NCBI RefSeq assembly: GCF_014644455.1
Contig: NZ_BMKS01000008.1
Coordinates: forward strand, 119,660-183,659
Length of the DNA: 64,000 nt
Reading direction: 5' to 3'
From: Caldovatus sediminis
GTDB taxonomy: Bacteria; Pseudomonadota; Alphaproteobacteria; Acetobacterales; Acetobacteraceae
The notes beneath the pieces are model-generated. The model worked only from the letters and a program-made list of their open reading frames with translations. It searched no databases and was not told where the DNA came from. Every line of letters starts with the position of its first letter. The stretch's first letter is position 1. This document shows, one piece after another, positions 1 through 64,000 of the stretch. The translations under genes were made by a program, and so were the position numbers.

Positions 1-160
1 GATCGAGGACTCGCTGCGGATCGCGCAGGAGGCGCAGGCCCAGCGCGCCGCCGCGAACAAGGAGCTGGAGAAGGCGGAGCAGGAGATCCGCCGCGCCCTC
101 GTCGCCGCCCGCACCGCGTCTCCCGCAGGCGGTGCCAAGCGGGGCGGCGCGCCCTTCTGA
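1..160 (+). CDS. C-terminal end of a TelA-like protein (partial)
   Basis: The window opens inside a gene; frame 2 reads about 52 codons to a TGA at 158-160. The visible part is an alanine-, glutamate- and arginine-rich helix (EDSLRIAQEAQAQRAAANKE and onward) ending in a flexible tail GGAKRGGAPF. A charged C-terminal coiled helix of this style is typical of the TelA/KlaA toxic-anion-resistance family, which is my best guess. With only 52 residues the family assignment is weak, but the reading frame itself looks real. The role of TelA proteins is poorly defined (tellurite and envelope-stress resistance). Confidence 0.4.
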   Translation, partial: IEDSLRIAQEAQAQRAAANKELEKAEQEIRRALVAARTASPAGGAKRGGAPF

Positions 161-285
161 CGCGGGCGAGGCATGGCACCTGCCGCGGCATGGCGGGGGC
201 GGGGCAGCCTTCGAAGCCGGCGGCCGGGTCGCCCTGACCGGTGCTGCGGGCCGGAGGCATGGCCGCGCACCGGCGTCTCGCTTCG

Positions 286-383
286 TCACGCCGGCCAGAG
301 ATCGCCGCTGACGAGGACGAGGTTCCAGTGATCGATGCCCGAGACCTCGTCGTGCTCGGTCGCGCCCTGGCCGTCGTAGGACG
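286..383 (-). pseudogene. C-terminal remnant of an ORF cut by the IS element
   Basis: Reading leftward from the IS left end, about 32 codons run to a stop at 286-288 and end with the residues HWNLVLVSGDLWPA. Composition is protein-like (Asp, Glu, Trp and Val rather than the Arg/Pro/Ala of shadow frames), so it is probably the tail of a real gene truncated by the IS. It begins with residues SYDGQG, which could follow the N-terminal integrase fragment at the other IS end, but the frames do not join cleanly and the rest does not resemble an integrase. Identity unknown. Confidence 0.25.
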
Positions 384-1250
384 CTAGGCGGCGTGGACAA
401 ACTGGCGTCTGGGGGGATTCCCAGCCGGGGGCGGAGGTGATTCCAAGCTGATCTCTGGCATGGAGATCGGCGTTGATCCGTGGGCGTCTGACCGACGAGG
501 AATGGTCCTTCTTCGAACCTTTCGTGGTGTCCGCCAGTCCGCTCGGGGGGAGGCCTCCGCGCGACCGCCGGCGGGTGCTGGACGCCAGCTTCTGGATCGC
601 GCGCACCGGCGCGCCGTGGCGTGACCGGCCGGCCGAGTTCGGCAACTGGAACTCGGTATTCCGTCAGTTCCGACGATGGACCGCCTCGGGCCTGTGGGAC
701 GTGATGCTCGAAGCCTTGGCCGATGGCGGCGGCGACGCCGACCTTCTGCAGAGGAGCGACAGCACCAGCATCCGGGCGCACCGCTGCGCCGCCGGCGGAA
801 GGGGGGACTCATCGGCAGGGTCTTGGCCGCTCGCGAGGTGGGCTCACGAGCAAGCTCCACATCCGGGCCAACGCCCTCGGCCTGCCCATCGCCCTGCACG
901 TGACCGCCGGGCAGGAGGCCGACTGCTCGCACTACGAGGCGCTGATGCAGGCCCGCGACAGCGATCCCGCCATCATGCTCGGCGACAATGGCTATGACAG
1001 CGACCCGATCCGGCAGGATCTGCGCGGCCGCGGCGCCGTGCCAGAGATCCCCACCAAGCGCAACCGCCATCTCCAGCACAGCGTCAGCCGCCCGCTCTAC
1101 GCGCTGCGCAGCCGCATCGAGCGCTTCCTCAACCGCCTGAAGAACAGCCGCCGCGTCGCAACGCGCTACGACCAGAGCGCAGAGAGCTTCCTCGGCTTCG
1201 CGACACTCGCCTCCATCCGACTGTGGATCCGGTTTGTCCACGCGGCCTAG
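384..1250 (+). mobile_element. IS5-family (IS427-like) insertion sequence
   Basis: The ends are inverted repeats: CTAGGCGGCGTGGACAAAC at 384-402 matches the reverse complement of 1232-1250 at 18 of 19 positions. CTAG occurs at both outer ends, consistent with the CTAG or TA target preference of the IS427 subgroup. The 0.87 kb length and single two-frame transposase gene fit this group. It sits between an integrase N-terminal fragment on the right and another truncated minus-strand frame on the left, so insertion probably disrupted a gene next to tRNA-Glu. Confidence 0.85.
473..1250 (+). pseudogene. IS5/IS427 transposase in two frames
   Basis: The first frame (from 473) gives the IS5 N-terminal domain with LTDEEWSFFEPFV and TGAPWRDRP, and the first catalytic region RSDSTSIRAH. 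Homology then moves to another frame at a G run (801-806) and continues as GGTHRQGLGRSRGGLTSKLH, VTAGQEADC and LGDNGYDSDPIR, with the DDE glutamate in RSRIERFLNRLKNSRR, ending at the IS edge. The change is +1 (or -2), whereas IS427 elements usually use programmed -1 shifting, so this copy may be mutated and inactive rather than programmed. Assignment as a DDE transposase is secure; activity is not. Confidence 0.8.
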
Positions 1251-1405
1251 GTGCCGGCGGTGGAGCCGAGCGCCTTCTTCCGGTAGCCAACGTGGAGACC
1301 CTGGCGGACAGCGCGCCAATCGCGCCAATAAGGTGCCTGGCGGGGGGCTAGCCCGCGGCGATTGCTCAGGGTATGGACCTGCTCGTTCTTGCAGGTGCGC
1401 GCCAT
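1251..1405 (-). pseudogene. Tyrosine integrase, N-terminal fragment truncated by IS
   Basis: Starting at ATG 1405 on the minus strand, with a good Shine-Dalgarno (GAGGAGA, 5 nt upstream), the product begins MARTCKNEQVHTLSNRRGL and continues with APYWR and GLHVGYRK. This pattern (MART, then RR/R-x-PYW, then LGYRK) is the N-terminus of phage and island integrases with an arm-binding domain. It stops at the IS right boundary (stop in CTAG) after about 51 codons, before any catalytic domain. It lies 110 bp from tRNA-Glu, the usual position of a tRNA-targeting integrase, although here it faces the 5-prime side of the tRNA. Non-functional. Confidence 0.6.
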
Positions 1406-1515
1406 CGCCGTCTCCTCAGTGCAGTTCCGAGGCCTCCGAAATTCCCTTTGAATACCATCTGGAAACGACTGGCACCAACTGCAATGAGCCAAGATTTTTA
1501 GGAGATTAGGCCTAC

Positions 1516-1591
1516 GTCCCCATCGTCTAGAGGCCTAGGACACCAGCCTTTCACGCTGGTAACACGGGTTCGAATCCCGTTGGGGACGCCA
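1516..1591 (+). tRNA. tRNA-Glu (anticodon TTC)
   Basis: The 76-nt sequence folds as a full cloverleaf: acceptor GTCCCCA pairs with TGGGGAC, the anticodon stem CCAGC/GCTGG holds loop CTTTCAC (anticodon TTC), the T arm is ACGGG-TTCGAAT-CCCGT, and CCA is encoded at 1589-1591. It carries glutamate for GAA/GAG codons. An integrase fragment 110 bp upstream suggests the gene has served as, or borders, an integration site. Confidence 0.97.
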
Positions 1592-1855
1592 CCTCCCTGC
1601 GCCGCGAATCGTCTCCCTGCTGGTGGGCCGCGCCGTGAGGCACAGGTTTTCCGCGGTTCTCGCGCATAGGCTGGCGCCGAGCGGTCCTCGAACGCCTCCC
1701 GAAACCCTCTCTCGCAGGCCGGATTTCTCTGAACCTGGCGACTTCCCCGATTATGCCGCCAGCCCGAACGCTCGCCTCTTCAAGGGCTTGACAGGCAGCA
1801 CCCGACCGCGAGTTGGTGAACCCGACGCCCCACCAAAGGTTGCCCGACGCCGAAT

Positions 1856-4800
1856 CTATCGCGGATCGGCACCAGCCCCCGGCTCCTCCCCCTTCCGCAG
1901 CCCCTCCCACAGCGCTCCCGGACCGAGCAGCACCGCCAGCAGCCCGGCCTGCACCGCCTCCGAGTTCAGCGCCTGCCGGCTCATGCTGCCATGCGCCTCC
2001 ATCGTCGCAATAATGGCGTTGAGCAGCTCCTCCCGCAGGTTCGGCGAGTTCCCGAACTGCTCGCGCGTGTTCGCCGCCGCCTGGGCGCGCAGGGTGGCGC
2101 TCTCCATCAGCTTGGACCGCACGCTCTCGGCGAAGGCGATCCGGTCGCCCTCCGTCAGCTCCCCCTCGAAGAGGTCGTTCAGCGCCCGGATGATCTCGCC
2201 CAGCCGCTGCTTCTGCCGGTCCTGCACCTGCCCGGAGCCGACCTCGGTCGGCGGCTTCAGCCCCTCGGCCCCCTCGCCCCCGCCCAGGTTCAGCCGCTGC
2301 TGGCCGAGATCGCGCATGCGGTGATGCGTCAGCCGCAGCGCCGAGAGGTCCACCCCCTCCCGCTCCCGCCCGTAGTCCAGCAGCGGCAGCAGCAGCTTGC
2401 CGAACAGGTAGAGCTTCTCGAACGCGGTGTTCCCGTAGTCGAACATCTGCCCGAGGAACTCGTACAGCCGGACATAGCTGCCGAGGTCGCGCTTGAAGAG
2501 CAGCAGCACATCCATCTCCGCCTTCGCCGCCTCGCGCGCCTTCGTCCCGTCCGCCCCGGCCCGCCAGGCCTGCTGCGCCTGCCGGAAGCGCGTCAGCAGC
2601 CGGTTGCTCACCGGGCCGATGGCGGCATCCAGCTCCGCTTGCGTCGCCTTCGGGTTCACCGCCACCTTGGCCACGCGCTCCACCTCGAAGCGGTCGTAGA
2701 GGCCCAGGGCGTCGAGCTTGCTGCGCAGATCCAGCACCACATGCGGGTCGCTGACATCGGCAAGCTCGGCTGTCTCGTAGTACTGCCGGAAGGCCGCCAG
2801 GATCTCCTCGGGCTCGTTCACGAAGTCCACCACGTAGGTGGCGTCCTTCCCCGGATAGGCGCGGTTGAGGCGCGAGAGCGTCTGCACCGCCTGGATGCCG
2901 GAAAGGCGCTTGTCCACATACATGGCGCAGAGCAGCGGTTGATCGAAGCCGGTCTGGAACTTGTTCGCCACCAGCAGCAGGCTGAACTCGGGCGTGGCGA
3001 AGGCCTCGCGGATGTCGCGCCCGCGCAGGGCGGGGTTCATGGTCGCCTCGGTGAAGGGCTCGGGGCCCGTCTCCGGGTCGCTGACCTCGCCGGAGAAGGC
3101 GACCAGCACGCCGAGCGGGTAGCGGCGCTGCCGGATATAGGCCTCCATCGCCGTCTTCCAGCGCACCGCCTCCTTGCGGCTCGCCGTCACCACCATCGCC
3201 TTCGCCCGGCCGCCGAGCAGATGCGCCACGTTCTGCCGGAAATGCTCGACCACGATCCGCACGCGCGCGGCGATGTTGTGCGGATGCAGCCGCACCCAGC
3301 CCAGGATGCCCTTCTTCGCCTCGCTGGCATCCACCTCCCGCTCGTCCAGCTCGCGCCCCTCATGCGTCAGGCGGAAGGCCATGCGCCAGGAGGTGTAGTT
3401 GCGCAGCACGTCGAGGATGAAGCCCTCCTCGATCGCCTGGCGCATGGAATAGATGTGGAAGGGCGCGGGCAGGTTGTCCTTGCCCGCGGGGCGCGAGGGG
3501 TCGGGCCGGCGGCCGAACAGCTCCAGCGTCTTCGCCTTCGGGGTCGCGGTGAAGGCGACGTAGCTGATGCCCGCCTCCTGCGCCGCACGGGCCTTCATCT
3601 CGGCCGCGAGCAGGTCCTCCATATCGACCTCGCCGCCATCCTCGAGGGCCGCGATCTCCTCGGCCGTCAGCGTCGCCTTCAGCTTCGCCGCGGCCTGGCC
3701 GGCCTGGGAGGAATGCGCCTCGTCGGCGATCACCGCGAAGCGCTTGCCCTGGGTCGCCGCGAGCCGCCGCACCTCGGCCAGCGCGAAGGGGAAGGTCTGG
3801 ATGGTGCAGACGACGATCTTCTTGCCGGCGGCCAGCGCCTCGGCCAGTTCGCGGCTCTTGCTCGCCCCCTCCCCGGTGATGGTGGCGACCACCCCCTGCG
3901 TGCGCTCGAAGCCCTCCACCGCCTCGCGCAATTGCCGATCCAGCACCGTGCGGTCGGAGACCACCAGCACCGTGTCGAACAGCTTGCGGTTCGCCGCATC
4001 GTGCAGGTCGGCCAGGAAATGCGCCGTCCAGGCGATGGAGTTGGTCTTGCCCGAGCCTGCCGAGTGCTGGATCAGGTAGCGCCCGCCGGGACCCTCCCGC
4101 AGCACCGCCGCCAGCAGCTTCCGCGTGGCGTCGAGCTGGTGGAAGCGCGGGAAGATCCAGCCCTGGAGGCGCTTCTTCTCGTCCTTCACCGGCACCAGGT
4201 AGCGGCCGAGGATGTCGAGCCAGGAATGGCGCTCCCACACCTCCTCCCACAGATAGGCGGTGGGGGCGCCGTGCGGGTTGGGCGGATTGCCGCCGCCCCC
4301 GTCATGGCCGCGGTTGAAGGGCAGGAAGCGGCTCTCCGCCCCTTCGAGCCGGGTGCACATCCGCACCTCGCTGTTGGAGACGGCGAAATGCACCAGCGCC
4401 CCGCCGGGAAAGGCGAGGATCGGTTCGGGCGTGTTGCGCCCGGGCAGCCTGGGCGGGCGGTCGAAGCGGTACTGGTCCACCGCATCCTCGACGCGCTGGG
4501 TGTAGTCCGACTTGAGCTCGGCGGTGGCGACGGGGATGCCGTTGAGGAACAGCACCAGGTCGAGGCTGTTCTCGTGATGCGGCGAGTAGCGGAGCTGGCG
4601 CACCACGCGCAGGCGGTTGGCGGCGTAGCGGGCGGCGAGCGCCTCGTTCATCGCCAGCGCCGGGCGGAACTGGGCAAGCTGAATGGGCCGGCGCAGCCCC
4701 ACCATGTCGAGGCCGTGGCGCAGCACATCGAGCGTGCCCTGCCGGTCGAGCGCGGCGCGCAGCCGGTCGGCGAGCGCCGTCGCCGCCGCCGGGCCGTGCG

Positions 4801-4984
4801 CCTTGGTGAGCGCCTCCCAGGCCTCGGGCTGGGTCTGCTGCACCCAGGCGAGAAGGTCCTCGGGGAAGAGGCCGCGGGCGCGGTCGTGGCGGGCGGCGGC
4901 GCCGGGGTCGTACAGCCAGCCATGGGCGGCGAGGTGGGTGCAGATCGCCTCTTCCAGCCGGGCTTCGCGGTGGAGGTCGGTCAT
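1856..4984 (-). CDS. hsdR: Type I restriction enzyme, R (motor/nuclease) subunit
   Basis: About 1042 residues, a normal size for HsdR. It cleaves unmodified DNA after ATP-driven translocation, in complex with HsdM and HsdS. Visible: an N-terminal PD-(D/E)XK nuclease region with AELKSDYTQRVEDAVDQY (about residue 157), Walker A HSAGSGKT (about 306-313), the DEAH box in IADEAHSSQ (about 420), SF2 motif III-like FTATPKAKT, and a helical C-terminus. I use ATG 4984 (MTDLHREARLEEAI) rather than the upstream in-frame start because the extra residues are arginine/proline-rich and overlap hsdS. Last gene of the hsdM-rhuM-hsdS-hsdR operon, 25 bp after the hsdS stop. It looks intact. Confidence 0.95.
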   Translation of the reverse strand: MTDLHREARLEEAICTHLAAHGWLYDPGAAARHDRARGLFPEDLLAWVQQTQPEAWEALTKAHGPAAATALADRLRAALDRQGTLDVLRHGLDMVGLRRPIQLAQFRPALAMNEALAARYAANRLRVVRQLRYSPHHENSLDLVLFLNGIPVATAELKSDYTQRVEDAVDQYRFDRPPRLPGRNTPEPILAFPGGALVHFAVSNSEVRMCTRLEGAESRFLPFNRGHDGGGGNPPNPHGAPTAYLWEEVWERHSWLDILGRYLVPVKDEKKRLQGWIFPRFHQLDATRKLLAAVLREGPGGRYLIQHSAGSGKTNSIAWTAHFLADLHDAANRKLFDTVLVVSDRTVLDRQLREAVEGFERTQGVVATITGEGASKSRELAEALAAGKKIVVCTIQTFPFALAEVRRLAATQGKRFAVIADEAHSSQAGQAAAKLKATLTAEEIAALEDGGEVDMEDLLAAEMKARAAQEAGISYVAFTATPKAKTLELFGRRPDPSRPAGKDNLPAPFHIYSMRQAIEEGFILDVLRNYTSWRMAFRLTHEGRELDEREVDASEAKKGILGWVRLHPHNIAARVRIVVEHFRQNVAHLLGGRAKAMVVTASRKEAVRWKTAMEAYIRQRRYPLGVLVAFSGEVSDPETGPEPFTEATMNPALRGRDIREAFATPEFSLLLVANKFQTGFDQPLLCAMYVDKRLSGIQAVQTLSRLNRAYPGKDATYVVDFVNEPEEILAAFRQYYETAELADVSDPHVVLDLRSKLDALGLYDRFEVERVAKVAVNPKATQAELDAAIGPVSNRLLTRFRQAQQAWRAGADGTKAREAAKAEMDVLLLFKRDLGSYVRLYEFLGQMFDYGNTAFEKLYLFGKLLLPLLDYGREREGVDLSALRLTHHRMRDLGQQRLNLGGGEGAEGLKPPTEVGSGQVQDRQKQRLGEIIRALNDLFEGELTEGDRIAFAESVRSKLMESATLRAQAAANTREQFGNSPNLREELLNAIIATMEAHGSMSRQALNSEAVQAGLLAVLLGPGALWEGLRKGEEPGAGADPR

Positions 4985-5009
4985 GGCGCGCGGCGGGGTG
5001 GGCGGGGGC

Positions 5010-6359
5010 TCATGCGGCCTTCGCCTCCTCGGCCGGCACAAGGCCGCGCACGTCGATCCGGCCGGTGACGGCGGCGGAGATCAGCGCGGCGCGGCGTTCC
5101 TTCAGCAGCGCGATGGCGCGCTCGGCTTCGGTGGTGAGGGTGTCGAGTTTCTTCGTCTCCGCCTCGATGAACCCGAGGATCGTGTTCTGCTCCTCAAGTG
5201 GTGGCAGCACGACCTTGATGTCCTTGAACTCCTCCCAGTAGAGCCGAAGGCGGAAGTCCGTCACACCACGCGAATGCCGGCGCATTTCCTCGACTGCGCA
5301 TGGGGTGCGTAGGAGCAGTTCGACAAACGCGGTGCGCGTCGACGTCTTGGGCCGCGCAACGACATATGCCGGGCTGACCATTCCGGGCACCGCCACCGTG
5401 CCGAAGCCGCCCTGCCAAGCGCGCATCATGTTGTATACGAGATCACCGGGTTGGACCTTCTTGTACTTCGACCGGTTATCGCTGCGTGTGACCTTCCTCT
5501 CCAACTCCTCATCCGGCAGTTCGCGGTCTGAAACGCCATCGTGGATGGAGACGCTCAGCACCGGCAAGTCGTGCTCTCCCTCATCAGCGGCTTCGACGAA
5601 CAGCGTTCCAAGACGGCGCACCTCCCAATGCGCCGGCACCGGCCCCAGCCACGCCACGCCGGAGTCCTTCATCGGCGCGGTGGGGTCGAGGCCCTTGGTG
5701 ACGGCGTGGGAGATGACGGCCTGGCGCTTCTCCTTCAGCAGCGCGATCAGCCGCTCCTGCTCCGCCACCAGCGCGTCAATCTTGCCGCATTCGCGGTCGA
5801 GGAAGGCCGCAATCGCCCGCTGCTCGGCAGGAGGTGGGAGGGGAACCAACACATCACCGATGGCCCCGCTGGAAAGACCGAAGCGTGTGATCCCCTGCGC
5901 CCGCACGGAGCATTGCGCCAGCGTCTCCGGGGCCTTGAAGGCCCAGAACAGGAACGCCCCATCAATCACACCTGACACCGGCCGCAGCAACGCGAGATGA
6001 TAACCGCACACGACGCCAGCGGCGCTGGATTCGACGAGGGCCGCCGCCGCGATATCGTCCGGCGTCTCGCTATCCTTCGTGATGACCACGTCCCCCGCGC
6101 GGAGCGAGAACCGCTCGATCTCAGCAGGCGTTGCCGTCGCCTCCAGGAAGGCAAGCGCGTCGGTGATCCGGTCGTTCTTATAGACATCGACGTAGTTGCA
6201 GAGCCGTACCGGCAACTCGCCTTCAAGGCTATGCTTGTCCACGCCACTCGGTCTGATGTCGGCAAGGAAGCGAAGCCGCCGCACGCTCCACCCCGCCGGC
6301 ACCGGCCCCAGCCACGCCACGCCGCTGTCGCGATAGGCCGGATAGGCCGGAAGGCTCAT
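5010..6359 (-). CDS. hsdS: Type I restriction-modification specificity subunit
   Basis: 449 residues with the usual HsdS duplication. Two target-recognition domains each begin with DSGVAWLGPVPA-x-W-x-VRRL (about residues 11-30 and 231-250) and each is followed by a conserved helix (QRAIAAFLDRECGKIDALVAEQERLIALLKEKR and the matching EQNTILGFIEAETKKLDTLTTE). HsdS binds both half-sites of a bipartite recognition sequence and holds two HsdM plus HsdR. Its ATG overlaps the stop of the upstream rhuM-like gene by 4 bp, implying translational coupling. The recognition site cannot be read from the sequence. Base composition in the recognition domains (about 5.2-5.6 and 5.9-6.3 kb) is less GC-extreme than the flanks, as is common for exchangeable TRDs. 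Confidence 0.95.
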   Translation of the reverse strand: MSLPAYPAYRDSGVAWLGPVPAGWSVRRLRFLADIRPSGVDKHSLEGELPVRLCNYVDVYKNDRITDALAFLEATATPAEIERFSLRAGDVVITKDSETPDDIAAAALVESSAAGVVCGYHLALLRPVSGVIDGAFLFWAFKAPETLAQCSVRAQGITRFGLSSGAIGDVLVPLPPPAEQRAIAAFLDRECGKIDALVAEQERLIALLKEKRQAVISHAVTKGLDPTAPMKDSGVAWLGPVPAHWEVRRLGTLFVEAADEGEHDLPVLSVSIHDGVSDRELPDEELERKVTRSDNRSKYKKVQPGDLVYNMMRAWQGGFGTVAVPGMVSPAYVVARPKTSTRTAFVELLLRTPCAVEEMRRHSRGVTDFRLRLYWEEFKDIKVVLPPLEEQNTILGFIEAETKKLDTLTTEAERAIALLKERRAALISAAVTGRIDVRGLVPAEEAKAA

Positions 6360-6673
6360 GCGCCGCCGTCCTTCCGCGCCCGGGCCTTGCGCCGCTCCGG
6401 CAGCGCCGTCGCCGCCGCCTCCAACGGCCGCGCGCCCTCGGTGCGAACCATTAAGTACGACTTAATGGTTGCCGCCGGGTCGAGCTCGCCCTCGGCGAAG
6501 ATCTGCCGCAGATGGATGTTGATGTTGGGCACGCTGGTTTGGAACAGCTCCGCCATCTGCGCCTGGGTCAGCCAGAGCGTGTCCGCCTCGAAACGGCATG
6601 CGAGGCGCGTGCGCCCATCCTCGGTGGTATAGAGCAGGACGCCGGGGGCCGGCGGGCCTTCGCTGCCGCTCAT
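6356..6673 (-). CDS. RhuM-family N-terminal fragment inside the hsd operon
   Basis: 105 residues. The first 80 match the N-terminus of RhuM-family (virulence-associated) proteins: LLYTTEDGRTRLACRFEADT, LWLTQAQMAELFQTSVPNIN (helix-turn-helix) and KSYLMVRTEGAR. Full-length RhuM is several times longer. Here homology ends abruptly and a basic tail, ERRKARARKDGG, leads to the stop. The gene overlaps hsdM upstream and hsdS downstream by 4 bp each, so it is co-translated with them. It may be a decayed RhuM insertion or a retained small DNA-binding protein acting on the operon. RhuM genes between hsdM and hsdS are seen elsewhere; a short version this tightly embedded is unusual. Confidence 0.75.
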   Translation of the reverse strand: MSGSEGPPAPGVLLYTTEDGRTRLACRFEADTLWLTQAQMAELFQTSVPNINIHLRQIFAEGELDPAATIKSYLMVRTEGARPLEAAATALPERRKARARKDGGA

Positions 6674-8505
6674 GCCGCGAGATCCTCCAGCATCGCCTTG
6701 ATGCGCGCCGTCACCTCGCGCAGCTCGGCATCGATCGCCTCCAGCGGCCGCGGGGCTTCGAACACGTAGAAGAAGCGGTTGAAGGGGATCTCGTAGCCGA
6801 TCTTCGTCTTCTCCTCGTCCACCCAGGCATCGGGGGCATGCGGCAGCACCTCGCGCGCCATATAGTCGGCAATGTCCTGATCGAGGGGGACGGTCTCGGT
6901 GTCGCGCAGCGCCGGGTCGGGCAGCGGCTTGCCCCTCTGCTTGCCCTTAGTGCCGAGCACGATGCGTCCCGCCTCGTCGCGCAAGGGGCGCTCGACCGTG
7001 ATCTGCCGGTAGCCGAACACCTCGTTGCGGAGGAGGCGCGAGAGCGGGGCGACCTTGACGCGCCCGCCTTCCGGCGCGGCCGGCGGCGCCTCGCCCGCGC
7101 GCAGAATGACGCGGGTCGTTTTGCCGGTGGCATCGGTGATGGTGGCGAGATCGGCCTCCGCCGCCTCGCCGAACAGGCGGGTGACGGCGGCGATGTCCTC
7201 CTCCCCCAACTCCTTGCGCTTGGCGCCGAGATTGCGCCGCATCTTCCGCCAGAAGGAGGAGGCGTCGATGAGCTGCACCAGGCCGCGCCGGTGGTCGGGC
7301 TTGTGGTTGGTCAGGATCCAGACATAGGTGGCGATGCCGGTGTTGAAGAACATGTCGGTGGGCAGCGCGATGATCGCCTCCACCAGGTCGTTCTCCAGCA
7401 CATGGCGGCGGATCTCGCTCTCGCCCGACCCCGCCGCGCCGGTGAACAGCGGCGAGCCGTTGAGCACGATGCCGATGCGGCTGCCGCCCTCCTGCGCCGG
7501 CCGCATCTTCGAGAGCAGATGCAGCAGGAACAAGAGCGAGCCGTCCGAGATGCGCGGCAGACCAGGCCCGAAGCGCCCCGCGTGGCCCAGCTGCTCGTGC
7601 TCGCGCCGCACCTCCTTCTCCACCTTCTTCCACTCCACGCCGAAGGGCGGGTTGGAGAGCATGTAATCGAACTTCTGCGTCGGGTGTCCGTCGTCCGAGA
7701 GCGTGTTGCCGGGGACGATGTTGCGCACGTCCTGGCCCTTGATGAGCATGTCCGCCTTGCAGATGGCGTAGCTCTCGTCGTTCAGCTCCTGGCCGAACAT
7801 GGTCAGCCGCGCGGCCGGGTTGTGCGCCAGCAGATGCTCGCCTGCGACGGAGAGCATGCCGCCGGTGCCGGCGGTGGGGTCATAGATGGTGCGCACCGCC
7901 GGGGTTCCGGGGGTGAGGATTTCGCTGTCCTCGATGAACAGCAGGTTGACCATCAGCTTGATGACGTCGCGCGGCGTGAAGTGCTCGCCGGCGGTCTCGT
8001 TGGAGATCTCGGCGAACTTGCGGATCAGCTCCTCGAAGGCGAGGCCCATGTCGTGGTTGCTGACGGCGGCGGGGCTCAAGTCGAAGCCGGCAAAGCGCTC
8101 GGTCACCTGGTAGAGCAGCCCGGCCTTCCGCAGCCGGTCGGTCTGCTCGGCGAAGCGGAAGCGCTCGAAGATGTCACGGACGGCGGGCGAGAAGCCCTGG
8201 ATGTAGGCGGCGAGGTTCGGCCCGATATGGTCCGGGTCGCCCATCAGCCGGGCGAGGTCGAGGGGCGAAGTGTTGGCGAAGGGCACGCCGGTGATGCGCG
8301 CGAGGAAGGGTTCCGGGTTCAGGCCCTGCCTCTCGCACTCCGCCTTCTTCGCCAGCACCTCGGCCTTGGTGGGCGCCAGCACGCAGTCGAGGCGGCGCAG
8401 CACGGTGAAGGGCAGGATGACCCGGCCGTATTCGGAAGGCTTGTAGTCGCCGCGCAGCAGATCGGCGACGGACCAGATCAGGGAGGAAAGTCCAGCATAG
8501 CTCAT
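6670..8505 (-). CDS. hsdM: Type I restriction-modification N6-adenine methyltransferase subunit
   Basis: 611 residues, first gene of the operon. It transfers methyl from SAM to adenine N6 at the site chosen by HsdS. Visible: helical HsdM N-terminal domain (MSYAGLSSLIWSVADLLRGD), SAM motif I DPTAGTGGML (about residue 208), catalytic NPPFGVEWKKVEKEV (about 283), and a C-terminus containing the conserved DTETVPLDQDI and EIPFNRFFYVF segments. The ATG at 8505 lies 90 bp downstream of the recombinase-associated gene, so the operon probably has its own promoter there, though I see no convincing -35/-10 pair. Confidence 0.95.
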   Translation of the reverse strand: MSYAGLSSLIWSVADLLRGDYKPSEYGRVILPFTVLRRLDCVLAPTKAEVLAKKAECERQGLNPEPFLARITGVPFANTSPLDLARLMGDPDHIGPNLAAYIQGFSPAVRDIFERFRFAEQTDRLRKAGLLYQVTERFAGFDLSPAAVSNHDMGLAFEELIRKFAEISNETAGEHFTPRDVIKLMVNLLFIEDSEILTPGTPAVRTIYDPTAGTGGMLSVAGEHLLAHNPAARLTMFGQELNDESYAICKADMLIKGQDVRNIVPGNTLSDDGHPTQKFDYMLSNPPFGVEWKKVEKEVRREHEQLGHAGRFGPGLPRISDGSLLFLLHLLSKMRPAQEGGSRIGIVLNGSPLFTGAAGSGESEIRRHVLENDLVEAIIALPTDMFFNTGIATYVWILTNHKPDHRRGLVQLIDASSFWRKMRRNLGAKRKELGEEDIAAVTRLFGEAAEADLATITDATGKTTRVILRAGEAPPAAPEGGRVKVAPLSRLLRNEVFGYRQITVERPLRDEAGRIVLGTKGKQRGKPLPDPALRDTETVPLDQDIADYMAREVLPHAPDAWVDEEKTKIGYEIPFNRFFYVFEAPRPLEAIDAELREVTARIKAMLEDLAA

Positions 8506-8595
8506 GCGATAGGCTCTATGGGAGCTCCGGGCTAGTCGTGACGCATTCGCGAGGGTTTCGACCGTTCGTTACTATGCCCGGGCGCTTCCGCCCTG

Positions 8596-9036
8596 TCACC
8601 CGCGCCCCGGATCTGCGCGGCCGACCGGCACCGCCGCGCCCCTGCCGGCCAGCGCGGTCCGCTGGACCTCCCAGGCATCCGGAAGGCCGCGACGGAAGGA
8701 TGCGACGGAGAGGGCGATCGGCTCACGGCCATCGAGGATGGCTTCCACGATGTCGGGTGCGAGCAGGGTGAGGCCGAGGGTTCGGGCGACGACGCTGCGC
8801 TCCACGCTCTCCGCGGCGGCGAGCTCGCGAATCGACCCATGCCGCCCCTCCTCCAGCATCCGCCGCCACCGGAATGCCCGGGCCAGCGCCTTCACCAGCG
8901 CCGGGTCACCGCGGGTGGTCGTGACGCCCGCTGCGTCCCCGCCGGCCCGCACCGGCGCCCCATCCGGCCCGATGATCTGCTTCCGCCCGCCGCGGCGCCG
9001 GATGGTCATCGGCACCACCACCGTCACGCTGGTCAT
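8596..9036 (-). CDS. Small protein of the serine-recombinase module
   Basis: 146 residues, starting at ATG 9036, which overlaps the recombinase stop by 4 bp. It opens with MTSVTVVVPMTIRRRGGRKQ and carries a helix-turn-helix-like stretch (HGSIRELAAAESVERSVVAR) around residues 70-90 plus a C-terminal segment typical of proteins found directly after alphaproteobacterial recombinases (FRRGLPDAWEVQR). Coupling to the recombinase suggests a DNA-binding accessory or directionality role; that is inference. Confidence 0.7.
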   Translation of the reverse strand: MTSVTVVVPMTIRRRGGRKQIIGPDGAPVRAGGDAAGVTTTRGDPALVKALARAFRWRRMLEEGRHGSIRELAAAESVERSVVARTLGLTLLAPDIVEAILDGREPIALSVASFRRGLPDAWEVQRTALAGRGAAVPVGRADPGRG

Positions 9037-10372
9037 GCTGCAATCGCCTCCCGCGGCTGTTGCGCCGCCATGTCCCGGGCGAGCCCGGCGAGACCCCCCA
9101 GGTTCAGCCGGATCTCCGCCCCGCCCTCGGTGACGGTCACGCGCTCGACCAGCAGCCGAACGATCCGCTCCTGCTCGCCGGGAAACAGCTCGTCCCACAG
9201 CGGATCCAGCCGCCCGAGCGCCTCGCGCACCTCCGCCTCGGTCAGGTCCGGCGCCTCCGCCCGCGCCGCGCGCCAGGTGCCGACGACGACCTCCGGCTGG
9301 CACAGCAGCGCCCGGATCTGCGTCATCACCAGCCCCTCGATCTCCCCGGCCGGCAGGCGGCGATACGGCGCGTCGTTGGGGGCGCCCTGCAGCACGGCCT
9401 GGCTGACGTAGTAGCGGTAGAGCCGTCCCTTCTTCCGGGTGTGGGTGGGCGACATCGCCCGCCCGTCCGGCCCGAACAGCAGGCCGCGCAGCAGCGCCGG
9501 CGCCCGCTGGCGGGACTTCGCGGCGCGGGCGCGCGGGCTCTCGGCCAGGATGGCGTGCACCCGGTCCCACAGATCCCGCGGGATGATGGCGGCGTGCTCG
9601 CCGGGGTAGGATTTCCCCTTGTGCACCGCCTCGCCGAGGTAGGTGCGGTTCACCAGCAGCTTGTAGACCGCCCCCTTGTCGAAGGGCCGGCCGGTCTTGG
9701 TGACGAGGCCCTCCGCGCGCAGGATCGGCAGCAGCCGGGTGGCGGAGCCCAGCTCGGCGAAGCCCTCGAACACGCGGCGGACCGTCGCGGCGCCGGCCTC
9801 GTCCACCACCAGCCTGCGGTGCTCGACCCGGTAGCCGAGCGGGACGGGGCCGCCCATCCACATGCCCCGGGCGCGGGAGGCGGCGATCTTGTCGCGCACC
9901 CGCTCGCCGATCACCTCGCGCTCGAACTGCGCGAAGCTGAGCAGGATGTTGAGCGTCAGCCGCCCCATGCTGGTGGTGGTGTTGAAGGACTGCGTGACCG
10001 AGACGAAGGTGACCTCGTGCTGGTCGAAGGTCTGCACCAGCCTGGCGAAGTCCATCAGCGAGCGCGAGAGGCGGTCGATCTTGTAGACCACCACCACGTC
10101 GACCAGCCCGGCCTCGATGTCGGCGAGCAGCCGCTTCAGCGCGGGGCGATCGAGGGTGCCGCCCGACACGCCGCCGTCGTCGTAGCGGTCGTGCACCAGC
10201 ACCCAGCCCTCGGCGCGCTGCGAGGCGATGAAGGCCTCGCAGGCCTCGCGCTGGGCATCGAGGGTGTTGAACTCCTTGTCCAGCCCCTCGTCCGTGCTCT
10301 TGCGGGTGTAGACCGCGCAGCGCAGCTTCTTCACCGAGGGCGGCATGGCGCCGTCGGACAGCTTGCGGCGGC

Positions 10373-10376
<4 letters not shown>
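9033..10376 (-). CDS. Large serine recombinase
   Basis: 447 residues. The N-terminal resolvase/invertase catalytic domain includes RCAVYTRKSTDEG (catalytic serine in the RKS motif), DDGGVSGGTLDRPAL, YKIDRLSRSLMDF and FAQFEREVIGERVRDKI. It is followed by a Recombinase domain (about 165-300, with TYLGEAVHKGKSY) and a C-terminal region lacking an obvious cysteine zinc ribbon. Such enzymes integrate or excise elements through a covalent serine-DNA intermediate. Start ATG 10376 overlaps the stop of the DUF2924 gene by 4 bp. No tyrosine integrase is seen in the prophage at 14-53 kb, so this enzyme could be its integrase, with the hsd or QueC-like genes as cargo. That link is inference. Confidence 0.9.
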
Positions 10377-10875
<499 letters not shown>

Positions 10876-10879
<4 letters not shown>

Positions 10880-11082
10880 GCCTGTCTCCGACGAGTCGGG
10901 TCGGCATGACGGCGCTGCCGGGCGGTGGAGTGTAGGCGAACCTCTCCTCGGTCCCGGGCCCGCTCGGCGTCGCGCGCCACTCCCTCGGCAGTGCGGCTGC
11001 GCAGCCGCAGCAGGCCGGCGGCCAGGATGGCGCAGACCTCGCGGAGGTGGGGCGGGAGCGATGGGTTGGAGTGAAGCCGCAT
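10876..11082 (-). CDS. Small conserved ORF at the head of the recombinase module
   Basis: 68 residues from ATG 11082 (a start 7 codons earlier is possible). The helical core LPPHLREVCAILAAGLLRLR is followed by a polar tail (SRTAEGVARDAERARDRG). Its stop overlaps the DUF2924 start by 4 bp, the same arrangement as the next two junctions, which argues strongly that it is translated. I do not recognise a named domain. Short proteins of this style occur ahead of DUF2924-recombinase pairs in related genomes as far as I recall. Confidence 0.55.
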
Positions 11083-11403
11083 AGCAAGGCCGGCGTACCG
11101 CAATCCCGCGCCCGTTTGGTAGCCAGATCAATCGCTTAGCGAACTGGCGCGCAAACAAAAGCGGCCGAACGAAGCTACGCGTGTAGCTGCCTGGCGGAGG
11201 GGACCAGACCGGCCGCTCGGCCCAGTACTCGGTCCTGCGTTCCTCTACCTTCGATTGCGGAGCGGCAATCGATTCGCCATCTTCGACGGGCAGCCTCGCG
11301 CTGCGATTCGCGGTCCATGGAGGCTGGCTTGGTGCGTCGGGCAGCATTCGCGCGTAGGGCGGTGCGATCACCGGCGGATCGGCTCGCCGCGACGCGGTAA
11401 GCC
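11083..11403. other. Divergent intergenic region with nested palindromes
   Basis: A 321-bp gap between the leftward recombinase module and the rightward QueC-like operon. I see no credible gene. It contains inverted repeats: AGCTAC-gcgt-GTAGCT at 11173-11188, lying inside a wider pair GCGGCCG (11161-11167) and CGGCCGC (11210-11216), plus TCGCT-t-AGCGA near 11133. The base composition is less GC-rich around 11130-11180. It must hold the promoters for both operons and could hold a recombinase attachment or binding site. Confidence 0.4.
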
Positions 11404-12192
11404 ATGGGCCACCAGCGCCTCGGGAAACTCCCGGCCCATCGCCTGCTCCCGGAGATCGTCAGGTATCTTCTGGATGGCGGGACGCCCACCGCCGACTTGG
11501 TCGACCAGGTGACGGAAGTTGGGCGCGACGCGCTGAGGCACGCTGTGAAGGACCCGGTCTTCATTGAGGCCCTGTGGCTGCTCGTTCGTTTGCCCCAGGC
11601 AGCCGGCTCGAGTGCCTTTGTCGACGGGTTGGCAGCCCTCGGCCTCAAGGGCAGGCCGCCCGGATCGCTCCCCGAGCTGCTCGCGGCGTTCGACTCTGCG
11701 CTCGAACGAGTGCAGCGCCGGGCGGCCGGCGGGGCGACGGATCTGGGTGAGATGGCCCGGCAGGCAGCGTTGAGTGCGCTCGCCGAGGCGCTGCAACCCC
11801 GACTGCCGGTGCTGTGGCAGCCCACGGCCGAGGACCTGCGTCACTCCGTGGCCTCGCTGCGGAGCGCCGACGCGTTCGCGGACTTGGCGCAGCGCTTCCA
11901 CTCGCGGTTCGTCGACCGTGTGATCCACTACTTCATCGACCGGAATCTCCACCGAATGATCGGCCCGGAGCGGGCGACGAAGTCGCTCAACGACGTTGAG
12001 GCCTTCAACGGCGCGATCCGTCGGCACTGCGATGAAGCATCCCTCATAATGCGCGCCTTCGCGCGAGACTGGTTGGGCAAGAATTTCTACCGCGATGGCA
12101 AGGCACTGACGCAGGACGATGTTCGTCGTTTCGCCAGCTACTCGGTGGAGAAGCTTCGCATCGAGCTTGCCCAGAGAAAGGGTACGTCGTGA
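11404..12192 (+). CDS. Unknown helical protein encoded with a QueC-like enzyme
   Basis: 262 residues, starting MGHQRLGKLPAHRL; an in-frame stop at 11398-11400 rules out a longer form. It is predicted all-alpha, with no motif I can name. The C-terminal third (VIHYFIDRNLHRMIG, LRIELAQRKG) is the most ordered-looking part. Its last codons overlap the GTG of the QueC-like gene (GTGA), so the two are translationally coupled. By position it corresponds to QatB, the uncharacterised partner of QatC in Qat antiphage systems. I cannot see clear sequence similarity, so QatB-like is inference from context. The second residue is glycine, which matters if the partner modifies an N-terminal glycine. Confidence 0.7.
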   Translation: MGHQRLGKLPAHRLLPEIVRYLLDGGTPTADLVDQVTEVGRDALRHAVKDPVFIEALWLLVRLPQAAGSSAFVDGLAALGLKGRPPGSLPELLAAFDSALERVQRRAAGGATDLGEMARQAALSALAEALQPRLPVLWQPTAEDLRHSVASLRSADAFADLAQRFHSRFVDRVIHYFIDRNLHRMIGPERATKSLNDVEAFNGAIRRHCDEASLIMRAFARDWLGKNFYRDGKALTQDDVRRFASYSVEKLRIELAQRKGTS

Positions 12193-14051
12193 GACAGTTC
12201 CAAATTGAGTGCGGAGCGGCAGCGCCGTCACGCCCAGACGCCATTGCCATGGACGTTCACGGGAAGGGCAAGAACGTCAATCTGCGCATAGACTGCATCA
12301 CGCGCACGATGCTCGCGAACGTGCCCGAGCTGCTGGTCGATCTGCTGGAGATCGCCGCCTACATCTACTGTGCGGATCAACGGCTGAGCCGGGGGACTGC
12401 TCAGCTGGCAAACTTTGGCGAGAGCTGGCGCCGCAACTTGCACTTTACGATCCCCGTGCGTGAGCCAGGGCTCTGGCAGCAGGACGAGGTCCAGCGCCTG
12501 CTCGCGGACACGCTCGGCTTCCTGTCCGACGACAGCTACTCCTTCGAATTCCGGAAGGCCACGCGACCTTTCCTGTCGCGTGACCTCTACTTCCACGACC
12601 TCATCGACGCATCCGCCGACTACGACGTAGTGTCGATGTTCTCGGGTGGCGTCGACTCATTCGCTGGCGCACTGCAGGACGCCGTCCTCCGCAACCGTTC
12701 TGTCTGCTTGGTCGGCCATTCTTCGTCGACCAAGGTGAGGAGCATACAGCAGAAGCTTGTCGAAGAGCTGAAGGCCCGCGGCCTCGAGCGCCGCATCACC
12801 TACATACCCGTTTGGGTGACTAACGAGAACGTCAGGACCAGCGACTACACACAGCGAACCCGCTCATTCCTGTTCGCATGTCTCGGCCTGGTGATTGCGC
12901 ACATGTCCGGGAAGGACAGCTTCACCTTCTACGAAAACGGCGTCGTCAGCATCAATCCACCGGTGGCCGGCGATGTCGTCGGCGGCAGGGCGACGCGAAC
13001 CACCCACCCTCGGGTCTTTCGCGGCCTCGAGGAGCTGTTCTCGACGCTCCTAGACCGGCCCATCACGATCGCGAATCCGTTGCAGTGGCTGACGAAGCGC
13101 GAGGTCACGACGCTCGTGCAGGAAGCAGGCATGGCCGAGCTCCTGGCCCTGACGAACAGCTGCACGAGGCCTCGGAGTTGGACGGCAGCGCACAAGCATT
13201 GCGGCGCCTGCTCCCAGTGCATCGACCGTCGCTTCGGCGTCTTGGCAGCTGGCCTGGGCGAACATGAGCCCGCGTTGAACTACAAGGTCGATCTCCTGAC
13301 AGCGGATCGCAGCGCCAGCGATGACCTGCGTATGGCGGTGAGCTACGTCTCTTTTTTCAGGAGGGTCGGGGCGACCTCGAAGGAGCGGTTCCTGGTCGAC
13401 TTCCCGGAAATCGTCTCCGCCATCAACTGCTTTCCAGACCTCTCGGCAGCCGAGGCCGGCGACCGGATCTACAACCTCTTTCAGCGGCAGGCGAAGGCCG
13501 TAGAGTCGGTCATCACGGCAGGTCTGAAGGAGCACGCGGCAGCGCTCTTCAGGAACGAGCTCCCGGCGGCTTCACTCCTATCCATCTCCTTCGCCCGCAA
13601 CAGCGTCGAAGCGCCGCCGCCAGCCAACTACGATTCGCAGGCGAAGGCTTTCATCGACCGGCTCGCAGCACCCGTGTTCGAGTTCGCGATCGACCAGTCC
13701 GCGAAGCAGGTGGTGTTCCGAGACGGCACCACCCTGACCGACGCGAGCTTCCGGATCGTCGAGGCACTCTTGGAGAACTTCAGGAGCGCGAAGGCGGAAG
13801 GGCGCGAGGTGCCATTTGTGCGCCCCCCCGATCTCGCCGACCGACTCGGCATCACGGAACAGTCCATGCGGACGCAGCTCACGCGGCTGAGAGACGCAAT
13901 CGAGCCTCTCGCCGTCTCGCTTGGCCTCGTCCTCGATCAGGACAGCTTCGTCGAGAACCGCCCGCGTGCGGGCTACCGGCTGAACCCGAGGCTCTGCGAG
14001 CTTTCGCTGGCCGACATCAGAGCCCCTACCCCGCGGCGAGAGGGGGGATAG
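12189..14051 (+). CDS. QueC-like PP-loop protein with C-terminal winged helix (QatC-like)
   Basis: 620 residues from GTG 12189. An N-terminal domain (1-145, with CITRTMLANVPELLVDLLEI, YIYCADQRLSRG and LHFTIPVREPGLW) is followed by a PP-loop ATP-pyrophosphatase domain with MFSGGVDSFAGAL (SGGVDS at 152-157). QueC-type zinc ligands lie at C325, C338, C341 and C344 (motif C-x12-CGAC-x2-C). QueC makes 7-cyano-7-deazaguanine; QueC relatives occur as QatC in Qat and as Cap9 in type IV CBASS defence. After about residue 515 there is an extra winged-helix domain (ADRLGITEQSMRTQLTRLRD, ending RAGYRLNP) of OmpR style. That extension, and the lack of QatA ATPase and QatD nuclease nearby, set it apart. 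Role as defence enzyme is inferred. Confidence 0.85.
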   Translation: MRQFQIECGAAAPSRPDAIAMDVHGKGKNVNLRIDCITRTMLANVPELLVDLLEIAAYIYCADQRLSRGTAQLANFGESWRRNLHFTIPVREPGLWQQDEVQRLLADTLGFLSDDSYSFEFRKATRPFLSRDLYFHDLIDASADYDVVSMFSGGVDSFAGALQDAVLRNRSVCLVGHSSSTKVRSIQQKLVEELKARGLERRITYIPVWVTNENVRTSDYTQRTRSFLFACLGLVIAHMSGKDSFTFYENGVVSINPPVAGDVVGGRATRTTHPRVFRGLEELFSTLLDRPITIANPLQWLTKREVTTLVQEAGMAELLALTNSCTRPRSWTAAHKHCGACSQCIDRRFGVLAAGLGEHEPALNYKVDLLTADRSASDDLRMAVSYVSFFRRVGATSKERFLVDFPEIVSAINCFPDLSAAEAGDRIYNLFQRQAKAVESVITAGLKEHAAALFRNELPAASLLSISFARNSVEAPPPANYDSQAKAFIDRLAAPVFEFAIDQSAKQVVFRDGTTLTDASFRIVEALLENFRSAKAEGREVPFVRPPDLADRLGITEQSMRTQLTRLRDAIEPLAVSLGLVLDQDSFVENRPRAGYRLNPRLCELSLADIRAPTPRREGG

Positions 14052-14255
14052 CGGCCGATGTCACAACGCCACGGGCCTGACGTAACAGTCAGCGGGCTCT
14101 AAGCCCGGTTTCCCGCCGTTCTCGATCGGCTCGACGTAACAAGAAAAATCGAAGCCGCGAATATCGGTTTCCCCGTAAGTGCCTGAAAATCCTCGCATCT
14201 GAAGACCGGCGGGGCATGCCCGTGCCGGTCTCTGCGAAGGATGACGGAGCGGCCC

Positions 14256-14471
14256 ATGGGGACCAAGCATCTGACCCAGTCGGAGGTGGCGCGCCGCTGG
14301 TGCCTCAGCCCGCGCACGCTGGAGCGCTGGCGCTGGCTCGGTCAGGGCCCCTGCTTCCTCAAGATCGGCGGCCGCGTCGTCTACCGCCTCGAGGACATCG
14401 AGGCGTTCGAGGCGGCGCAGCTGCGCGACGGCGCCGCGGCCGCGGCCGACACGGCGGCGCCCGCCGCCTGA
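14256..14471 (+). CDS. Excisionase-like helix-turn-helix protein
   Basis: 71 residues. TKHLTQSEVARRWCLSPRTL followed by RWRWLGQGPCFLKIGG and VYRLEDIEAFE is the MerR-type HTH_17/excisionase fold (helix-turn-helix, then a wing with the conserved GP-x-F/Y-x-K-x-G-x-x-VxY pattern). ATG 14256 is preferred to ATG 14241 because GGAG precedes it at good spacing. It lies first in the rightward phage early region, where a small excisionase or early regulator is expected. The 204 bp before it (14052-14255) hold nothing I recognise and could include the phage left boundary. Confidence 0.75.
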   Translation: MGTKHLTQSEVARRWCLSPRTLERWRWLGQGPCFLKIGGRVVYRLEDIEAFEAAQLRDGAAAAADTAAPAA

Positions 14472-14620
14472 TCCCACCCGGCTTCCTGCCGGGTCTTCCA
14501 GGGAATGCAACACCGCCCTCGGGCGGAAATACCTGGACGGTCCGCTCCGAACCGCGTCGGGGCCCGACAGCGTCATCCACGGCGAGAGCGGAGCGCGACG
14601 ACAGAGGAGTTGCGCTCACC

Positions 14621-14920
14621 GTGTGCAAGACCACCACGCCGCTCGACCGGCTGCGCCAGTCCTACGGGATGGCGGCGCTGCCCGACAGCATCGGGACCGA
14701 GGCCTTCGGCGAGTTCGGCCGCCCGGTCGACAAGCCGATCGCGCAGGCCACTGTCGACGACGTCGCCTTCGCCATCCAGGCGCTCAACGACGAGAGCGCC
14801 GCGCTCTACCGGCGCCTCGACGCGCTGCGCCGGCTGCACGACCACGCCCGCCGCGCCGGCGGGCTCGGCACGGCGCTCGCCGTCGAGGCGGCGCTGCGCA
14901 GCGTGGAGGCCGGCCGGTGA
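14621..14920 (+). CDS. Hypothetical phage early protein
   Basis: 99 residues from GTG 14621, with GAGGAG about 10 nt upstream. The sequence has DRLRQSYGMAALPDSIGTEA, FGRPVDKPIAQATVDDVAFA and a helical C-terminus (DESAALYRRLDALRRLHDHA). The stop overlaps the next start as GTGA. No known domain recognised. Its place immediately before the Sak4-like recombination ATPase suggests a role in phage replication or recombination. Confidence 0.65.
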   Translation: MCKTTTPLDRLRQSYGMAALPDSIGTEAFGEFGRPVDKPIAQATVDDVAFAIQALNDESAALYRRLDALRRLHDHARRAGGLGTALAVEAALRSVEAGR

Positions 14921-15831
14921 GCGCGCCCTTCACGCAGAGCCCACCCGGCGGCTTCCGGATCATCACCGCCGACCAGCGCCTGGCCGAGCGCCGCGGCATC
15001 AAGGGCGTGCTCGCCGGCGGCTCGGGCATCGGCAAGACCAGCCAGCTCTGGACGCTGGACGCGGCCAGCACGCTGTTCGTGAACCTCGAGGCGGGCGAGC
15101 TCGCCGTGCAGGGATGGCCCGGCGACGAGGTCCGCGTGCGCGACTGGGACCTCGCCCGCGACCTCGCCTGCTGGATCGGCGGGCCCAACCCCGCGATGCG
15201 CGACGACCAGCCCTACGGCGCCGCGCACTTTGCCCGCGTCTGCGCCGCCTTCGGCGCCCCGTCCGCGCTGGCGAAGTACGCGACGGTCTTCGTCGACAGC
15301 ATCACCGTCGCCTCGCGCCTCTGCCTGCAGTGGTGCAAGGGCCAGCCGCAGGCGGTCTCCGACCGCAGCGGCAAGCCCGACCTGCGCGGCGCCTACGGGC
15401 TGCTCGGCCAGGAGATGATCGCCTGGGTCACCCACCTGCAGCACACGCCGGACAAGAACGTCTGGCTGGTCGGCATCCTCGACAAGAAGCTCGACGACTT
15501 CAATCGGCCGTACTTCGCGCTGCAGATCGAGGGCACGAAGACCGGCCTCGAGCTGCCCGGCGTGGTCGACGAGCTGATCACCATGGCGGAGCTGCGCACC
15601 GAGGACGGCCGGCCGTACCGCGCCTTCGTCTGCACCACGCTGAACCCGTACGGCTACCTGGCGAAGGACCGCTCGGGCCGGCTCGACACCGTCGAGGAGC
15701 CGCACCTCGGCCGGCTGATGGAGAAGATCCGCCGCCCGCTGCCTGGGCCGCGCCTCGACTTCGCGCCGCCGCCCGCGCCGGCGCCCGCCGCCGCGACCGA
15801 CACCACCCCCGACGCGACGCAGGAGGGCTGA
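14917..15831 (+). CDS. Phage AAA/RecA-like ATPase (Sak4-like)
   Basis: 304 residues. A Walker A, AGGSGIGKTSQLW, appears near residues 34-46 and a Walker B-like hydrophobic strand, ATVFVDSIT, near 125. This is the P-loop fold annotated in phages as nucleotide-binding protein, which includes the Sak4 single-strand annealing recombinases (RecA core only). The next gene encodes an SSB-like protein, a pairing typical for Sak4 systems. The C-terminus is a proline/alanine-rich tail. Predicted to promote homologous annealing during phage replication; the exact subfamily would need a profile search. Confidence 0.75.
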   Translation: MSAPFTQSPPGGFRIITADQRLAERRGIKGVLAGGSGIGKTSQLWTLDAASTLFVNLEAGELAVQGWPGDEVRVRDWDLARDLACWIGGPNPAMRDDQPYGAAHFARVCAAFGAPSALAKYATVFVDSITVASRLCLQWCKGQPQAVSDRSGKPDLRGAYGLLGQEMIAWVTHLQHTPDKNVWLVGILDKKLDDFNRPYFALQIEGTKTGLELPGVVDELITMAELRTEDGRPYRAFVCTTLNPYGYLAKDRSGRLDTVEEPHLGRLMEKIRRPLPGPRLDFAPPPAPAPAAATDTTPDATQEG

Positions 15832-15834
15832 GCC

Positions 15835-16491
15835 ATGTCCGGCACCAACCCGCTCGACTACAACGGCGCCGACGCCCAGTCCGCCGCCTTCGACCTCCTC
15901 CCGGCCGGCACCCTGGTCCGGGTGCGGCTCACCATTCGCCCCGGCGGCGCCGGGCCGGAGGGCTGGCTCACCCAGAGCAGGACCTCGGAGGCGCAGTACC
16001 TCAACACCGAGGCCGTGGTGCTGGAGGGGCCGCACGCCCGGCGGCGCATCTACACCCGCATCGGCATCCGCGGCAAAGGCGGCCAGGGCGCGGACGACAC
16101 CTACGCGAACCGCGGCCGGGCGCTGATCCGCGGCATCCTGGAGAGCGCCCGCGGCGTCGAGGCCAAGGACACCTCCGAGCGGGCGCGGGCGGCGCGCACG
16201 ATCCGCGGCTACGGCGACCTGAACGGCCTCGAGTTCCTGGCCAAGGTCGGCGTCGAGAAGGACCAGAAGGACCCGCGGGACGAGGGGCGCAACGTCGTCG
16301 CCGCGGCGATCGGCCCCGAGCACGCCGAGTACGCCCGGCTGATGGGCGGCGGCGCGTCGGCGGGCGTCGCGACGCCGCCCGCGCTCCCCGCCGCCGCCGC
16401 GAGCGCCGCCCCGCCCTGGGCCGCGGCGCAGCCGCCCCAGCCCGCGGCGACCGCCGCCGGCGCCGGCGCGCCCCCCTTCTGGGCGCGCTGA
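15835..16491 (+). CDS. Phage SSB-like protein
   Basis: 218 residues. The body (residues 18-150) has a beta-rich core, FDLLPAGTLVRVRLTIRPGG, EAQYLNTEAVVLEGPHARRR, and an alpha-helical part. The C-terminal 60 residues are an alanine/proline linker ending GAPPFWAR, which resembles the disordered tail plus hydrophobic tip of single-stranded-DNA-binding proteins. It starts 4 nt after the Sak4-like stop and precedes a helicase. Function in ssDNA binding is inferred from neighbourhood and architecture. Confidence 0.6.
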   Translation: MSGTNPLDYNGADAQSAAFDLLPAGTLVRVRLTIRPGGAGPEGWLTQSRTSEAQYLNTEAVVLEGPHARRRIYTRIGIRGKGGQGADDTYANRGRALIRGILESARGVEAKDTSERARAARTIRGYGDLNGLEFLAKVGVEKDQKDPRDEGRNVVAAAIGPEHAEYARLMGGGASAGVATPPALPAAAASAAPPWAAAQPPQPAATAAGAGAPPFWAR

Positions 16492-16509
16492 GCGGGAGGG
16501 AGGTCGGCC

Positions 16510-18198
16510 ATGATCCCGCGCGACTACCAGCGGGCGGCGGTCGCCGCCGCCCGCGCCAAGACCGCGGCGCACGGCAACACGCTGGTCGCCCTGCCGGTCG
16601 GCGCCGGCAAGACCGCCGTCGCCGGCTTCTACATCGCCGAGGAGGCGGCGGCAAAGCCCGGCGCCCGCTTCCTCGTGCTGCAGCACACGGACGAGCTCAT
16701 CGAGCAGAACCGCGCCACCATCGGTCGGGTCGCGGGCCTGCCCGCCTCGGTGGTGAAGGCCGAGCGGGACGACTGGTCCGGCCAGGTGGTGTTCGGCAGC
16801 GTGCAGACCCTGGCCCGCTCCGCGCGGCGCGCCCGCATGGGGCAGGTCTCGCACCTCGTCATCGACGAGTGCCACCGCGCCGCCGCGGACAGCTACCAGG
16901 CGATCATCGCCGACGCCCGCGCCGCGAACCCGAACCTGAAGCTGCTCGGCCTCTCGGCCACCCCCGAGCGGGGGGACGGCCGCAGCCTGCGCCGCACCTT
17001 CTCCAACGTCGCCTTCCACCTGCCGATCGCGGCGCTGATCGCTCAGGGCATCCTGGTGCCGCCGCGCACCTTCACCATCGACCTCGGCGTCGCCGACGAC
17101 CTGGAGCGCGTGGGCGCCAGCGCCGGCGACTTCGACATGGACGCGGCGGCCAGGGTGCTGAACCGCGCGGTGGTGAACGAGGCCGTCGTGGCGCACTGGC
17201 GCGAACGCGCCGGCGACCGCCGCACCATCGCCTTCTGCGCCACCGTCGCCCATGCCGAGGCGGTCGCCGCGGCTTTCCGTGCTGCGGGGATCACCGCCGA
17301 GACCGTCACCGGCGAGATGCCGGCGAAGGAGCGCGCGGCGCTGCTCGCCCGCTTCGACCGCGGCGAGGTGCAGGTGATCACCAACTGCATGGTGCTGACC
17401 GAGGGCTTCGACAGCCAGCCGGTCGGCTGCATCGTCGTCCTTCGCCCCATGCTCCACCGCGGCACCTTCGTCCAGGCGATCGGCCGCGGCCTGCGCAAGG
17501 TGGACCCGGAGCGCTTCCCCGGCGTGGTGAAGACCGACTGCGTCGTGCTCGACTTCGCCGGCGCCGCGCTGCGCCACGGCTGCATCGAGCACGACGGCAC
17601 CCTGGCAGAGGAGGAGGACCCCGGGCCCGGTCAGGCGCCCTACAAGACCTGCCCGGACTGCGCGGCGGAAGTGCCGCTCGGCACCGTCGCCTGCCCGTTC
17701 TGCGGCCACGTCTGGCAGCGCAAGCTGCGCGAGAGGCGCCCGCTGCAGCGCTTCGGGCTGACCGAGATCGACCTGCTGGACCGCTCGCCCTTCCGCTGGT
17801 GGGACATGCACGGCGACGGCCACGCCATGATCGCCTCCGGCTTCGACGCCTGGGCCGGGGTGTTCTTCGACGGCGAGCGGCACTGGCACGCGGTCGGCAA
17901 GGTCCGCCAGGGGCGGCTGCGGCACCTCGGCGTGGGCGAGCGCGCGCAGGTCCTGGCCGGGGCCGACGACTTCCTGCGCCAGGCGGAGACCAGCGCCGCC
18001 GCCACCAAGAGCCGGCTGTGGCTGAACCACCCCGCCAGCCCGCGCCAGCGCGAGCTGCTGGTCAAGGCCGGGGACGCCGATCCGGGGCTGGACTTCGGCC
18101 TGTCGAAATACGCGGCGAACTGCCGGCTGAACTTCCTCTGGCACCGGCAGCAGATCCTGGCCGCGGTCTTCCCGAACGGCATCGCGAGGGCAGCATGA
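16510..18198 (+). CDS. SF2 DECH-box helicase
   Basis: 562 residues. It begins IPRDYQRAAVAAARAK (Q-like motif), then Walker A PVGAGKTAVAGF (about residues 27-38), DECH box VIDECHRAAADS (about 117-128), motif III LSATPERGDG, and motif VI AIGRGLRKV in a second RecA domain. A CPDC/CPFC zinc ribbon follows at about 381-399. The C-terminal part (DIDLLDRSPFRWWDMHGDG region onward) is a domain commonly attached to phage UvsW/SSL2-like helicases. Likely unwinds replication or recombination intermediates. A start with GGGAGG 8-10 nt upstream supports ATG 16510. Confidence 0.9.
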   Translation: MIPRDYQRAAVAAARAKTAAHGNTLVALPVGAGKTAVAGFYIAEEAAAKPGARFLVLQHTDELIEQNRATIGRVAGLPASVVKAERDDWSGQVVFGSVQTLARSARRARMGQVSHLVIDECHRAAADSYQAIIADARAANPNLKLLGLSATPERGDGRSLRRTFSNVAFHLPIAALIAQGILVPPRTFTIDLGVADDLERVGASAGDFDMDAAARVLNRAVVNEAVVAHWRERAGDRRTIAFCATVAHAEAVAAAFRAAGITAETVTGEMPAKERAALLARFDRGEVQVITNCMVLTEGFDSQPVGCIVVLRPMLHRGTFVQAIGRGLRKVDPERFPGVVKTDCVVLDFAGAALRHGCIEHDGTLAEEEDPGPGQAPYKTCPDCAAEVPLGTVACPFCGHVWQRKLRERRPLQRFGLTEIDLLDRSPFRWWDMHGDGHAMIASGFDAWAGVFFDGERHWHAVGKVRQGRLRHLGVGERAQVLAGADDFLRQAETSAAATKSRLWLNHPASPRQRELLVKAGDADPGLDFGLSKYAANCRLNFLWHRQQILAAVFPNGIARAA

Positions 18199-18213
18199 GC
18201 GGGGAGCACGACC

Positions 18214-18588
18214 ATGTCCCTGGCGCCCGCGCCCCGCTCGCTCTGCGCCGTCTGCCGGCGGCCGGAGCGCGGCTTCGGCTGGTTCGACCCGATCTCCTCG
18301 AAGCCGCCGCGGCCTTCTGCGTCATTCTGCTCCATCACCTGCCAGGCGTGGTGGACGCTGTTGGCGAGGCGCTGCATCGCCATGGTTGACCTCACCGAGC
18401 AGGAGCGCGCCGCCCTCCGCGCCGCGATGCGCGCGATGGCCGAGGTGATGGCCGAGATCGGCTGGAGCACCGCGCTGAACGCGCTTTCGGAGCAGCAGGT
18501 GCTGACGCTGGCGGAGGTCGCGGTCGGCGCCTTCCAGGACGCGATGCGCGCCTCCGCCTCCCCCTCGTCGCCGGAGGTGCCGTTCTGA
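18214..18588 (+). CDS. DUF6511-type phage protein with N-terminal zinc motif
   Basis: 124 residues, ATG 18214 with GGGGAG upstream. The first 50 residues hold four cysteines (CAVCRRPERGFGWF then FCSITCQAW), a likely treble-clef zinc knuckle. The rest is a helical segment, MVDLTEQERAALRAAMRAMA and WSTALNALSEQQVLTLAEV, which I associate with DUF6511 proteins of alphaproteobacterial phages. It ends with the acidic EVPF tip. The stop overlaps the ATG of the nuclease gene by one base. Function unknown. Confidence 0.7.
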   Translation: MSLAPAPRSLCAVCRRPERGFGWFDPISSKPPRPSASFCSITCQAWWTLLARRCIAMVDLTEQERAALRAAMRAMAEVMAEIGWSTALNALSEQQVLTLAEVAVGAFQDAMRASASPSSPEVPF

Positions 18589-19349
18589 TGGCGGAGCCCG
18601 GTCTCGACTTCAACCACCGCCCGAAGCCGCCGACGCCGGCGGAGGCGATCAACGCGCTGATCGACGCGGCCCTGGTGGCGGAGAACGGCACCCGGCCGCG
18701 CCGGGAGTACCTCGGCGGCTCCCGGCTCGGCGATCCCTGCGCGCGGCGGCTGCAGTACGAGCTCCTCGACGTCCCCCGCGACCCGGAGACCGCCTTCTCG
18801 GGCCAGACGCTGCGGATCTTCGCGGTGGGGCACGTCTTCGAGGACCTCGCCATCGGCTGGCTCCGCCGCGCCGGCTTCGACCTCCGCACCCGCAGCCGCG
18901 CCGGCGAGCAGTTCGGCTTCTCCGTCGCCGGCGGGCGCGTGCAGGGGCACATCGACGGCGTGGTCGTTGCGGTCCCCACACCGGCGCAGGGCGTGGTCGC
19001 CGTGCCGGCGCTGTGGGAGTGCAAGTCGGCCAACGCCCGGAACTGGAAGGAGATGGTCCGGCGCGGCGTCGCCGCGGCCAAGCCGATCTACGCGGCGCAA
19101 ATCGCCCTCTACCAGGCGTATATGGGCCTGACCGACGCGCCGGCCCTGTTCACCGCGGTGAACAAGGACACCAGCGAGCTTTACCACGAGTTGGTGCCCT
19201 TCGACGGGGCGCTGGCCCAGGCCACCAGTGACAAGGCGGTGCGCGTCCTGCGGGCCTGCGACGCCGGCGAGTGGCTGCCGCGCGTCGCGGGCGAGCCCGA
19301 GCACCTCGAGTGCGTCCGCTGCCCCTGGCGCAGGCGGTGCTGGTCGTGA
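18588..19349 (+). CDS. Cas4-like PD-(D/E)XK exonuclease
   Basis: 253 residues. The catalytic core shows GHIDGVVV (the D of the motif, about residue 121) and LWECKSAN (E-x-K, about 143). A cysteine at 51 (GDPCARRLQYE) together with C242, C245 and C251 (CVRCPWRRRC) makes the four-cysteine iron-sulfur cluster layout of Cas4/AddB-type nucleases. In phages these act as recombination exonucleases with annealing proteins such as the Sak4-like gene upstream. No CRISPR array or cas1/cas2 is nearby, so a CRISPR role is unlikely. The 3-prime end overlaps the primase start (GTGA). Confidence 0.8.
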   Translation: MAEPGLDFNHRPKPPTPAEAINALIDAALVAENGTRPRREYLGGSRLGDPCARRLQYELLDVPRDPETAFSGQTLRIFAVGHVFEDLAIGWLRRAGFDLRTRSRAGEQFGFSVAGGRVQGHIDGVVVAVPTPAQGVVAVPALWECKSANARNWKEMVRRGVAAAKPIYAAQIALYQAYMGLTDAPALFTAVNKDTSELYHELVPFDGALAQATSDKAVRVLRACDAGEWLPRVAGEPEHLECVRCPWRRRCWS

Positions 19350-21742
19350 GCGCCGCCGAGGTGATGCCGCCCATGCCGGTCGCCCCCGATCCCGCGATGG
19401 TCGCGGCCTATGCCGACATGGTCTTCGGCTGGTGCGAGGGCTGGGTCGCGGTCCGCGCGCTGGCCGAGAAGGGTGGGCCCGACCGCGCGCCGCACACGCC
19501 CTTCCTGTCGGCCGATGCCGATCTGCCGGCGAAGCTCGCCGTGCAGGCGCAGTGGGCCGCCGAGGCGGGCATGGCGCTCTACGTCATCCCCGGCACGGTC
19601 GCCGCGCCCGGCCAGGCCAGCGCCGAGCACGTCACGCAGATGCAGGTGGTGCTGGTCGACCTGGACGGCGGTGACATCGCTGCAAAGCGAGCGCACCTCC
19701 TCCAGCACCTCGGCCCGCCCAGCCTCGAGGTCGCCTCGGGCGGCGTCACGCCGGAGGGGCAGGAGAAGCTCCACCTCTACTGGCGGCTGACCGAGCCGGC
19801 CACCGGCGAGGACCTGGCGACGGTGTGCCGGCTGCGCCACGCGATCGCCGCGAAGGTCGGCGGCGATCCGGCCTTCCGCTCGGCGCACCAGCCGATCCGC
19901 GTCGCCGGCTCCGTCCACGCGAAAGGTGGCCTGAAGCGCCTCGTGGCGATCCGCCCCGCCAGCGGTCCTGATCGCGACCTGACCGAATTCGCCGAGGCGG
20001 TGCTGGCGATGCCGCCACTGCCGGGGGTCGGGGCCGAGGCGGCGTCCGATGGCAGGGATGACCCGCTGGACTTCAACGGCGCGAGCGCCGGCCGCGGTGA
20101 CGTCACCGAGCTCTTCGGCCAGCAGGTGCGCGAGGGCGGCGCCGATGGCGTCACCCGCTTCGAGGCCCTCTCCCGCATCATCGGCTACTGGATCCGCCGC
20201 CGCCAGGACGGCTTCGTCACCGCGGCCCAGGCCTGGCAGGAGATCCAGGACTACAACGCCGCCCGGATAACCCCGCCCTGGCCCGAGGACCGCTTGCGCC
20301 GGGAGGCGGAACGGCTGTGGCGCAGGGCAGAGGCGAGCCACGTCGGCCCGGACGCCGCCGACCTTGAACATGACGAAGGCGGCGGTGCCGGCTCCGGCGA
20401 TGATGGCCTACTACCGATCGGCTTCACCGAGGACGCGCTCGCCGCCGAGTTCAGCGCCCTGCATGGCGAGGACTGGCGCCACGTCGCGGTCTGGGGCGCC
20501 TGGCTCACCTGGACCGGATGCCGCTGGGAGCGCGAGGGCACGCTGCGCGCCTTCGATCTGGCCCGCCGCGTCTGCCGCGCCGCCGCCAACCGCGCGAACA
20601 ACGCCAGGGTCCGGACGAAGCTCTCACAGGCCTCGACGGTCGCCGCCGTCGAGCGCCTGGCGCGCGCCGATCGCCGCCACGCCACCACCCCCGAGGTCTG
20701 GGACTGCGACCCCTGGCTGCTCAACACCCCGACGGGCGTCGTGGATTTGCGCAGTGGCGCGCTCGCCCCGCACGACCGCGCCCTCGGCATGACCAGGATC
20801 ACCGCCGCCGCGCCGGGCGGCGACTGCCCGGCCTGGCTCGCCTTCCTCGCTCAGGTGACGGGCGGCGACGCCGAGCTGCAGGCCTATCTCCGGAGGGTGG
20901 TCGGCTACGCGCTCACCGGCGTCACCACCGAGCACGCGCTGTTCTTCCTCTACGGCACCGGCGCGAACGGCAAGTCGGTCTTCGCCAACACGCTGACGGC
21001 CCTGCTCGGCGATTACGCCACGGTCGCGCCGATGGACATGTTCATGGCGACCACCGGCGATCGCCACCCGACCGACATGGCCGGGCTGCGCGGCGCCCGC
21101 ATCGTCACCTCGATCGAGACCGAGCAGGGCAGCCGGTGGGCCGAGAGCAAGCTGAAGGCACTCACCGGCGGCGACCGCATCACCGCGCGCTTCATGCGAC
21201 AGGACTTCTTCGAGTTCACCCCGCAGTTCAAGCTGCTGGTCGCGGGCAACCACAAGCCCTCCATCCGCAACGTCGACGAGGCGATGCGGCGGCGGCTGCA
21301 CATGGTGCCGTTCACGATCACGATCCCTCCCGCCCGGCGCGACAAGCGGCTGCCGGAGCGGCTGCTGGCCGAGCGCGACGGCATCCTCGCCTGGGCGCTG
21401 CAGGGCTGTCTTGAGTGGCAGCGGGTCGGCCTCCGCCCCCCGGCGACCGTCCTGGCGGCCACCGACGAGTACTTCGAGGCCGAGGACGCCTTCGGGCGCT
21501 GGATCGAGGAGTGCTGCGAGCGTGGCAGCCAGCATTGCGAGGCGACCGCAGCGCTCTACGCGTCATGGAAGGCGTGGGCCGAGGCCAGCGGCGAGTTCGT
21601 CGGCTCGATCAAGCGCTTCTCGCAGACGCTCATCGCGCGCGGCTTCGCACCCCATCGCACCAGCACGCTCCGCTCCTTCATCGGGCTCCGTCTCCGCGAA
21701 CCCATCGCGGGCGTCCCGTCCTCCAACAGCATGGAGTTCTGA
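19346..21742 (+). CDS. Phage D5-type primase-helicase
   Basis: 798 residues from GTG 19346. The N-terminal half contains a RepB-like/AEP-type primase region (VVLVDLDGGDIAAKRAHLLQ with acidic residues; RSAHQPIRVAGSVHAKGGLK). The C-terminal half is a poxvirus D5/P4-type superfamily 3 helicase: D5_N-like LTWTGCRWEREGTLRAFDLA, Walker A YGTGANGKSVFAN (about 535-547), sensor region KLLVAGNHKPSIRN, then a C-terminal wing FGRWIEECCERG. It primes and unwinds the phage origin. Possible origin-like repeats start immediately downstream (21780-21876). Confidence 0.9.
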   Translation: MSAAEVMPPMPVAPDPAMVAAYADMVFGWCEGWVAVRALAEKGGPDRAPHTPFLSADADLPAKLAVQAQWAAEAGMALYVIPGTVAAPGQASAEHVTQMQVVLVDLDGGDIAAKRAHLLQHLGPPSLEVASGGVTPEGQEKLHLYWRLTEPATGEDLATVCRLRHAIAAKVGGDPAFRSAHQPIRVAGSVHAKGGLKRLVAIRPASGPDRDLTEFAEAVLAMPPLPGVGAEAASDGRDDPLDFNGASAGRGDVTELFGQQVREGGADGVTRFEALSRIIGYWIRRRQDGFVTAAQAWQEIQDYNAARITPPWPEDRLRREAERLWRRAEASHVGPDAADLEHDEGGGAGSGDDGLLPIGFTEDALAAEFSALHGEDWRHVAVWGAWLTWTGCRWEREGTLRAFDLARRVCRAAANRANNARVRTKLSQASTVAAVERLARADRRHATTPEVWDCDPWLLNTPTGVVDLRSGALAPHDRALGMTRITAAAPGGDCPAWLAFLAQVTGGDAELQAYLRRVVGYALTGVTTEHALFFLYGTGANGKSVFANTLTALLGDYATVAPMDMFMATTGDRHPTDMAGLRGARIVTSIETEQGSRWAESKLKALTGGDRITARFMRQDFFEFTPQFKLLVAGNHKPSIRNVDEAMRRRLHMVPFTITIPPARRDKRLPERLLAERDGILAWALQGCLEWQRVGLRPPATVLAATDEYFEAEDAFGRWIEECCERGSQHCEATAALYASWKAWAEASGEFVGSIKRFSQTLIARGFAPHRTSTLRSFIGLRLREPIAGVPSSNSMEF

Positions 21743-21745
21743 CCC

Positions 21746-22360
21746 ATGGCACCACCGTCCCGGGCAGGGATGACCGGTTGTGACGGATTGACGCGTCACT
21801 CACCCATTGATGCTCCACGCGCGCGCGTGCGCGCGCACGTGACGGGGATTTCCGGAGCCAACGTCATTTGCGTCACGGGCGGCAGCAGGCCGACCCGAAC
21901 CCTGCTCGCCCTCGACCTCGGCAGCACCCTCGGCTGGGCGGTGCGGCTGCCCGACGGCAGCATCACCTCCGGCACCGCCGCCTTCCGGCCCGGCCGCTTC
22001 GAGGGCGGTGGCATGGGCTGGCTGCGCTTCTGCCGGTGGCTCGACGACATGGCCGCCTCCGCCGGCCCGCTCGGCAGCGTCGTCTTCGAGGAGGTGCGGC
22101 GCCACGCCGGCACCACCGCCGCCCATGTCTATGGGGGTTTCCTCGCGCATCTGACCGCCTGGTGCGAAGGCGCCGGCGTCCCCTACCAGGGCGTTCCGGT
22201 CGGCACGATCAAGCGCTTCGCCACCGGCAAGGGCAATGCGCCGAAGGAGGCGGTGATCGCCGCCATGCGGGCCCGCGGCTTCGCCCCGCACGATGACAAC
22301 GAGGCGGACGCGCTGGCCCTGCTGCTGTGGGCGATCGACGCCCGGGGCGGTGCCCAGTGA
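21746..22360 (+). CDS. RuvC-like Holliday junction resolvase
   Basis: Up to 204 residues. The conserved domain starts at about residue 53 with LLALDLGSTLGWAV, the first RuvC/RNase H-fold aspartate. It continues with VVFEEVRRHAGTTAAHVYGG, VPYQGVPVGTIKRFATGKGN (phage RuvC pattern, K before the G-K/N) and ends NEADALALLLWA (last acidic pair). The N-terminal 50 residues are non-conserved-looking and overlie repeats and an alternating purine-pyrimidine tract, so the true start may be GTG 21839. Resolves branched DNA before packaging. Its stop overlaps the following GTG. Confidence 0.85.
   Translation: MAPPSRAGMTGCDGLTRHSPIDAPRARVRAHVTGISGANVICVTGGSRPTRTLLALDLGSTLGWAVRLPDGSITSGTAAFRPGRFEGGGMGWLRFCRWLDDMAASAGPLGSVVFEEVRRHAGTTAAHVYGGFLAHLTAWCEGAGVPYQGVPVGTIKRFATGKGNAPKEAVIAAMRARGFAPHDDNEADALALLLWAIDARGGAQ
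21780..21876. repeat. Repeated GTGACG hexamers with alternating (CG) tract: possible origin
   Basis: Four copies of GTGACG in both orientations lie within 97 bp: 21780-21785 and 21794-21799 (an inverted pair with 8-nt spacer), 21839-21844, and 21871-21876 (inverted). Between them, 21816-21841 is a perfect 26-bp run of alternating pyrimidine-purine, mostly CG/CA, which is prone to Z-DNA. The block lies just after the primase-helicase gene. Iteron-like repeats there are common at phage origins, but this is inference; they could also be regulator sites for the downstream gene. Confidence 0.4.
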
Positions 22361-22584
22361 GGCTGCCCGGCGCGCCGGCGCTCCCGCGCTGTCCGCTTGG
22401 CCGCGAGCCGAGCCCCGCCAACGCCGCCGACCTCGAGGCCATGCGCCGGCGCGTCTGGCGCGAGCAGGGCGTCGTCGCCCTCCGCCTCGAGGACATCACC
22501 GATCCCCGGCTCCGCCAGGCCCTCACCAACGAAGCGATGCGGCGCTGGGGGCCGCGCAACGGAGGCACGCGCCATGGCCGCTAA
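22357..22584 (+). CDS. Small hypothetical phage protein
   Basis: 75 residues from GTG 22357, which overlaps the resolvase stop. After a proline-rich start, PANAADLEAMRRRVWREQGV and VALRLEDITDPRLRQALTNE form helices, and the end is basic. No recognised domain. It overlaps the start of the next gene (22574) by 11 bp and belongs to the same early operon. Confidence 0.6.
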   Translation: MRLPGAPALPRCPLGREPSPANAADLEAMRRRVWREQGVVALRLEDITDPRLRQALTNEAMRRWGPRNGGTRHGR

Positions 22585-23119
22585 GCGCAGGAAGAAGCCC
22601 CGCGTCCAGCAGGAGAGCCTCGGCACGCCGAGCAGGTGGCGGCTGCAGCATGGCGACTTCACCGAACCCGTGCGCGAGGCCGATCCGGAAACCGGCACGC
22701 CGGTCCTGCACCGCCGTGCCATCGACACGCTGGGCCTGATGCTCGCCAACGGCACCATCACCCAGGAAATGCACGATGCGGGCGCGGTATTCCGGCGGCA
22801 GTTCCGTGCGGCTGCGCTGGATGGGCTGCGGGGTGCGGCCCTGGTCCGCCTTTCGGCCGCGACGGGCGAAACGATGACCGAGCGGCAGGTCCAGGCCCGT
22901 CGCCAAGTCGCCGCTGCACTGGACGTGCTGGGCGGCCAGGGCGGGGCGGCAGGTAGCTGCGTCTGGCACGTCGTCGGCCTCGAGTACTCGGTCCGCGAGT
23001 GGGCCATGCGACGGGGGTGGGGCGGAAGGTCCGTGCCAGCGAGCCAAGCCCAGGGGATGCTGGTCGCTGCACTGGCCGTTCTGGCGGCCCACTATGGTCT
23101 GATCCCGCACCGAATTTGA
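22574..23119 (+). CDS. DUF6456-like phage protein
   Basis: 181 residues from ATG 22574. A basic N-terminus (MAAKRRKKPR) is followed by helical segments MLANGTITQEMHDAGAVFRR, then a C-terminal block, AALDVLGGQGGAAGSCVWHV, GLEYSVREWAMRRGW and LVAALAVLAAHYGL. The ending W-x-V-V-G-L-x-x-S-V-x-E-W ... L-x-x-L-A-x-H-Y-G is the pattern of DUF6456 proteins. Its role is not known to me; members sit in early or late-regulator regions. End of the early operon, followed by a 77-bp gap. Confidence 0.65.
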   Translation: MAAKRRKKPRVQQESLGTPSRWRLQHGDFTEPVREADPETGTPVLHRRAIDTLGLMLANGTITQEMHDAGAVFRRQFRAAALDGLRGAALVRLSAATGETMTERQVQARRQVAAALDVLGGQGGAAGSCVWHVVGLEYSVREWAMRRGWGGRSVPASQAQGMLVAALAVLAAHYGLIPHRI

Positions 23120-23196
23120 GGCGCCTCTGGGACCCGAAGCCATCGATTCACGTTTCAGCGGATGCATGGTAGTCAGGGGGTAGGAAGGAGGACTGT

Positions 23197-23916
23197 GTGA
23201 ACGCCATCCCCGCATCGCTTGGAATCTACAGTGTGCAGGATGCGGCCCGGTTGACGGGGGTGCCGCCGCGCCAGATCCGTGGCTGGCTGCTGGGGTATGC
23301 CCAGCGAAAGGGCAAGGCGCCTGCCGGGCCTGTACTCCGTCGTCAGCATGAACTGCGTGCTGGTGAGTTGGCGCTGGGCTTTCTCGATCTTCTTGAAGTC
23401 GCGTTCCTCGGCCGGCTCGTGCGCGCAGCCGAGGCCCAGGGACGCGCCCCCAGCTGGAAGGCAATTCGTACCGCTGCCGAGACGGCGAGGCGGGTGCTGA
23501 ACACCGACCATCCGTTTGCGGTGCGGCGCATCCACACGGACGGCAAGCGGATCTTCGCAGAGGCGCAGCAGGCCACGGGAGATCGTGCACTCTATGATCT
23601 CGTCGGCGACAACTTCGCCATCTACGATGTCGTGGTCGACAGCTTTGTCGCGAGCGTAGAGTACGAGGAGGATACGCCGCGACGCTGGACACCAGATAGC
23701 CGCTTTGACCGAATCGTTGTGGATCCACGGCGCGCTTTCGGTAGGCCTGTTGAGGCAACGAGTGGAGCACCCGCCGAGGCGCTCTTCGATGCCTGGCGCG
23801 CAGAGAAGGGCAACGCGGCGAAGGTCGCCGCCTTCTACGGGACCGATGCGGCCGGCGTGCAGCAGGCCGTGCGCTTCACCCTGGGTGCTGATGCTCCATT
23901 GCCGATGGCCGCGTGA
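23197..23916 (+). CDS. DUF433-type antitoxin with N-terminal HTH
   Basis: 239 residues from GTG 23197, preceded by a strong AAGGAGGA. The N-terminus (GIYSVQDAARLTGVPPRQIR, GWLLGY) is a MerR-like helix-turn-helix. The C-terminus (FDRIVVDPRRAFGRPVEAT, then AEKGNAAKVAAFYGTDAAGV, QQAVRF) is the DUF433 domain, the antitoxin half of a pair with DUF5615 PIN-like toxins. The next gene encodes such a toxin and overlaps by 4 bp. Probably binds the toxin and represses its own promoter. It lies between phage early genes and methyltransferases, so it is phage cargo. Confidence 0.8.
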   Translation: MNAIPASLGIYSVQDAARLTGVPPRQIRGWLLGYAQRKGKAPAGPVLRRQHELRAGELALGFLDLLEVAFLGRLVRAAEAQGRAPSWKAIRTAAETARRVLNTDHPFAVRRIHTDGKRIFAEAQQATGDRALYDLVGDNFAIYDVVVDSFVASVEYEEDTPRRWTPDSRFDRIVVDPRRAFGRPVEATSGAPAEALFDAWRAEKGNAAKVAAFYGTDAAGVQQAVRFTLGADAPLPMAA

Positions 23917-24338
23917 GGATTGCGTTCGACGAAAACACACCGCGTGTAGTTGCTCACGCGGTCAAGCTCATCGCAGAAGCCGAGATGGCTGGCTCGACAG
24001 AGCCGCTTGAAGTCGTTCACGCCCACGACCTCGTGGCGCGTGGGACGTTTGACGTGCCGCTGATCCAGCAGGTTGCCGATGGCACGCACAGGCGTGCTGC
24101 CTTAATCACCAGCGACAAATCGATGCGCACACGACAGCACGAGCGTGCTGCCTTCACTGACACCGGCTGCATCGGCATCGTTCTCCGAGGGGGCTGGAAC
24201 CATGCGTCGATGTGGGAACGCGCTCGATATTCGCTGTTGTGGTGGACGACCTGGATGGAGGCTGTCGCGTCGTCTGCACCGGGTGTGCTCTGGCAGTGCC
24301 CATGGTCGACGAAGCCGAAGGCGCTGCAACGCTTCTGA
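23913..24338 (+). CDS. DUF5615 PIN-like toxin
   Basis: 141 residues from GTG 23913 (GTGA overlap with the antitoxin). It starts MRIAFDENTPRVVAHAVKLI, containing the first PIN acidic residues (DEN), continues VVHAHDLVARGTFDVPLIQQ and ALITSDKSMRTRQHERAAF, the PIN signature (S/T-D). Ends LLWWTTWMEAVASS and WQCPWSTKPK. PIN-fold toxins are metal-dependent RNases. A competing 60-codon frame at 24212-24394 was not accepted. The 290 bp that follow, to 24630, contain no gene I can support. Confidence 0.8.
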   Translation: MRIAFDENTPRVVAHAVKLIAEAEMAGSTEPLEVVHAHDLVARGTFDVPLIQQVADGTHRRAALITSDKSMRTRQHERAAFTDTGCIGIVLRGGWNHASMWERARYSLLWWTTWMEAVASSAPGVLWQCPWSTKPKALQRF

Positions 24339-24630
24339 TCTGCGCGCACGTAGAAGAAGGAACCGCAGCGAAAGAATGTCGCGTTGCCCACTGAAACTCG
24401 CGTGGGCTACTCTTCGGACACTCGTTGAATTGCGCGCGCGCCACGGCTGAACAGCCACTCCACGGGGCGATGGCGACCGTGGCTCGCGAGCCGCAGGGTC
24501 CTTCCTGGGCCTGGCGTATGCGGGGGGCGGAAGCGCGCGAGGTTCCTAGCGTCAGCCCCGTTTTCCAGGTTGCCAGCGCCGCCCGGTTGCCAGCCGCGGC
24601 GCCCTCCGTTCCACCCTCACGCAGGTGCCG

Positions 24631-26118
24631 ATGCCCCAGGCCCCATGGGCCGCGAGCGCCGTCGAGGCGCGCGCGGTCGCCGCGCTGCTGCCCTATGCCG
24701 GCAATGCGCGCACGCATTCGCCCGAGCAGGTGGCGCAGATCGCGGCCAGCATCCTCGAGTTCGGCTTCGTCGCGCCGGTGCTGGTGGACGAGCGCGGCGA
24801 GCTCATCGCCGGCCACGGCCGGCTGCTGGCGGCGCAGTCCCTCGGCCTCGCCACGGTCCCGACGATCGTCCGCGCCGGCCTCACCGAGGCGCAGAAGGCC
24901 GCCTATCGGCTGGCCGACAACCGCATCGCGCTGAACGCCGGCTGGGACGAGGCGCTGCTCGCCGCTGAGGTGGCGAAGCTGCGGGAGGCAGGCGGCATCG
25001 ACCTGGCGCTGACCGGCTTCGACGGCGCGGAGATCGAGCGGCTGCTCGCCGGGCTGGAGGCGGTGGCCACCGAGCCTGGCAACGGGGCGGTTGCCAGCCC
25101 GGCGGTTGCCACCGGCAACCCGCCAGACGAGGGGGTGGGGGAGGGCGAGGCGGCCGAGGACCCGGCCGACGCCGAGCCCGTGCCGCCGCGCCAGGCGGTC
25201 ACCCGCCCGGGCGACCTCTGGCTGCTTGGCGCGCACCGGCTGCTCTGCGGCGACAGCACCCATGCTGCCTCGGTCGCCCGCGTGATGGAGACGGAGCGCG
25301 CGGCGCTGCTCTTCACCTCGCCGCCCTACGGGAACCAGCGAGACTACACCACCGGCGGCGTCTCGGATTGGGATGCGCTGATGCAGGGCGTGTTCCAGCA
25401 TCTCGACGCCGCGCTCCGCCACGATGGCCAGGTGCTGGTGAACCTCGGCCTGATCCACCGCGAGGGGGAATGGCAGCCCTACTGGCAGGGCTGGCTCGAC
25501 GGGATGCGGGCGCAGGGCTGGCGGCGCTTCGCCCTCTACGCCTGGGACCAGGGGCCCGGCCTGCCGGGGGACTGGAACGGCCGCCTCGCGCCGGCCTTCG
25601 AGCTGGTCTTCCACTTCAACCGCGAGGCGCGGCAGGCGAACAAGATCGTCCCCTGCAAATGGGCCGGCACGCCGAACAAGGGCAGCGGCCTGCGCGCCGC
25701 CGACGGCGAGGTGAAGGCCTACACCCACATCGGCCTGCCCGTGCAGGAGATGCGCATCCCCGACAGCGTGCTGCGCATCACGCGGCATAAGGGGCGGGGG
25801 ATCGAGACCGAGCACCCGGCGGTGTTCCCCGTCGCCCTGCCCGAGTTCCTGATGCGCGCCTACACGGACGAGGGCGACACCGTGTTCGAGCCGTTCGGCG
25901 GCTCCGGCACGACCATCCTGGCGGGGCAGCGCACTGGGCGGCGCGTCTGCGCCATCGAGCTTGCTCCTGCCTATGTCGACCTGGCGATTGCCCGCTGGCG
26001 GATGCTGCATCCCGCACTGCCGGTGACGCTGGCCGACGACGGGCGCGATTACGACGCCGTCGCCGCGGCGCGTGCGGGCGACGCCGTCCAGGCGGGGGAG
26101 GCGGCGCATGCTGCCTGA
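24631..26118 (+). CDS. ParB-domain DNA methyltransferase fusion, copy 1
   Basis: 495 residues from ATG 24631 (GTG 24625 also possible). Residues 10-130 form a ParB/Srx-like nuclease domain: LLPYAGNARTHSPEQVAQIA, LVDERGELIAGHGRLLAAQ, LTEAQKAAYRLADNRI. After an acidic linker comes a beta-class DNA methyltransferase: catalytic TSPPYG (about 229) and SAM-binding FGGSGTTILAGQ (about 421). Phage ParB-MTase fusions methylate phage DNA, probably to resist host restriction such as the hsd system in this window. N4-cytosine versus N6-adenine cannot be told from TSPPY alone, though TSPPY is more usual for N4-cytosine. It overlaps copy 2 by 11 bp. Confidence 0.88.
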   Translation: MPQAPWAASAVEARAVAALLPYAGNARTHSPEQVAQIAASILEFGFVAPVLVDERGELIAGHGRLLAAQSLGLATVPTIVRAGLTEAQKAAYRLADNRIALNAGWDEALLAAEVAKLREAGGIDLALTGFDGAEIERLLAGLEAVATEPGNGAVASPAVATGNPPDEGVGEGEAAEDPADAEPVPPRQAVTRPGDLWLLGAHRLLCGDSTHAASVARVMETERAALLFTSPPYGNQRDYTTGGVSDWDALMQGVFQHLDAALRHDGQVLVNLGLIHREGEWQPYWQGWLDGMRAQGWRRFALYAWDQGPGLPGDWNGRLAPAFELVFHFNREARQANKIVPCKWAGTPNKGSGLRAADGEVKAYTHIGLPVQEMRIPDSVLRITRHKGRGIETEHPAVFPVALPEFLMRAYTDEGDTVFEPFGGSGTTILAGQRTGRRVCAIELAPAYVDLAIARWRMLHPALPVTLADDGRDYDAVAAARAGDAVQAGEAAHAA

Positions 26119-27376
26119 TCTGCGCGTGGAGCGGCTGCCGGTCGCCTCGCTCGTCCCCTATGCGGCGAATGCGCGGCAGCACCCGCCCGAGCAGGTGGCG
26201 CAGCTGGCCGCCTCGATCGGCGAGTTCGGCTTCACCGTGCCGGTGCTGGTGGACGATGCGGGTGTGCTGATCGCCGGCCACGGCCGCATCCTGGCCGCCA
26301 GGGCGCTCGGCCTCGTGGAGGTCCCGGCGATCCGCCTGTCGCATCTGACCGAGGCGCAGGCGCGGGCCTATCGGCTGGCGGACAACCAGCTGGCGCTGAC
26401 CTCGACCTGGGACGAGGCGCTGCTCGCCGCCGAGCTGCGCGCGCTGCGCACGGAGGAGTTCGACCTCGGGCTGCTCGGCTTTGATGGCGCCGCGCTGGAC
26501 CGGCTGCTCGCCGAGGCGACGGCGGAGGCGCCGGCGGTGGGCGGTGGCGATCCCGACGCGCCGGCGCCGGAGCCGCCGGCGGTCCCGGTCACCCGCCCCG
26601 GTGACCTCTGGCTGATGGGGCCGCACCGGCTGCTCTGCGGCGACGCCACCAGCGCGGCCGACGTCGCCCGGCTGCTGGACGGTGCGCGGCCGCACCTGAT
26701 GATCACGGACCCGCCCTACGGCGTGAACTACGACCCCGAGTGGCGGAAGGAGGCCGGCGTCTCGGCCACGATGCGCACCGGCAAGGTGGCCAACGACGAC
26801 CGCGCCGACTGGCGCGAGGCCTGGGCGCTGTTCCCCGGCGACGTGGCCTATGTCTGGCACGCCGGCGTGCATGCGCGCACCGTGATCGAGAGCCTCGAGG
26901 CGGCCGGCTTCGTGGTGCGCAGCCAGATCGTCTGGGCGAAGTCGCGCTTCGTGCTGGGGCGCGGCGACTACCATTGGCAGCACGAGCCCTGCCTCTACGC
27001 GGTACGCAAGGGCGCGACCGGCCACTGGCAGGGCGCGCGCGACCAGGCGACGCTCTGGCCGATCAGCACGGGCGGCGACGAGGACGCGGCGACGGTGCAC
27101 GGCACGCAGAAGCCGGTCGAGTGTATGCGCCGGCCGATCGTCAACAACAGCGCGCCCGGGGACGGGGTCTACGAGCCATTCTCTGGCAGCGGCAGCACCA
27201 TCATCGCGGCGGAGACCACCGGACGCGTCTGCTTCGCGATGGAGATCGACCCGCGCTATGTCGATGTCGCGGTGCGGCGCTGGCAGGCATTCACTGGCCG
27301 TGCGGCCGTGCTGGGCGGGGAGGATCGGGTCTTCGACGACATCGCCGCCGCCCGCGGCATGCAGACGGCGGCGTGA
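26108..27376 (+). CDS. ParB-domain DNA methyltransferase fusion, copy 2
   Basis: 422 residues. The same architecture as the preceding gene: ParB-like domain (SLVPYAANARQHPPEQVAQL, LVDDAGVLIAGHGRILAAR, LTEAQARAYRLADNQL) then a beta-class methyltransferase with DPPYGVNYDPEWR (about 201) and FSGSGSTIIAAE (about 358). The DPPY form points to N6-adenine. The two are alike in the ParB half but diverged in the target-recognition part, so they probably arose by duplication and methylate different sites. It ends 20 bp from the convergent DUF3489 gene. Confidence 0.88.
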   Translation: MLPDLRVERLPVASLVPYAANARQHPPEQVAQLAASIGEFGFTVPVLVDDAGVLIAGHGRILAARALGLVEVPAIRLSHLTEAQARAYRLADNQLALTSTWDEALLAAELRALRTEEFDLGLLGFDGAALDRLLAEATAEAPAVGGGDPDAPAPEPPAVPVTRPGDLWLMGPHRLLCGDATSAADVARLLDGARPHLMITDPPYGVNYDPEWRKEAGVSATMRTGKVANDDRADWREAWALFPGDVAYVWHAGVHARTVIESLEAAGFVVRSQIVWAKSRFVLGRGDYHWQHEPCLYAVRKGATGHWQGARDQATLWPISTGGDEDAATVHGTQKPVECMRRPIVNNSAPGDGVYEPFSGSGSTIIAAETTGRVCFAMEIDPRYVDVAVRRWQAFTGRAAVLGGEDRVFDDIAAARGMQTAA

Positions 27377-27395
27377 TCCGAGTATCTGGCGCGCG

Positions 27396-28265
27396 TCAGC
27401 CCGGCAGGTGGTAGATCGTGAAGGAGCCCTTCGCGCCCTCCTTGTTCGGGCCGACCTGGCGGACCCGCTCCAGCACCTCGACCGCGATCCCCTGGCGCTT
27501 CTTCAGCCCGGCGAAGAAGCCGCGCACCGTGTGCGGCGCCCAGCCGGTGGCCTCGGCGATCTGGGCAACGGTGGCGCCCTCCGGGCGGCGGAGCATCGCC
27601 AGCACCTGCGCCTGCTTGGTGCCCTCGCGCGGCTTGCGCGGTGCGGCCGGATCGCGGGCCTCGCGGCCCGGCCTGACCAGGATCCCGCGCAGCGCCTCGA
27701 TGGCGTCGGCCAGGTGGTCGCGCTGGCTGGCCTCATCGTCCCAGGCATCCAGCACCCGCTGCGCGGCGTCGCGCAGGCTGATGCGGCGCGCCGGCGGCGT
27801 GGTCAGCGCCTCGTCCGGGAGGGCCAGGTCTTCCGCCAGGGACGCGGTCTGGGCCGTCTCGGCGTCCTCCGCGGGAGCATCCTCCGGCGCGGTGTCCTCC
27901 CCACCGAGCGGCGCCCTGTCCGCCACCGGCGCGGCAGCCTCGGCGGTGGCGCGGCGCTCGGCGTTGCGGCGCAGGATCGCGGCCTCGCTCTGCTCGTCCT
28001 CCTCTGCCGGCGTGGCCGGCTCGACGCCGATGGCGCGCAGCCCCTCGTCAGCGATCTTGAGCAGGACGCTGTCGCCGTCCACTGTCCAGAGGGCGACCGC
28101 ATCGTGGGCGGGGCGGTGCACCGCGATGACCAGGTCGTGCTTCAGCAGCGCCTTGGCGACCGCCTGCCGCGCCGCGGCCGGCAGCCGCTCGGGCGGGTAG
28201 GCCAGGCCATCGGGGCGCTGGCTCGCCTGGCTGAGGATGATGCGCTGGGTGTCGGTCAGCTTCAT
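27396..28265 (-). CDS. DUF3489 protein
   Basis: 289 residues on the minus strand. An N-terminal helix-rich region begins MKLTDTQRIILSQASQRPDG. A long acidic/alanine linker covers about residues 90-190. The C-terminal DUF3489 domain reads KPREGTKQAQVLAMLRRPEG, ATVAQIAEATGWAPHTVRGF, FAGLKKRQGIAVEV. The latter is a winged helix-turn-helix, so DNA binding is likely. It lies opposite to the phage operons, together with the small gene upstream; a regulator expressed in the lysogen is possible but not shown. Confidence 0.85.
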   Translation of the reverse strand: MKLTDTQRIILSQASQRPDGLAYPPERLPAAARQAVAKALLKHDLVIAVHRPAHDAVALWTVDGDSVLLKIADEGLRAIGVEPATPAEEDEQSEAAILRRNAERRATAEAAAPVADRAPLGGEDTAPEDAPAEDAETAQTASLAEDLALPDEALTTPPARRISLRDAAQRVLDAWDDEASQRDHLADAIEALRGILVRPGREARDPAAPRKPREGTKQAQVLAMLRRPEGATVAQIAEATGWAPHTVRGFFAGLKKRQGIAVEVLERVRQVGPNKEGAKGSFTIYHLPG

Positions 28266-28362
28266 CGTCGGGGTCTCCGGTTCGGCACCCGACCAGCCGG
28301 GTGCTACCACCCCGAGCCCCGCCGGCGCGCGCCGGTCGGGGCGGTGCGGGAGCCGCCTCGCG

Positions 28363-28599
28363 TCAGGGGGCGTACTCGCCCCGCCGGAAGTGCTGGTCCG
28401 CGATCTCCTTCAGCTTCGCGGTGGCATCCGTGAGCCAGGCGGTCTCGCCCCAGAGCACCGCCTCCGGGTCGGCCCCGAAGTGGTCCGCGCTGGCCTGCTG
28501 CAGTTCGGCGAGCAGGGCGTCGAACTCCGCCTTCTTCGCCAGGAAGGCCGCGAGGCTCCTCTCCTGGTTGCGGGCAGCGCGGGCTGCGCGGTCGGTCAT
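28363..28599 (-). CDS. Small helical hypothetical protein
   Basis: 78 residues from ATG 28599. All-helical: ARNQERSLAAFLAKKAEFDA, LLAELQQASADHFGADPEAV, TDATAKLKEIADQHF. A coiled-coil fold is likely. Not recognised. It is the first gene of a two-gene minus-strand unit with the DUF3489 gene (98 bp apart) and is divergent from the terminase operon. Confidence 0.6.
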   Translation of the reverse strand: MTDRAARAARNQERSLAAFLAKKAEFDALLAELQQASADHFGADPEAVLWGETAWLTDATAKLKEIADQHFRRGEYAP

Positions 28600-28674
28600 C
28601 GTGGTCTCCGTCCTCCGGTGCAGGGCGATCCCCTGCGCGTGACGGAGCATTCGCGCTGCGGCGGGGGCTGAGCC

Positions 28675-28691
28675 AAGCGCCATCGGCGCTT
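28675..28691. promoter_or_regulatory. Perfect hairpin in the divergent region before terS
   Basis: AAGCGCC-atc-GGCGCTT is a 7-bp perfect inverted repeat 37 bp before the terminase small subunit start and 76 bp from the leftward gene start. It could be a regulator operator or an RNA hairpin for the late operon. No U-tract follows. Confidence 0.35.
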
Positions 28692-28727
28692 CGTTGATTG
28701 CTTTCTTCGAGGGATCTCGATCACATC

Positions 28728-29318
28728 ATGATCGCCGCCGCGCAGCCGGGCCGCGTGGCCTCGCAGCGCGAGCTGGCGCGGCGGCTCGGCGTCTCCCACA
28801 CGGCGCTGCAGAAGGCGCAGCGCGCCGGCCGCATCGCGCCCGAACCGGACGGCGCCTGGGACGTCGAGAAGGTCCGCACCCGGCTGGCCGAGAGCAGCGA
28901 CCCGGCGCGCAAGACCGCCGCTATGGCCGCGCCGCCAACGGCTCCGGCAGCACCGCGTCCGATGGTGTCGCCGCACCAGCCTGTGGTGGCCCCGCCGCCC
29001 GCGCCCGATCCTCTGCCGCGCGCTGCCCAAAACACCTTCCACGACGCCCGCACCGCGAACGAGGTGCTCAAGGCGCAGGAGCGGCGGCTCCGGCTCGACG
29101 AACGCAGAGGCAGGCTGGTCGACAAGGCCCGCGCCCTGCTGCTGGTGCACCGCCTCGCCAAGGAGGAGCGCGACGCCATCCTGGCCTGGCCGGCCCGCGT
29201 CGCCGCCGAGATGGCCGCCGAGCTCGGCGTCGACGCCCACCGGCTGCAGACCATGATGGACCAGCGGCTGCGCGCGCATCTCGCCGCGCGGCACGATGTC
29301 CGGGTGCAGGTGTCGTGA
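28728..29318 (+). CDS. Terminase small subunit (Nu1-like)
   Basis: 196 residues from ATG 28728 (TTG 28698 possible). The N-terminal winged HTH reads SQRELARRLGVSHTALQKAQ. An alanine/proline linker follows, then helical regions NTFHDARTANEVLKAQERRL and ELGVDAHRLQTMMDQRLRAH for oligomerisation. Nu1-type subunits bind the packaging site (cos) and recruit the large subunit. The stop overlaps the large-subunit ATG (ATGA-type), the standard terS-terL arrangement. Confidence 0.8.
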   Translation: MIAAAQPGRVASQRELARRLGVSHTALQKAQRAGRIAPEPDGAWDVEKVRTRLAESSDPARKTAAMAAPPTAPAAPRPMVSPHQPVVAPPPAPDPLPRAAQNTFHDARTANEVLKAQERRLRLDERRGRLVDKARALLLVHRLAKEERDAILAWPARVAAEMAAELGVDAHRLQTMMDQRLRAHLAARHDVRVQVS

Positions 29319-32300
29319 TGGCGGGCGAGCATCTCTTGGAGGAGCTCGGCCGCTTCGAGGGTGACGCCGAGATCCTGCAGGCCTGGCGCGACGGCATGGC
29401 GCCGGAGCCGGCGCTGCTGGTCTCGGAGTGGGCCGACCGGCACCGCGTGCTCGGCAGCCGCGGCTCCGCCGAGCCCGGGCCGTGGCGCACCGCGCGCACG
29501 CCCTATCTGCGCGAGATCATGGACGCGCTGTCGCCGGCGCATCCGGCGCGGCGGGTGGTGTTCATGAAGGGGGCCCAGGTCGGCGGGCCGCTCGCGCTGG
29601 ACACGGCCATCCCCACGGCCGAGGGCTGGGCCACGATGGGCGCGCTCGTGGTCGGCGACACCCTGTTCGACGAAGCCGGACGCCCGTGCCGGGTCACCGG
29701 CGTGTCGCCGATCATGATCGGCCGCGACTGCTACGGCGTCACCTTCGACGACGGCACGCGCATCGTCTGCGATGGTGACCATCGCTGGCCCGTCTGGGAC
29801 TTCACGGACGCCGAACGTCCCGTCCGGCGCACCCTCCACACGCGCGACATGGTCGGGCGGACGCAGCTCGGCGGGGGCAAGCGGCGGCGCTACGCGGTCG
29901 ATTGCTGTCAGCCCGTCGAGCTGCCGGACCAGGACCTGCTGATCCATCCCTACGTCCTCGGCGTGTGGCTCGGCGACGGTTCGGCGACGATGAACCACAT
30001 CAGCGTCCACGAGGAGGACGCGGAGGTCGCCGACCATCTGCGCGCCTGCGGGGTCGATGCCATTTTCCGGCTGCCGGCGTGGCGCAAGGGGCGCTGCGGC
30101 AACATCGTCATCGATCCGACCTTCCGGCTCGTGGACGACGGCGTCACGCCCGCCCGCATCCAGCACCGCTCGCGCTTCACGATGCGGCTGCGCATGCTCG
30201 ACGTGCTGGAGAACAAGCATGTCCCGGCGGCTTACCTGCGAGCCAGCCGCGCGCAGCGGCTCGAGCTGATCCGCGGCCTGATGGACTCGGACGGCACCAT
30301 CTCGCCGGACGGCAAGCGCTGCGAGTTCAGCAACACCGACCCCGGCCTGATCGAGGGCATGGTCGAGCTGCTGCGCAGCCTCGGCTACAAGCCGACGATC
30401 TACCGGGTAGCCTCGAGGCAGAAGGTCATCAACGGCACCGATCGCGCGTGCCTCGGCTATTCGCGCGTATCCTGGACCGCCTACCGCGAGGAGCCGATGT
30501 TTCGGTTGTCTCGCAAGGTCGCGCGGATGCGTTCGGTGGAGCGCGGCCGGCCGCTCAAGAGCCGACGGCGCCGCATCGTCAGCATCGAGCCGGTCGAGAG
30601 TGTGCCCGTCCGGTGCATCGAGGTGGACTCGCCCAGCCACCTTTATCTTTGCGGCGAAGGCTGGATCCCGACGCACAACACCGAGTGCGGCAACAACTGG
30701 ATCGGCTACGTCATCCACCACGCGCCGGGGCCGATGCTGGCGGTGCAGCCCACCACGGAGCTGGCGAAGCGCTTCTCGGACCAGCGCATCGACCCGCTGG
30801 TCGAGGAGACGCCGGCGATCCGCGAGCGGGTGGCGCCGGCCCGCTCGCGCGATTCCGGCAATCGCCAGCTCTCGAAGGAGTTCCCCGGGGGGCAGCTGGT
30901 GATGACCGGCGCCAACAGCGCGGTCGGCCTCCGCTCCATGTCGGCGCGGTTCCTGTTCCTCGACGAGATCGACGCCTATCCCGGCGACGTCGAGGGCGAA
31001 GGGGATCCGATCGCGCTGGCCGAGGCGCGGGCGCGCACCTTCGGCTGGCGGCGCAAGATGCTGCTGGTCTCGACGCCCACCATTGCCGGCCTGTCGCGCA
31101 TCGAGCGCGAGTACCTGGCCACCGACCAGCGCCGCTACTTCGTGCCCTGCCCGCACTGCGGGGCGATGCAGTGGCTGCGCTTCGAGCGGCTGGTCTGGAA
31201 CGAGGGGGCGCCCGACACTGCGCGCTATCTCTGCGAGGCCTGCGACGCCCCGATCGGTGAGCAGCACAAGGCGACGATGCTGGCGGCCGGCGAGTGGCGG
31301 GCCACCGCCACGGCGACGGACCCGCACGCGATCGGCTTCCACATCTCGGCGCTCTACTCGCCGCCGGGCTGGATGCCGTGGTCGGAGATCGCCCGGCTCT
31401 GGCTCGCCGCGCAGGGCGACGACCGCGCGATCAAGACCTTCCGCAACACCGTGCTCGGGGAGACCTGGCAGGAGGCCGGCGAGGCGCCGGACTGGCGGCG
31501 GCTCTACGACCGCCGGGAGCACTGGCCGGTGGGGAGCGTCCCCGCCGACGGGCTGCTGCTGACCGCCGGCGTGGACGTGCAGCGCGACCGGCTCGAGGCC
31601 AGCATCTGGGCCTGGGGGCAGGACCGGCAGTCCTGGCTGGTGGAGCACCGGGTGCTGGCGGGGAACCCGTTCGAGGCGGCGGTCTGGGACGAGTTGCGGC
31701 AGCTGCTGGGCGAGACCTGGCGGCATGCCAGCGGGCACCGCCTCCCCATTGCCATGGCGGCGATCGACAGCGGCGACGGCATGACCACCGCGGAGGTCTA
31801 CGCCTTCGTGCGCCGCGCCGGGTCGGGCCGGGCCATCGCGGTCAAGGGCCAGGACGGGCTGCGCGCCGCGGTCGGCCAGCCGGCGGCGACGGAGGTGCGG
31901 CGGCAGGGGCGCAAGCTCGGCGGGCTCAAGGTCTGGCCGGTCGGCTCGTCCTTCCTCAAGGCGGAGACCTATGGCTGGCTGAAGCTCGACCGGCCGACGG
32001 AGGAGAGCGGCGAGCCGTTCCCGCCGGGCTACGTGCATCTGCCGGTGCACGCCGCGGGCGAGGAGTTCTGCCGCCAGCTCACGGCCGAGCAGCTGGTGGC
32101 GCGCGCCGGCCGCAACGGCTTCCGCCGCCTCGAGTGGGTCAAGACCAGGGAGCGCAACGAAGCCCTGGACTGCCGGGTCTACGCCCGCGCCGCCGCGGCG
32201 GCGCTCGGCATGGACGGCTGGGGCGAGGGCCGCTGGGCGCGGCTGGCGGACGCGCTGTCGCTGCCGGCGGCGGAGCCGACGCCACCCACGACGCCGGATG

Positions 32301-32368
32301 CGCCGGCGCCTGTCGCCACCCGACCCCGCGGCTGGCTGCCATCGCACGGCAATCGCTGGCTGCGCTGA
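29318..32368 (+). CDS. Terminase large subunit (GpA family) interrupted by an intein
   Basis: 1016-residue precursor, 652 residues after removal of a 364-residue intein, which is normal for lambda GpA-type TerL. Exteins: N-part residues 1-90 ending VVFMKGAQVGG; C-part starts TECGNNWIGYVI. The splice point lies in the Walker A region (GAQVGG/TECG). Later motifs are Walker B FLFLDEIDAYPGD (about 545), the zinc-like CPHCGAM, and the RNase H-type nuclease part with VDVQRDRLEASIWAWG and AIDSGDGMTT. It cuts and pumps phage DNA into the prohead. Without splicing the ATPase would be broken, so packaging depends on the intein. Confidence 0.93.
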   Translation: MAGEHLLEELGRFEGDAEILQAWRDGMAPEPALLVSEWADRHRVLGSRGSAEPGPWRTARTPYLREIMDALSPAHPARRVVFMKGAQVGGPLALDTAIPTAEGWATMGALVVGDTLFDEAGRPCRVTGVSPIMIGRDCYGVTFDDGTRIVCDGDHRWPVWDFTDAERPVRRTLHTRDMVGRTQLGGGKRRRYAVDCCQPVELPDQDLLIHPYVLGVWLGDGSATMNHISVHEEDAEVADHLRACGVDAIFRLPAWRKGRCGNIVIDPTFRLVDDGVTPARIQHRSRFTMRLRMLDVLENKHVPAAYLRASRAQRLELIRGLMDSDGTISPDGKRCEFSNTDPGLIEGMVELLRSLGYKPTIYRVASRQKVINGTDRACLGYSRVSWTAYREEPMFRLSRKVARMRSVERGRPLKSRRRRIVSIEPVESVPVRCIEVDSPSHLYLCGEGWIPTHNTECGNNWIGYVIHHAPGPMLAVQPTTELAKRFSDQRIDPLVEETPAIRERVAPARSRDSGNRQLSKEFPGGQLVMTGANSAVGLRSMSARFLFLDEIDAYPGDVEGEGDPIALAEARARTFGWRRKMLLVSTPTIAGLSRIEREYLATDQRRYFVPCPHCGAMQWLRFERLVWNEGAPDTARYLCEACDAPIGEQHKATMLAAGEWRATATATDPHAIGFHISALYSPPGWMPWSEIARLWLAAQGDDRAIKTFRNTVLGETWQEAGEAPDWRRLYDRREHWPVGSVPADGLLLTAGVDVQRDRLEASIWAWGQDRQSWLVEHRVLAGNPFEAAVWDELRQLLGETWRHASGHRLPIAMAAIDSGDGMTTAEVYAFVRRAGSGRAIAVKGQDGLRAAVGQPAATEVRRQGRKLGGLKVWPVGSSFLKAETYGWLKLDRPTEESGEPFPPGYVHLPVHAAGEEFCRQLTAEQLVARAGRNGFRRLEWVKTRERNEALDCRVYARAAAAALGMDGWGEGRWARLADALSLPAAEPTPPTTPDAPAPVATRPRGWLPSHGNRWLR
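29588..30679 (+). other. Class 3-type intein with LAGLIDADG endonuclease in TerL
   Basis: 364 codons, residues 91-454 of the precursor. It opens with PLALDTAIPTAEGW (block A, but with Pro instead of Cys/Ser at position 1) and ends LYLCGEGWIPTHN before Thr+1. Block B is DGDHRWPVW with a Trp at intein position 67. Block F is VPVRCIEVDSPSHLYL with Cys at position 343. Trp-B, Cys-F and Thr+1 are the WCT signature of class 3 inteins, which start splicing from the block F cysteine and need no nucleophile at residue 1. The middle has two LAGLIDADG motifs, VLGVWLGDGSA (about precursor 213) and LIRGLMDSDGT (about 317), so homing activity is plausible. Confidence 0.9.
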
Positions 32369-32382
32369 TCCTGGAGCTAGAC

Positions 32383-32736
32383 ATGACCGCGATCGTGCCC
32401 GTGCGCACCAGCATCGCCGCCGGCCAGGCGCTGAGCGGCCCTGTCGCCAGCGTCGGCTACGGCGTCTGCCTGCTGCTGCTCCCCGCCGCCTGGACCGACG
32501 CCCCGCTGACCCTGCAGGGCGCGATGGACGAGGGCGAGCCCGCCGCCTGGGCGGACCTCCACGACCACCTCGGCAACGAGGTGGTGCTGACCGTCGCCGC
32601 CGGCCGCGCGCTCACCCTGCCGCCCACCCTGCTGCTCGGCTGGCGCTGGTTGCGGCTGCGCTCCGGCCTCGCCGCTGCGCCGGTGAACCAGGTGGCGGAG
32701 CGCCTTCTCACCCTCGGCATCCGGCCGCTCGCATGA
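32383..32736 (+). CDS. Hypothetical phage structural protein
   Basis: 117 residues. MTAIVPVRTSIAAGQALSGP, VGYGVCLLLLPAAWTDAPLT, LTLPPTLLLGWRWLRLRSGL: mostly beta-strand-like with few charges. No recognised family. It lies between terL and the next structural gene, with a 4-bp overlap (ATGA), in the head operon. Confidence 0.55.
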   Translation: MTAIVPVRTSIAAGQALSGPVASVGYGVCLLLLPAAWTDAPLTLQGAMDEGEPAAWADLHDHLGNEVVLTVAAGRALTLPPTLLLGWRWLRLRSGLAAAPVNQVAERLLTLGIRPLA

Positions 32737-33341
32737 CCGCGCTGTTCCAGCACCACCTGCCGCCCAGCCCGGCGATGCTGCCCTACGTCTCGGGCCGGTT
32801 CTACGCCTCGCAGCACGCGCGCGCGGTGGGCGGGGCGGTCGCGATGACGGCGAACCGGCTGTACTGCGTGCCCTACGTGCTGGCGCGGCCCGGGCTGTTC
32901 TCGGCCACGGCTGTCAGTGTGACGACGGGCGCGGCCGGACTCCTGCGTATGGCGCTCGCGGCGGACAATGGTGCCGGGCGGCCGGGCGCGCTGATCGAGG
33001 AGCCGCTGGCGGACGCCGACACCACCTCCGCCGGCAGCGCGCTCTGCCCCTTCGCGCAGCCGCGCTGGATCCCGGCCGGGATCTGGTGGCTGCTGCTGTG
33101 CTTCTCGGGCGCGCCCTCGGTGCGCGGCACCAGCACCCAGGCCTTCAGCGGAGGGAACACCCTGCTGCTCGGCTCCGCCGCGGCGGACGGCGGCGCCGGC
33201 GGCGGCACGACGGGGAGCGAGAACGGGTTCTTCGCGCCGCTGACGCACCAGGCCGGCGTGCCGATCATGCCGAACCCGCCGAGCGGGCTGTCCTATCTGG
33301 TCAACGCGGCGGCGCCGCTGCCGACGCTCCGGGCCGCGTGA
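32733..33341 (+). CDS. Hypothetical phage head-region protein
   Basis: 202 residues. YVSGRFYASQHARAVGGAVA, LYCVPYVLARPGLFSATAVS, GGNTLLLGSAAADGGAGGGT. Beta-rich and glycine-rich; resembles small decoration or fibre-like domains (jelly-roll) but I cannot name a family. It sits before the gpW-like connector gene, whose start overlaps its stop by one base (TGATG). Confidence 0.55.
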   Translation: MTALFQHHLPPSPAMLPYVSGRFYASQHARAVGGAVAMTANRLYCVPYVLARPGLFSATAVSVTTGAAGLLRMALAADNGAGRPGALIEEPLADADTTSAGSALCPFAQPRWIPAGIWWLLLCFSGAPSVRGTSTQAFSGGNTLLLGSAAADGGAGGGTTGSENGFFAPLTHQAGVPIMPNPPSGLSYLVNAAAPLPTLRAA

Positions 33342-33577
33342 TGGATCCCGCCGTCCTGGCCTGGGCGCTGGCGCAGCCGGCGGGCAGCCGTGCGGCCACC
33401 CTCGCGGCCGCCTACACCGGCGGCACGACGCGCGTCACCTTCGACGGGCGCACGGTCGAGTACCGCAGCCTCGACGAACTCGGGCGGGCGCTCGCGGCGC
33501 TGCATGGGGCGGAGAACAGCGCCGCGCGGCGGCCCTCGGTCACGCTCGCCAGCTTCGCGCGCGGGGGTGGCGCGTGA
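33341..33577 (+). CDS. Head-to-tail joining protein, gpW-like
   Basis: 78 residues. Two helices and a short beta-hairpin as in lambda gpW: LAWALAQPAGSRAATLAAAY, TRVTFDGRTVEYRSLDELGR, ALAALHGAENSAARR. The RVTFDGRTVEYRSL segment is the typical gpW hairpin. gpW lies between portal and connector in siphoviruses and, as in lambda, its gene immediately precedes the portal gene (4-bp overlap). Confidence 0.75.
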   Translation: MDPAVLAWALAQPAGSRAATLAAAYTGGTTRVTFDGRTVEYRSLDELGRALAALHGAENSAARRPSVTLASFARGGGA

Positions 33578-35055
33578 TCGAGCGGATGATCCGAGCCTGG
33601 CGGGCCTTCCGCGGCTATGCCGCCGCGCAGGACCACCGTGCCTCGACCTGGGCGCCCTCCGGCGGCAGCGCCAATGCCGAGGTCGGCATGGCCGCCGCCA
33701 CGGTGGCGCGTCGGGCCCGCGACGCGGTCCGCAACGACCCCTACGCCAGCCGCATCGTCGATCTCTGGACTGGCAACGCGGTCGGCGCCGGCATCACCAC
33801 CCGCTGGCCGGATGACGCGCATGGCCGCGCCTGGCAGCGCTGGGCGGAGAGCGCCGCCTGCGACGCCGAGGGGCGGCTCGACCTCTACGGCCTGCAGGCG
33901 CTGGCCATGCGGGCGGTGGTCGAGAGCGGGGAATGCTTCGTCCGCTTCCTGCCGGCGCCGCCGTCGTCGGCCAATCCCATCGGCCTGCGCCTGCAGGTGC
34001 TGGAGGCGGACCACCTCGACACCGCCCGCAACGGCATGGTGGAGGGCGCGCCGACCATCCAGGGGATCGCCCTTGGCGAGGCGGGCGAGCCGATCGGCTA
34101 CTGGCTGTTCCCGACCCATCCGGGCGCCTGGATGCTGCCCGGCGCCGGCATGGCGAGCGTGCGCATCCCGGCGGGCGACGTGCTGCACGTCTACCGCAAG
34201 CGCCGCCCCGGCCAGCTGCGCGACGTCTCCTGGCTGGCGCCGGTGCTGACCCGGCTGCGCGACCTCGGCGACTACGAGGCCGCCCTGCTGATGAAGGCCA
34301 AGATCGAGGCCTGCCTCGCCGCAGTGGTCACCGAGGAGGGCGAGGAGGCGCTGACCGGCGCCGCCGCCGGGCTGCTGCGCGACGCCCAGGGCCGCGCGGT
34401 CGAGAGCTTCGAGCCCGGCATGATCCTCTACCGCCGCGGCATGGGATCGGTGGAAGTGGTGAACCCCTCGGGGGGCGGGTCGCACGCGGCCTTCGCCCGC
34501 AGGGCGTTGGAGGCGGCGGCGGTGGGCGCCGGCCTGACCTACGATCAGGTCTCCGGTGACCTGACGCAGGCGAACTACTCCTCTCTGCGTGCCGGCAAGA
34601 TCGAATTCCGCCGGCTCTGCGAGCAGGTGCAGTACGGCATGCTGATCCCGATGCTGGTGCGCTCGATCGCCGAGCGCTTCCACCGGCAGGGCGCGCTGCT
34701 CGGGCTCTGGGGCGCGGAGATGCCGGACGGCGTCAGCCACGTCCCGCCGGCGCACGAGATGATCGACCCGCTCAAGGACACCACTGCCCTGATCGCCCAG
34801 GTCAGGGCCGGCTTCGTGCCGCAGCCCGAGGCGGCCGGCGCCTTCGGCTACGACTTCCGGGCCGCGGTGGAGATGATCCGCGAGGCCAACGCGCTGCTCG
34901 ACGAGGCCGGCCTCGCGCTCGACACCGACCCGCGCCGGGTCGCGAAGTCCGGCGCGGCGCAGGACGCCGCCCAGATGGCCGCGGTCGAGATCGCCGCCAC
35001 CGGCGCGGCTGCGCCACCGCGCGTGCCGACCGAACCTGCGTCGGGCCAGGGCTGA
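33574..35055 (+). CDS. Phage portal protein (lambda GpB family)
   Basis: 493 residues from GTG 33574 (ATG 33586 also possible). Visible family features: ATVARRARDAVRNDPYASRI, WTGNAVGAGITTRWPD, VLEADHLDTARNGMVEG, DVLHVYRKRRPGQLRDVSWL and FEPGMILYRRGMGSVEVVNP. The portal dodecamer forms the DNA entry vertex and interacts with the terminase. C-terminal tail is alanine-rich. It precedes the protease-capsid fusion gene by 50 bp. Confidence 0.93.
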   Translation: MIERMIRAWRAFRGYAAAQDHRASTWAPSGGSANAEVGMAAATVARRARDAVRNDPYASRIVDLWTGNAVGAGITTRWPDDAHGRAWQRWAESAACDAEGRLDLYGLQALAMRAVVESGECFVRFLPAPPSSANPIGLRLQVLEADHLDTARNGMVEGAPTIQGIALGEAGEPIGYWLFPTHPGAWMLPGAGMASVRIPAGDVLHVYRKRRPGQLRDVSWLAPVLTRLRDLGDYEAALLMKAKIEACLAAVVTEEGEEALTGAAAGLLRDAQGRAVESFEPGMILYRRGMGSVEVVNPSGGGSHAAFARRALEAAAVGAGLTYDQVSGDLTQANYSSLRAGKIEFRRLCEQVQYGMLIPMLVRSIAERFHRQGALLGLWGAEMPDGVSHVPPAHEMIDPLKDTTALIAQVRAGFVPQPEAAGAFGYDFRAAVEMIREANALLDEAGLALDTDPRRVAKSGAAQDAAQMAAVEIAATGAAAPPRVPTEPASGQG

Positions 35056-35104
35056 GCGCGCCCTATCCACAGATCATCCCGGCCTTTTCCCCAGGGATAT
35101 CCAC

Positions 35105-37186
35105 ATGATCGACACCACTGAGCCAGGCGGCAGCGATGCCGCGCCGGAGCCTGCTGCTGCGCCCACCGCAGCGGACCTTCCGCTCGTCGCGCAGCGTGCC
35201 ATCACCGCGCCTGCCACCGTCGATCGTGCCGCGCGCACCGTCGAGGTGGTGTGGTCCACCGGCGCCCGCGCCCGCAACTTCGTCCCGGCCCTCGGCCTGA
35301 TCACCGAGGAGCTGGAGATGTCGCCGAACGCGGTGCGCATGGACGCGCTGCGCTCCGGCCGCGCCCCGGTGCTCGACACCCACCGCCGCAGCGGCGCACG
35401 CGACGTGCTCGGCCGCGTCACCGCCGCCCGCCTCGAGCGCGGACGCGGCTATGCCACCCTGCAGTTCAGCACGGCCGCGGACGTCGAGCCGGTCTGGCAG
35501 CGTATCGCCGACGGCACGCTGCGGGCGGTGAGCGTCGGCTATCGCGTGCACCGCTACGAGCCGCGGCCCGACGCCGCGACCGGCGAGACCGTCCACCGCG
35601 CGGTGGATTGGGAGCCCTTCGAGATCTCTGTCGTGCCCGTTCCGGTGGACCGGGACGCCAGTGTGCGTGGTGAGGCGCCGCAGGGCGCGCCCGCCGTCGC
35701 GATCGAGCCTGCCCTGCCCGACGAGGACCCACCCATGCCCGAGACGACGCCGGAGACCCCAGCCGCCCCGGCGCCGTCCGCGCCGCCCACCCCGCCCCAG
35801 GAGCCGACTGTGACCACCACGCCCGAGCCGACCCGCGTCGCACCCGCACCGGCCGTGCCGGCGCCCAATCTCGACGCGGTTCGTGCCGAGGCCCAGCGCG
35901 CCGAGCGCGAGCGCATCGCCGGCATCGACGCCGCGGTGGAGGCCGCCCGCGCCCTACTGCCGCCTGAGCGCATCACGCCGATCCGCGCCGAGGCCATCGC
36001 CCAGGGCTGGACGGGGGACCAGGCCCGGCGCGCCCTGTTCGACGCCCTCGTCGCCCAGGGCCCGCGCCCGTCCATTCCCGCCCGCCCCGAGACCGGCCCG
36101 AGCCACGACGATCCGGCGCAGCTCCTCGACGCCATGGCCGAGGCGCTCGCCGCCCGCGCCATGCCCAGCTACCAGCCGCAGGGCAACGGCCGCCACGCCG
36201 AGTTCCTCGGCTGGCGCCCATCCGACATGCTGCGCGAACTGCTCGCCCGCCGCGGCGAGCGCAACCCGCCGCGCAACCCGACGCTGCTCGCCGAGCGCGC
36301 CTTCCACACCGGCTCCGACTTCCCGCTGCTGCTCGCGGCCGCGGCCAACAAGATGCTGCTCGCCGCCTATCAGCCGGCGCAGCCGACCTACCGCCAGATC
36401 TTCCTCCGGCGCGATTTTCGGGACTTCAAGCCGCACCGCCACCTCCGCATCGGCGACTTCCCGACCCTGCTGCCGCTCGCCGAGAACGGCGAGATCCAGG
36501 TCGGCACCATGTCCGAGAGCCAGGAGATCGTGCTGCTGCAGACCTTCGCGCGGCGTGTGCGTGTCACGCGCCAGATGCTGGTCAACGACGACCTCGGCGC
36601 CTTCACCGACTTCGCCAGCATGATTGGGCGGCGGGTGGCCGAGTTCGAGAACGCCACCGCCTACAACCTGCTCAACAGCGCCAACGGCGACGGCCCGACG
36701 CTCGCCACCGGCAGCGCGCCCGTCTTCGCGACCGGCGCCGCGCGGGCCAACAAGGCCGGCACCGGAACGCCGCTCGACACCGCGACCATCGGCGCCGGCC
36801 GCGCCGCCATCATGAAGCAGCGCACGCTCGACGGCCTGCCGATCTCGATCGGCCAGACCATGCGGCTGCTGGTCGGGCCGAACCTCGAGCTCGCCGCCCG
36901 CCAGGCGACCGTGGTCGTGCAGGCGAGCGAGACGGCCAAAGCCAACGTCTTTGCCGGCTTCGTGCAGCCGGTGGTCGAGCCGCTGATCCCGGCCAACCGC
37001 TGGTACCTGTTCTCCGACCCGGTTGCGGCGCCGGTCTACGTCTACGGCTACCTGAACGGCGCCGAGGGGCCGCAGGTCACCACCGGTCCGGTGCAGGGCG
37101 CGGACGGCGTCGAGGTCAGCGTGATCTTCGACTTCGGCGTCGGCGCCATCGACTGGCGCGGCGCCTGGTTCAACCCGGGGACCTGA
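35105..37186 (+). CDS. Prohead protease / major capsid protein fusion
   Basis: 693 residues. The first 180 are an HK97-type prohead protease: VLDTHRRSGARDVLGRV with His93, then RAVSVGYRVHRYE with Ser143, and VDWEPFEISVVPVPVDRDA with the third acidic residue. Residues 190-300 are an alanine/proline/charged scaffold-like linker. Residues 360-693 are the major capsid protein (FHTGSDFPLLLAAAANKMLL, FARRVRVTRQMLVNDDLGAF, WYLFSDPVAAPVYVYGYLNG). Fusions of this kind are known in phages; the protease likely cuts itself and the scaffold off during maturation. Confidence 0.92.
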   Translation: MIDTTEPGGSDAAPEPAAAPTAADLPLVAQRAITAPATVDRAARTVEVVWSTGARARNFVPALGLITEELEMSPNAVRMDALRSGRAPVLDTHRRSGARDVLGRVTAARLERGRGYATLQFSTAADVEPVWQRIADGTLRAVSVGYRVHRYEPRPDAATGETVHRAVDWEPFEISVVPVPVDRDASVRGEAPQGAPAVAIEPALPDEDPPMPETTPETPAAPAPSAPPTPPQEPTVTTTPEPTRVAPAPAVPAPNLDAVRAEAQRAERERIAGIDAAVEAARALLPPERITPIRAEAIAQGWTGDQARRALFDALVAQGPRPSIPARPETGPSHDDPAQLLDAMAEALAARAMPSYQPQGNGRHAEFLGWRPSDMLRELLARRGERNPPRNPTLLAERAFHTGSDFPLLLAAAANKMLLAAYQPAQPTYRQIFLRRDFRDFKPHRHLRIGDFPTLLPLAENGEIQVGTMSESQEIVLLQTFARRVRVTRQMLVNDDLGAFTDFASMIGRRVAEFENATAYNLLNSANGDGPTLATGSAPVFATGAARANKAGTGTPLDTATIGAGRAAIMKQRTLDGLPISIGQTMRLLVGPNLELAARQATVVVQASETAKANVFAGFVQPVVEPLIPANRWYLFSDPVAAPVYVYGYLNGAEGPQVTTGPVQGADGVEVSVIFDFGVGAIDWRGAWFNPGT

Positions 37187-37222
37187 TCCCTCCGACTCCA
37201 GCAACCCATCCGCCTCGCGCCC

Positions 37223-37251
37223 GGGCGCCGCCGGACTTCCGGTCGGCGCCC
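37223..37251. terminator. Strong hairpin after the major capsid gene
   Basis: GGGCGCCGCCGG-actt-CCGGtCGGCGCCC: a 12-bp GC stem with a single bulged T, 37 bp after the capsid stop. No U-tract follows, so it may be an attenuator or an RNA-stabilising stem that sets capsid mRNA levels rather than a full terminator. Confidence 0.45.
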
Positions 37252-37275
37252 TGCGCGCTTCCAGGAGACCCGCCC

Positions 37276-37626
37276 ATGCGCAACTGCCTCCGCCCCGACG
37301 CGCGCTCCATCCCGATGGTGGTGCCCTATGCGGGCGGCATCCTCTCCGGCCAGGGCCTGCTGGTCGGCGCCTTCTTCGGGGTGGCGGCCACCGACGCCGC
37401 CCAGAACGCCTCCGTCGAGTGCGAGACCCGCGGCGAGTTCGAGCTGCCGAAGGAACCGGCGCTGGCCATCACCCAGGGCGCGCGGGTGTTCTGGGACGAT
37501 GCCAACCGCCGCATCACCACCACCGCCACCGGCAACGTCCAGGTCGGCCTCTGCACCGTCGCCGCGCTCGCCGCCGACGCCACGGTCCGCGTGATGCTGG
37601 AGCGCGTCCCGGCCTCGGGGACGTAA
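37276..37626 (+). CDS. DUF2190 capsid cement/decoration-like protein
   Basis: 116 residues. YAGGILSGQGLLVGAFFGVA, ECETRGEFELPKEPALAITQ, GARVFWDDANRRITTTATGN and VQVGLCTVAALAADATVRVM: the conserved beta-barrel pattern of DUF2190, which stabilises capsids. Encoded right after the major capsid gene, as usual. RBS CAGGAGA precedes ATG 37276. Its stop overlaps the endolysin ATG by one base. Confidence 0.85.
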   Translation: MRNCLRPDARSIPMVVPYAGGILSGQGLLVGAFFGVAATDAAQNASVECETRGEFELPKEPALAITQGARVFWDDANRRITTTATGNVQVGLCTVAALAADATVRVMLERVPASGT

Positions 37627-38024
37627 TGGCCGCGCTCCTGCCGCGCGACCGCGCGCGCCTCGAGGGCGTGCACCGCAACCTGGTGCGCGTCGTCGAACGG
37701 GCCCGGCAGGCGGTGCCCTTCATCGTGACGGAGGGGCTGCGCTCGCGCGAGCGCCAGGCGCGGCTGGTCGCGATCGGGGCGTCGCGCACCATGGACAGCC
37801 GGCATCTCACCGGCCATGCCGTCGACCTGGCCTACTGGCTGGACGACGGCGACGGCGCGCCGGAGCAGGGCGAGATCCGCTGGGACTGGGGCCTGTACGA
37901 GCAGCTCGGTGCCGCCATGAAGGCCGCGGCCAAGGAGGTCGGCGTGCCGCTCGTCTGGGGCGGCGACTGGACCGCCTTCCGCGACGGGCCGCACTTCGAG
38001 CTCGACCGCAAGGCGTACCCGTGA
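37626..38024 (+). CDS. M15 peptidase endolysin
   Basis: 132 residues. FIVTEGLRSRERQARL, then SRHLTGHAVDL with zinc ligands His60 and Asp67 (plus His64), and the final zinc ligand in GPHFEL near 125. This is the VanY/L-alanoyl-D-glutamate peptidase fold (ply118/Peptidase M15) that cleaves peptidoglycan stem peptides during lysis. No signal peptide, so it needs the holin encoded at 38898. Its stop overlaps the inner spanin gene start (GTGA). Confidence 0.9.
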   Translation: MAALLPRDRARLEGVHRNLVRVVERARQAVPFIVTEGLRSRERQARLVAIGASRTMDSRHLTGHAVDLAYWLDDGDGAPEQGEIRWDWGLYEQLGAAMKAAAKEVGVPLVWGGDWTAFRDGPHFELDRKAYP

Positions 38025-38413
38025 CCGGCGCGGCGATGCTCGCACTGCTGGGCCGCCATGCGCTGCCGATCGGTCTGGCGGCGGCCTTCGCCATGACGGC
38101 GCTGGCCGCCTGGCACTTCCGCAGCCAGCGCGACGCCGCCCGCCCCGATGCCGCGACGGCCACGCGTACCGCCAAGGCGAACGCGGCGGCGCTGGCCCAG
38201 GCCACCGCCGAGCACGCCCGCCACATCGCCGCACTGAGCGGCGAGGCCGAGCGCGCCCGCGCCCGTGCCGCGCGCCTCGGCGCCGACCTGGAGGCCCTCC
38301 GCCGTGACCCGAGCCATGCCGCCGGCGCTGCCCCTGTGCTGCGCGCTGCTGTCGAGCGCCTGCGCGCCGGCCGCGGCGCCGGAGATCCGGCTGCTGCCGC
38401 TCCGCCTCCCTGA
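38021..38413 (+). CDS. Rz-like inner-membrane spanin
   Basis: 130 residues from GTG 38021. An N-terminal transmembrane segment HALPIGLAAAFAMTALAAWH is followed by a long alanine/glutamate/arginine coiled coil (ANAAALAQATAEHARHIAAL, GEAERARARAARLGADLEAL). This is the architecture of Rz: a type II membrane protein whose periplasmic coil reaches the outer membrane. A lipoprotein-like frame starts inside it in another frame, the hallmark of an Rz/Rz1 pair. Confidence 0.78.
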   Translation: MTGAAMLALLGRHALPIGLAAAFAMTALAAWHFRSQRDAARPDAATATRTAKANAAALAQATAEHARHIAALSGEAERARARAARLGADLEALRRDPSHAAGAAPVLRAAVERLRAGRGAGDPAAAAPPP

Positions 38414-38579
38414 CGCGCTGCTGGTCTGCGCCGCGGCGCCGGCCTTGCCGGCCGCGGAGTGGCTGACCCAGGGCCAGGCGGCGGAGCTGCTGCTCGCCTA
38501 CGACGCGGCCCATGCCGATTGCGCCTGGCGCCTCGCGGCGGTGCGACGGCTCAACGCCGCGGACGGAGCCCAGCGGTGA
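38316..38579 (+). CDS. Rz1-like outer-membrane spanin lipoprotein nested in Rz
   Basis: 87 residues from ATG 38316 (GTG 38304 adds TRA and a positive charge). The leader PPALPLCCALLSSACAP has a hydrophobic stretch and a lipobox (LSSAC), then a proline-containing mature part. It begins inside the Rz-like gene in a different frame and ends beyond it, as in Rz/Rz1 of lambda-like phages. Rz1 is longer here than in lambda (mature part about 72 residues). Together they fuse inner and outer membranes at lysis. Confidence 0.65.
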   Translation: MPPALPLCCALLSSACAPAAAPEIRLLPLRLPDALLVCAAAPALPAAEWLTQGQAAELLLAYDAAHADCAWRLAAVRRLNAADGAQR

Positions 38580-38884
38580 ACGCCTTCGCCGACGCGATGG
38601 CCGCCCTGGTCGCCGACCCGAACCTCGGCGCCGAGGCCGTCTACCGGCAGGGCGGCACCGGCCCTGCAGTTGCGGTCCGCGTCCTGCGGTCTTCGCCCGA
38701 CCGCGTGGCCGATGCCTTCGGCACCGAAATCCTCTCGGCCACCGACATCCTCTCCGTCGCCATCGCGCAGCTCCCCGACCTCGCCGCCGGCGACCGCTTC
38801 GCCCTCGGCCCCGACCTGCTCACCGTCAGCCACGCCGAGCGCGACGCCGCCGGCACCGTCTGGCGCGTCCTCTGCCAGCGATAG
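38576..38884 (+). CDS. Head-tail joining-like protein
   Basis: 102 residues from GTG 38576 (overlap with the spanin stop). FADAMAALVADPNLGAEAVY, RVLRSSPDRVADAFGTEILS, DILSVAIAQLPDLAAGDRFA, AAGTVWRVLCQR. This is the pattern of small beta-barrel head completion/attachment proteins (gpFII/ATF-like) of siphoviruses. I assign it by size, motif and position; the exact family is not certain. Confidence 0.6.
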   Translation: MNAFADAMAALVADPNLGAEAVYRQGGTGPAVAVRVLRSSPDRVADAFGTEILSATDILSVAIAQLPDLAAGDRFALGPDLLTVSHAERDAAGTVWRVLCQR

Positions 38885-38897
38885 GAGCCCGCCCGCC

Positions 38898-39218
38898 ATG
38901 CCGCAGAACGCCCTCAGCCTCCTGGAGATGCTGCGCGACCTGCTGCTCGGCGCCGCGGCCGGCCTCGCCGGGGGCTTCGTGCGCTGGAACAACCCCGAGC
39001 GCCGCCGCTTCGGCTGGTGCCTCGCCTGGGAGGTGCCCTCCGCCGCCCTGGTCGGCAGCGCCGGCTATGCGCTCGGGGGCTTCCTCGAGTTCAACGAGTA
39101 CGGCCGGTTCCTCTTCGCCTTCGTGTTCGGCTACCTCGGCCAGGCGGCGCTGCACGACCTCGCGGTGGCGATCATCCGGCACCGCACCAGCCTGCCGCCG
39201 GGCGGCGGCACGCCGTGA
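38898..39218 (+). CDS. Phage holin-like membrane protein
   Basis: 106 residues. MLRDLLLGAAAGLAGGFVRW, then EVPSAALVGSAGYALGGFLE and YGRFLFAFVFGYLGQAALHD: about three transmembrane segments with short charged loops and a positive C-terminus (IIRHRTS). Length and topology fit a class I holin that times lysis and lets the endolysin out. It has no named family in my reading. Its neighbourhood (endolysin, spanins) supports the call. Confidence 0.65.
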   Translation: MPQNALSLLEMLRDLLLGAAAGLAGGFVRWNNPERRRFGWCLAWEVPSAALVGSAGYALGGFLEFNEYGRFLFAFVFGYLGQAALHDLAVAIIRHRTSLPPGGGTP

Positions 39219-39979
39219 GGCTCGCTGCCACCATCCTCGGCGACCTGCGCCAGGTGCTCGCCGCCGAGGTCCGCGCCGGCGAGCGCGCGGCGATGCAGGC
39301 GATCCGCGCCGAGACCGAGCAGGTCAAGCAGGAGCTCCGCCAGCAGGTGACCAGCAGCTTCGGCGGCAACGCGCGGGGGATCGCCAATGCCTGGCGCTCG
39401 CAGGTCTTTCCCCGCTCAGGGCAGTCGCTCCGCCCCGCCGGCCTGGTTTGGACCAAGGTGCCGAACGTCATCGATGCCTTCGAGCGCGGGGCGCTGATCC
39501 GCGCCCGGAGCGGGACGTACCTCGCCATCCCGACCGGCTTCAACGCAGCGCGCGGGCGCCGCGGCCGCGGCGAGAAGGGCCTGCGTGTGACGCCGGCGCA
39601 GATGGTCGCCTCCGGCCAGGGCTTCCTCCGCCCTTTCAGGTCTGGGCGGGGCTTCGTGTGGTGCCTGCCGCTACGATCGGGTTCCCATCGCGGCGACGCC
39701 GCGATGGGGTCCCGTCAGGGCGAGCAGACCGGACGGCGCCGCCGCATCCGGCTGATCGCCGGCGGTCTCGCCGAGATCGGCACCGGCAACCGCAAGGGGC
39801 GCGAGGCCTGGGCGCGCGAGATGCTCGCGCGGGGGATGGTGCCGATGTTTCTCCTGCTCCCGCAGGTGAAGCTCGCCAAGCGGCTCGATGTGAAGGGTGC
39901 CGCCGAACGCGGCCTGCGCCGGCTGCCGGAACGCTTCGTGGCGGCCTGGGAGCGCGAGAGCGGGAGGCAGGCACCATGA
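39215..39979 (+). CDS. DUF6441 phage protein
   Basis: 254 residues from GTG 39215 (overlaps the holin stop by 4 bp). RLAATILGDLRQVLAAEVRA, NAWRSQVFPRSGQSLRPAGL, VIDAFERGALIRARSGTYLA and FVAAWERES match DUF6441 as I know it, a family seen in alphaproteobacterial siphophages between head completion and tail-terminator genes. A minor tail or neck role is likely. Confidence 0.75.
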   Translation: MRLAATILGDLRQVLAAEVRAGERAAMQAIRAETEQVKQELRQQVTSSFGGNARGIANAWRSQVFPRSGQSLRPAGLVWTKVPNVIDAFERGALIRARSGTYLAIPTGFNAARGRRGRGEKGLRVTPAQMVASGQGFLRPFRSGRGFVWCLPLRSGSHRGDAAMGSRQGEQTGRRRRIRLIAGGLAEIGTGNRKGREAWAREMLARGMVPMFLLLPQVKLAKRLDVKGAAERGLRRLPERFVAAWERESGRQAP

Positions 39980-40422
39980 GCATGCGTGAGACCGCGATCA
40001 CGGCGCTGCACAGCTGTCTGGCGGCAGCGCTCGCCACCCGCAGTCCCGCCCCGCTGGTGCTGCGCGGCGAGACCGTGCCGCAGCGCCTGCCGCCGGGCGG
40101 GCTGGTCGTCATTCGCGATGGCGAGACCGTCGAGGAGACGGCGATCCTGTCGCCGCTTGCCTGGGCCATCGAGCATCGCACCGAGGTCGAGGTCATCGTC
40201 GGCGGAGCGACGCCCGCGGCTCGCAATGCCCTGCTTGACGCTCTGCTGGTTGACCTCGCCGCCGCCATCACCGCCGACCACAGTCTCGACGGTGCGGTGG
40301 AATGGGCGCAGCCTGGCGCGCCCGGCTTCGAGGATGTCGAGCTCGAGGGTGCGGCGGCCGCCCGCGCCGCCTCGGTCCCCGTCGCGCTGTTCTTCACCGT
40401 CGCCGGCTCGCCGCTGGCCTGA
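39976..40422 (+). CDS. Tail-terminator-like protein
   Basis: 148 residues from ATG 39976 (4-bp overlap). RETAITALHSCLAAALATRS, GLVVIRDGETVEETAILSPL, and a C-terminus ASVPVALFFTVAGSPLA. Alpha/beta fold typical of phage minor tail U/tail-completion proteins. It sits directly before the major tail protein gene, the position of lambda gpU. Family not firmly assigned. Confidence 0.6.
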   Translation: MSMRETAITALHSCLAAALATRSPAPLVLRGETVPQRLPPGGLVVIRDGETVEETAILSPLAWAIEHRTEVEVIVGGATPAARNALLDALLVDLAAAITADHSLDGAVEWAQPGAPGFEDVELEGAAAARAASVPVALFFTVAGSPLA

Positions 40423-40456
40423 CGCCTCTCCCTCCCGCTGATCCCGGAGACCCCCG

Positions 40457-41413
40457 ATGCCCCGTGCCATCGGCGCCAATTGCCGCCTGCTCATGATCCC
40501 CGAGGCGACCTACGGCACCGCGCCCGCGGGCGACTGGCGGCGCATGCCCTTCCTCTCCTGCGACCTCGGCGCCGAGCAGCCGCTGCTCGACGCCGACGTC
40601 ATCGGCGTGGGCTCCAGCCGCGATCCGGCCGCGCCCTTCCTCGACACCGTCACCGTCCAGGGCCAGGCGGTGGTGCCGGTGGACCTCGTCAACATCGGCC
40701 ACTGGCTCCGCCTGCTGCTGGGGCCGCCGACCACCACCGGCACCAGCCCGAACTTCGTCCATACCTTCGGGTCGGGCGCCGCGGCGCTGCCCTCCAACAG
40801 CATCGAGATCGGCTACCCCGACGTGCCCTCCTACGATCTCTGCACCGGGGTGCGCGCCGACACGCTGGAGATCGACTTCTCGCCCAGCGGGCCGGCCACC
40901 GCGACCTTCGGACTGATGGGGCAGGGCTCGACGCGCGGCACCGCGAGCGCGGGCGGCACGCCGACCAGCGCCGCCTACACCGCCTTCCACAAGGCGCAGG
41001 GGGCGATCAGCCGCAACGGCGCCGCGCTCGCCCAGGTGACCGGCGCGCGGCTGACCTACGCCAACGGCATGGAGATGGTGCGCACCATCCGCGCCGACCG
41101 CAAGGTGGAGGGTGTGGACCCCGGCATCGCGCGCGCCACCGGCCAGATCACCGCGCGCTTCGCGGACACCACGCTGCTCACCCAGGCACAGGACAACGAG
41201 CCGGCGGAGTTCGCCTTCGCATACATGATCGACGCCAACCGCAGCCTGACCATCACCCTGCACGAGGTCTACCTGGCCCTCGCCAAGACCCCGGTCGAGG
41301 GGCCGGCCGGCGTCGAGGCGAGCTTCGCGTTCCGCGCCGCCTTCAACGCCACCGCGACGCGCATGATGACCGTGGTGCTCAGGAACCAGCAGCAGGCGAG
41401 CGAGTATGCGTGA
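40457..41413 (+). CDS. Major tail tube protein
   Basis: 318 residues. Begins MPRAIGANCRLLMIPEATYG, TAPAGDWRRMPFLSCDLGAE, then TVTVQGQAVVPVDLVNIGHW and VDPGIARATGQITARFADTT. This two-domain beta-sandwich pattern (P-x-A-T-Y-G-T at the start) is the phage tail tube fold. It polymerises around the tape measure. RBS GGAGACCC precedes ATG 40457. The gene that follows is the inverted ParDE pair. Confidence 0.88.
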   Translation: MPRAIGANCRLLMIPEATYGTAPAGDWRRMPFLSCDLGAEQPLLDADVIGVGSSRDPAAPFLDTVTVQGQAVVPVDLVNIGHWLRLLLGPPTTTGTSPNFVHTFGSGAAALPSNSIEIGYPDVPSYDLCTGVRADTLEIDFSPSGPATATFGLMGQGSTRGTASAGGTPTSAAYTAFHKAQGAISRNGAALAQVTGARLTYANGMEMVRTIRADRKVEGVDPGIARATGQITARFADTTLLTQAQDNEPAEFAFAYMIDANRSLTITLHEVYLALAKTPVEGPAGVEASFAFRAAFNATATRMMTVVLRNQQQASEYA

Positions 41414-41416
41414 GGA

Positions 41417-41743
41417 TCACGCGCCGCCGAGCAGGTCACGCAGCAGCTCCTGCAGGTCGCGCGCGCCATGCAGGACCCGCAGGATGCGCGGCGGCGTCGC
41501 CGTCGCCCGATAGACGATCACGTAGGGGAAGTCCGGGACGACCAGGAAGCGCACCTCCTCGGGCGCCAGGGCGGGGCGGACGACCCCGATCCGCGGATAG
41601 GCCCCGATCCGGACGGCAGCCGCAACGACCTGCTCGCGCAGGCGGCGGGCCGCGGCGGGATTGTCGGTGGCGATGAACGCCGCCGCCTCGGCAAGGTCAC
41701 GACGCGCCTGCGCCGAGAGGATCGCCGGGCGCTTACCGCCCAT
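41417..41743 (-). CDS. parE: ParE/RelE-family toxin
   Basis: 108 residues, minus strand, 30 bp after the antitoxin gene. ILSAQARRDLAEAAAFIATD, AYPRIGVVRPALAPEEVRFL, DFPYVIVYRATATPPRILRV and LHGARDLQ give the RelE/ParE fold. ParE inhibits gyrase. It is inserted opposite to the phage tail operon between the tail tube and assembly chaperone genes, so it is a moron/cargo gene. Confidence 0.88.
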   Translation of the reverse strand: MGGKRPAILSAQARRDLAEAAAFIATDNPAAARRLREQVVAAAVRIGAYPRIGVVRPALAPEEVRFLVVPDFPYVIVYRATATPPRILRVLHGARDLQELLRDLLGGA

Positions 41744-41773
41744 CGGGCGTTGCCCGAAGGCTGCCGGTCGGGC

Positions 41774-42046
41774 TCAGCGGGCCTGCTCCCGCGCCCGCCT
41801 GGCTTCCGCCTCGGCGATGATCGCGTCCATCTCCTCCGCGACCTGCTCGACCTCGAACCACCCGGTCTCGTCGGCCTCGCGCTCCGCCGCCTCGAGCATG
41901 CGCACGAAGGCCGCGCGCTTCTCCTCCTGCGCCTGCAGCAGCCGCAGCGCGGCGCGCATCACTTCGCTGACGTTGCCGTAACGGCCCGAGGCGACACAGG
42001 CTTCGGCGAAGCCTTCGAGCTCCGGCGTCAGGCTGACATTCGGCAT
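41774..42046 (-). CDS. parD: ParD-family antitoxin
   Basis: 90 residues. MPNVSLTPELEGFAEACVAS, GRYGNVSEVMRAALRLLQAQ: ribbon-helix-helix (type II antitoxin ParD/CC2985) followed by an acidic toxin-binding helix (MLEAAEREADETGW). ParD binds ParE and its own operator. An inverted repeat, CATGTCA-n5-TGACATG, lies 20 bp upstream of its start. Confidence 0.9.
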   Translation of the reverse strand: MPNVSLTPELEGFAEACVASGRYGNVSEVMRAALRLLQAQEEKRAAFVRMLEAAEREADETGWFEVEQVAEEMDAIIAEAEARRAREQAR

Positions 42047-42066
42047 CCCGCCCTCCTGTCCCTCTT

Positions 42067-42085
42067 CATGTCAGACTTTGACATG
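42067..42085. promoter_or_regulatory. Inverted repeat: probable ParD operator
   Basis: CATGTCA-gactt-TGACATG is a perfect 7-bp inverted repeat 21 bp upstream of parD and 33 bp upstream of the tail-assembly chaperone gene on the other strand. RHH antitoxins bind such palindromes. ParDE binding could also influence tail-operon transcription. The TTGACA-like core may overlap a -35 element. Confidence 0.6.
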
Positions 42086-42117
42086 GCGGCTGCCCACTTC
42101 AAGTCCGGAGACCGCCC

Positions 42118-42495
42118 ATGCTCACCCTCGACCTCCCCATCGAGCCGTACTGGCTCGACCTGCCGCGCGGCGTGCGCGTCGAGATCCGGCCGGTGACCAC
42201 GGCCGTGATGGCCGCAGCCCAGGCCGCCGCTTCGCGCCGGCTGGCCGCGATCCGCATCGCCGATCCGGACCTCGACCCCGACATGGCGCGCGGCCTGTCC
42301 TTCGCCTTCCTCGTCAAGGCGCTGGCCCGCCACGCCGTCACCGCCTGGGAGGGCGTGGGCGACGCCGCCGGCAAGCCGCTGCCGCTCTCGCCCGAGGCGG
42401 TGGAGCGGCTGATGGACCTCGACGACATCGCCGCCGCCTTCTGGGATCGCGCCACCGCGCCGGTCGCCGCGGTGGCCGCCGAGGGAAACGGCTAA
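42118..42495 (+). CDS. Tail assembly chaperone, short form (gpG-like)
   Basis: 125 residues. MLTLDLPIEPYWLDLPRGVR, EIRPVTTAVMAAAQAAASRR, FLVKALARHAVTAWEGVGDA, LPLSPEAVERLMDLDDIAAA, FWDRATAP. The conserved phage pattern of a tail chaperone domain, located just before the tape measure. A canonical slippery heptamer, GGGAAAC, ends at 42489, two codons before its TAA, so ribosomes can shift -1 to make a longer form. Confidence 0.8.
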   Translation: MLTLDLPIEPYWLDLPRGVRVEIRPVTTAVMAAAQAAASRRLAAIRIADPDLDPDMARGLSFAFLVKALARHAVTAWEGVGDAAGKPLPLSPEAVERLMDLDDIAAAFWDRATAPVAAVAAEGNG

Positions 42496-42809
42496 GGGCC
42501 CGCGCCGCCTGGCACTTCGGGCGCGGGTCCGAATACTGCCGCGGTTGCGCGGCCCTTAGGCGCGACTGTGGCGCCCTTTGCCCCTACGCCGCCCACGCCC
42601 CCGCGAGCGTCGAGGGCGCCGCCGTATGGGCCGCAGGAACGGCCTGCGCCGAGGCCACGATGGGCGGGCTGAGCCTCGATATCGGCGGCGCGCTCGCCGC
42701 CGCGCGCGACCTCGGCGCGTCCGGCTGGGCCGCCGCCGAACTGCTGCTTGCCATCCGCATCGGCATGGCCGAGGGCAGCGCCGCCCGCCGCGAGGGGGAG
42801 ACGACCTGA
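42118..42809 (+). CDS. Tail assembly chaperone, -1 frameshift product (gpGT-like)
   Basis: About 230 residues: 124 zero-frame codons through the GGGAAAC site (42483-42489), then frame -1 from 42489 to the TGA at 42807-42809. The extension begins RLRARAAWHFGRGSEYC and contains cysteines (YCRGCAALRRDCGALC), then LSLDIGGALAAARDLGASGW and LLLAIRIGMAEG. G-GT style frameshifting is conserved across long-tailed phages. No good independent start codon with RBS precedes the extension, supporting production by shift. Confidence 0.78.
42483..42489 (+). promoter_or_regulatory. Programmed -1 frameshift slippery heptamer
   Basis: G-GGA-AAC reads in the correct phase for simultaneous -1 slippage (X XXY YYZ) to GGG-AAA, and TAA follows at 42493. 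Downstream GC-rich DNA (GGGCCCGCGCC) could form a stimulatory stem. Confidence 0.8.
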
Positions 42810-42810
42810 C

Positions 42811-44967
42811 ATGGCCGACGCCACCCGCCGCGTCTCGGTCCGCCTGTCGCTGGACGACGCCGCCCGGGTCAAGGCGGGGCTGCGCGAGGTCGGCGAGACC
42901 GGCCAGCGCTCCCTCGACCAGATCAAGGGCGGCGCCGAGCGGGCCTCGCGCTCGCTCGAACTGCTCGACCTCGCCATCCGCGGCAGCCAGATCGCCGGCG
43001 TGGCCGTCGCCGCCCGCGCCCTGGTCCAGGCCGGCGACACGCTGACCCAGGGCCTCTCCCGGCTTCAGAACGCCACCGGCTCGGTCGCGCGCGCCGGGCA
43101 GGTCTACGAGGCCCTCTACCGCAACGCCCTCTCCACCGGCGTCGCCGTCTCCGAGAGCGTCGACGCCTTCCAGCGCTTCTCGATCGCCGCGCGCGAGATC
43201 GGCGCCACCTCCGACCAGGTGGTGCGCCTCGTCGGCGGGCTGCAGCGGGTGGCCATCGTCTCCGGCGCCTCCACCCAGGAGATCTCCTCCGCCACCCTCC
43301 AGCTCGCCCAGGCGCTGGCCTCGGGCGTGCTGCAGGGCGACGAGCTGCGCTCGATCCTCGAGGCCATGCCGCTGCTGGCCGAGGGTCTCGCGCGCGAGCT
43401 CGGCGTCTCCATCGGCGAACTGCGCAAACTCGGCTCCGAGGGCAAGCTCACCGCCGAGCGGGTGTTCCCGGCGCTGCTGCGCGCCACCGAGCGGCTCGGC
43501 GCGGAGCTCGACCGCGCGCCGCTTTCGCTCGGCCGCGCCTTCGGGCAGCTGACGGCGGCGACCGAGGGCTTCCTCGGCCAGCTCGACCGCGCCATCGGCC
43601 TGTCCATAGCGCTGGCCCGCGCCCTCTCGGCCGCGGCGCGCGCGGTGGACAGCGTCCGCCAGGGCGCCGGCCTGCGCAGCGAGGAGGAGCGCCTCGCCGG
43701 CCTGCGCCGCCAGGCGGAGGCGCTGTCGGCGCAGATCGGCCGGCTGGAGAGCGAGCAGGACGGCCGCGCCAGCCTGCGCGCCCCGGTCCGCCGCGGCAGC
43801 CTCCGCCCCGGCCTGGTCGGCGTTGCCGAGCAGCAGGCCGGCGTCGATCGCTCCCAGCGCCTCGAGGAACTCCGCCGCAGCTATTTCGGCATCCTCGCCG
43901 AGATCGACGCCGCCGAGCGGGAGTCGCTCAACCGCCGCCTGGAGGAGCAGGAGCGCGCCGGTCAGGCCGCGGCCGATGCCCGCCGGCGCCGGGCGGCGCA
44001 GGAGGTGCAGGAGCTCACCCGCGACCTCGACGACCGTTTCCGGATCAACCGGGAATACGAGGAGCGCGTCCGCCGCCTGCGCGAGGCCGAGGCTGCGGGC
44101 GCCATCGACGCCGCCGAGCGCCAGCGCCTGGAGACACTCGCCACCCGCGAGCGCGACGAGGCGCTGCGCCGCCTCGAAGGCACCGTCCGCCGCGTCGCCG
44201 CCGCGCAGCGCGACAACCGCGACGCCGAGCGCGAGGTGAACGAGGTGCTGCGCGAGCGCGAGCGGCTGATCCAGGACAATGAGACCGCCTATGAGCGCTA
44301 CCAGCGCCGGATGGCGCGGCTCTCCGACCTGGTGGTCCGGTCCGAGCGCATCGGCCGTCCGGTTCCCGACGCCACCATCCAGCGCGAGGCGGAGCGGGCC
44401 CTGGAGGACCTCGAGCGGGCCGAGCGGCGGGTCGCGGAGGGCGCCGAGCGGACCTCCGAGACGGTGCGCGAGCTCGGGCTCAGCTTCAGCAGCGCCTTCG
44501 AGGATGCGGTGGTCAAGGGTGAGAAGCTGTCCAAGGTCCTGCAGGGCCTGCTGCAGGACATCACCCGGATCATCGCCCGCAAGACCATCACCGAGCCGCT
44601 CGGTAACGCCGTGTCCTCCGCGCTCTCCGGCTTCTCCTTCGACAGCATGTTCAGCGGCATCGGTTCCTGGCTTGGCGGACTGTTCCGCGCCGAGGGCGGC
44701 CCGGTCACCGCCGGGCAGCCCTACATCGTCGGCGAGCGCGGGCCGGAGTGGTTCGTCCCTCGCCAGTCGGGCGTGGTGCTGCCGAACGGCGTGGCGCCGG
44801 GCGGCACCACCATCAACACCTCCATCGCGATCGACGCCCGCGGGGCCGATGCCGGCGTCGAGGCGCGGCTGCGGCTGCTGGCCGGGCAGATCGCCTACCA
44901 GGCCTCGGCCATGACGCTGGACGCCATCCGCCGCGGCGGCGCGGCCTACGAGACGGTGCGGGGGTAG
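42811..44967 (+). CDS. Tape measure protein
   Basis: 718 residues. An N-terminal domain (SVRLSLDDAARVKAGLREVG) leads to the tape-measure core with SVDAFQRFSIAAREIGATSD, EISSATLQLAQALASGVLQG and DELRSILEAMPLLAEGLARE, then long coiled coils (370-560; EEERLAGLRRQAEALSAQIG, REAERALEDLERAERRVAEG) and the C-terminal GGPVTAGQPYIVGERGPEWF motif shared by tape measure/lambda gpH-like proteins. It sets the tail length (about 100 nm at 1.5 A per residue) and helps DNA ejection. GGGGGAG precedes ATG 42811. Confidence 0.92.
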   Translation: MADATRRVSVRLSLDDAARVKAGLREVGETGQRSLDQIKGGAERASRSLELLDLAIRGSQIAGVAVAARALVQAGDTLTQGLSRLQNATGSVARAGQVYEALYRNALSTGVAVSESVDAFQRFSIAAREIGATSDQVVRLVGGLQRVAIVSGASTQEISSATLQLAQALASGVLQGDELRSILEAMPLLAEGLARELGVSIGELRKLGSEGKLTAERVFPALLRATERLGAELDRAPLSLGRAFGQLTAATEGFLGQLDRAIGLSIALARALSAAARAVDSVRQGAGLRSEEERLAGLRRQAEALSAQIGRLESEQDGRASLRAPVRRGSLRPGLVGVAEQQAGVDRSQRLEELRRSYFGILAEIDAAERESLNRRLEEQERAGQAAADARRRRAAQEVQELTRDLDDRFRINREYEERVRRLREAEAAGAIDAAERQRLETLATRERDEALRRLEGTVRRVAAAQRDNRDAEREVNEVLRERERLIQDNETAYERYQRRMARLSDLVVRSERIGRPVPDATIQREAERALEDLERAERRVAEGAERTSETVRELGLSFSSAFEDAVVKGEKLSKVLQGLLQDITRIIARKTITEPLGNAVSSALSGFSFDSMFSGIGSWLGGLFRAEGGPVTAGQPYIVGERGPEWFVPRQSGVVLPNGVAPGGTTINTSIAIDARGADAGVEARLRLLAGQIAYQASAMTLDAIRRGGAAYETVRG

Positions 44968-44972
44968 CGGCG

Positions 44973-45659
44973 ATGGTCGAGTACGCCTGGCCGGAGGTGC
45001 TGCGCCCCTCGCGGCTGGTCTTCTACCTGCAGCACAACACCACCCGCTTCGTCTCGCCGGTCACCCGCGCGACCCAGGTGCTGCGGCGCGAGGGCGCACG
45101 CTGGGTGGCGGAGGCGAGCTTCGACCCGCTGAGCCCGGCCCGCGCCGGGCTGCTGGAGGGCCTGTTGGCGGCGCTCGCCGGCTCGCTGAACACGGTGCGG
45201 ATCTGGGACTGGCGGCGGGAGTACCGCACCGGCGATCCCCGGAGCCAGGGCCAGGTGCCCTCGGGCCCCTACAGCTTCTCCGACGCCACGCTCTTCACCG
45301 ACGGCACCGGCCTGGTGGTCGGCTCCGGCAATCCGTCGCTCGCGGCCGGCGCCGCGCGCGGGGCGCTCGCCATCCAGACCCAGGGCTGGTGGCCGAACGC
45401 GCTCGCCCTCGCCGCCGGCGACTATCTTGGGCTGAACGGCCGGCTCTACATCGCCACGGAGGACGTGGTGGCGTCCGGCACCGGCACCGCCACCATCCCC
45501 ATCGGCCCGCCGCTGCGCGTCGCGGCGTCGATCGCCGAGCCCCTGGTGCTGACCAAGCCCACCGTGCCGATGCGGCTCGTCTCCGACGACGAGGCGGCCA
45601 ATCCGACCCGCCCCGGCCGCTTCACCGCGATCACGATCCGCCTCGAGGAAGTCCTGTAG
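44973..45659 (+). CDS. Minor tail protein, gpM-like position
   Basis: 228 residues. YAWPEVLRPSRLVFYLQHNT, TRFVSPVTRATQVLRREGAR, WVAEASFDPLSPARAGLLEG, then beta-rich GWWPNALALAAGDYLGLNGR and FTAITIRLEEVL. Follows the tape measure gene, where lambda gpM (distal tail) lies. Specific family not named. Its stop is directly followed by the next ATG. Confidence 0.6.
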   Translation: MVEYAWPEVLRPSRLVFYLQHNTTRFVSPVTRATQVLRREGARWVAEASFDPLSPARAGLLEGLLAALAGSLNTVRIWDWRREYRTGDPRSQGQVPSGPYSFSDATLFTDGTGLVVGSGNPSLAAGAARGALAIQTQGWWPNALALAAGDYLGLNGRLYIATEDVVASGTGTATIPIGPPLRVAASIAEPLVLTKPTVPMRLVSDDEAANPTRPGRFTAITIRLEEVL

Positions 45660-46235
45660 ATGGACGGCATCACCGCCACGCCGCGGCTGCACCCGCAGGC
45701 GGCCGCGGCCGCCACCGCCCGGACCGCCGCCCCCGTCGTGCTGGTCGAGCTCGACTTCGCCTCCGGCCCCTTCCGCGCCTGGACCGGGCTCGGGCCGCTC
45801 TCCTGGGCCGGCATGGTCTTCGAGGGGATGGGCGCGATCGGCGCCATCTCCGAGGTCGAGGAGACGGTCGAGCTGCGCGCCGTGCGCCTCACCCTGGCGC
45901 TCTCGCCGGTGCCGCAGGAGGTGGTGGATATCGCCCTCGCGGAGCGCGGCTTCCGCCTCCGCCCGGCCCGGCTCTGGGGCGCGCTGCTCGATGCCGAGGG
46001 CGCCTTCGTCGCCGACCCGTTCCCGCTCTGGGCCGGGCTGATGGACACCATGGAGGTGGTGGACGGGGCCGAGCCGCGCGTCGCGCTCACCTGCGAGAGC
46101 CGCCTCGTCGACCTCGAGCGCGCCGAGGTGCGCCGCTACACCGATGCCGACCAGCAGGCCGAGTATCCGGGCGACCGCTTCTTCGAGTTCGTCCCGGCGC
46201 TGCAGGAGGCCGAGGTCCGGCTGCCGGCGCGGTGA
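45660..46235 (+). CDS. Minor tail protein, gpL-like position
   Basis: 191 residues. VVLVELDFASGPFRAWTGLG, PLSWAGMVFEGMGAIGAISE, VEETVELRAVRLTLALSPVP, then SRLVDLERAEVRRYTDADQQ and FVPALQEAEVRL. Beta-rich; similar in outline to DUF2163-like distal tail proteins but not certain. In lambda order its successor is the K peptidase; here a metE unit of about 2.8 kb intervenes first. Confidence 0.6.
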   Translation: MDGITATPRLHPQAAAAATARTAAPVVLVELDFASGPFRAWTGLGPLSWAGMVFEGMGAIGAISEVEETVELRAVRLTLALSPVPQEVVDIALAERGFRLRPARLWGALLDAEGAFVADPFPLWAGLMDTMEVVDGAEPRVALTCESRLVDLERAEVRRYTDADQQAEYPGDRFFEFVPALQEAEVRLPAR

Positions 46236-46397
46236 CGCGTCGCCCGGATCGGCCGGTTGCGACCCGGAGCAGACTCTCCCAATCAATTGTTCGTTACGGC
46301 TCCTCAACGCGGTCTGCCGGAGCGTCGATGAGTCGACTGAACTCGCCGCCGTAGCGGGGAAGTCGCGGCCCGAACGGGCACAAAGGTGCGGCTGAGC

Positions 46398-46426
46398 TTG
46401 AGCAAACCCCCTTATAAAGATATGTT
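46398..46426 (+). promoter_or_regulatory. Probable metE promoter
   Basis: TTGAGC at 46398-46403 and TATGTT at 46421-46426 with a 17-bp spacer fit a sigma70-type promoter. Transcription would begin about 46433, at the first base of riboswitch stem P1. The surrounding 46395-46430 stretch is unusually AT-rich for this window. Confidence 0.5.
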
Positions 46427-46433
46427 TATGCCA

Positions 46434-46628
46434 CGTGGGTCCCGCGCGAGCGGGTGAAAAGGGAAGGCCGTGCGGGGCTTCGCTCCAAGTCGGCTGCTGC
46501 CCCAGCAACTGTTGGCGGGAAGCCGCCGGCCTGTGCCCCAATCGGGGGCGCCACTGCGCAAGCGGGAAGGCAGGGCCGGAGGCGAAGGGCGAAAGCCCGG
46601 CACCCGCAAGCCAGGAGACCTGCCCACG
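46434..46628 (+). ncRNA. Cobalamin riboswitch upstream of metE
   Basis: All parts of the B12 element are visible in order: P1 CGTGGG (46434-46439) pairs with CCCACG (46623-46628). Then GGTGAAAAGGGAAGGC, a CTGCCCCAGCAACTGT B12-box region, GCCACTGCGC, GGGAAGGC, and the closing GCAAGCCAGGAGACCTGCC. B12 (adenosyl- or methylcobalamin) binding folds it and shuts off metE, which is not needed when MetH can use B12. No U-tract terminator follows, so control is probably translational: the stretch 46635-46690 can sequester the GGAG before ATG 46707. Confidence 0.93.
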
Positions 46629-46706
46629 CCGTGCATCCCGGGCCATCCGGGGGCGCGCCACCCTCACGGCCGGGCTGGGTGCACCGGGCGACGGAGACCG
46701 ACTGCG

Positions 46707-49022
46707 ATGACGATCGCCGCCAATCTCGGCTACCCGCGTATCGGGCCGAAGCGCGAACTCAAGACCGCCCTTGAAGCCTTCTGGGCCGGCAAGCTCGGCG
46801 AGGCCGAGTTGCAATCTACTGCCGCCGCGTTGCGGGCCGGCGCCCGCGCCGTCCAGCAGGGCAGCGGGATCAGCCATGTCCCTTCGGCCGACTTCGCCCT
46901 CTACGACCACGTGCTGGAGACGGTCTGCGCCTTCGGCCTGGTGCCGCCCGGCTACGGCTGGTCCGGTGAGGGGCCGGTATCGCTCGCCACCATGTTCGCT
47001 CTTGCCCGCGGCGCGCGCGGCCGCGCGGCGGAGCGCGCGGCCGGCATCCCAGGCGATGCCGTGGCTCTCGAGATGACCAAGTGGTTCGACACCAACTATC
47101 ACTACGTGGTCCCGCGCCTCTCGGCCGCGATGCGACCGCGGCTGCTCGACGACCGCTGGACCCGCGCCCTGCGCGAAGGGTTGCAGCACGGCACGCGCAC
47201 ACGCCCGGTGCTTCTCGGCCCCATCTCGCTGCTGCTTCTGTCCAAAACCGAGGACGGCACGCGACCGCTCGACCTGCTGCCGGCGATGCTGCCGGCCTAT
47301 GCGGATGCGCTGCGCTTCCTGGCCGAGGCAGGCGCCGTCTGGGTGCAGGTGGACGAGCCCTGCCTGGTCACCGACCTGCCCTCGGGTGCCGAGGACGCCT
47401 ACCGCACCGCCTTCCGCGCCCTGGCTGAAGCTGCGCCAGGACTGAACCTGCTGCTGACGACCTACTTCGAGGGACTGCGCGATAATCTGCAACTCGCCGC
47501 CTCTCTGCCAGTCGCCGGCCTGCATGTGGACTTGGTCCGAGCGCCGGGACAGCTCCCGGCCGTGCTGGAGGCGCTGCCGCGCGACCGCTGGCTTTCGCTC
47601 GGTGTGGTGGATGGGCGCAATGTCTGGCGCACCGACCTGCGCGCCGCCCTCGCGCAGCTCCGCGCGGCGGAAGCGGCTGGCTTCGGCAAGCGGCTGATGG
47701 TTGCGCCCTCCTGCTCGCTGCTGCACGTGCCGCACAGCCTGGCGATGGAGACCGCGCTCGACCCCGCGCTGAAGCGCCGTCTCGCCTTCGCCAACGAAAA
47801 GCTGAAGGAGGTCGCGGTCCTCGCCCGCGCCGTGGACGAGGCCGAAAAGGCCGTCGCCGCCGCCTTTGAGGAGAGCGACCGAGCCCTCGCGGAGGCGCGC
47901 GCCGATGAGCGGCTGCACGACGCGGGCTTGGCCGCGCGGCTCGCCGCGGTGGCGCCAGAGATGGAGCGGCGCACGAGCTCCTATCCTACGCGGGCGGCGG
48001 CGCAGGCGGCTCGGCTCGGCCTACCGGAGTTGCCTGTCACTTCGATCGGCTCCTGGCCGCAGACCGCCGAGGTGCGGAGCCTGCGCGCGCGCCTCGCCCG
48101 CGGCGAGCTGGACAAGGCGAGCTACGACGCGGAGATGGAGCGCATGATCGCCGAGGCCGTGCGCTGGCAGGAGGAGATCGGCGTGGACGTGCTCGTCCAT
48201 GGCGAGTTCGAGCGCAACGACATGGTGAAGTATTTCGGCGAGCAGCTTGCCGGCTATGCCTTCACCAAGCATGGCTGGGTGCAGAGCTACGGCAGCCGCT
48301 GCGTCGCTCCGCCCATCATCTGGGCTGATGTCTCGCGACCCAAGCCGATGACGGTGCGCTGGTCGGCCTACGCGCAGTCCCTCACCGACAAGCCGATGAA
48401 GGGAATGCTGACAGGGCCCGTGACCATGCTGCAATGGTCCTTTGTGCGCACCGACATCCCGCGCGAGACGGTCTGCCGCCAGATCGCGCTCGCCATCCGC
48501 GACGAGGTGGCGGACCTGGAAGCCGCCGGTATCCCGATCGTGCAGATCGATGAGCCAGCGTTCCGCGAAGGCCTGCCGCTGCGCAAGGCAGACCGTGACG
48601 ACTATCTCCGCTGGGCGGTCGCCTGCTTCCGCCTCTCGGCGAGCCCAGTGCGGGACGAGACGCAGATCCACACCCACATGTGCTATTCCGAGTTCAACGA
48701 CATCATCGAGAGCATCGCGGCGATGGACGCCGACGTGATCTCGATCGAGACGGCGCGCAGCAACATGGAACTGCTCGATGCCTTCGCGGTGTTCGACTAC
48801 CCAAACGAGATCGGGCCGGGCGTGTGGGACATCCACTCGCCACGTGTGCCATCGGCCGAGGAGATGGCGCGGCTGGCGGCCCGGGCGGCGGAGCGCATTC
48901 CGCGCCGCCGGCTCTGGCTGAACCCCGACTGCGGCTGCAAGACGTGCGGCTGGGCGGAGGTGAAGCCGGCCATGGCGAACTTGGTTGCCGCGGCACGTCA
49001 GCTCCGCGCCAGGGCGGTGTGA
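46707..49022 (+). CDS. metE: Cobalamin-independent methionine synthase
   Basis: 771 residues, full length. It transfers methyl from 5-methyltetrahydrofolate-polyglutamate to homocysteine, in the cytoplasm, with zinc. Starts TIAANLGYPRIGPKRELKTA; C-terminal catalytic domain has PVTSIGSWPQTAEVRSLRAR, GEFERNDMVKYFGEQLAGYA, zinc ligands His657 and Cys659 in HTHMCYSEF and Cys742 in NPDCGCKTCGW. The gene is intact. It is preceded by a B12 riboswitch and followed by a GC hairpin, and it is inserted between tail genes of the prophage, on the same strand. It carries its own promoter, so it can be expressed in the lysogen. Confidence 0.97.
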   Translation: MTIAANLGYPRIGPKRELKTALEAFWAGKLGEAELQSTAAALRAGARAVQQGSGISHVPSADFALYDHVLETVCAFGLVPPGYGWSGEGPVSLATMFALARGARGRAAERAAGIPGDAVALEMTKWFDTNYHYVVPRLSAAMRPRLLDDRWTRALREGLQHGTRTRPVLLGPISLLLLSKTEDGTRPLDLLPAMLPAYADALRFLAEAGAVWVQVDEPCLVTDLPSGAEDAYRTAFRALAEAAPGLNLLLTTYFEGLRDNLQLAASLPVAGLHVDLVRAPGQLPAVLEALPRDRWLSLGVVDGRNVWRTDLRAALAQLRAAEAAGFGKRLMVAPSCSLLHVPHSLAMETALDPALKRRLAFANEKLKEVAVLARAVDEAEKAVAAAFEESDRALAEARADERLHDAGLAARLAAVAPEMERRTSSYPTRAAAQAARLGLPELPVTSIGSWPQTAEVRSLRARLARGELDKASYDAEMERMIAEAVRWQEEIGVDVLVHGEFERNDMVKYFGEQLAGYAFTKHGWVQSYGSRCVAPPIIWADVSRPKPMTVRWSAYAQSLTDKPMKGMLTGPVTMLQWSFVRTDIPRETVCRQIALAIRDEVADLEAAGIPIVQIDEPAFREGLPLRKADRDDYLRWAVACFRLSASPVRDETQIHTHMCYSEFNDIIESIAAMDADVISIETARSNMELLDAFAVFDYPNEIGPGVWDIHSPRVPSAEEMARLAARAAERIPRRRLWLNPDCGCKTCGWAEVKPAMANLVAAARQLRARAV

Positions 49023-49029
49023 CGGGTGT

Positions 49030-49055
49030 GGGAGGGGCCGGTGCCGGCCCCTCCC
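49030..49055 (+). terminator. Stem-loop after metE
   Basis: GGGAGGGGCCGG-tg-CCGGCCCCTCCC is a perfect 12-bp inverted repeat 8 bp after the metE stop. The U-tract is missing, as is common for high-GC terminators. It would separate metE from the downstream tail genes. Confidence 0.55.
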
Positions 49056-49188
49056 GGACGCGCAGCAGCCGCGCCAGGACGCGCGGCGTTTGCTCCCCAA
49101 CCTGCCAGCGTTTCGGTCCCGAGCGCGCACGCTCACTACGCTGACCATCCGCTTCCCGCCCTGAGTAGCCTCCGTTAGGGCGATTGGT

Positions 49189-49545
49189 ATGATGCCCCGC
49201 CGCCCGGACTGGCCTGGCCGGCTGGCAGCCCTGCTGGCGGCGGCCGAGGCCCGCCCCTTCGACGACCACGCCTGGAACTGCGGCCGCTTCGCCCTGGCCG
49301 CGATCGAGGCGGTCACCGGCACCAGGCCGCGGCTCTGCATCCTGCCCGACCTCGAGGCCACGGCCGACAGCGCCGGCTTCCCGCGCCTTCCACCCGCCTT
49401 CGCCCGGCCCGGCGACGTGGTGCTCGCCGGCGACCCACAGCGGCTCGGCGTGGTGGTGGACGGCGGCCGCGCCGCCTTCGTCGGTCCACGCGGCCTCGTG
49501 CGTCAGCCGCTCACCACTTGCGCCACCGCCTGGAGGATCGGCTGA
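49189..49545 (+). CDS. Tail-associated cysteine peptidase (gpK-like)
   Basis: 118 residues. DDHAWNCGRFALAAIEAVTG carries the catalytic Cys31 and resembles the NlpC/P60 papain-like core (DUF6950-like). FARPGDVVLAGDPQRLGVVV and AFVGPRGLVRQPL contain the second half, with the His replaced or shifted (no clear GHVGI motif). In siphovirus tails this domain cuts peptidoglycan or matures the tip. Gene order L-like, K-like, J-like fits lambda if metE is ignored. Confidence 0.7.
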   Translation: MMPRRPDWPGRLAALLAAAEARPFDDHAWNCGRFALAAIEAVTGTRPRLCILPDLEATADSAGFPRLPPAFARPGDVVLAGDPQRLGVVVDGGRAAFVGPRGLVRQPLTTCATAWRIG

Positions 49546-49622
49546 CGGAGCCCTCGCGGCAGCGCGGCTGATCCGCTTCCGTGACCTGCCCCCGTCCTGC
49601 CGCGATGCCGTGAGGTGTCCTC

Positions 49623-51616
49623 ATGCCCGCCGCCGTCCCGCTGATCGCCGTCGTGGCCTCCGGCGTCGCCTCGGCTGCGGTCGGCGGCGGCGTCCTCGGC
49701 GCTCTGGTCGGCGCCGGCGCTGCCCTGGTCGTCACCGCGGTCGGCGGCGCCATCTTCCCGGCCAGGAAGCCGAGCGTCCCCACCACCCCGGCCACCACCG
49801 GCTTCGACGCCAGCGCCCCCGGCGCCGGCCGCACCCAGTCCGTCCGCCAGCCCATCACCGAGCACCAGATCGTCTTCGGCCGCTGCAAGGTCTCGGGGCC
49901 GATCGTCTTCCTGCACTCGGCTCCCGACGACCAGGGGCGGGAGGACGGCTACTTCTCGCCGTGGTGGTGCTGGCCGGGCACAGCGTGCGGTCCATCGGCG
50001 AGGTCTGGCTCGGCGATAAGTCCGAGACCGATGCCTCCTTCGCCGGGCTGGTGCGCATCGACCACCACCTCGGCGCGCCCGACCAGGCGGCCGATGCCAA
50101 CCTGATCGCCGAGACCGGCGGCCAGTGGACCGCCGCGCACCGCGGCCGGGGCCGAGCCTACGTCGCGGTCCGGCTGAAGCTCACCGCCGAGGCCTTCCCC
50201 GCCGGCCCGCCGAACATCGCCGCCCTGGTCGAGGGCGCCGACACCATCCTCGACCCGCGCACCGGCCAGATCGGCTGGTCGGACAACCCCGCCCTCTGCC
50301 TCGCCTGGTACCTGACGGCGTCCTGCGGCTGGAAGGCGTCGTGGGACGACATCGACATCCCCGCCCTGATCGCCGCGGCGAACGTGTGCGACGAGCTGGT
50401 CGGCACCCGGGCCGGCGTCACCGAGCGGCGCTACACGGTGAACGGCCGCGTCTCGCTCGGCGAGGGCAAGATCGCCATCACCCGCAAGCTGGTCGCCGCC
50501 ATGGCCGGCGCGCTGGTCGTCTCGGGCGGGCGGTTCTTCATCCACGCCGGCGGGCCGGCGCTGCCGGCGGCGACGCTCACCGCGGACGACCTGCGCGGCG
50601 ACGTCACCATCCAGGGCAGCCGGCCGCGGCGCGACCTCTTCAACGGGGTGCGCGCGGTCTACGTCGACCCGGCGAAGAACTGGCAGCCGACCGACGCCCC
50701 GCCGCTGCTCGCCGCGAACTACGTCGCCGAGGACGGCGGCGAGCAGATCTACCGCGACCTGGAGTTCCCGCTGACGACGTCGGTCAGCGCGGTGCAGCGG
50801 CTGATGAAGGCCGAGCTGGAGCGGATCCGCCGCCAGCGCGAGGTCGCCTTCCCGGCGAACCTCTCGGCGCTGCGGCTGCGGCCCTGGGACGGGGTGACGG
50901 TCGCCCTCGACCGGGTCGGCCCGTTCCCGGCGCGGGTGACGGGCTGGCGGCTGTCGCCGGACGGCGGCGTCGACCTCACCCTGTCGGAGGAAGACCCGGC
51001 CGTCTGGGACTGGAACCCGGCGCTGGACGAGCGCGCCGCCGGCGACAGCCCCTCGGTGGTGCTGCCGAACCCCGGCGTCATCGCCGCGCCGGCCTCGATC
51101 GCGGTGGAGACGCCGACCGGCGTTTCCTTTGCCGCCCTCGGCGTCTCCTGGTCGGCGGTCGGCAGCGCCTACCTGGCCGGCTACGAACTCGAATTCCGTC
51201 CGGCCTCTGTCGCCACCTGGCAGGGCTACGGCGGCGCCCTCGGCGCGACCGCGGCGTCCATTCCCACCACCGAGCCGACCGCCGTCCGGGCGCGCGCCGT
51301 GGCCCGCAGCGGCGCGGTGTCGGGCTGGCGGGAGGCGGCGATGCCCGGCGCCGTCACCGCGCCTGCCGCCCTCGGCATCGCCGGCGGCGTGCGGCTGTCC
51401 GGCGGCGTCCCGGCCGATGCCGTGCGGCTGCTGGTCTTCGAGGCCAGCAGCGCCAGCCTGGCCGCCGCGGTGAAGCTCGCGACCGAGCCGACCGCGCTGC
51501 CCTGGGACCGCACCGGCCTCACCGCCGGCGAGGCCCGCTGGTACTGGCTCCGCGCCGTCTCCGCCGAGGGCAACGTCTCGGCCCTCGCCGGGCCCGTCAC
51601 CGCCACCGCCCTCTGA
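49623..51616 (+). pseudogene. Tail tip/hub protein (gpJ-like), frameshifted
   Basis: An intact gene would encode about 665 residues. The first frame (49623 onward) gives an N-terminal hydrophobic segment and RQPITEHQIVFGRCKVSGPI, then DDQGREDGYF. Homology continues in frame -1 from about 49957 as VVVLAGHSVRSIGEVWLGDK, RIDHHLGAPDQAADANLIAE and onward to FPANLSALRLRPWDGVTVAL and fibronectin-like repeats. A single missing base near TTCT/CGCC (expected TTCTACGCC) explains it. No slippery heptamer is present. Either the prophage is inactivated or the base is a sequencing error. Confidence 0.78.
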
Positions 51617-51628
51617 TCGGAGGCAGCC

Positions 51629-53464
51629 ATGGCCGCCCGCATCGACGACCTCCTGGTCCTCGGCCAGAACATCTCCAAGACCGACCTGGCCAAGTACCTG
51701 CGCGACCGCGAGGCGGTGCTGCCGCGCGACTTCGGCGGCCTCGGCGACGGCACCGCCAACGATCGCGCCGCCCTCCAGGCCTGCTTCGACCGTGCTGCCG
51801 CCGACGGCAAGTTCGCCGTCATCCCGCCCGGCACCTGGAACGTCGATGCCGGGGTGACGCTCGGCGGCGGCGCCCGCGGGCTGATCATGCAGGGGGTGAT
51901 CCAGTACACCGGCGCCGCCAACGCGCCGGCGACGGTCCTGACGCTCGGCGACGGCGGCACCACCCGCAACGGCGAGAAGCTCTACCTCAACCTCCAGGTC
52001 ACGCGGCAGATCCAGTCCGACTGGGCGAGCGAGGCCGACATCGGCATCCTCGCCCGCAACCTCGACGCCTCGCTGCTCGACCTCCGCCTGGTCTCGGGCT
52101 TCACCATCGGGCTGCGCACCCTCGGCGATGGCCGCGGCTTCGAGGACACCACGCTGATCCTCGGCCGGATCCTGAACAACCGCTACGGGCTCGACGCGCA
52201 CTGCGCCACCGCCACCGCCTGGAACACCTCGATCCGCTACTACGGCGGGCACTTCGCCTGCGCGACCGGCATCAATCCGACACTCGACCGCTTCGGGATC
52301 CGGCTCAGCCAGGCGCCGGGGGCCTACAGCAACCACAACCGGCACATCTTCGACGGGCCGAACTTCGAGCTGCGGCAGCTCGACCCGAACGTCGCCATCC
52401 CCTTCCTGAACGAGACCAGCGGCTCGGCCATCATCGGCCGGGCGCTGCGCATGGAGGCCTGCTCGCCGATCGTGGCGCGGCACACCGCCGGCGCGCAGGA
52501 CTGCGAATACGAGGTCGCCTGGGCGAATACCTATCAGGTCCGGATCGACTACACCGCCACCGCCAGCCGCTGCGGCAACGCCGTCCTCAACCGCCACCGC
52601 GCCCCGGCCTCGCGCCACCTGCGGCTGCTCGGCAATGTGCCGAACCTCCGCGCCGCGGCCTTCCGGCACAGCGCCACCGAGGTCGGGGCGGAGGGGCTGG
52701 CGGCGGTCGCCACCTCGACCACCGCGGCCACTACCCTGGCCGGGCTGTCCTTCAACGGCCTGGACGGCATCACGCCGACCGGCCGCGGGCTGCGGCTGGA
52801 GGCGCAGCGCGGGCTGGCCTTCGTGGTGGACTGCTCGCAGGCGAAGGAGTTCGCGCTCGCCCACTGGCTGGTCGGCGGCGCCGATGGCGGGCGGCTGTTC
52901 GTGCGCTGCTTCGACGCGGCCATGGCCGTGCGGGAGAACGTCGCCGGCGACGTGCTGGCCTCGCTGACCACCATGCAATGGAACGCCCCCGCCAAGGCCT
53001 GGACCGGCGGCGCGGTGATGGCCGACGCCTCGCTGAACCGGCGCATGACGGTGCGGCTCGGGCCGGGCGTGGCCTTCGCGCAGGTCGGGATCATCGGCTT
53101 CGACGGGCAGATCGAGCTCGAGGCGCTGCGCCTCTATGGCCTGCCGGAGCACGCGCCGGCGCTGCTCTGCGGCACGCCCGCGCTGCCGGTGGGCCAGCGG
53201 GAGTTCGCCGCCGAGGTCGCCTGGGACCTGCCCTCGCTGGCGCCGGGCGCCACCAGCCTGCTCGACGTGACCGTCACCGGATGCCGGCAGGGTGACTTGG
53301 CGCAGGCGGCGCTCGCCTCCTCGACGCGCTTCGTCGAACTCGACGCCGCGGCCTGGACCAGCAACACGGTGCGCGTCATGGCTAGGAACATCTCGCCCTC
53401 CGCCACCTTCGACCTCACGGCCGCCACGCTCTCCGTGGCAGTGACGAAGCGGCGGATCCCCTGA
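51629..53464 (+). CDS. Tailspike with pectate-lyase-like beta-helix
   Basis: 611 residues. The N-terminal 40 residues (MAARIDDLLVLGQNISKTDL) form a tail-attachment helix. DFGGLGDGTANDRAALQACF with VIPPGTWNVDA is the start motif of Pectate_lyase_3 domains, followed by parallel beta-helix strands (52-400) and a C-terminal beta domain (WDLPSLAPGATSLLDVTVTG). Probably binds or degrades a surface polysaccharide for host adsorption. RBS GGAGGC precedes ATG 51629. Last recognisable phage gene. Confidence 0.82.
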   Translation: MAARIDDLLVLGQNISKTDLAKYLRDREAVLPRDFGGLGDGTANDRAALQACFDRAAADGKFAVIPPGTWNVDAGVTLGGGARGLIMQGVIQYTGAANAPATVLTLGDGGTTRNGEKLYLNLQVTRQIQSDWASEADIGILARNLDASLLDLRLVSGFTIGLRTLGDGRGFEDTTLILGRILNNRYGLDAHCATATAWNTSIRYYGGHFACATGINPTLDRFGIRLSQAPGAYSNHNRHIFDGPNFELRQLDPNVAIPFLNETSGSAIIGRALRMEACSPIVARHTAGAQDCEYEVAWANTYQVRIDYTATASRCGNAVLNRHRAPASRHLRLLGNVPNLRAAAFRHSATEVGAEGLAAVATSTTAATTLAGLSFNGLDGITPTGRGLRLEAQRGLAFVVDCSQAKEFALAHWLVGGADGGRLFVRCFDAAMAVRENVAGDVLASLTTMQWNAPAKAWTGGAVMADASLNRRMTVRLGPGVAFAQVGIIGFDGQIELEALRLYGLPEHAPALLCGTPALPVGQREFAAEVAWDLPSLAPGATSLLDVTVTGCRQGDLAQAALASSTRFVELDAAAWTSNTVRVMARNISPSATFDLTAATLSVAVTKRRIP

Positions 53465-53903
53465 GCGGCCGCCGCAGAACGGTGGCGCAACCAGGTTGGC
53501 AGTGCACGAGGCGGTCTGCGCCGAGCGCTGGAAGCAGGCCACCGACAAGCCGAGCCGGATCGAGATGGTACCACGAGGTCGCGCTCGCGCTGAACGCGCG
53601 CGATGCGCAGCTTCTCCCCCGGCTGACGAGCACCATCCTGGACCGCCCGAGGGCTGACCTCGCCACCAGCACCGGCGCCACATCGCACCGGACTCCTGCG
53701 CACTTCGCAGGGGCTCCCCGCGAGGCGCGCAATGGCGTGCATGCCATCGTTCGCCATGGCCACGGCGTCGACGGGCACGAGCCGTCATCGCAAGGCGGCC
53801 AAGGCTGGTCGGGCGCGGCCGGGCCGGATCAGGCCGACCCTGGCCCCCCTCAGCCCGCCATCTGCGGCCGCCGCCTCAACCGGCCGGGGCACCGGCGCGT
53901 CGG
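53465..53903. other. Gene-free region at the phage-host junction
   Basis: About 440 bp between the tailspike gene and the Bug receptor gene. Open frames are arginine-rich shadows on both strands. The right prophage boundary (attR) is probably here, but I found no direct repeat matching the region before 14.2 kb or near the recombinase. Nothing else seen. Confidence 0.5.
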
Positions 53904-54887
53904 CTACTCCGCGCGGATCCCCGCCACCCGCACCACCTCGCCCCAGCGCTGCAGCTCCGCAGCCAGGAATTCCGCGAACTGTGCCGGTGGGCCGGCGATC
54001 ACCGTAAGGCCCTGATCCCCCAGCCGCGCCTGCATTTCGGGCGCCGCCAGGATCCGCGCCGTGTCGGCCTGGATGCGCGCCACCAGTCCCGGAGCCATCC
54101 GGGCGGGCCCGATCAGCCCGAACCACGCCGTCATCCCGGCCTGCGGCACTCCGAGCTCGGCCATGGTGGGCACATCGGGCATCGCCGAAGAGCGCCGTGC
54201 CGAGGTCACAGCCAGCGCCCGGACGCGCCCGGCCCGCACATGCGGAACGGCAGTGGCCATCTGGTCGAACAGCATCTCGATCTGGCCGGAGATGACGTCC
54301 GTCATCGCTGCGGCGTTGCCGCGATATGGGACATGCGTGACCTGCAGCCGCTCGGCCTGCTTGAACAGCTCGCAGGCCAGATGCTGGGAGGTCCCGTTGC
54401 CGCCCGATCCGCAATGGAGCCGGCCCGGCCGTTCGCGAGCCAGCGACACCAGCTCGGCCAGGCCCCGTGCCGGGAGGTTCTGGTTCACGACGAGCATGAT
54501 GGGCGACTCCGCCAGGAGCGAGATCGGCGTGAAGTCGGCGACGCTGTCGAAGGGGATGCGGGCAATGAGTGCCGGATTGGTGGCATGCGTCATGGGCACG
54601 ACCATGAGCGTGTGCCCATCTGGGGTGGCGCCGGCAAGGGCCTGCGTGGCTACCACGCCGCTGCCGCCCGGCCGGTTCTCCACCACCACGCTCTGTCCCC
54701 AGGCCTCGGAGAGCTTCGGCGCCAGCAGCCGTGCCAGCAGGTCCACCGTGCCGCCCGGCGGGAAGCCGAGGAGCAGGGTCACCGTGCGTGCGGGAAATGA
54801 GGGAGTCTGCGCCGAGGCGGGCAGGGCTGCGAGGCTGAGCGCAGCGAAGATCGCACGCCGGCCGATGGCCATGGGCTTGGACATCAT
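53904..54887 (-). CDS. Bug-family (TTT) solute-binding receptor
   Basis: 327 residues with a Sec/Tat-like leader (RRAIFAALSLAALPASAQ). The mature part has the Bug signature: PARTVTLLLGFPPGGTVDLL, VVENRPGGSGVVATQALAGA, THVPYRGNAAAMTDVISGQI and MPDVPTMAELGV. These periplasmic receptors bind carboxylates or amides for tripartite tricarboxylate transporters or sensing. No TctA/TctB gene is near. It follows the FAD oxidoreductase gene by 27 bp, so they are probably co-transcribed. Start chosen at ATG 54887, after GAGGAAGAGG; ATG 54884 and 54902 are alternatives. Confidence 0.88.
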   Translation of the reverse strand: MMSKPMAIGRRAIFAALSLAALPASAQTPSFPARTVTLLLGFPPGGTVDLLARLLAPKLSEAWGQSVVVENRPGGSGVVATQALAGATPDGHTLMVVPMTHATNPALIARIPFDSVADFTPISLLAESPIMLVVNQNLPARGLAELVSLARERPGRLHCGSGGNGTSQHLACELFKQAERLQVTHVPYRGNAAAMTDVISGQIEMLFDQMATAVPHVRAGRVRALAVTSARRSSAMPDVPTMAELGVPQAGMTAWFGLIGPARMAPGLVARIQADTARILAAPEMQARLGDQGLTVIAGPPAQFAEFLAAELQRWGEVVRVAGIRAE

Positions 54888-54914
54888 TCCTCTTCCTCTC
54901 ATCGTTCTTGCTTG

Positions 54915-56369
54915 CTAGGCCCGGACCGGAACGGGCTCTTCCGCGTTGCGGCCCGCCGAACCGATGTCGACGTCCTGCCCCTCGAGCTCGCGCTGCAGTA
55001 CGGTCGTGTCGAGGGCGGAGGGGACGGTGCCCTGCCGCGCCGCAAGGGCGGCGCCGACCCCGGCCACTTGGCCGGTGACAAGGCAGCAATACTGGCCGCG
55101 GGTCCACATGTCAGCGTCGTGTGAGACGGACAGCGCGCGTCCGCCGACTGTCATGCCCTCCACGCCGTTCGGCACGAAGACGCGCCACGGGATCTCAAAG
55201 AAGGTGAGGTCGGTCGTGGCGGTGCGGTACACCGCGTCGTCTGGTGCTCCCTCGCCGCCGGTAGCCTTGTGCCAGTCCCTGCCGACGGCCATGTGGCGCC
55301 AGATGCGCGCCACGCTGTCGGGGAACCGGCGCTGCGCCACGTTGTCGGCCTGCGTGAGCACGTAGCGGCCGCGTACGCGGCGGGTCTCGCGGACCCCGAC
55401 GGTCGGGGAGCTGTCGATCACATAGGCCTTCTCGAAGCCGGGAATATCGCGCTTGATGACCTTCAGGATGCGCCGGTTCTGCATCCGCGCCTCAAGGTCC
55501 GCGCGGGTGATGTCCCATGCATTCGTGCCGTCCACGCCATAGACCCGGCTGTTGTTCACCGTGACGATGCCGCGCTCGACATCGACGCCCTCCATCCGGA
55601 GATAGTGGACCTCCTCGGGAAGCTCCCCTGCCGCCCGGGCACGCGCCGCGATGTCGAAGAAGCCGGAGAAGCGGACCAAGCCCTCCTCGGGCTTCAGGAT
55701 GTGGAAGTTCGGATCGGCCGTGAAGTTCTCGGCTGGCTGCGAACGGCAGTACTCGACTACCCGCCGCACGTCCACGCCGCCCAGGCGGAACAAGACGGAC
55801 ATCGGGCGCATCTTCCCGTCCTCCTCCCGCCCTTTTACGTACTCGGCTCCTGCCGCGGCGGCGAGGTCAGCGTCCCCGGTGGCGTCGACCACACACCTAG
55901 CCAGGATCGCCTGGCGCCCCGACTTGTTCTGGATGACAACGCCGCGGATCCGGCTGCCCTCCATGACCGGATCAACGACCCAGGTGTAATTCAGGATCTT
56001 CACCCCGTTCTCGGACAGAAGCTCGACGGCGAGCTCCTTCAGCGCCTCCGGATCGAAGGGAAAGGTCGGGCCGGCATCCACGCCGGCGCCGCGGGCAGCC
56101 AGGCTGCGCGCGATCTCCCGCGCCACGCCGGTCATGCACCGCACGGGCACATTCCAGGTGTTCATCAGCACACCGGTCGCGGCGCCCCCGAGGAAGGCAT
56201 TGCGCTCGATCACCATGGTCCTCGCGCCAGCGCGTGCCGCGCCGAGCGCCGCACCGATGCCGGCAACGCCGCCTCCACAAATCAGCACATCCACCTCGCG
56301 GACCACCGGGGTACGGCGGGCCGGCTCCAGCAGGAAGCCCTCTTCAGGGCGGATAGCTGTCGGTTCCAT
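54915..56369 (-). CDS. FAD-dependent oxidoreductase
   Basis: 484 residues. A dinucleotide-binding motif, VDVLICGGGVAGIGAALGAA (about 27-46), with E54 after MVIER; then GGAATGVLMNTWNVPVRCMT, CVVDATGDADLAAAAGA (the FAD_oxidored/GG-x-A-T-G signature), and a C-terminal VFVPNGVEGMTVGGRALSVS, DADMWTRGQYCCLVTGQVAG. PF12831-type flavoprotein. Substrate unknown; likely oxidises a product of the neighbouring transporter system. Lies in a leftward operon gntR-type regulator, this gene, Bug receptor. Confidence 0.85.
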   Translation of the reverse strand: MEPTAIRPEEGFLLEPARRTPVVREVDVLICGGGVAGIGAALGAARAGARTMVIERNAFLGGAATGVLMNTWNVPVRCMTGVAREIARSLAARGAGVDAGPTFPFDPEALKELAVELLSENGVKILNYTWVVDPVMEGSRIRGVVIQNKSGRQAILARCVVDATGDADLAAAAGAEYVKGREEDGKMRPMSVLFRLGGVDVRRVVEYCRSQPAENFTADPNFHILKPEEGLVRFSGFFDIAARARAAGELPEEVHYLRMEGVDVERGIVTVNNSRVYGVDGTNAWDITRADLEARMQNRRILKVIKRDIPGFEKAYVIDSSPTVGVRETRRVRGRYVLTQADNVAQRRFPDSVARIWRHMAVGRDWHKATGGEGAPDDAVYRTATTDLTFFEIPWRVFVPNGVEGMTVGGRALSVSHDADMWTRGQYCCLVTGQVAGVGAALAARQGTVPSALDTTVLQRELEGQDVDIGSAGRNAEEPVPVRA

Positions 56370-56404
56370 GTGGATGTCTCCTCGTGATAGCCGGGCGCGG
56401 CGCG

Positions 56405-57055
56405 TCAGCCGATCACGGCGCGAAGCGAACCTTCGTGTGAACGGCGGACATGCGCGCGTGCTGCCCGCTCGGCTGCGTCCGGGTCGCGCGCGGCAATGGC
56501 GTCCAGGATGGCGCGATGCTCCGCCGCCGCCTCGGAGCCCCGCCCGGCGAAGGCCCGGAGTTCCGACCGGCGGACCAGCGCGATCTGCGCCGCGAGCCCG
56601 GTCAGCGACGCGGTCAACCGCGTGTTGCGCGCGGCGCCGGCAATGCGGGCGTGGAACTCCGCGCCGTGCCGTGCCCGGTCGCGCCAGTCGCGGCAGCTGT
56701 CATAAATCTCGCTGAGCTGCCGAAGCGCCTGGATCTCCCCTTCGCTGGCGCGCAAGGCGGCGCCGCGGGCAGCCAGCCCTTCGAGCACCTCGCGCAGCTC
56801 AAACAGTTCCCGTAGGTCGGCCGCGCTGTAGCGAGGCAGGAAATAGCCTCGCCCCGGAACGAGGTCGAGGAGCCGGTCGCGGGCCAGCGCTCTCAGCGCC
56901 TCTCTCACGGGCGTGCGGCTCATGCCAAGCCGATCGGCCAGTTCGTTCTCGGATATTGCATCGCCTGGCGCGTACTCGCCCTCGAGCACGATCCCACGAA
57001 TGGAGGCATAGGCCTGGGCGGCGAGGCCGCCGCGTCCTGCATCGAGCGTCGCCAT
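56405..57055 (-). CDS. GntR-family regulator with FCD domain
   Basis: 216 residues from ATG 57055. The winged HTH reads SIRGIVLEGEYAPGDAISEN, ELADRLGMSRTPVREALRAL; the FCD domain follows (YSAADLRELFELREVLEGLA with Arg/Asp/His metal-site residues, ending HVRRSHEGSLRAVIG). FCD/FadR-like repressors respond to small carboxylates. It is transcribed divergently from the ABC transporter, and ATAC/GTAT palindromes overlie the promoter region just upstream of its start (57059-57089), so it likely controls both directions. Confidence 0.92.
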   Translation of the reverse strand: MATLDAGRGGLAAQAYASIRGIVLEGEYAPGDAISENELADRLGMSRTPVREALRALARDRLLDLVPGRGYFLPRYSAADLRELFELREVLEGLAARGAALRASEGEIQALRQLSEIYDSCRDWRDRARHGAEFHARIAGAARNTRLTASLTGLAAQIALVRRSELRAFAGRGSEAAAEHRAILDAIAARDPDAAERAARAHVRRSHEGSLRAVIG

Positions 57056-57058
57056 TGC

Positions 57059-57089
57059 ATACGTCTTGTATACCGCTCGAATACCGTAT
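57059..57089. promoter_or_regulatory. Probable GntR operator cluster
   Basis: Two palindromes: ATAC-gtctt-GTAT at 57059-57071 and ATAC-c-GTAT at 57081-57089. Related half-sites in tandem, 4 bp from the gntR start codon on one side and 200 bp before livH on the other. The FCD family often binds TNGT-n-ACNA-like palindromes; these resemble but do not equal that consensus. Confidence 0.45.
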
Positions 57090-57289
57090 CGGCCAATGTG
57101 GTTTGTCGTCAAGGCTTCAGCAAGCGTCGAGTTGATGGTGCAGAATGCGCAGGTCAGAGTGGCCGTGGCCCGCATTTCCGCAATAGGGCTTGCGACGATA
57201 CCGGCTGGGCGACCGCCGCCGCCATCGTCAATCCTCGCCGTAACGGAGGGAGCGCCGGCACTACACGGCGCAGCCGTGGCGAGGGAGAT

Positions 57290-58150
57290 GTGCTGGCGAA
57301 TCTGGCGACGCTAGCCCTGAACGGGCTTGCCTGGGGGCTGATCGTGGCGCTGATCGCGCTTGGCCTCTCGATCATCTTCGGCCTGCTGGACGTTATCAAC
57401 GTTGCCCATGGCGACTTGTTCATGGTCGGCGGCGTGCTGGCCTGGACGGCCGTGGAGACCACCGGCTCCTTTGCTGCGGCGCTGGTGGTGGTGCCGCTGC
57501 TCGGTATGGCTCTCGGGCTGGCTACCGAGCGTTTCGCGATCCGGCCGATCCTGCGCAATCCGGCACTAACCATCGTTTCCACCTTTGGTCTGTCGCTGAT
57601 CTTGCAGGAAGCGGTGCGTGCCACCTTCGGCCCTGCGCCGCGGCGACTGATGGCGCCGCTGCCCGGCACGCTGCCGGTCTTCGGCACCAACTACGAGATC
57701 TACCGCCTGGCCGCCGCCGTCGCCGCGGCGCTCGCTCTTGCCGCCTTCTTCCTGTTCCAGCAGCGCACCCGCTTCGGCACCTGGATGCGCGCCGTGCGGC
57801 ATGACCGCGAGACGGCGCTGACGCTCGGCATCCCGGTGGCGCGGGTGCAGTTGCTCACCTTCGCGCTCGGCGCGGCACTGGCGCTGCTCGGCGGCGTCAT
57901 CGCCGCACCGATCACCACGGTGGACTTCCGCGCCGGGGTCGAGATCCTGCCCGCTTGCTTCATGGCTGTGGTCATCGGCGGCCTCGGCAATCTGCCCGGC
58001 ACCGCCGCCGCCGCAGTGCTGCTGGCGGTGACCGAGGGTGTTGTCTCGGGCCTGTCCGACCCGACGGCGGCGCGCATCACCTCACTGTGCCTGATGTCGG
58101 CGGTGCTGCTGCTGCGGCCCCAGGGTCTGTTCGCGGGCGCCGCGCGATGA
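57290..58150 (+). CDS. livH: Branched-chain-type ABC transporter permease (LivH)
   Basis: 286 residues from GTG 57290 (GGAGA upstream). NLATLALNGLAWGLIVALIA, LGLSIIFGLLDVINVAHGDL (LivH signature, GLxxVxNxAHGxL), MRAVRHDRETALTLGIPVAR (the conserved EAA-like loop), FMAVVIGGLGNLPGTAAAAV. Eight or so membrane helices. First of five transport genes that overlap or nearly touch. Substrate not amino acid by default; the linked nitrilase suggests a nitrile/amide/acid. Confidence 0.93.
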   Translation: MLANLATLALNGLAWGLIVALIALGLSIIFGLLDVINVAHGDLFMVGGVLAWTAVETTGSFAAALVVVPLLGMALGLATERFAIRPILRNPALTIVSTFGLSLILQEAVRATFGPAPRRLMAPLPGTLPVFGTNYEIYRLAAAVAAALALAAFFLFQQRTRFGTWMRAVRHDRETALTLGIPVARVQLLTFALGAALALLGGVIAAPITTVDFRAGVEILPACFMAVVIGGLGNLPGTAAAAVLLAVTEGVVSGLSDPTAARITSLCLMSAVLLLRPQGLFAGAAR

Positions 58151-59121
58151 GCGTGACGGCGATCAACCGCACTCTGACGGCGGTCCTGCTGGCGGTGCTG
58201 GTCGCTGCCCCTTGGGTGCTGCCGATGTTCGAGGCCGAATTCTGGCTGGCGATCACCGCCGAGATGCTGATCTGGGGATTGTTCGCCGCTTCGGCCAATC
58301 TTCTGTTCGGGCATGTTGGCCTCCTCTCCTTTGGCCAAGCGCTCTATTTCGGCTTCGGCATGTATGGCGTGGCGATCGGGGTGGACCGCTTCGGCCTTGG
58401 CTTCTGGCCGGCGCTCGGCCTCGGCATCGCGGCGGCGGTGGCCATGGCGGCGGTGGCCGGCGTTTTCGCCGTGCGCCTAACCTGGCACTACTTCGCCATC
58501 ATCACTGTGGTCTTCTCGCTGATCTTCTACTTCCTGGCGCTGCGGCTGAAGCCGCTGACTGGGGGCGACGACGGGCTTTCGTTCGCGCCGCCGCCGGTGG
58601 CGCGGTTCGGCGACGTGACGCTAAGTCTGGGCGACGAGACGGTACAGTATCTCGTCATTCTCGCCTTCGCCGTTGCCGCCTTCGCTTTCCAAGCACGGCT
58701 CTATGCGAGCCCCCTGGGCCGCGCCTTCGCCGCCGTGCGCGAGAGCGAGCGTAAGGCAGCACTCCTCGGCATCGACGTACTCAAGGTGCGCTGGATCGCC
58801 TTCGTCATCGCCGGCGGGCTCGCCGGCTTGGCCGGGGCGCTGTTCGCGTTCTACGGACGCTACGCCTCGGCCACGTATATGTACTACGTGGTTTCCGGCG
58901 AGGCGGTGATCTGGACCATCGTCGGCGGCACCGGCACGCTGCTCGGCCCCGGGATCGGAGCCGCGCTGCTGACCCTGGTGCGCGAGGAACTGTCCACAGT
59001 CTGGGAGCACTACCTCCTCGTAGTAGGGGCGGTGGTTATCCTGACCGTGGTCTTCGCCCCGCGCGGCATCGCCGGGGCGTGGAACGCGGCGCTGGCGCGG
59101 CTGCCGGGAGTGCGGTCGTGA
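58147..59121 (+). CDS. livM: Branched-chain-type ABC transporter permease (LivM)
   Basis: 324 residues, ATGA overlap with the preceding gene. LIWGLFAASANLLFGHVGLL, SFGQALYFGFGMYGVAIGVD is the LivM signature (L-x-x-G-x-x-G-x-x-S-F-G-x-A). EAA-like loop: RAFAAVRESERKAALLGIDV, LKVRWIAFVIAGGLAGLAGA. Partner permease to the previous gene. Confidence 0.93.
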   Translation: MSVTAINRTLTAVLLAVLVAAPWVLPMFEAEFWLAITAEMLIWGLFAASANLLFGHVGLLSFGQALYFGFGMYGVAIGVDRFGLGFWPALGLGIAAAVAMAAVAGVFAVRLTWHYFAIITVVFSLIFYFLALRLKPLTGGDDGLSFAPPPVARFGDVTLSLGDETVQYLVILAFAVAAFAFQARLYASPLGRAFAAVRESERKAALLGIDVLKVRWIAFVIAGGLAGLAGALFAFYGRYASATYMYYVVSGEAVIWTIVGGTGTLLGPGIGAALLTLVREELSTVWEHYLLVVGAVVILTVVFAPRGIAGAWNAALARLPGVRS

Positions 59122-59880
59122 GCGTCGTACCAGTCCTCGAACTCATCGATGTTTCGCGGCGCTTCGGCGGCCTTCGGGCGGTGGACGGCGTGACGCTGTC
59201 GCTCGGCCGTGGCATCTCCGCCATCATTGGCCCGAACGGAGCGGGTAAGACCACGCTGTTCAACCTGATCTCCGGCCTGTTGCCGCCGAGTGCCGGCCGT
59301 ATCCAGCTGCACGGGCAGGACATCACGCACCTCAAGGCGCATGCTCGCGCCCGGCTTGGCATGGCGCGCACGCTGCAGATCAAGTCGGTCTTCCCGGCGC
59401 TCTCAGTTTACGAGAATGTCTGGATCGCGGCGCGCCAGCGCTACCGTCCGCTCGACCCTTTCGGCTTGTGGCGGCGGGACCGCGCCACCGCGGCCGAGGC
59501 GGAGGCGGCGTTGGAGGAAGTCGGCCTCACCGGCTGCGCCGACATGGCCGCCGGCAGCCTCTCCTATGGCGACGTGGCGCGGCTCGAGATCGCCATGGCG
59601 CTGGCGCAGCGGCCGAGCCTCCTGCTGCTCGATGAACCGGTCTGCGGCATGAGCCCAGCCGAGACCGAGCAGGCGGTGGCGCTGATCCGCCGCATCGGCG
59701 AGCGGACCGACGTGGTGATCATCGAGCACGACATGGAGGTGGTGTTCGGCCTCGCCGAGCGCATCGTCGTCCTCGCCCAGGGCCGCGTGCTGGCCGACGG
59801 CCCGCCAGCCGCGATCGCCGCCGACCCGGCGGTGCAGGAGGCCTATCTCGGCCAGGGCGAGGACGAGGAGGAGGCGGTGC

Positions 59881-59888
<8 letters not shown>
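59118..59888 (+). CDS. livG: ABC transporter ATP-binding protein (LivG)
   Basis: 256 residues from GTG 59118. Walker A GPNGAGKTTLFNLISG (about 40-55), Q-loop MARTLQIKS, ABC signature SLSYGDVARLEI (an altered LSGGQ), Walker B LLLLDEPVCGMSP, H-loop IIEHDMEVV. C-terminal extension is acidic (GEDEEEAVHG) and overlaps livF by 8 bp. Drives import with LivF. Confidence 0.93.
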
Positions 59889-60597
<709 letters not shown>

Positions 60598-60614
60598 CGC
60601 GGAAGGAGACCGCC

Positions 60615-61874
60615 ATGAGCACCACCCGCCGCAGCTTCCTCGCCACCGCGCTCGCCGGTGGCGCGGCCAGCGTGATGCTGGCCCGTGACCTCTACGCGCA
60701 GGAGGGCGGTCCGATCGTCATCGGCCACCAGGTGGAGCTCACTGGTGGCTTCGCCTCCTGGGGCTACTGGCACGACAAGGCGGCGAAGGCGGCGGCCAAG
60801 CTGATCAATGAGGGGGGCGGCATCGCTGGGCGGCGGCTCGACCTAGTGACCGAGGACACCGAGAGCAGCCCGGCCACCGGTGCGCGCAAGCTGCGCTCGC
60901 TGATCCAGCGCAACCGCGCCGCCTTCGTCACTGGATCGGTGCATTCGGGCGTCATGCTCGCTTCGATCCCGATCGCGACCGAGCTCAAGACCGTCTACTT
61001 CTCGACCGGGGAGGCGACCGAGGCCACCGGCAGTCGCGGCACGCGCTATGCCTTCCGCAGCGGCACCGACACCTATGCGCTGGCCGCCGCGGGCGCGCCC
61101 TGGGCGTTTAACAATCTGGGCAAGACCTGGACGATGATCTTCCCCGACTACGCTTGGGGCCACAGCCACCACCAGGAGCACAAGGCGGTCATTGAGCGCC
61201 TGGGCGGCAAGGTGCACGACCCGATTGCAGTGCCGCTCGATGCGCGCGACCTGCTGCCCTATCTCACCCGCATCCCGCAGGACACGGAGGTGCTGTTCAG
61301 CGTCTTCTTCGGGGCCCAGTCGGTAGCATTCTACACCCAGGCCAAAGCACTCGGCCTGGAGAAGACCATGCGCATGTACTCCGTCTCCGGCACCATGGAG
61401 GCGATCGCGCCGGAGGATATGGAGGGCGCGGCCGAGGGCGTGGTGGTGGTGGAGAACTTCCCGCGCATGCTCCGGTTCAAGGACGACGAATTCCACCGCG
61501 AGCATCTGCGCATCATGGAGGTGGATCCGGTGCACGCGCGCGAGACGAGCAGCCGCCGCGTCTACGCCAAGAGTCATGCCTGGCAGGCCTGGGAGAACCT
61601 GTTCCTGCTCAAGCGCGCAATCGAGGTCTCCGGCTGGCGGACCAAGCGCAACGACCCCGACGTGATTCGCGCGCTCGAGGGGATGGAGGTGCCGAACAGC
61701 CTAGCGCATCCGCAGGGCGCCAAGCTGCTGCGGGCGCAGGACCACAGCGGCATGATCGACTGCTACATCAGCCGCATCGAGAGCAACGAATACCGGGTGA
61801 AGCACATGGTGCCGCGGGCCGAGCTTCAGGCGATGCTGCCGCCGCGCGTGGATTTCACCACCCAGGCCCTCTGA
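60615..61874 (+). CDS. Periplasmic solute-binding protein of the Liv-type transporter
   Basis: 419 residues. Tat leader STTRRSFLATALAGGAAS, mature start about YAQEGG. Type I periplasmic binding fold (Peripla_BP_6): IVIGHQVELTGGFASWGYWH, LINEGGGIAGRRLDLVTEDT, ATGARKLRSLIQRNRAAFVT. Related to urea/short-chain amide receptor groups (AmiC/FmdD-like) by its style, which fits the adjacent nitrilase, but ligand is not known. RBS GGAAGGAGA before ATG 60615. Confidence 0.88.
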   Translation: MSTTRRSFLATALAGGAASVMLARDLYAQEGGPIVIGHQVELTGGFASWGYWHDKAAKAAAKLINEGGGIAGRRLDLVTEDTESSPATGARKLRSLIQRNRAAFVTGSVHSGVMLASIPIATELKTVYFSTGEATEATGSRGTRYAFRSGTDTYALAAAGAPWAFNNLGKTWTMIFPDYAWGHSHHQEHKAVIERLGGKVHDPIAVPLDARDLLPYLTRIPQDTEVLFSVFFGAQSVAFYTQAKALGLEKTMRMYSVSGTMEAIAPEDMEGAAEGVVVVENFPRMLRFKDDEFHREHLRIMEVDPVHARETSSRRVYAKSHAWQAWENLFLLKRAIEVSGWRTKRNDPDVIRALEGMEVPNSLAHPQGAKLLRAQDHSGMIDCYISRIESNEYRVKHMVPRAELQAMLPPRVDFTTQAL

Positions 61875-61886
61875 CCAGAGGACGGC

Positions 61887-62927
61887 ATGACCGAGTATCC
61901 CGCCCTGACAGTGGCGGCGGCGCATGTCGCCTCCGTCTATCTCGACACCGACGCCACGATCGACAAGGCGCTCGACGTGATTGCCGAGGCCGCCCGGTGC
62001 GGCGCGCGCTTAGTCGTCTTCCCGGAGAGCTTCATCCCGGGTTTTCCGATCTGGGTGGCGCTGGCCGCACCGATCCATACGCATGGTCTGTTCAAGGCGC
62101 TGGCGGCGCAGGCGATCGAGGTGACGGGGCCGCAGATGGCGCGGCTGCGCGCCGCGGCGAAGCGGCATGACATCTTCGTCTCAATCGGCTTCACCGAGGG
62201 CACGCCGGTTTCGGTCGGCTGCTTGTGGAATAGCAACGTGCTGATCGGCCCGGACGGGGCGATCCTCAACCACCACCGCAAGCTGGTACCCACCTACTAT
62301 GAGAAGCTGGTCTGGGCGCCGGGCGACGGCGCCGGGCTGCGGGTTGTGGAGACGCGGATCGGCCGCCTCGGCGCGCTGATCTGCGGCGAGAACACCAATC
62401 CGCTGGCGCGCTACGCCCTGATGGCGCAGGGCGAGCAGCTCCATATCGCCTCCTTCCCGCCGATCTGGCCGACCCGTGTGCCAGGCGAGGCCGGCGCCTA
62501 CGACATCGACCAGGCGATCCGCATCCGCTGCGGTGCGCACGCCTTCGAGGCCAAGTGTTTTGTCGTGGTCGCCAGTGGCGTGCTGGACGCGCGGGCCAAG
62601 GACCTGCTCGCCGGCCTGAGCCCAGAAGCGCCGCGGATCCTGGAGGAGACGCCGCGTGCCGTCTCCCTGGTGATTGGGCCGAATGGCTTGGGCCTTGGCC
62701 AATCGCGCAAGGAGGAGGGCCTGCTCTACGCCGATGTGGACCTTGCCGCCTGCGTCGAGCCCAAGCAGTTCCACGATGTGGTCGGCTACTACAACCGCTT
62801 CGATGTGTTCCGGCTGGAGGTGGACCGCAGCGCGCGCCGGCCGGTGGTATTCCGGGACGGGCCGGAAGCGCCAGGAGAGGCCTCCACGCCGCCAGGCGCC
62901 CCGCAGGACTGGCTGGAGCCGGCCTGA
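61887..62927 (+). CDS. Nitrilase
   Basis: 346 residues with the nitrilase-superfamily triad: Glu47 in VVFPESFIPGFPIW, Lys132 in HHRKLVPTYYEKLVW, Cys166 in GALICGENTNPLARY. RLVVFPESFIPGFPIWV with HHRKLVPTYYE and CGEN is the branch of true nitrilases (nitrile to acid plus ammonia) rather than amidases. Cytosolic. It comes 12 bp after the solute-binding protein gene, so import and hydrolysis of the same compound are likely. Substrate (aliphatic versus aromatic) not determined. Confidence 0.93.
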   Translation: MTEYPALTVAAAHVASVYLDTDATIDKALDVIAEAARCGARLVVFPESFIPGFPIWVALAAPIHTHGLFKALAAQAIEVTGPQMARLRAAAKRHDIFVSIGFTEGTPVSVGCLWNSNVLIGPDGAILNHHRKLVPTYYEKLVWAPGDGAGLRVVETRIGRLGALICGENTNPLARYALMAQGEQLHIASFPPIWPTRVPGEAGAYDIDQAIRIRCGAHAFEAKCFVVVASGVLDARAKDLLAGLSPEAPRILEETPRAVSLVIGPNGLGLGQSRKEEGLLYADVDLAACVEPKQFHDVVGYYNRFDVFRLEVDRSARRPVVFRDGPEAPGEASTPPGAPQDWLEPA

Positions 62928-62966
62928 GCGGGCAATCTCCAGGCCGGGAAGGAGGCCCCGGCGGGA

Positions 62967-63965
62967 ATGTTCGACTGGGACGACCTGAAGTTCTTTCTGG
63001 AGGTCGCACGCCAAGGAAGGCTCGGGCCCGCGGCGCGGCAGTTGCGGGTGGACATCGCCACCGTCTCACGGCGCGTGGCGGAGCTGGAGCGCGCCTTCGG
63101 TACCAAGCTCTTTGAACGCACCGCCGAGGGTTTCGAGCTCACCGCCGCCGCACGCCACCTGCTGCCGCATGCCGAGGCGATAGAGGCGCATACGCGGGCC
63201 ATGGCCGAGGCCGCCGGGCCGGGCCGGCGCGCCTCCGGCCGCGTGCGTCTCGCGACCATGGAAGGTATCGCCAGCCAGTACCTCGCCCGCCGCCTGCCGG
63301 CACTGCGCGAGACGCATCCCGACCTGCTGGTCGAACTCGTCACCTCGCCGGCGCTGTTCAACCTGACACGGCGCGAGGCTGACATCTCGCTCTCCTTCGT
63401 GCCGGTCAGCGGCGCAAGGCTGCGCATGCGCCAAGTGGGTGCCTTCTCGCTTTTCCTCTATGCGGCGCCGGCTTATCTGAAGCGGCACGGATCGCCGCGG
63501 ACACGGGCCGACCTCGCGCAGCATGCCTTCGTGGACTATGTCGAGGACTTGGTCCAGATCCGCGAAGTGCACTGGCTGCTCGATGTGGTCGCTGAGCCGC
63601 GGGTGGTGTTCCGCTCCTCCTCGATGTTCGCGCAGCAGACTGCCGCGGCCGCTGGCGCCGGCTTGGTACTGCTGCCGAGCTTCGCCGGCGAGACCGATCG
63701 CCGTCTGGTCCCCGTGCTGAAGCCTGAAGTCACAATACAGCGGCCGATCTTTCTCGCCTGTCACGAGGACTTGGCAGACCTTCCGCGCGTGCAGGCGCTG
63801 ACGCGCTTCCTCGAGGCGACCATCGCAGCCGATACAGCGTTCCTACTGAAAGGCGGTCCGCTCGCACCGGCCGGCGCGCAGGACGTTTGGCCCGATCCGC
63901 GCGCCCCCGCGTTGCCTGACCTTGGACCCAGCCGCAACAACGCCGAGCGAAGATCCACGGCGTAG
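62967..63965 (+). CDS. LysR-family transcriptional regulator
   Basis: 332 residues. N-terminal winged HTH WDDLKFFLEVARQGRLGPAA, RQLRVDIATVSRRVAELERA, FGTKLFERTAEGFELTAAAR, then a substrate-binding domain (SGRVRLATMEGIASQYLARR, AGAGLVLLPSFAGETDRRLV). Same strand, 39 bp after the nitrilase with GGAAGGAGG-type RBS. Probably senses a substrate or product of this operon. C-terminal 40 residues look like a low-complexity tail. The last 35 bp of the window hold nothing visible. Confidence 0.9.
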   Translation: MFDWDDLKFFLEVARQGRLGPAARQLRVDIATVSRRVAELERAFGTKLFERTAEGFELTAAARHLLPHAEAIEAHTRAMAEAAGPGRRASGRVRLATMEGIASQYLARRLPALRETHPDLLVELVTSPALFNLTRREADISLSFVPVSGARLRMRQVGAFSLFLYAAPAYLKRHGSPRTRADLAQHAFVDYVEDLVQIREVHWLLDVVAEPRVVFRSSSMFAQQTAAAAGAGLVLLPSFAGETDRRLVPVLKPEVTIQRPIFLACHEDLADLPRVQALTRFLEATIAADTAFLLKGGPLAPAGAQDVWPDPRAPALPDLGPSRNNAERRSTA

Positions 63966-64000
63966 CCGGTATCTCCACTGATTAATCCGCCCTGAGCGTA

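What the first reader, a model, noticed from the sequence alone, without database searches (positions are those of the whole stretch)
11404..14051. Two-gene QueC-like locus with a winged-helix extension: candidate undescribed defence system
Seen: a helical protein beginning Met-Gly is translationally coupled (GTGA) to a 620-residue protein with SGGVDS (152-157), QueC zinc cysteines (325, 338, 341, 344) and an added C-terminal OmpR-like winged helix. Known: QueC relatives serve as QatC in Qat and Cap9 in type IV CBASS; from memory, such enzymes have been reported to conjugate a deazapurine to a partner protein's N-terminus. No QatA ATPase, QatD nuclease or CD-NTase is here. Inference: a minimal QatBC-like pair, its wHTH possibly sensing DNA or regulating the operon. 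It sits between a serine recombinase and phage early genes, and near a type I R-M operon.
Basis: partly seen in the sequence, partly recalled or inferred. Interest (0 to 1): 0.85.

Follow-up and report, generated by a model that had tools for sequence, protein, structure and literature searches.

The report
Prophage switch built from Qat proteins
A prophage (a virus genome lying inside a bacterial genome) carries two genes akin to a bacterial antiviral system called Qat, one clearly by sequence and one by predicted shape, at the spot where related prophages carry predicted repressor genes, so the pair is likely a new kind of on/off switch for the virus.

Summary

"Defence system" is not the best reading. 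The pair sits between the integrase module and early genes of a prophage lineage. Of 155 loci with both modules, the 59 with the pair lack the CapH/CapP-like and 411-aa/wHTH modules (one remote HTH hit); 78 of 96 without the pair carry one (dereplicated Fisher 1.6e-9). Behind P2 lie direct repeats of TGTCACAA spaced 22 and 54 bp: two or more in 65 of 89 pair loci, 0 of 40 controls. P1's start, MGHxRL, is near-invariant.

Best explanation: P2's winged helix binds these repeats and controls the phage early genes; P1's N-terminal glycine is the likely substrate of the QueC-like domain. Direction of control and chemistry are untested; 11 of 37 host genomes lack recognisable QueC and QueD, which argues against a deazaguanine substrate.

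The parts
11404..12192 (+). P1: 262-aa helical protein, predicted QatB fold, begins MGHQRLGKLP
11404..11433 (+). conserved N-terminal motif MGHxRLGxLP; G2 is the predicted modification site
   Evidence: 111 of 120 listed homologues (query included) begin MGH, 7 more have it after an upstream extension, 2 are fragments; 32 of 32 viral loci with a complete 5' end; Leptospira relative MGHERLG
12189..14051 (+). P2: 620-aa QatC-family protein with C-terminal winged helix, GTG start overlapping the P1 stop
   Evidence: PADLOC QatC 2e-55; NCBIfam QatC 204.9 bits, below cut-off 280; Foldseek QatC 9y01_B E 4.9e-19
12615..13268 (+). QueC-like ATP-binding core of P2 (about residues 143-360) with SGGVDS, RTRSFLF, TRTTHP and C325/C338/C341/C344
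13674..13991 (+). predicted OmpR/PhoB-type winged helix of P2 (residues 496-601)
14059..14066 (+). direct repeat 1, TGTCACAA (exact)
14081..14088 (+). direct repeat 2, CGTAACAG (3 mismatches, at the conserved distance of 22)
   Evidence: letters; placed by the 22/54 spacing and the motif position
14135..14142 (+). direct repeat 3, CGTAACAA (2 mismatches, 54 bp further), upstream of a conserved box resembling a -10
14241..14471 (+). HTH_17 excisionase/regulator-like gene, first of the early genes behind the repeats
   Evidence: Pfam HTH_17 3.8e-8; phrog_66 excisionase and transcriptional regulator 1.1e-8
14932..22360 (+). phage early genes: Sak4-like, helicase, Cas4-type exonuclease, primase, RuvC-like
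9033..10951 (-). integration module: serine recombinase and DUF2924 gene (10373-10951)
   Evidence: Pfam Resolvase 3.4e-40, DUF2924 6.2e-53

Best explanation
The pair encodes a predicted QatB-fold protein (P1) and a QatC-family protein with a predicted OmpR/PhoB-type winged helix (P2), and it is likely the prophage's own transcriptional switch, in which the winged helix would bind phased direct repeats that lie directly behind its gene, ahead of the phage early genes. Shown by sequence: the gene pair, its place between integration module and early genes, its exclusion of other repressor-type modules, and the repeats with their spacing. Inferred: P2 binds the repeats; in the lysogen a P1-P2 complex keeps the early promoter off; P2 attaches a small adduct to the N-terminal glycine of P1 at the cost of ATP, and this state sets whether the complex holds or releases the DNA. 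The adduct need not be a deazaguanine. Whether the resting state represses or activates is not known; repression is my choice because the slot otherwise often holds CapH/CapP-like repressor modules.
Against: No experiment: DNA binding, direction of control and modification are all inferred. In the window only repeat 1 is exact; repeats 2 and 3 have 3 and 2 mismatches. Of 48 full-length loci 4 have no site at one mismatch and 10 only one. Shuffle P values of single loci with other repeats are modest: 0.01 to 0.035 for L051, L053, L098, L102, L103, but 0.16 L113, 0.19 L105, 0.20 L099, 0.59 L100, and 0.66 to 1.0 for L049, L050, L052, L093, L101, L109. P1 is not recognised as QatB by HMM or by plain Foldseek (no match at 1e-3), and hhalign to one QatB gives 26% probability. 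PHROGs files relatives of P2 (phrog_1550, 6.3e-16) under moron and auxiliary genes. The Leptospira relative carries a DpnII/MboI nuclease domain instead of the winged helix, so the family is not only regulatory. QatBC alone protects E. coli from lambda (PMC13279940), so an immune role is not excluded. CapH/CapP also control defence operons (PMC13373217), so the slot is not proof of lysogeny control; 18 of 96 loci without the pair carry none of the tested modules. Loci come from homology scans and share ancestry.
Confidence: 0.62

Rival explanations
1. A minimal QatBC defence (or superinfection-exclusion) module carried as prophage cargo; the winged helix senses DNA or only regulates the module itself.
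For: QatBC without QatA/QatD suffices against lambda in E. coli (PMC13279940, parts 1-3 of 6 read); the Leptospira relative ends in a nuclease-type domain; PHROGs lists relatives of P2 as moron/auxiliary genes; a type I R-M operon lies nearby.
Against: Place and exclusion of repressor-type modules; the repeats lie behind P2 ahead of the early genes and not ahead of P1 (0 of 60 dereplicated loci with two or more sites in the 350 bp before P1), which does not look like self-regulation of the pair's promoter.
Confidence: 0.2
2. The pair is a phage regulator, but an activator of the early genes (PhoB-like, with repeat 3 at the -35 position) switched on by infection or induction, not a repressor.
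For: Repeat 3 ends 17 bp before a conserved CATATc box, so it would sit where a -35 is expected (consensus of 36 sequences, window included); PhoP-type domains bind direct repeats (PMC4832192, start of abstract in the listing).
Against: The slot otherwise often holds CapH/CapP-like repressor modules, and no HTH_3 or S24 match was found on the contig.
Confidence: 0.15
3. Housekeeping queuosine enzyme with a neighbour of unrelated function.
For: P2 reaches the Pfam QueC cut-off (33.7 against 22 bits).
Against: 24.4 bits against 150.3 for canonical QueC; the genome has its own QueC (C2:414405-415055); phage location and pairing with P1.
Confidence: 0.01

Closest known systems
QatB-QatC of qatABCD (PMC13279940)
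   Same: QatC core, ATP loop, TRT pair in the substrate loop, four zinc cysteines; partner of QatB fold with Met-Gly start; QatB gene directly before QatC
   Different: winged helix added to QatC; P1 has about 14 residues before its first predicted helix where P. aeruginosa QatB has a tail of 65; motif MGHxRLG instead of MGTS; no QatA, no QatD; phage early-gene slot with repeats behind it
Cap9 of type IV CBASS (PMC11996544, abstract seen; PMC13279940)
   Same: QueC-type domain acting with a partner protein that begins Met-Gly
   Different: partner is a CD-NTase there; Cap9 keeps the Tyr/Asp pocket for CDG, P2 has Thr-Arg-Thr; Cap9 lacks the extensions and the winged helix
CapH/CapP and ImmR/ImmA (PMC13373217 and PMC10233336, passages seen)
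   Same: two-gene control module; CapH/CapP-like genes occupy the same slot in sister prophages
   Different: HTH repressor plus metalloprotease there; here a QueC-type enzyme carries the winged helix and the partner is its likely substrate
CapK/CapS (PMC13373217, passages seen)
   Same: enzyme-plus-wHTH two-gene controller of an adjacent operon
   Different: kinase and STAS-wHTH there; other chemistry and folds
OmpR/PhoB-family regulators
   Same: winged-helix fold (predicted) and phased direct repeats
   Different: no receiver domain; [quoted passage not shown]

Membership tests
Qat (qatABCD) | QatC core with SGGxDS, RxRxxxF, HP after TRT, P(x)4TK and zinc cysteines | tested here: met
Qat (qatABCD) | NCBIfam QatC equivalog cut-off | tested here: not met
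   204.9 bits against 280
Qat (qatABCD) | QatB-fold partner encoded next to QatC | tested here: met
Qat (qatABCD) | QatB MGTS motif and long disordered N-terminal tail | tested here: not met
   MGHxRLG; first predicted helix at residue 15
Qat (qatABCD) | QatA ATPase and QatD nuclease in the operon | tested here: not met
   0 of 108 pair loci (fetched stretches only) at E 1e-3 with three QatA and three QatD queries
Qat (qatABCD) | protects against phage | not testable with these tools
   -
Type IV CBASS (Cap9) | CD-NTase partner and Tyr/Asp CDG pocket | tested here: not met
   P1 has a predicted QatB fold; Thr269-Arg-Thr271 invariant in 15 P2 relatives
canonical QueC | TIGR00364 cut-off | tested here: not met
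   24.4 bits against 150.3
OmpR/PhoB-type DNA-binding regulators | winged-helix fold | tested here: met
OmpR/PhoB-type DNA-binding regulators | phased direct-repeat sites near a promoter | tested here: met
   repeats and spacing; promoter activity and binding not tested
phage lysogeny-control module | place between integrase and early genes, exclusive of other repressor modules | tested here: met
phage lysogeny-control module | represses early genes, confers immunity | not testable with these tools
N-terminal deazaguanylation (NDG) pairs | CDG available in the host | tested here: inconclusive
   own genome has QueC and QueD; of 37 host genomes (37 of 54 genome loci were given) 19 have QueC over cut-off, 21 QueD, 11 neither; completeness of these genomes not told

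The most novel reading that the evidence does not exclude
A class of temperate-phage genetic switches that works by ATP-dependent modification of a partner's N-terminal glycine rather than by proteolysis: a QatC-type ligase carries its own PhoB-type DNA-binding domain, modifies a compact QatB-type partner with a substrate that is not the deazaguanine of the queuosine pathway, and thereby locks or frees the early promoter. On this view the Qat antiviral system and the phage switch share one ancestral module with exchangeable C-termini (winged helices, a DpnII-type nuclease).
Probability: 0.35. Interest if true: 0.95.

Novelty: new variant of a known kind. Interest (0 to 1): 0.84.

Why it matters
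What QatC does to QatB, and how that stops phages, is stated as an open question in PMC13279940. Here the same kind of pair sits in phages, joined to a DNA-binding-type domain with candidate sites next to it, so its activity could be read as simple reporter output. I found no paper on a QatC with a winged helix or on QatBC in lysogeny control (searches; some listings were capped, preprints and most subscription journals are not held). The pair occurs in IMG/VR contigs, but P1 has no match in the 50,697 phage records searched, so no deposited phage isolate there seems to carry it.

Tried and rejected
Decayed Qat locus: rejected; no QatA/QatD relative in the fetched stretches of 108 pair loci, and the pair persists between relatives whose P1 are only 20-27% identical to the Leptospira one. 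Random defence cargo: weakened. Self-regulation: two or more TGTCACAA sites ahead of P1 in 0 of 60 dereplicated loci. P1 as QatB by sequence: nothing in PADLOC, Pfam, NCBIfam, and no QatB among PDB sequences at E 10; the one PHROGs match (0.0088) is of unknown function. Plain Foldseek for P1: no match at 1e-3; only VIA-align sets QatB apart.

Bias to keep in mind: the genome scan and one viral scan used the N-terminal motif itself among or as the search patterns, so conservation of MGHxRL in those loci is partly by selection. Support free of that is the viral scan with internal patterns (32 of 32 complete, 4 cut by the contig end), the protein search and the Leptospira locus, found through QatC. 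Locus sets overlap (for example L058 and L126 are one contig), hence the dereplicated tests. Loci L091 and L115-L125 were not (own genome; contigs already held). ORFs were picked by length and codon-position GC, so small or frameshifted neighbours may be missed. Some loci have P2 split or cut short (L016, L020, L025, L029, L032, L073), and no sites were found where their P2 piece ends.

An error in one script stopped it midway; redid it.

Full report
WHAT IS THERE. The two ORFs are as described: P1, 11404-12192, and P2, 12189-14051, sharing GTGA. P2 matches QatC in PADLOC (2e-55, residues 44-375) and NCBIfam (204.9 bits, under the equivalog cut-off of 280), and is far from canonical QueC (24.4 against 150.3 bits). 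PHROGs puts its relatives in a QueC-like family filed under moron and auxiliary genes (phrog_1550, 6.3e-16). P1 matches no family in PADLOC, Pfam or NCBIfam.

RESIDUES. In 15 relatives (55-80% identical to P2) D63, SGGxDS, R223-R225-F229, T269-R270-T271-T272-H273-P274, T302-K303 and C325/C338/C341/C344 are invariant (positions in the window's P2). By the alignment the TRT pair falls on QatC's TRTTHP, and so on the T278/T280 that PMC13279940 (parts 1-3 of 6 read) reports as invariant and needed for defence, in place of the Tyr/Asp that holds CDG in QueC and Cap9.

N-TERMINUS. Of 120 listed P1 homologues, query included, 111 begin MGH, 7 more have the motif after an upstream extension and 2 are fragments. 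In 32 of 32 viral loci with complete 5' ends, fetched with internal patterns, the motif is MGHxRL (4 more are cut by the contig end). A relative on a Leptospira noguchii plasmid, found through QatC, begins MGHERLG although it is only 20-27% identical to the other members of that alignment. In QatB the motif is MGTS, and G2D abolishes defence (PMC13279940). The conserved Gly2 of P1 is thus a likely acceptor; this is inference.

CONTEXT. The window holds a prophage: integration module at 9033-10951, early genes at 14241-22360, portal, head, tape measure and tail genes further on. Among 90 loci (54 from genomes, 36 viral) the pair has recognisable integration and early modules on both sides in 43, early only in 28, integration only in 5, neither in 14, of which 9 are under 9 kb long. 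Of 17 more divergent viral loci (L098-L114) 12 have the recombinase or DUF2924 beside the pair (in four the recombinase is on the pair's strand), 10 have a recognised early gene behind it, and 7 have both (L105-L107 are near-copies, and L110 is the contig of L087).

WHAT ELSE SITS IN THE SLOT. Two further viral scans, with DUF2924 and the Sak4-like protein, gave 160 loci, 106 of which hold both modules and neither P1 nor P2. Their slot often holds an XRE-type HTH gene and an M78 metalloprotease (representatives: PADLOC capH 4.9e-32, capP 6.5e-73; a second M78 family reaches capP only at 4.8e-5), and/or a 411-aa gene with a ~325-aa gene whose C-terminus resembles a winged helix (one representative at Trans_reg_C 2.8e-4, below cut-off). 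By HMM over all sets, with both modules required (recombinase or DUF2924 on one side; HTH_17, Sak4 or primase on the other), 59 loci have the pair and 96 do not. Pair loci: 0 with M78, 411-aa or wHTH genes, 1 with an XRE hit 7 kb away. Others: XRE 42, M78 45, 411-aa 59, wHTH 55, none of these 18. With one locus per recombinase group: 1 of 36 against 25 of 36 (Fisher 1.6e-9). CapH is a repressor cleaved by the ssDNA-activated protease CapP (PMC13373217, passages read), and ImmR/ImmA works alike in mobile elements (PMC10233336, passages read). That the slot modules act so in these phages is inference.

REPEATS. Between the P2 stop and HTH_17, direct repeats of TGTCACAA recur at fixed spacing. 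In 63 dereplicated loci the mean number of sites (one mismatch allowed) in 320 bp is 1.59, against 0.11 in shuffles, 0.13 on the other strand and 0.07 in random windows of the same loci; the commonest spacings are 22 (18 times) and 54 (18 times), then 53 (5), 76 (4), 21 and 55 (3 each). Ahead of HTH_17, 65 of 89 pair loci have two or more and 0 of 40 loci without the pair; dereplicated 35 of 51 against 0 of 34. With a full-length P2, 44 of 48 have at least one, 34 at least two, 17 three; with P2 cut, split or of another C-terminus, 2 of 15 have any. The window has TGTCACAA at 14059 and, at the same 22 and 54 bp, CGTAACAG at 14081 and CGTAACAA at 14135. Some other P2 lineages show other repeats at similar spacing: TGTCAGAA (L113), TCACGACTTT (L051, L053), TTTCAGCGCT (L102, L103), others less clearly or not at all; single-locus shuffle P values run from 0.01 to 1.0. 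PhoP binds 7-bp direct repeats with a 4-bp spacer (PMC4832192, start of abstract in a search listing); 22 is two such periods and 54 close to five. Repeat 3 precedes a conserved CATATc box by 17 bp (36 sequences), so it would cover a -35 position; promoter function is not tested.

OTHER REPRESSORS. Family searches of the own genome found 17 HTH_3 and 4 S24 matches, none on the window's contig C8. The contig ends with the window (window is C8:119660-183659; longest contig 183659), so the prophage may be incomplete, and other repressor families were not searched.

CHEMISTRY. The own genome has QueC and QueD. Of 37 genomes that hold a pair locus (37 of the 54 genome loci were given), 19 have QueC over the cut-off, 21 have QueD, and 11 have neither (two of these with a sub-threshold QueC of 105 and 66 bits). 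Several of the 11 hold pairs that look intact (for example L006, L012, L026, L030). If these genomes are complete, host-made CDG is unlikely to be the substrate there, which agrees with the altered pocket. Completeness was not told, so this is a pointer, not proof.

FAMILY BREADTH. The Leptospira P2 relative ends in a DpnII/MboI nuclease domain (PF18742, 1.2e-9, over cut-off), and two viral lineages (L099; L105/L109) have C-termini without a clear family. The C-terminus is exchangeable; the pair as such is not bound to one output.

JUDGEMENT. The proteins are a new variant of a known kind (QatBC). Their likely role, a switch of phage early genes, is not one I found described. I put about 0.77 on P2 regulating the early genes through the repeats in either direction, 0.62 on the switch as stated with repression in the resting state as my choice, and 0.35 on a switch that runs on N-terminal modification with a non-deazaguanine substrate.

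Noticed in passing
L225:6607-7839, L226:7806-8807, L157:7540-8514 (slot of sister prophages): An unnamed two-gene module, about 411 aa (representative: phrog_37634, unknown function) plus about 325 aa with a winged-helix-like C-terminus; the first in 59, the second in 55 of 96 loci without the pair. It may be another undescribed control module.
   Followed up: partly
L093:4072-6716: Leptospira noguchii plasmid with the same overlapping pair but a DpnII/MboI nuclease domain in place of the winged helix.
   Followed up: partly
L097:3400-7143: Rhizobium plasmid: 190-aa protein, QueC-like protein, XRE-M78 regulator and a weakly PIN-like protein (0.0028, below cut-off) in a row, a different QueC-like arrangement.
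   Followed up: no
L016, L020, L025, L029, L032, L073: P2 relatives split or cut short; broken copies described only.
   Followed up: no
window 24625-27376: Two adjacent genes that both match ParB-like and DNA-methyltransferase families (phrog_498 best).
   Followed up: no
window 57001-60000: Strong AT skew, -0.28 and -0.24 in two overlapping 2-kb windows, unlike the rest of the window.
   Followed up: no
window 5010-8505: Type I restriction-modification specificity and methyltransferase genes beside the integration module.
   Followed up: no
L188:1967-2560: A protein with sigma-70 region 2 (6e-6, over cut-off), representative of a family seen in the slot region of 37 loci.
   Followed up: no
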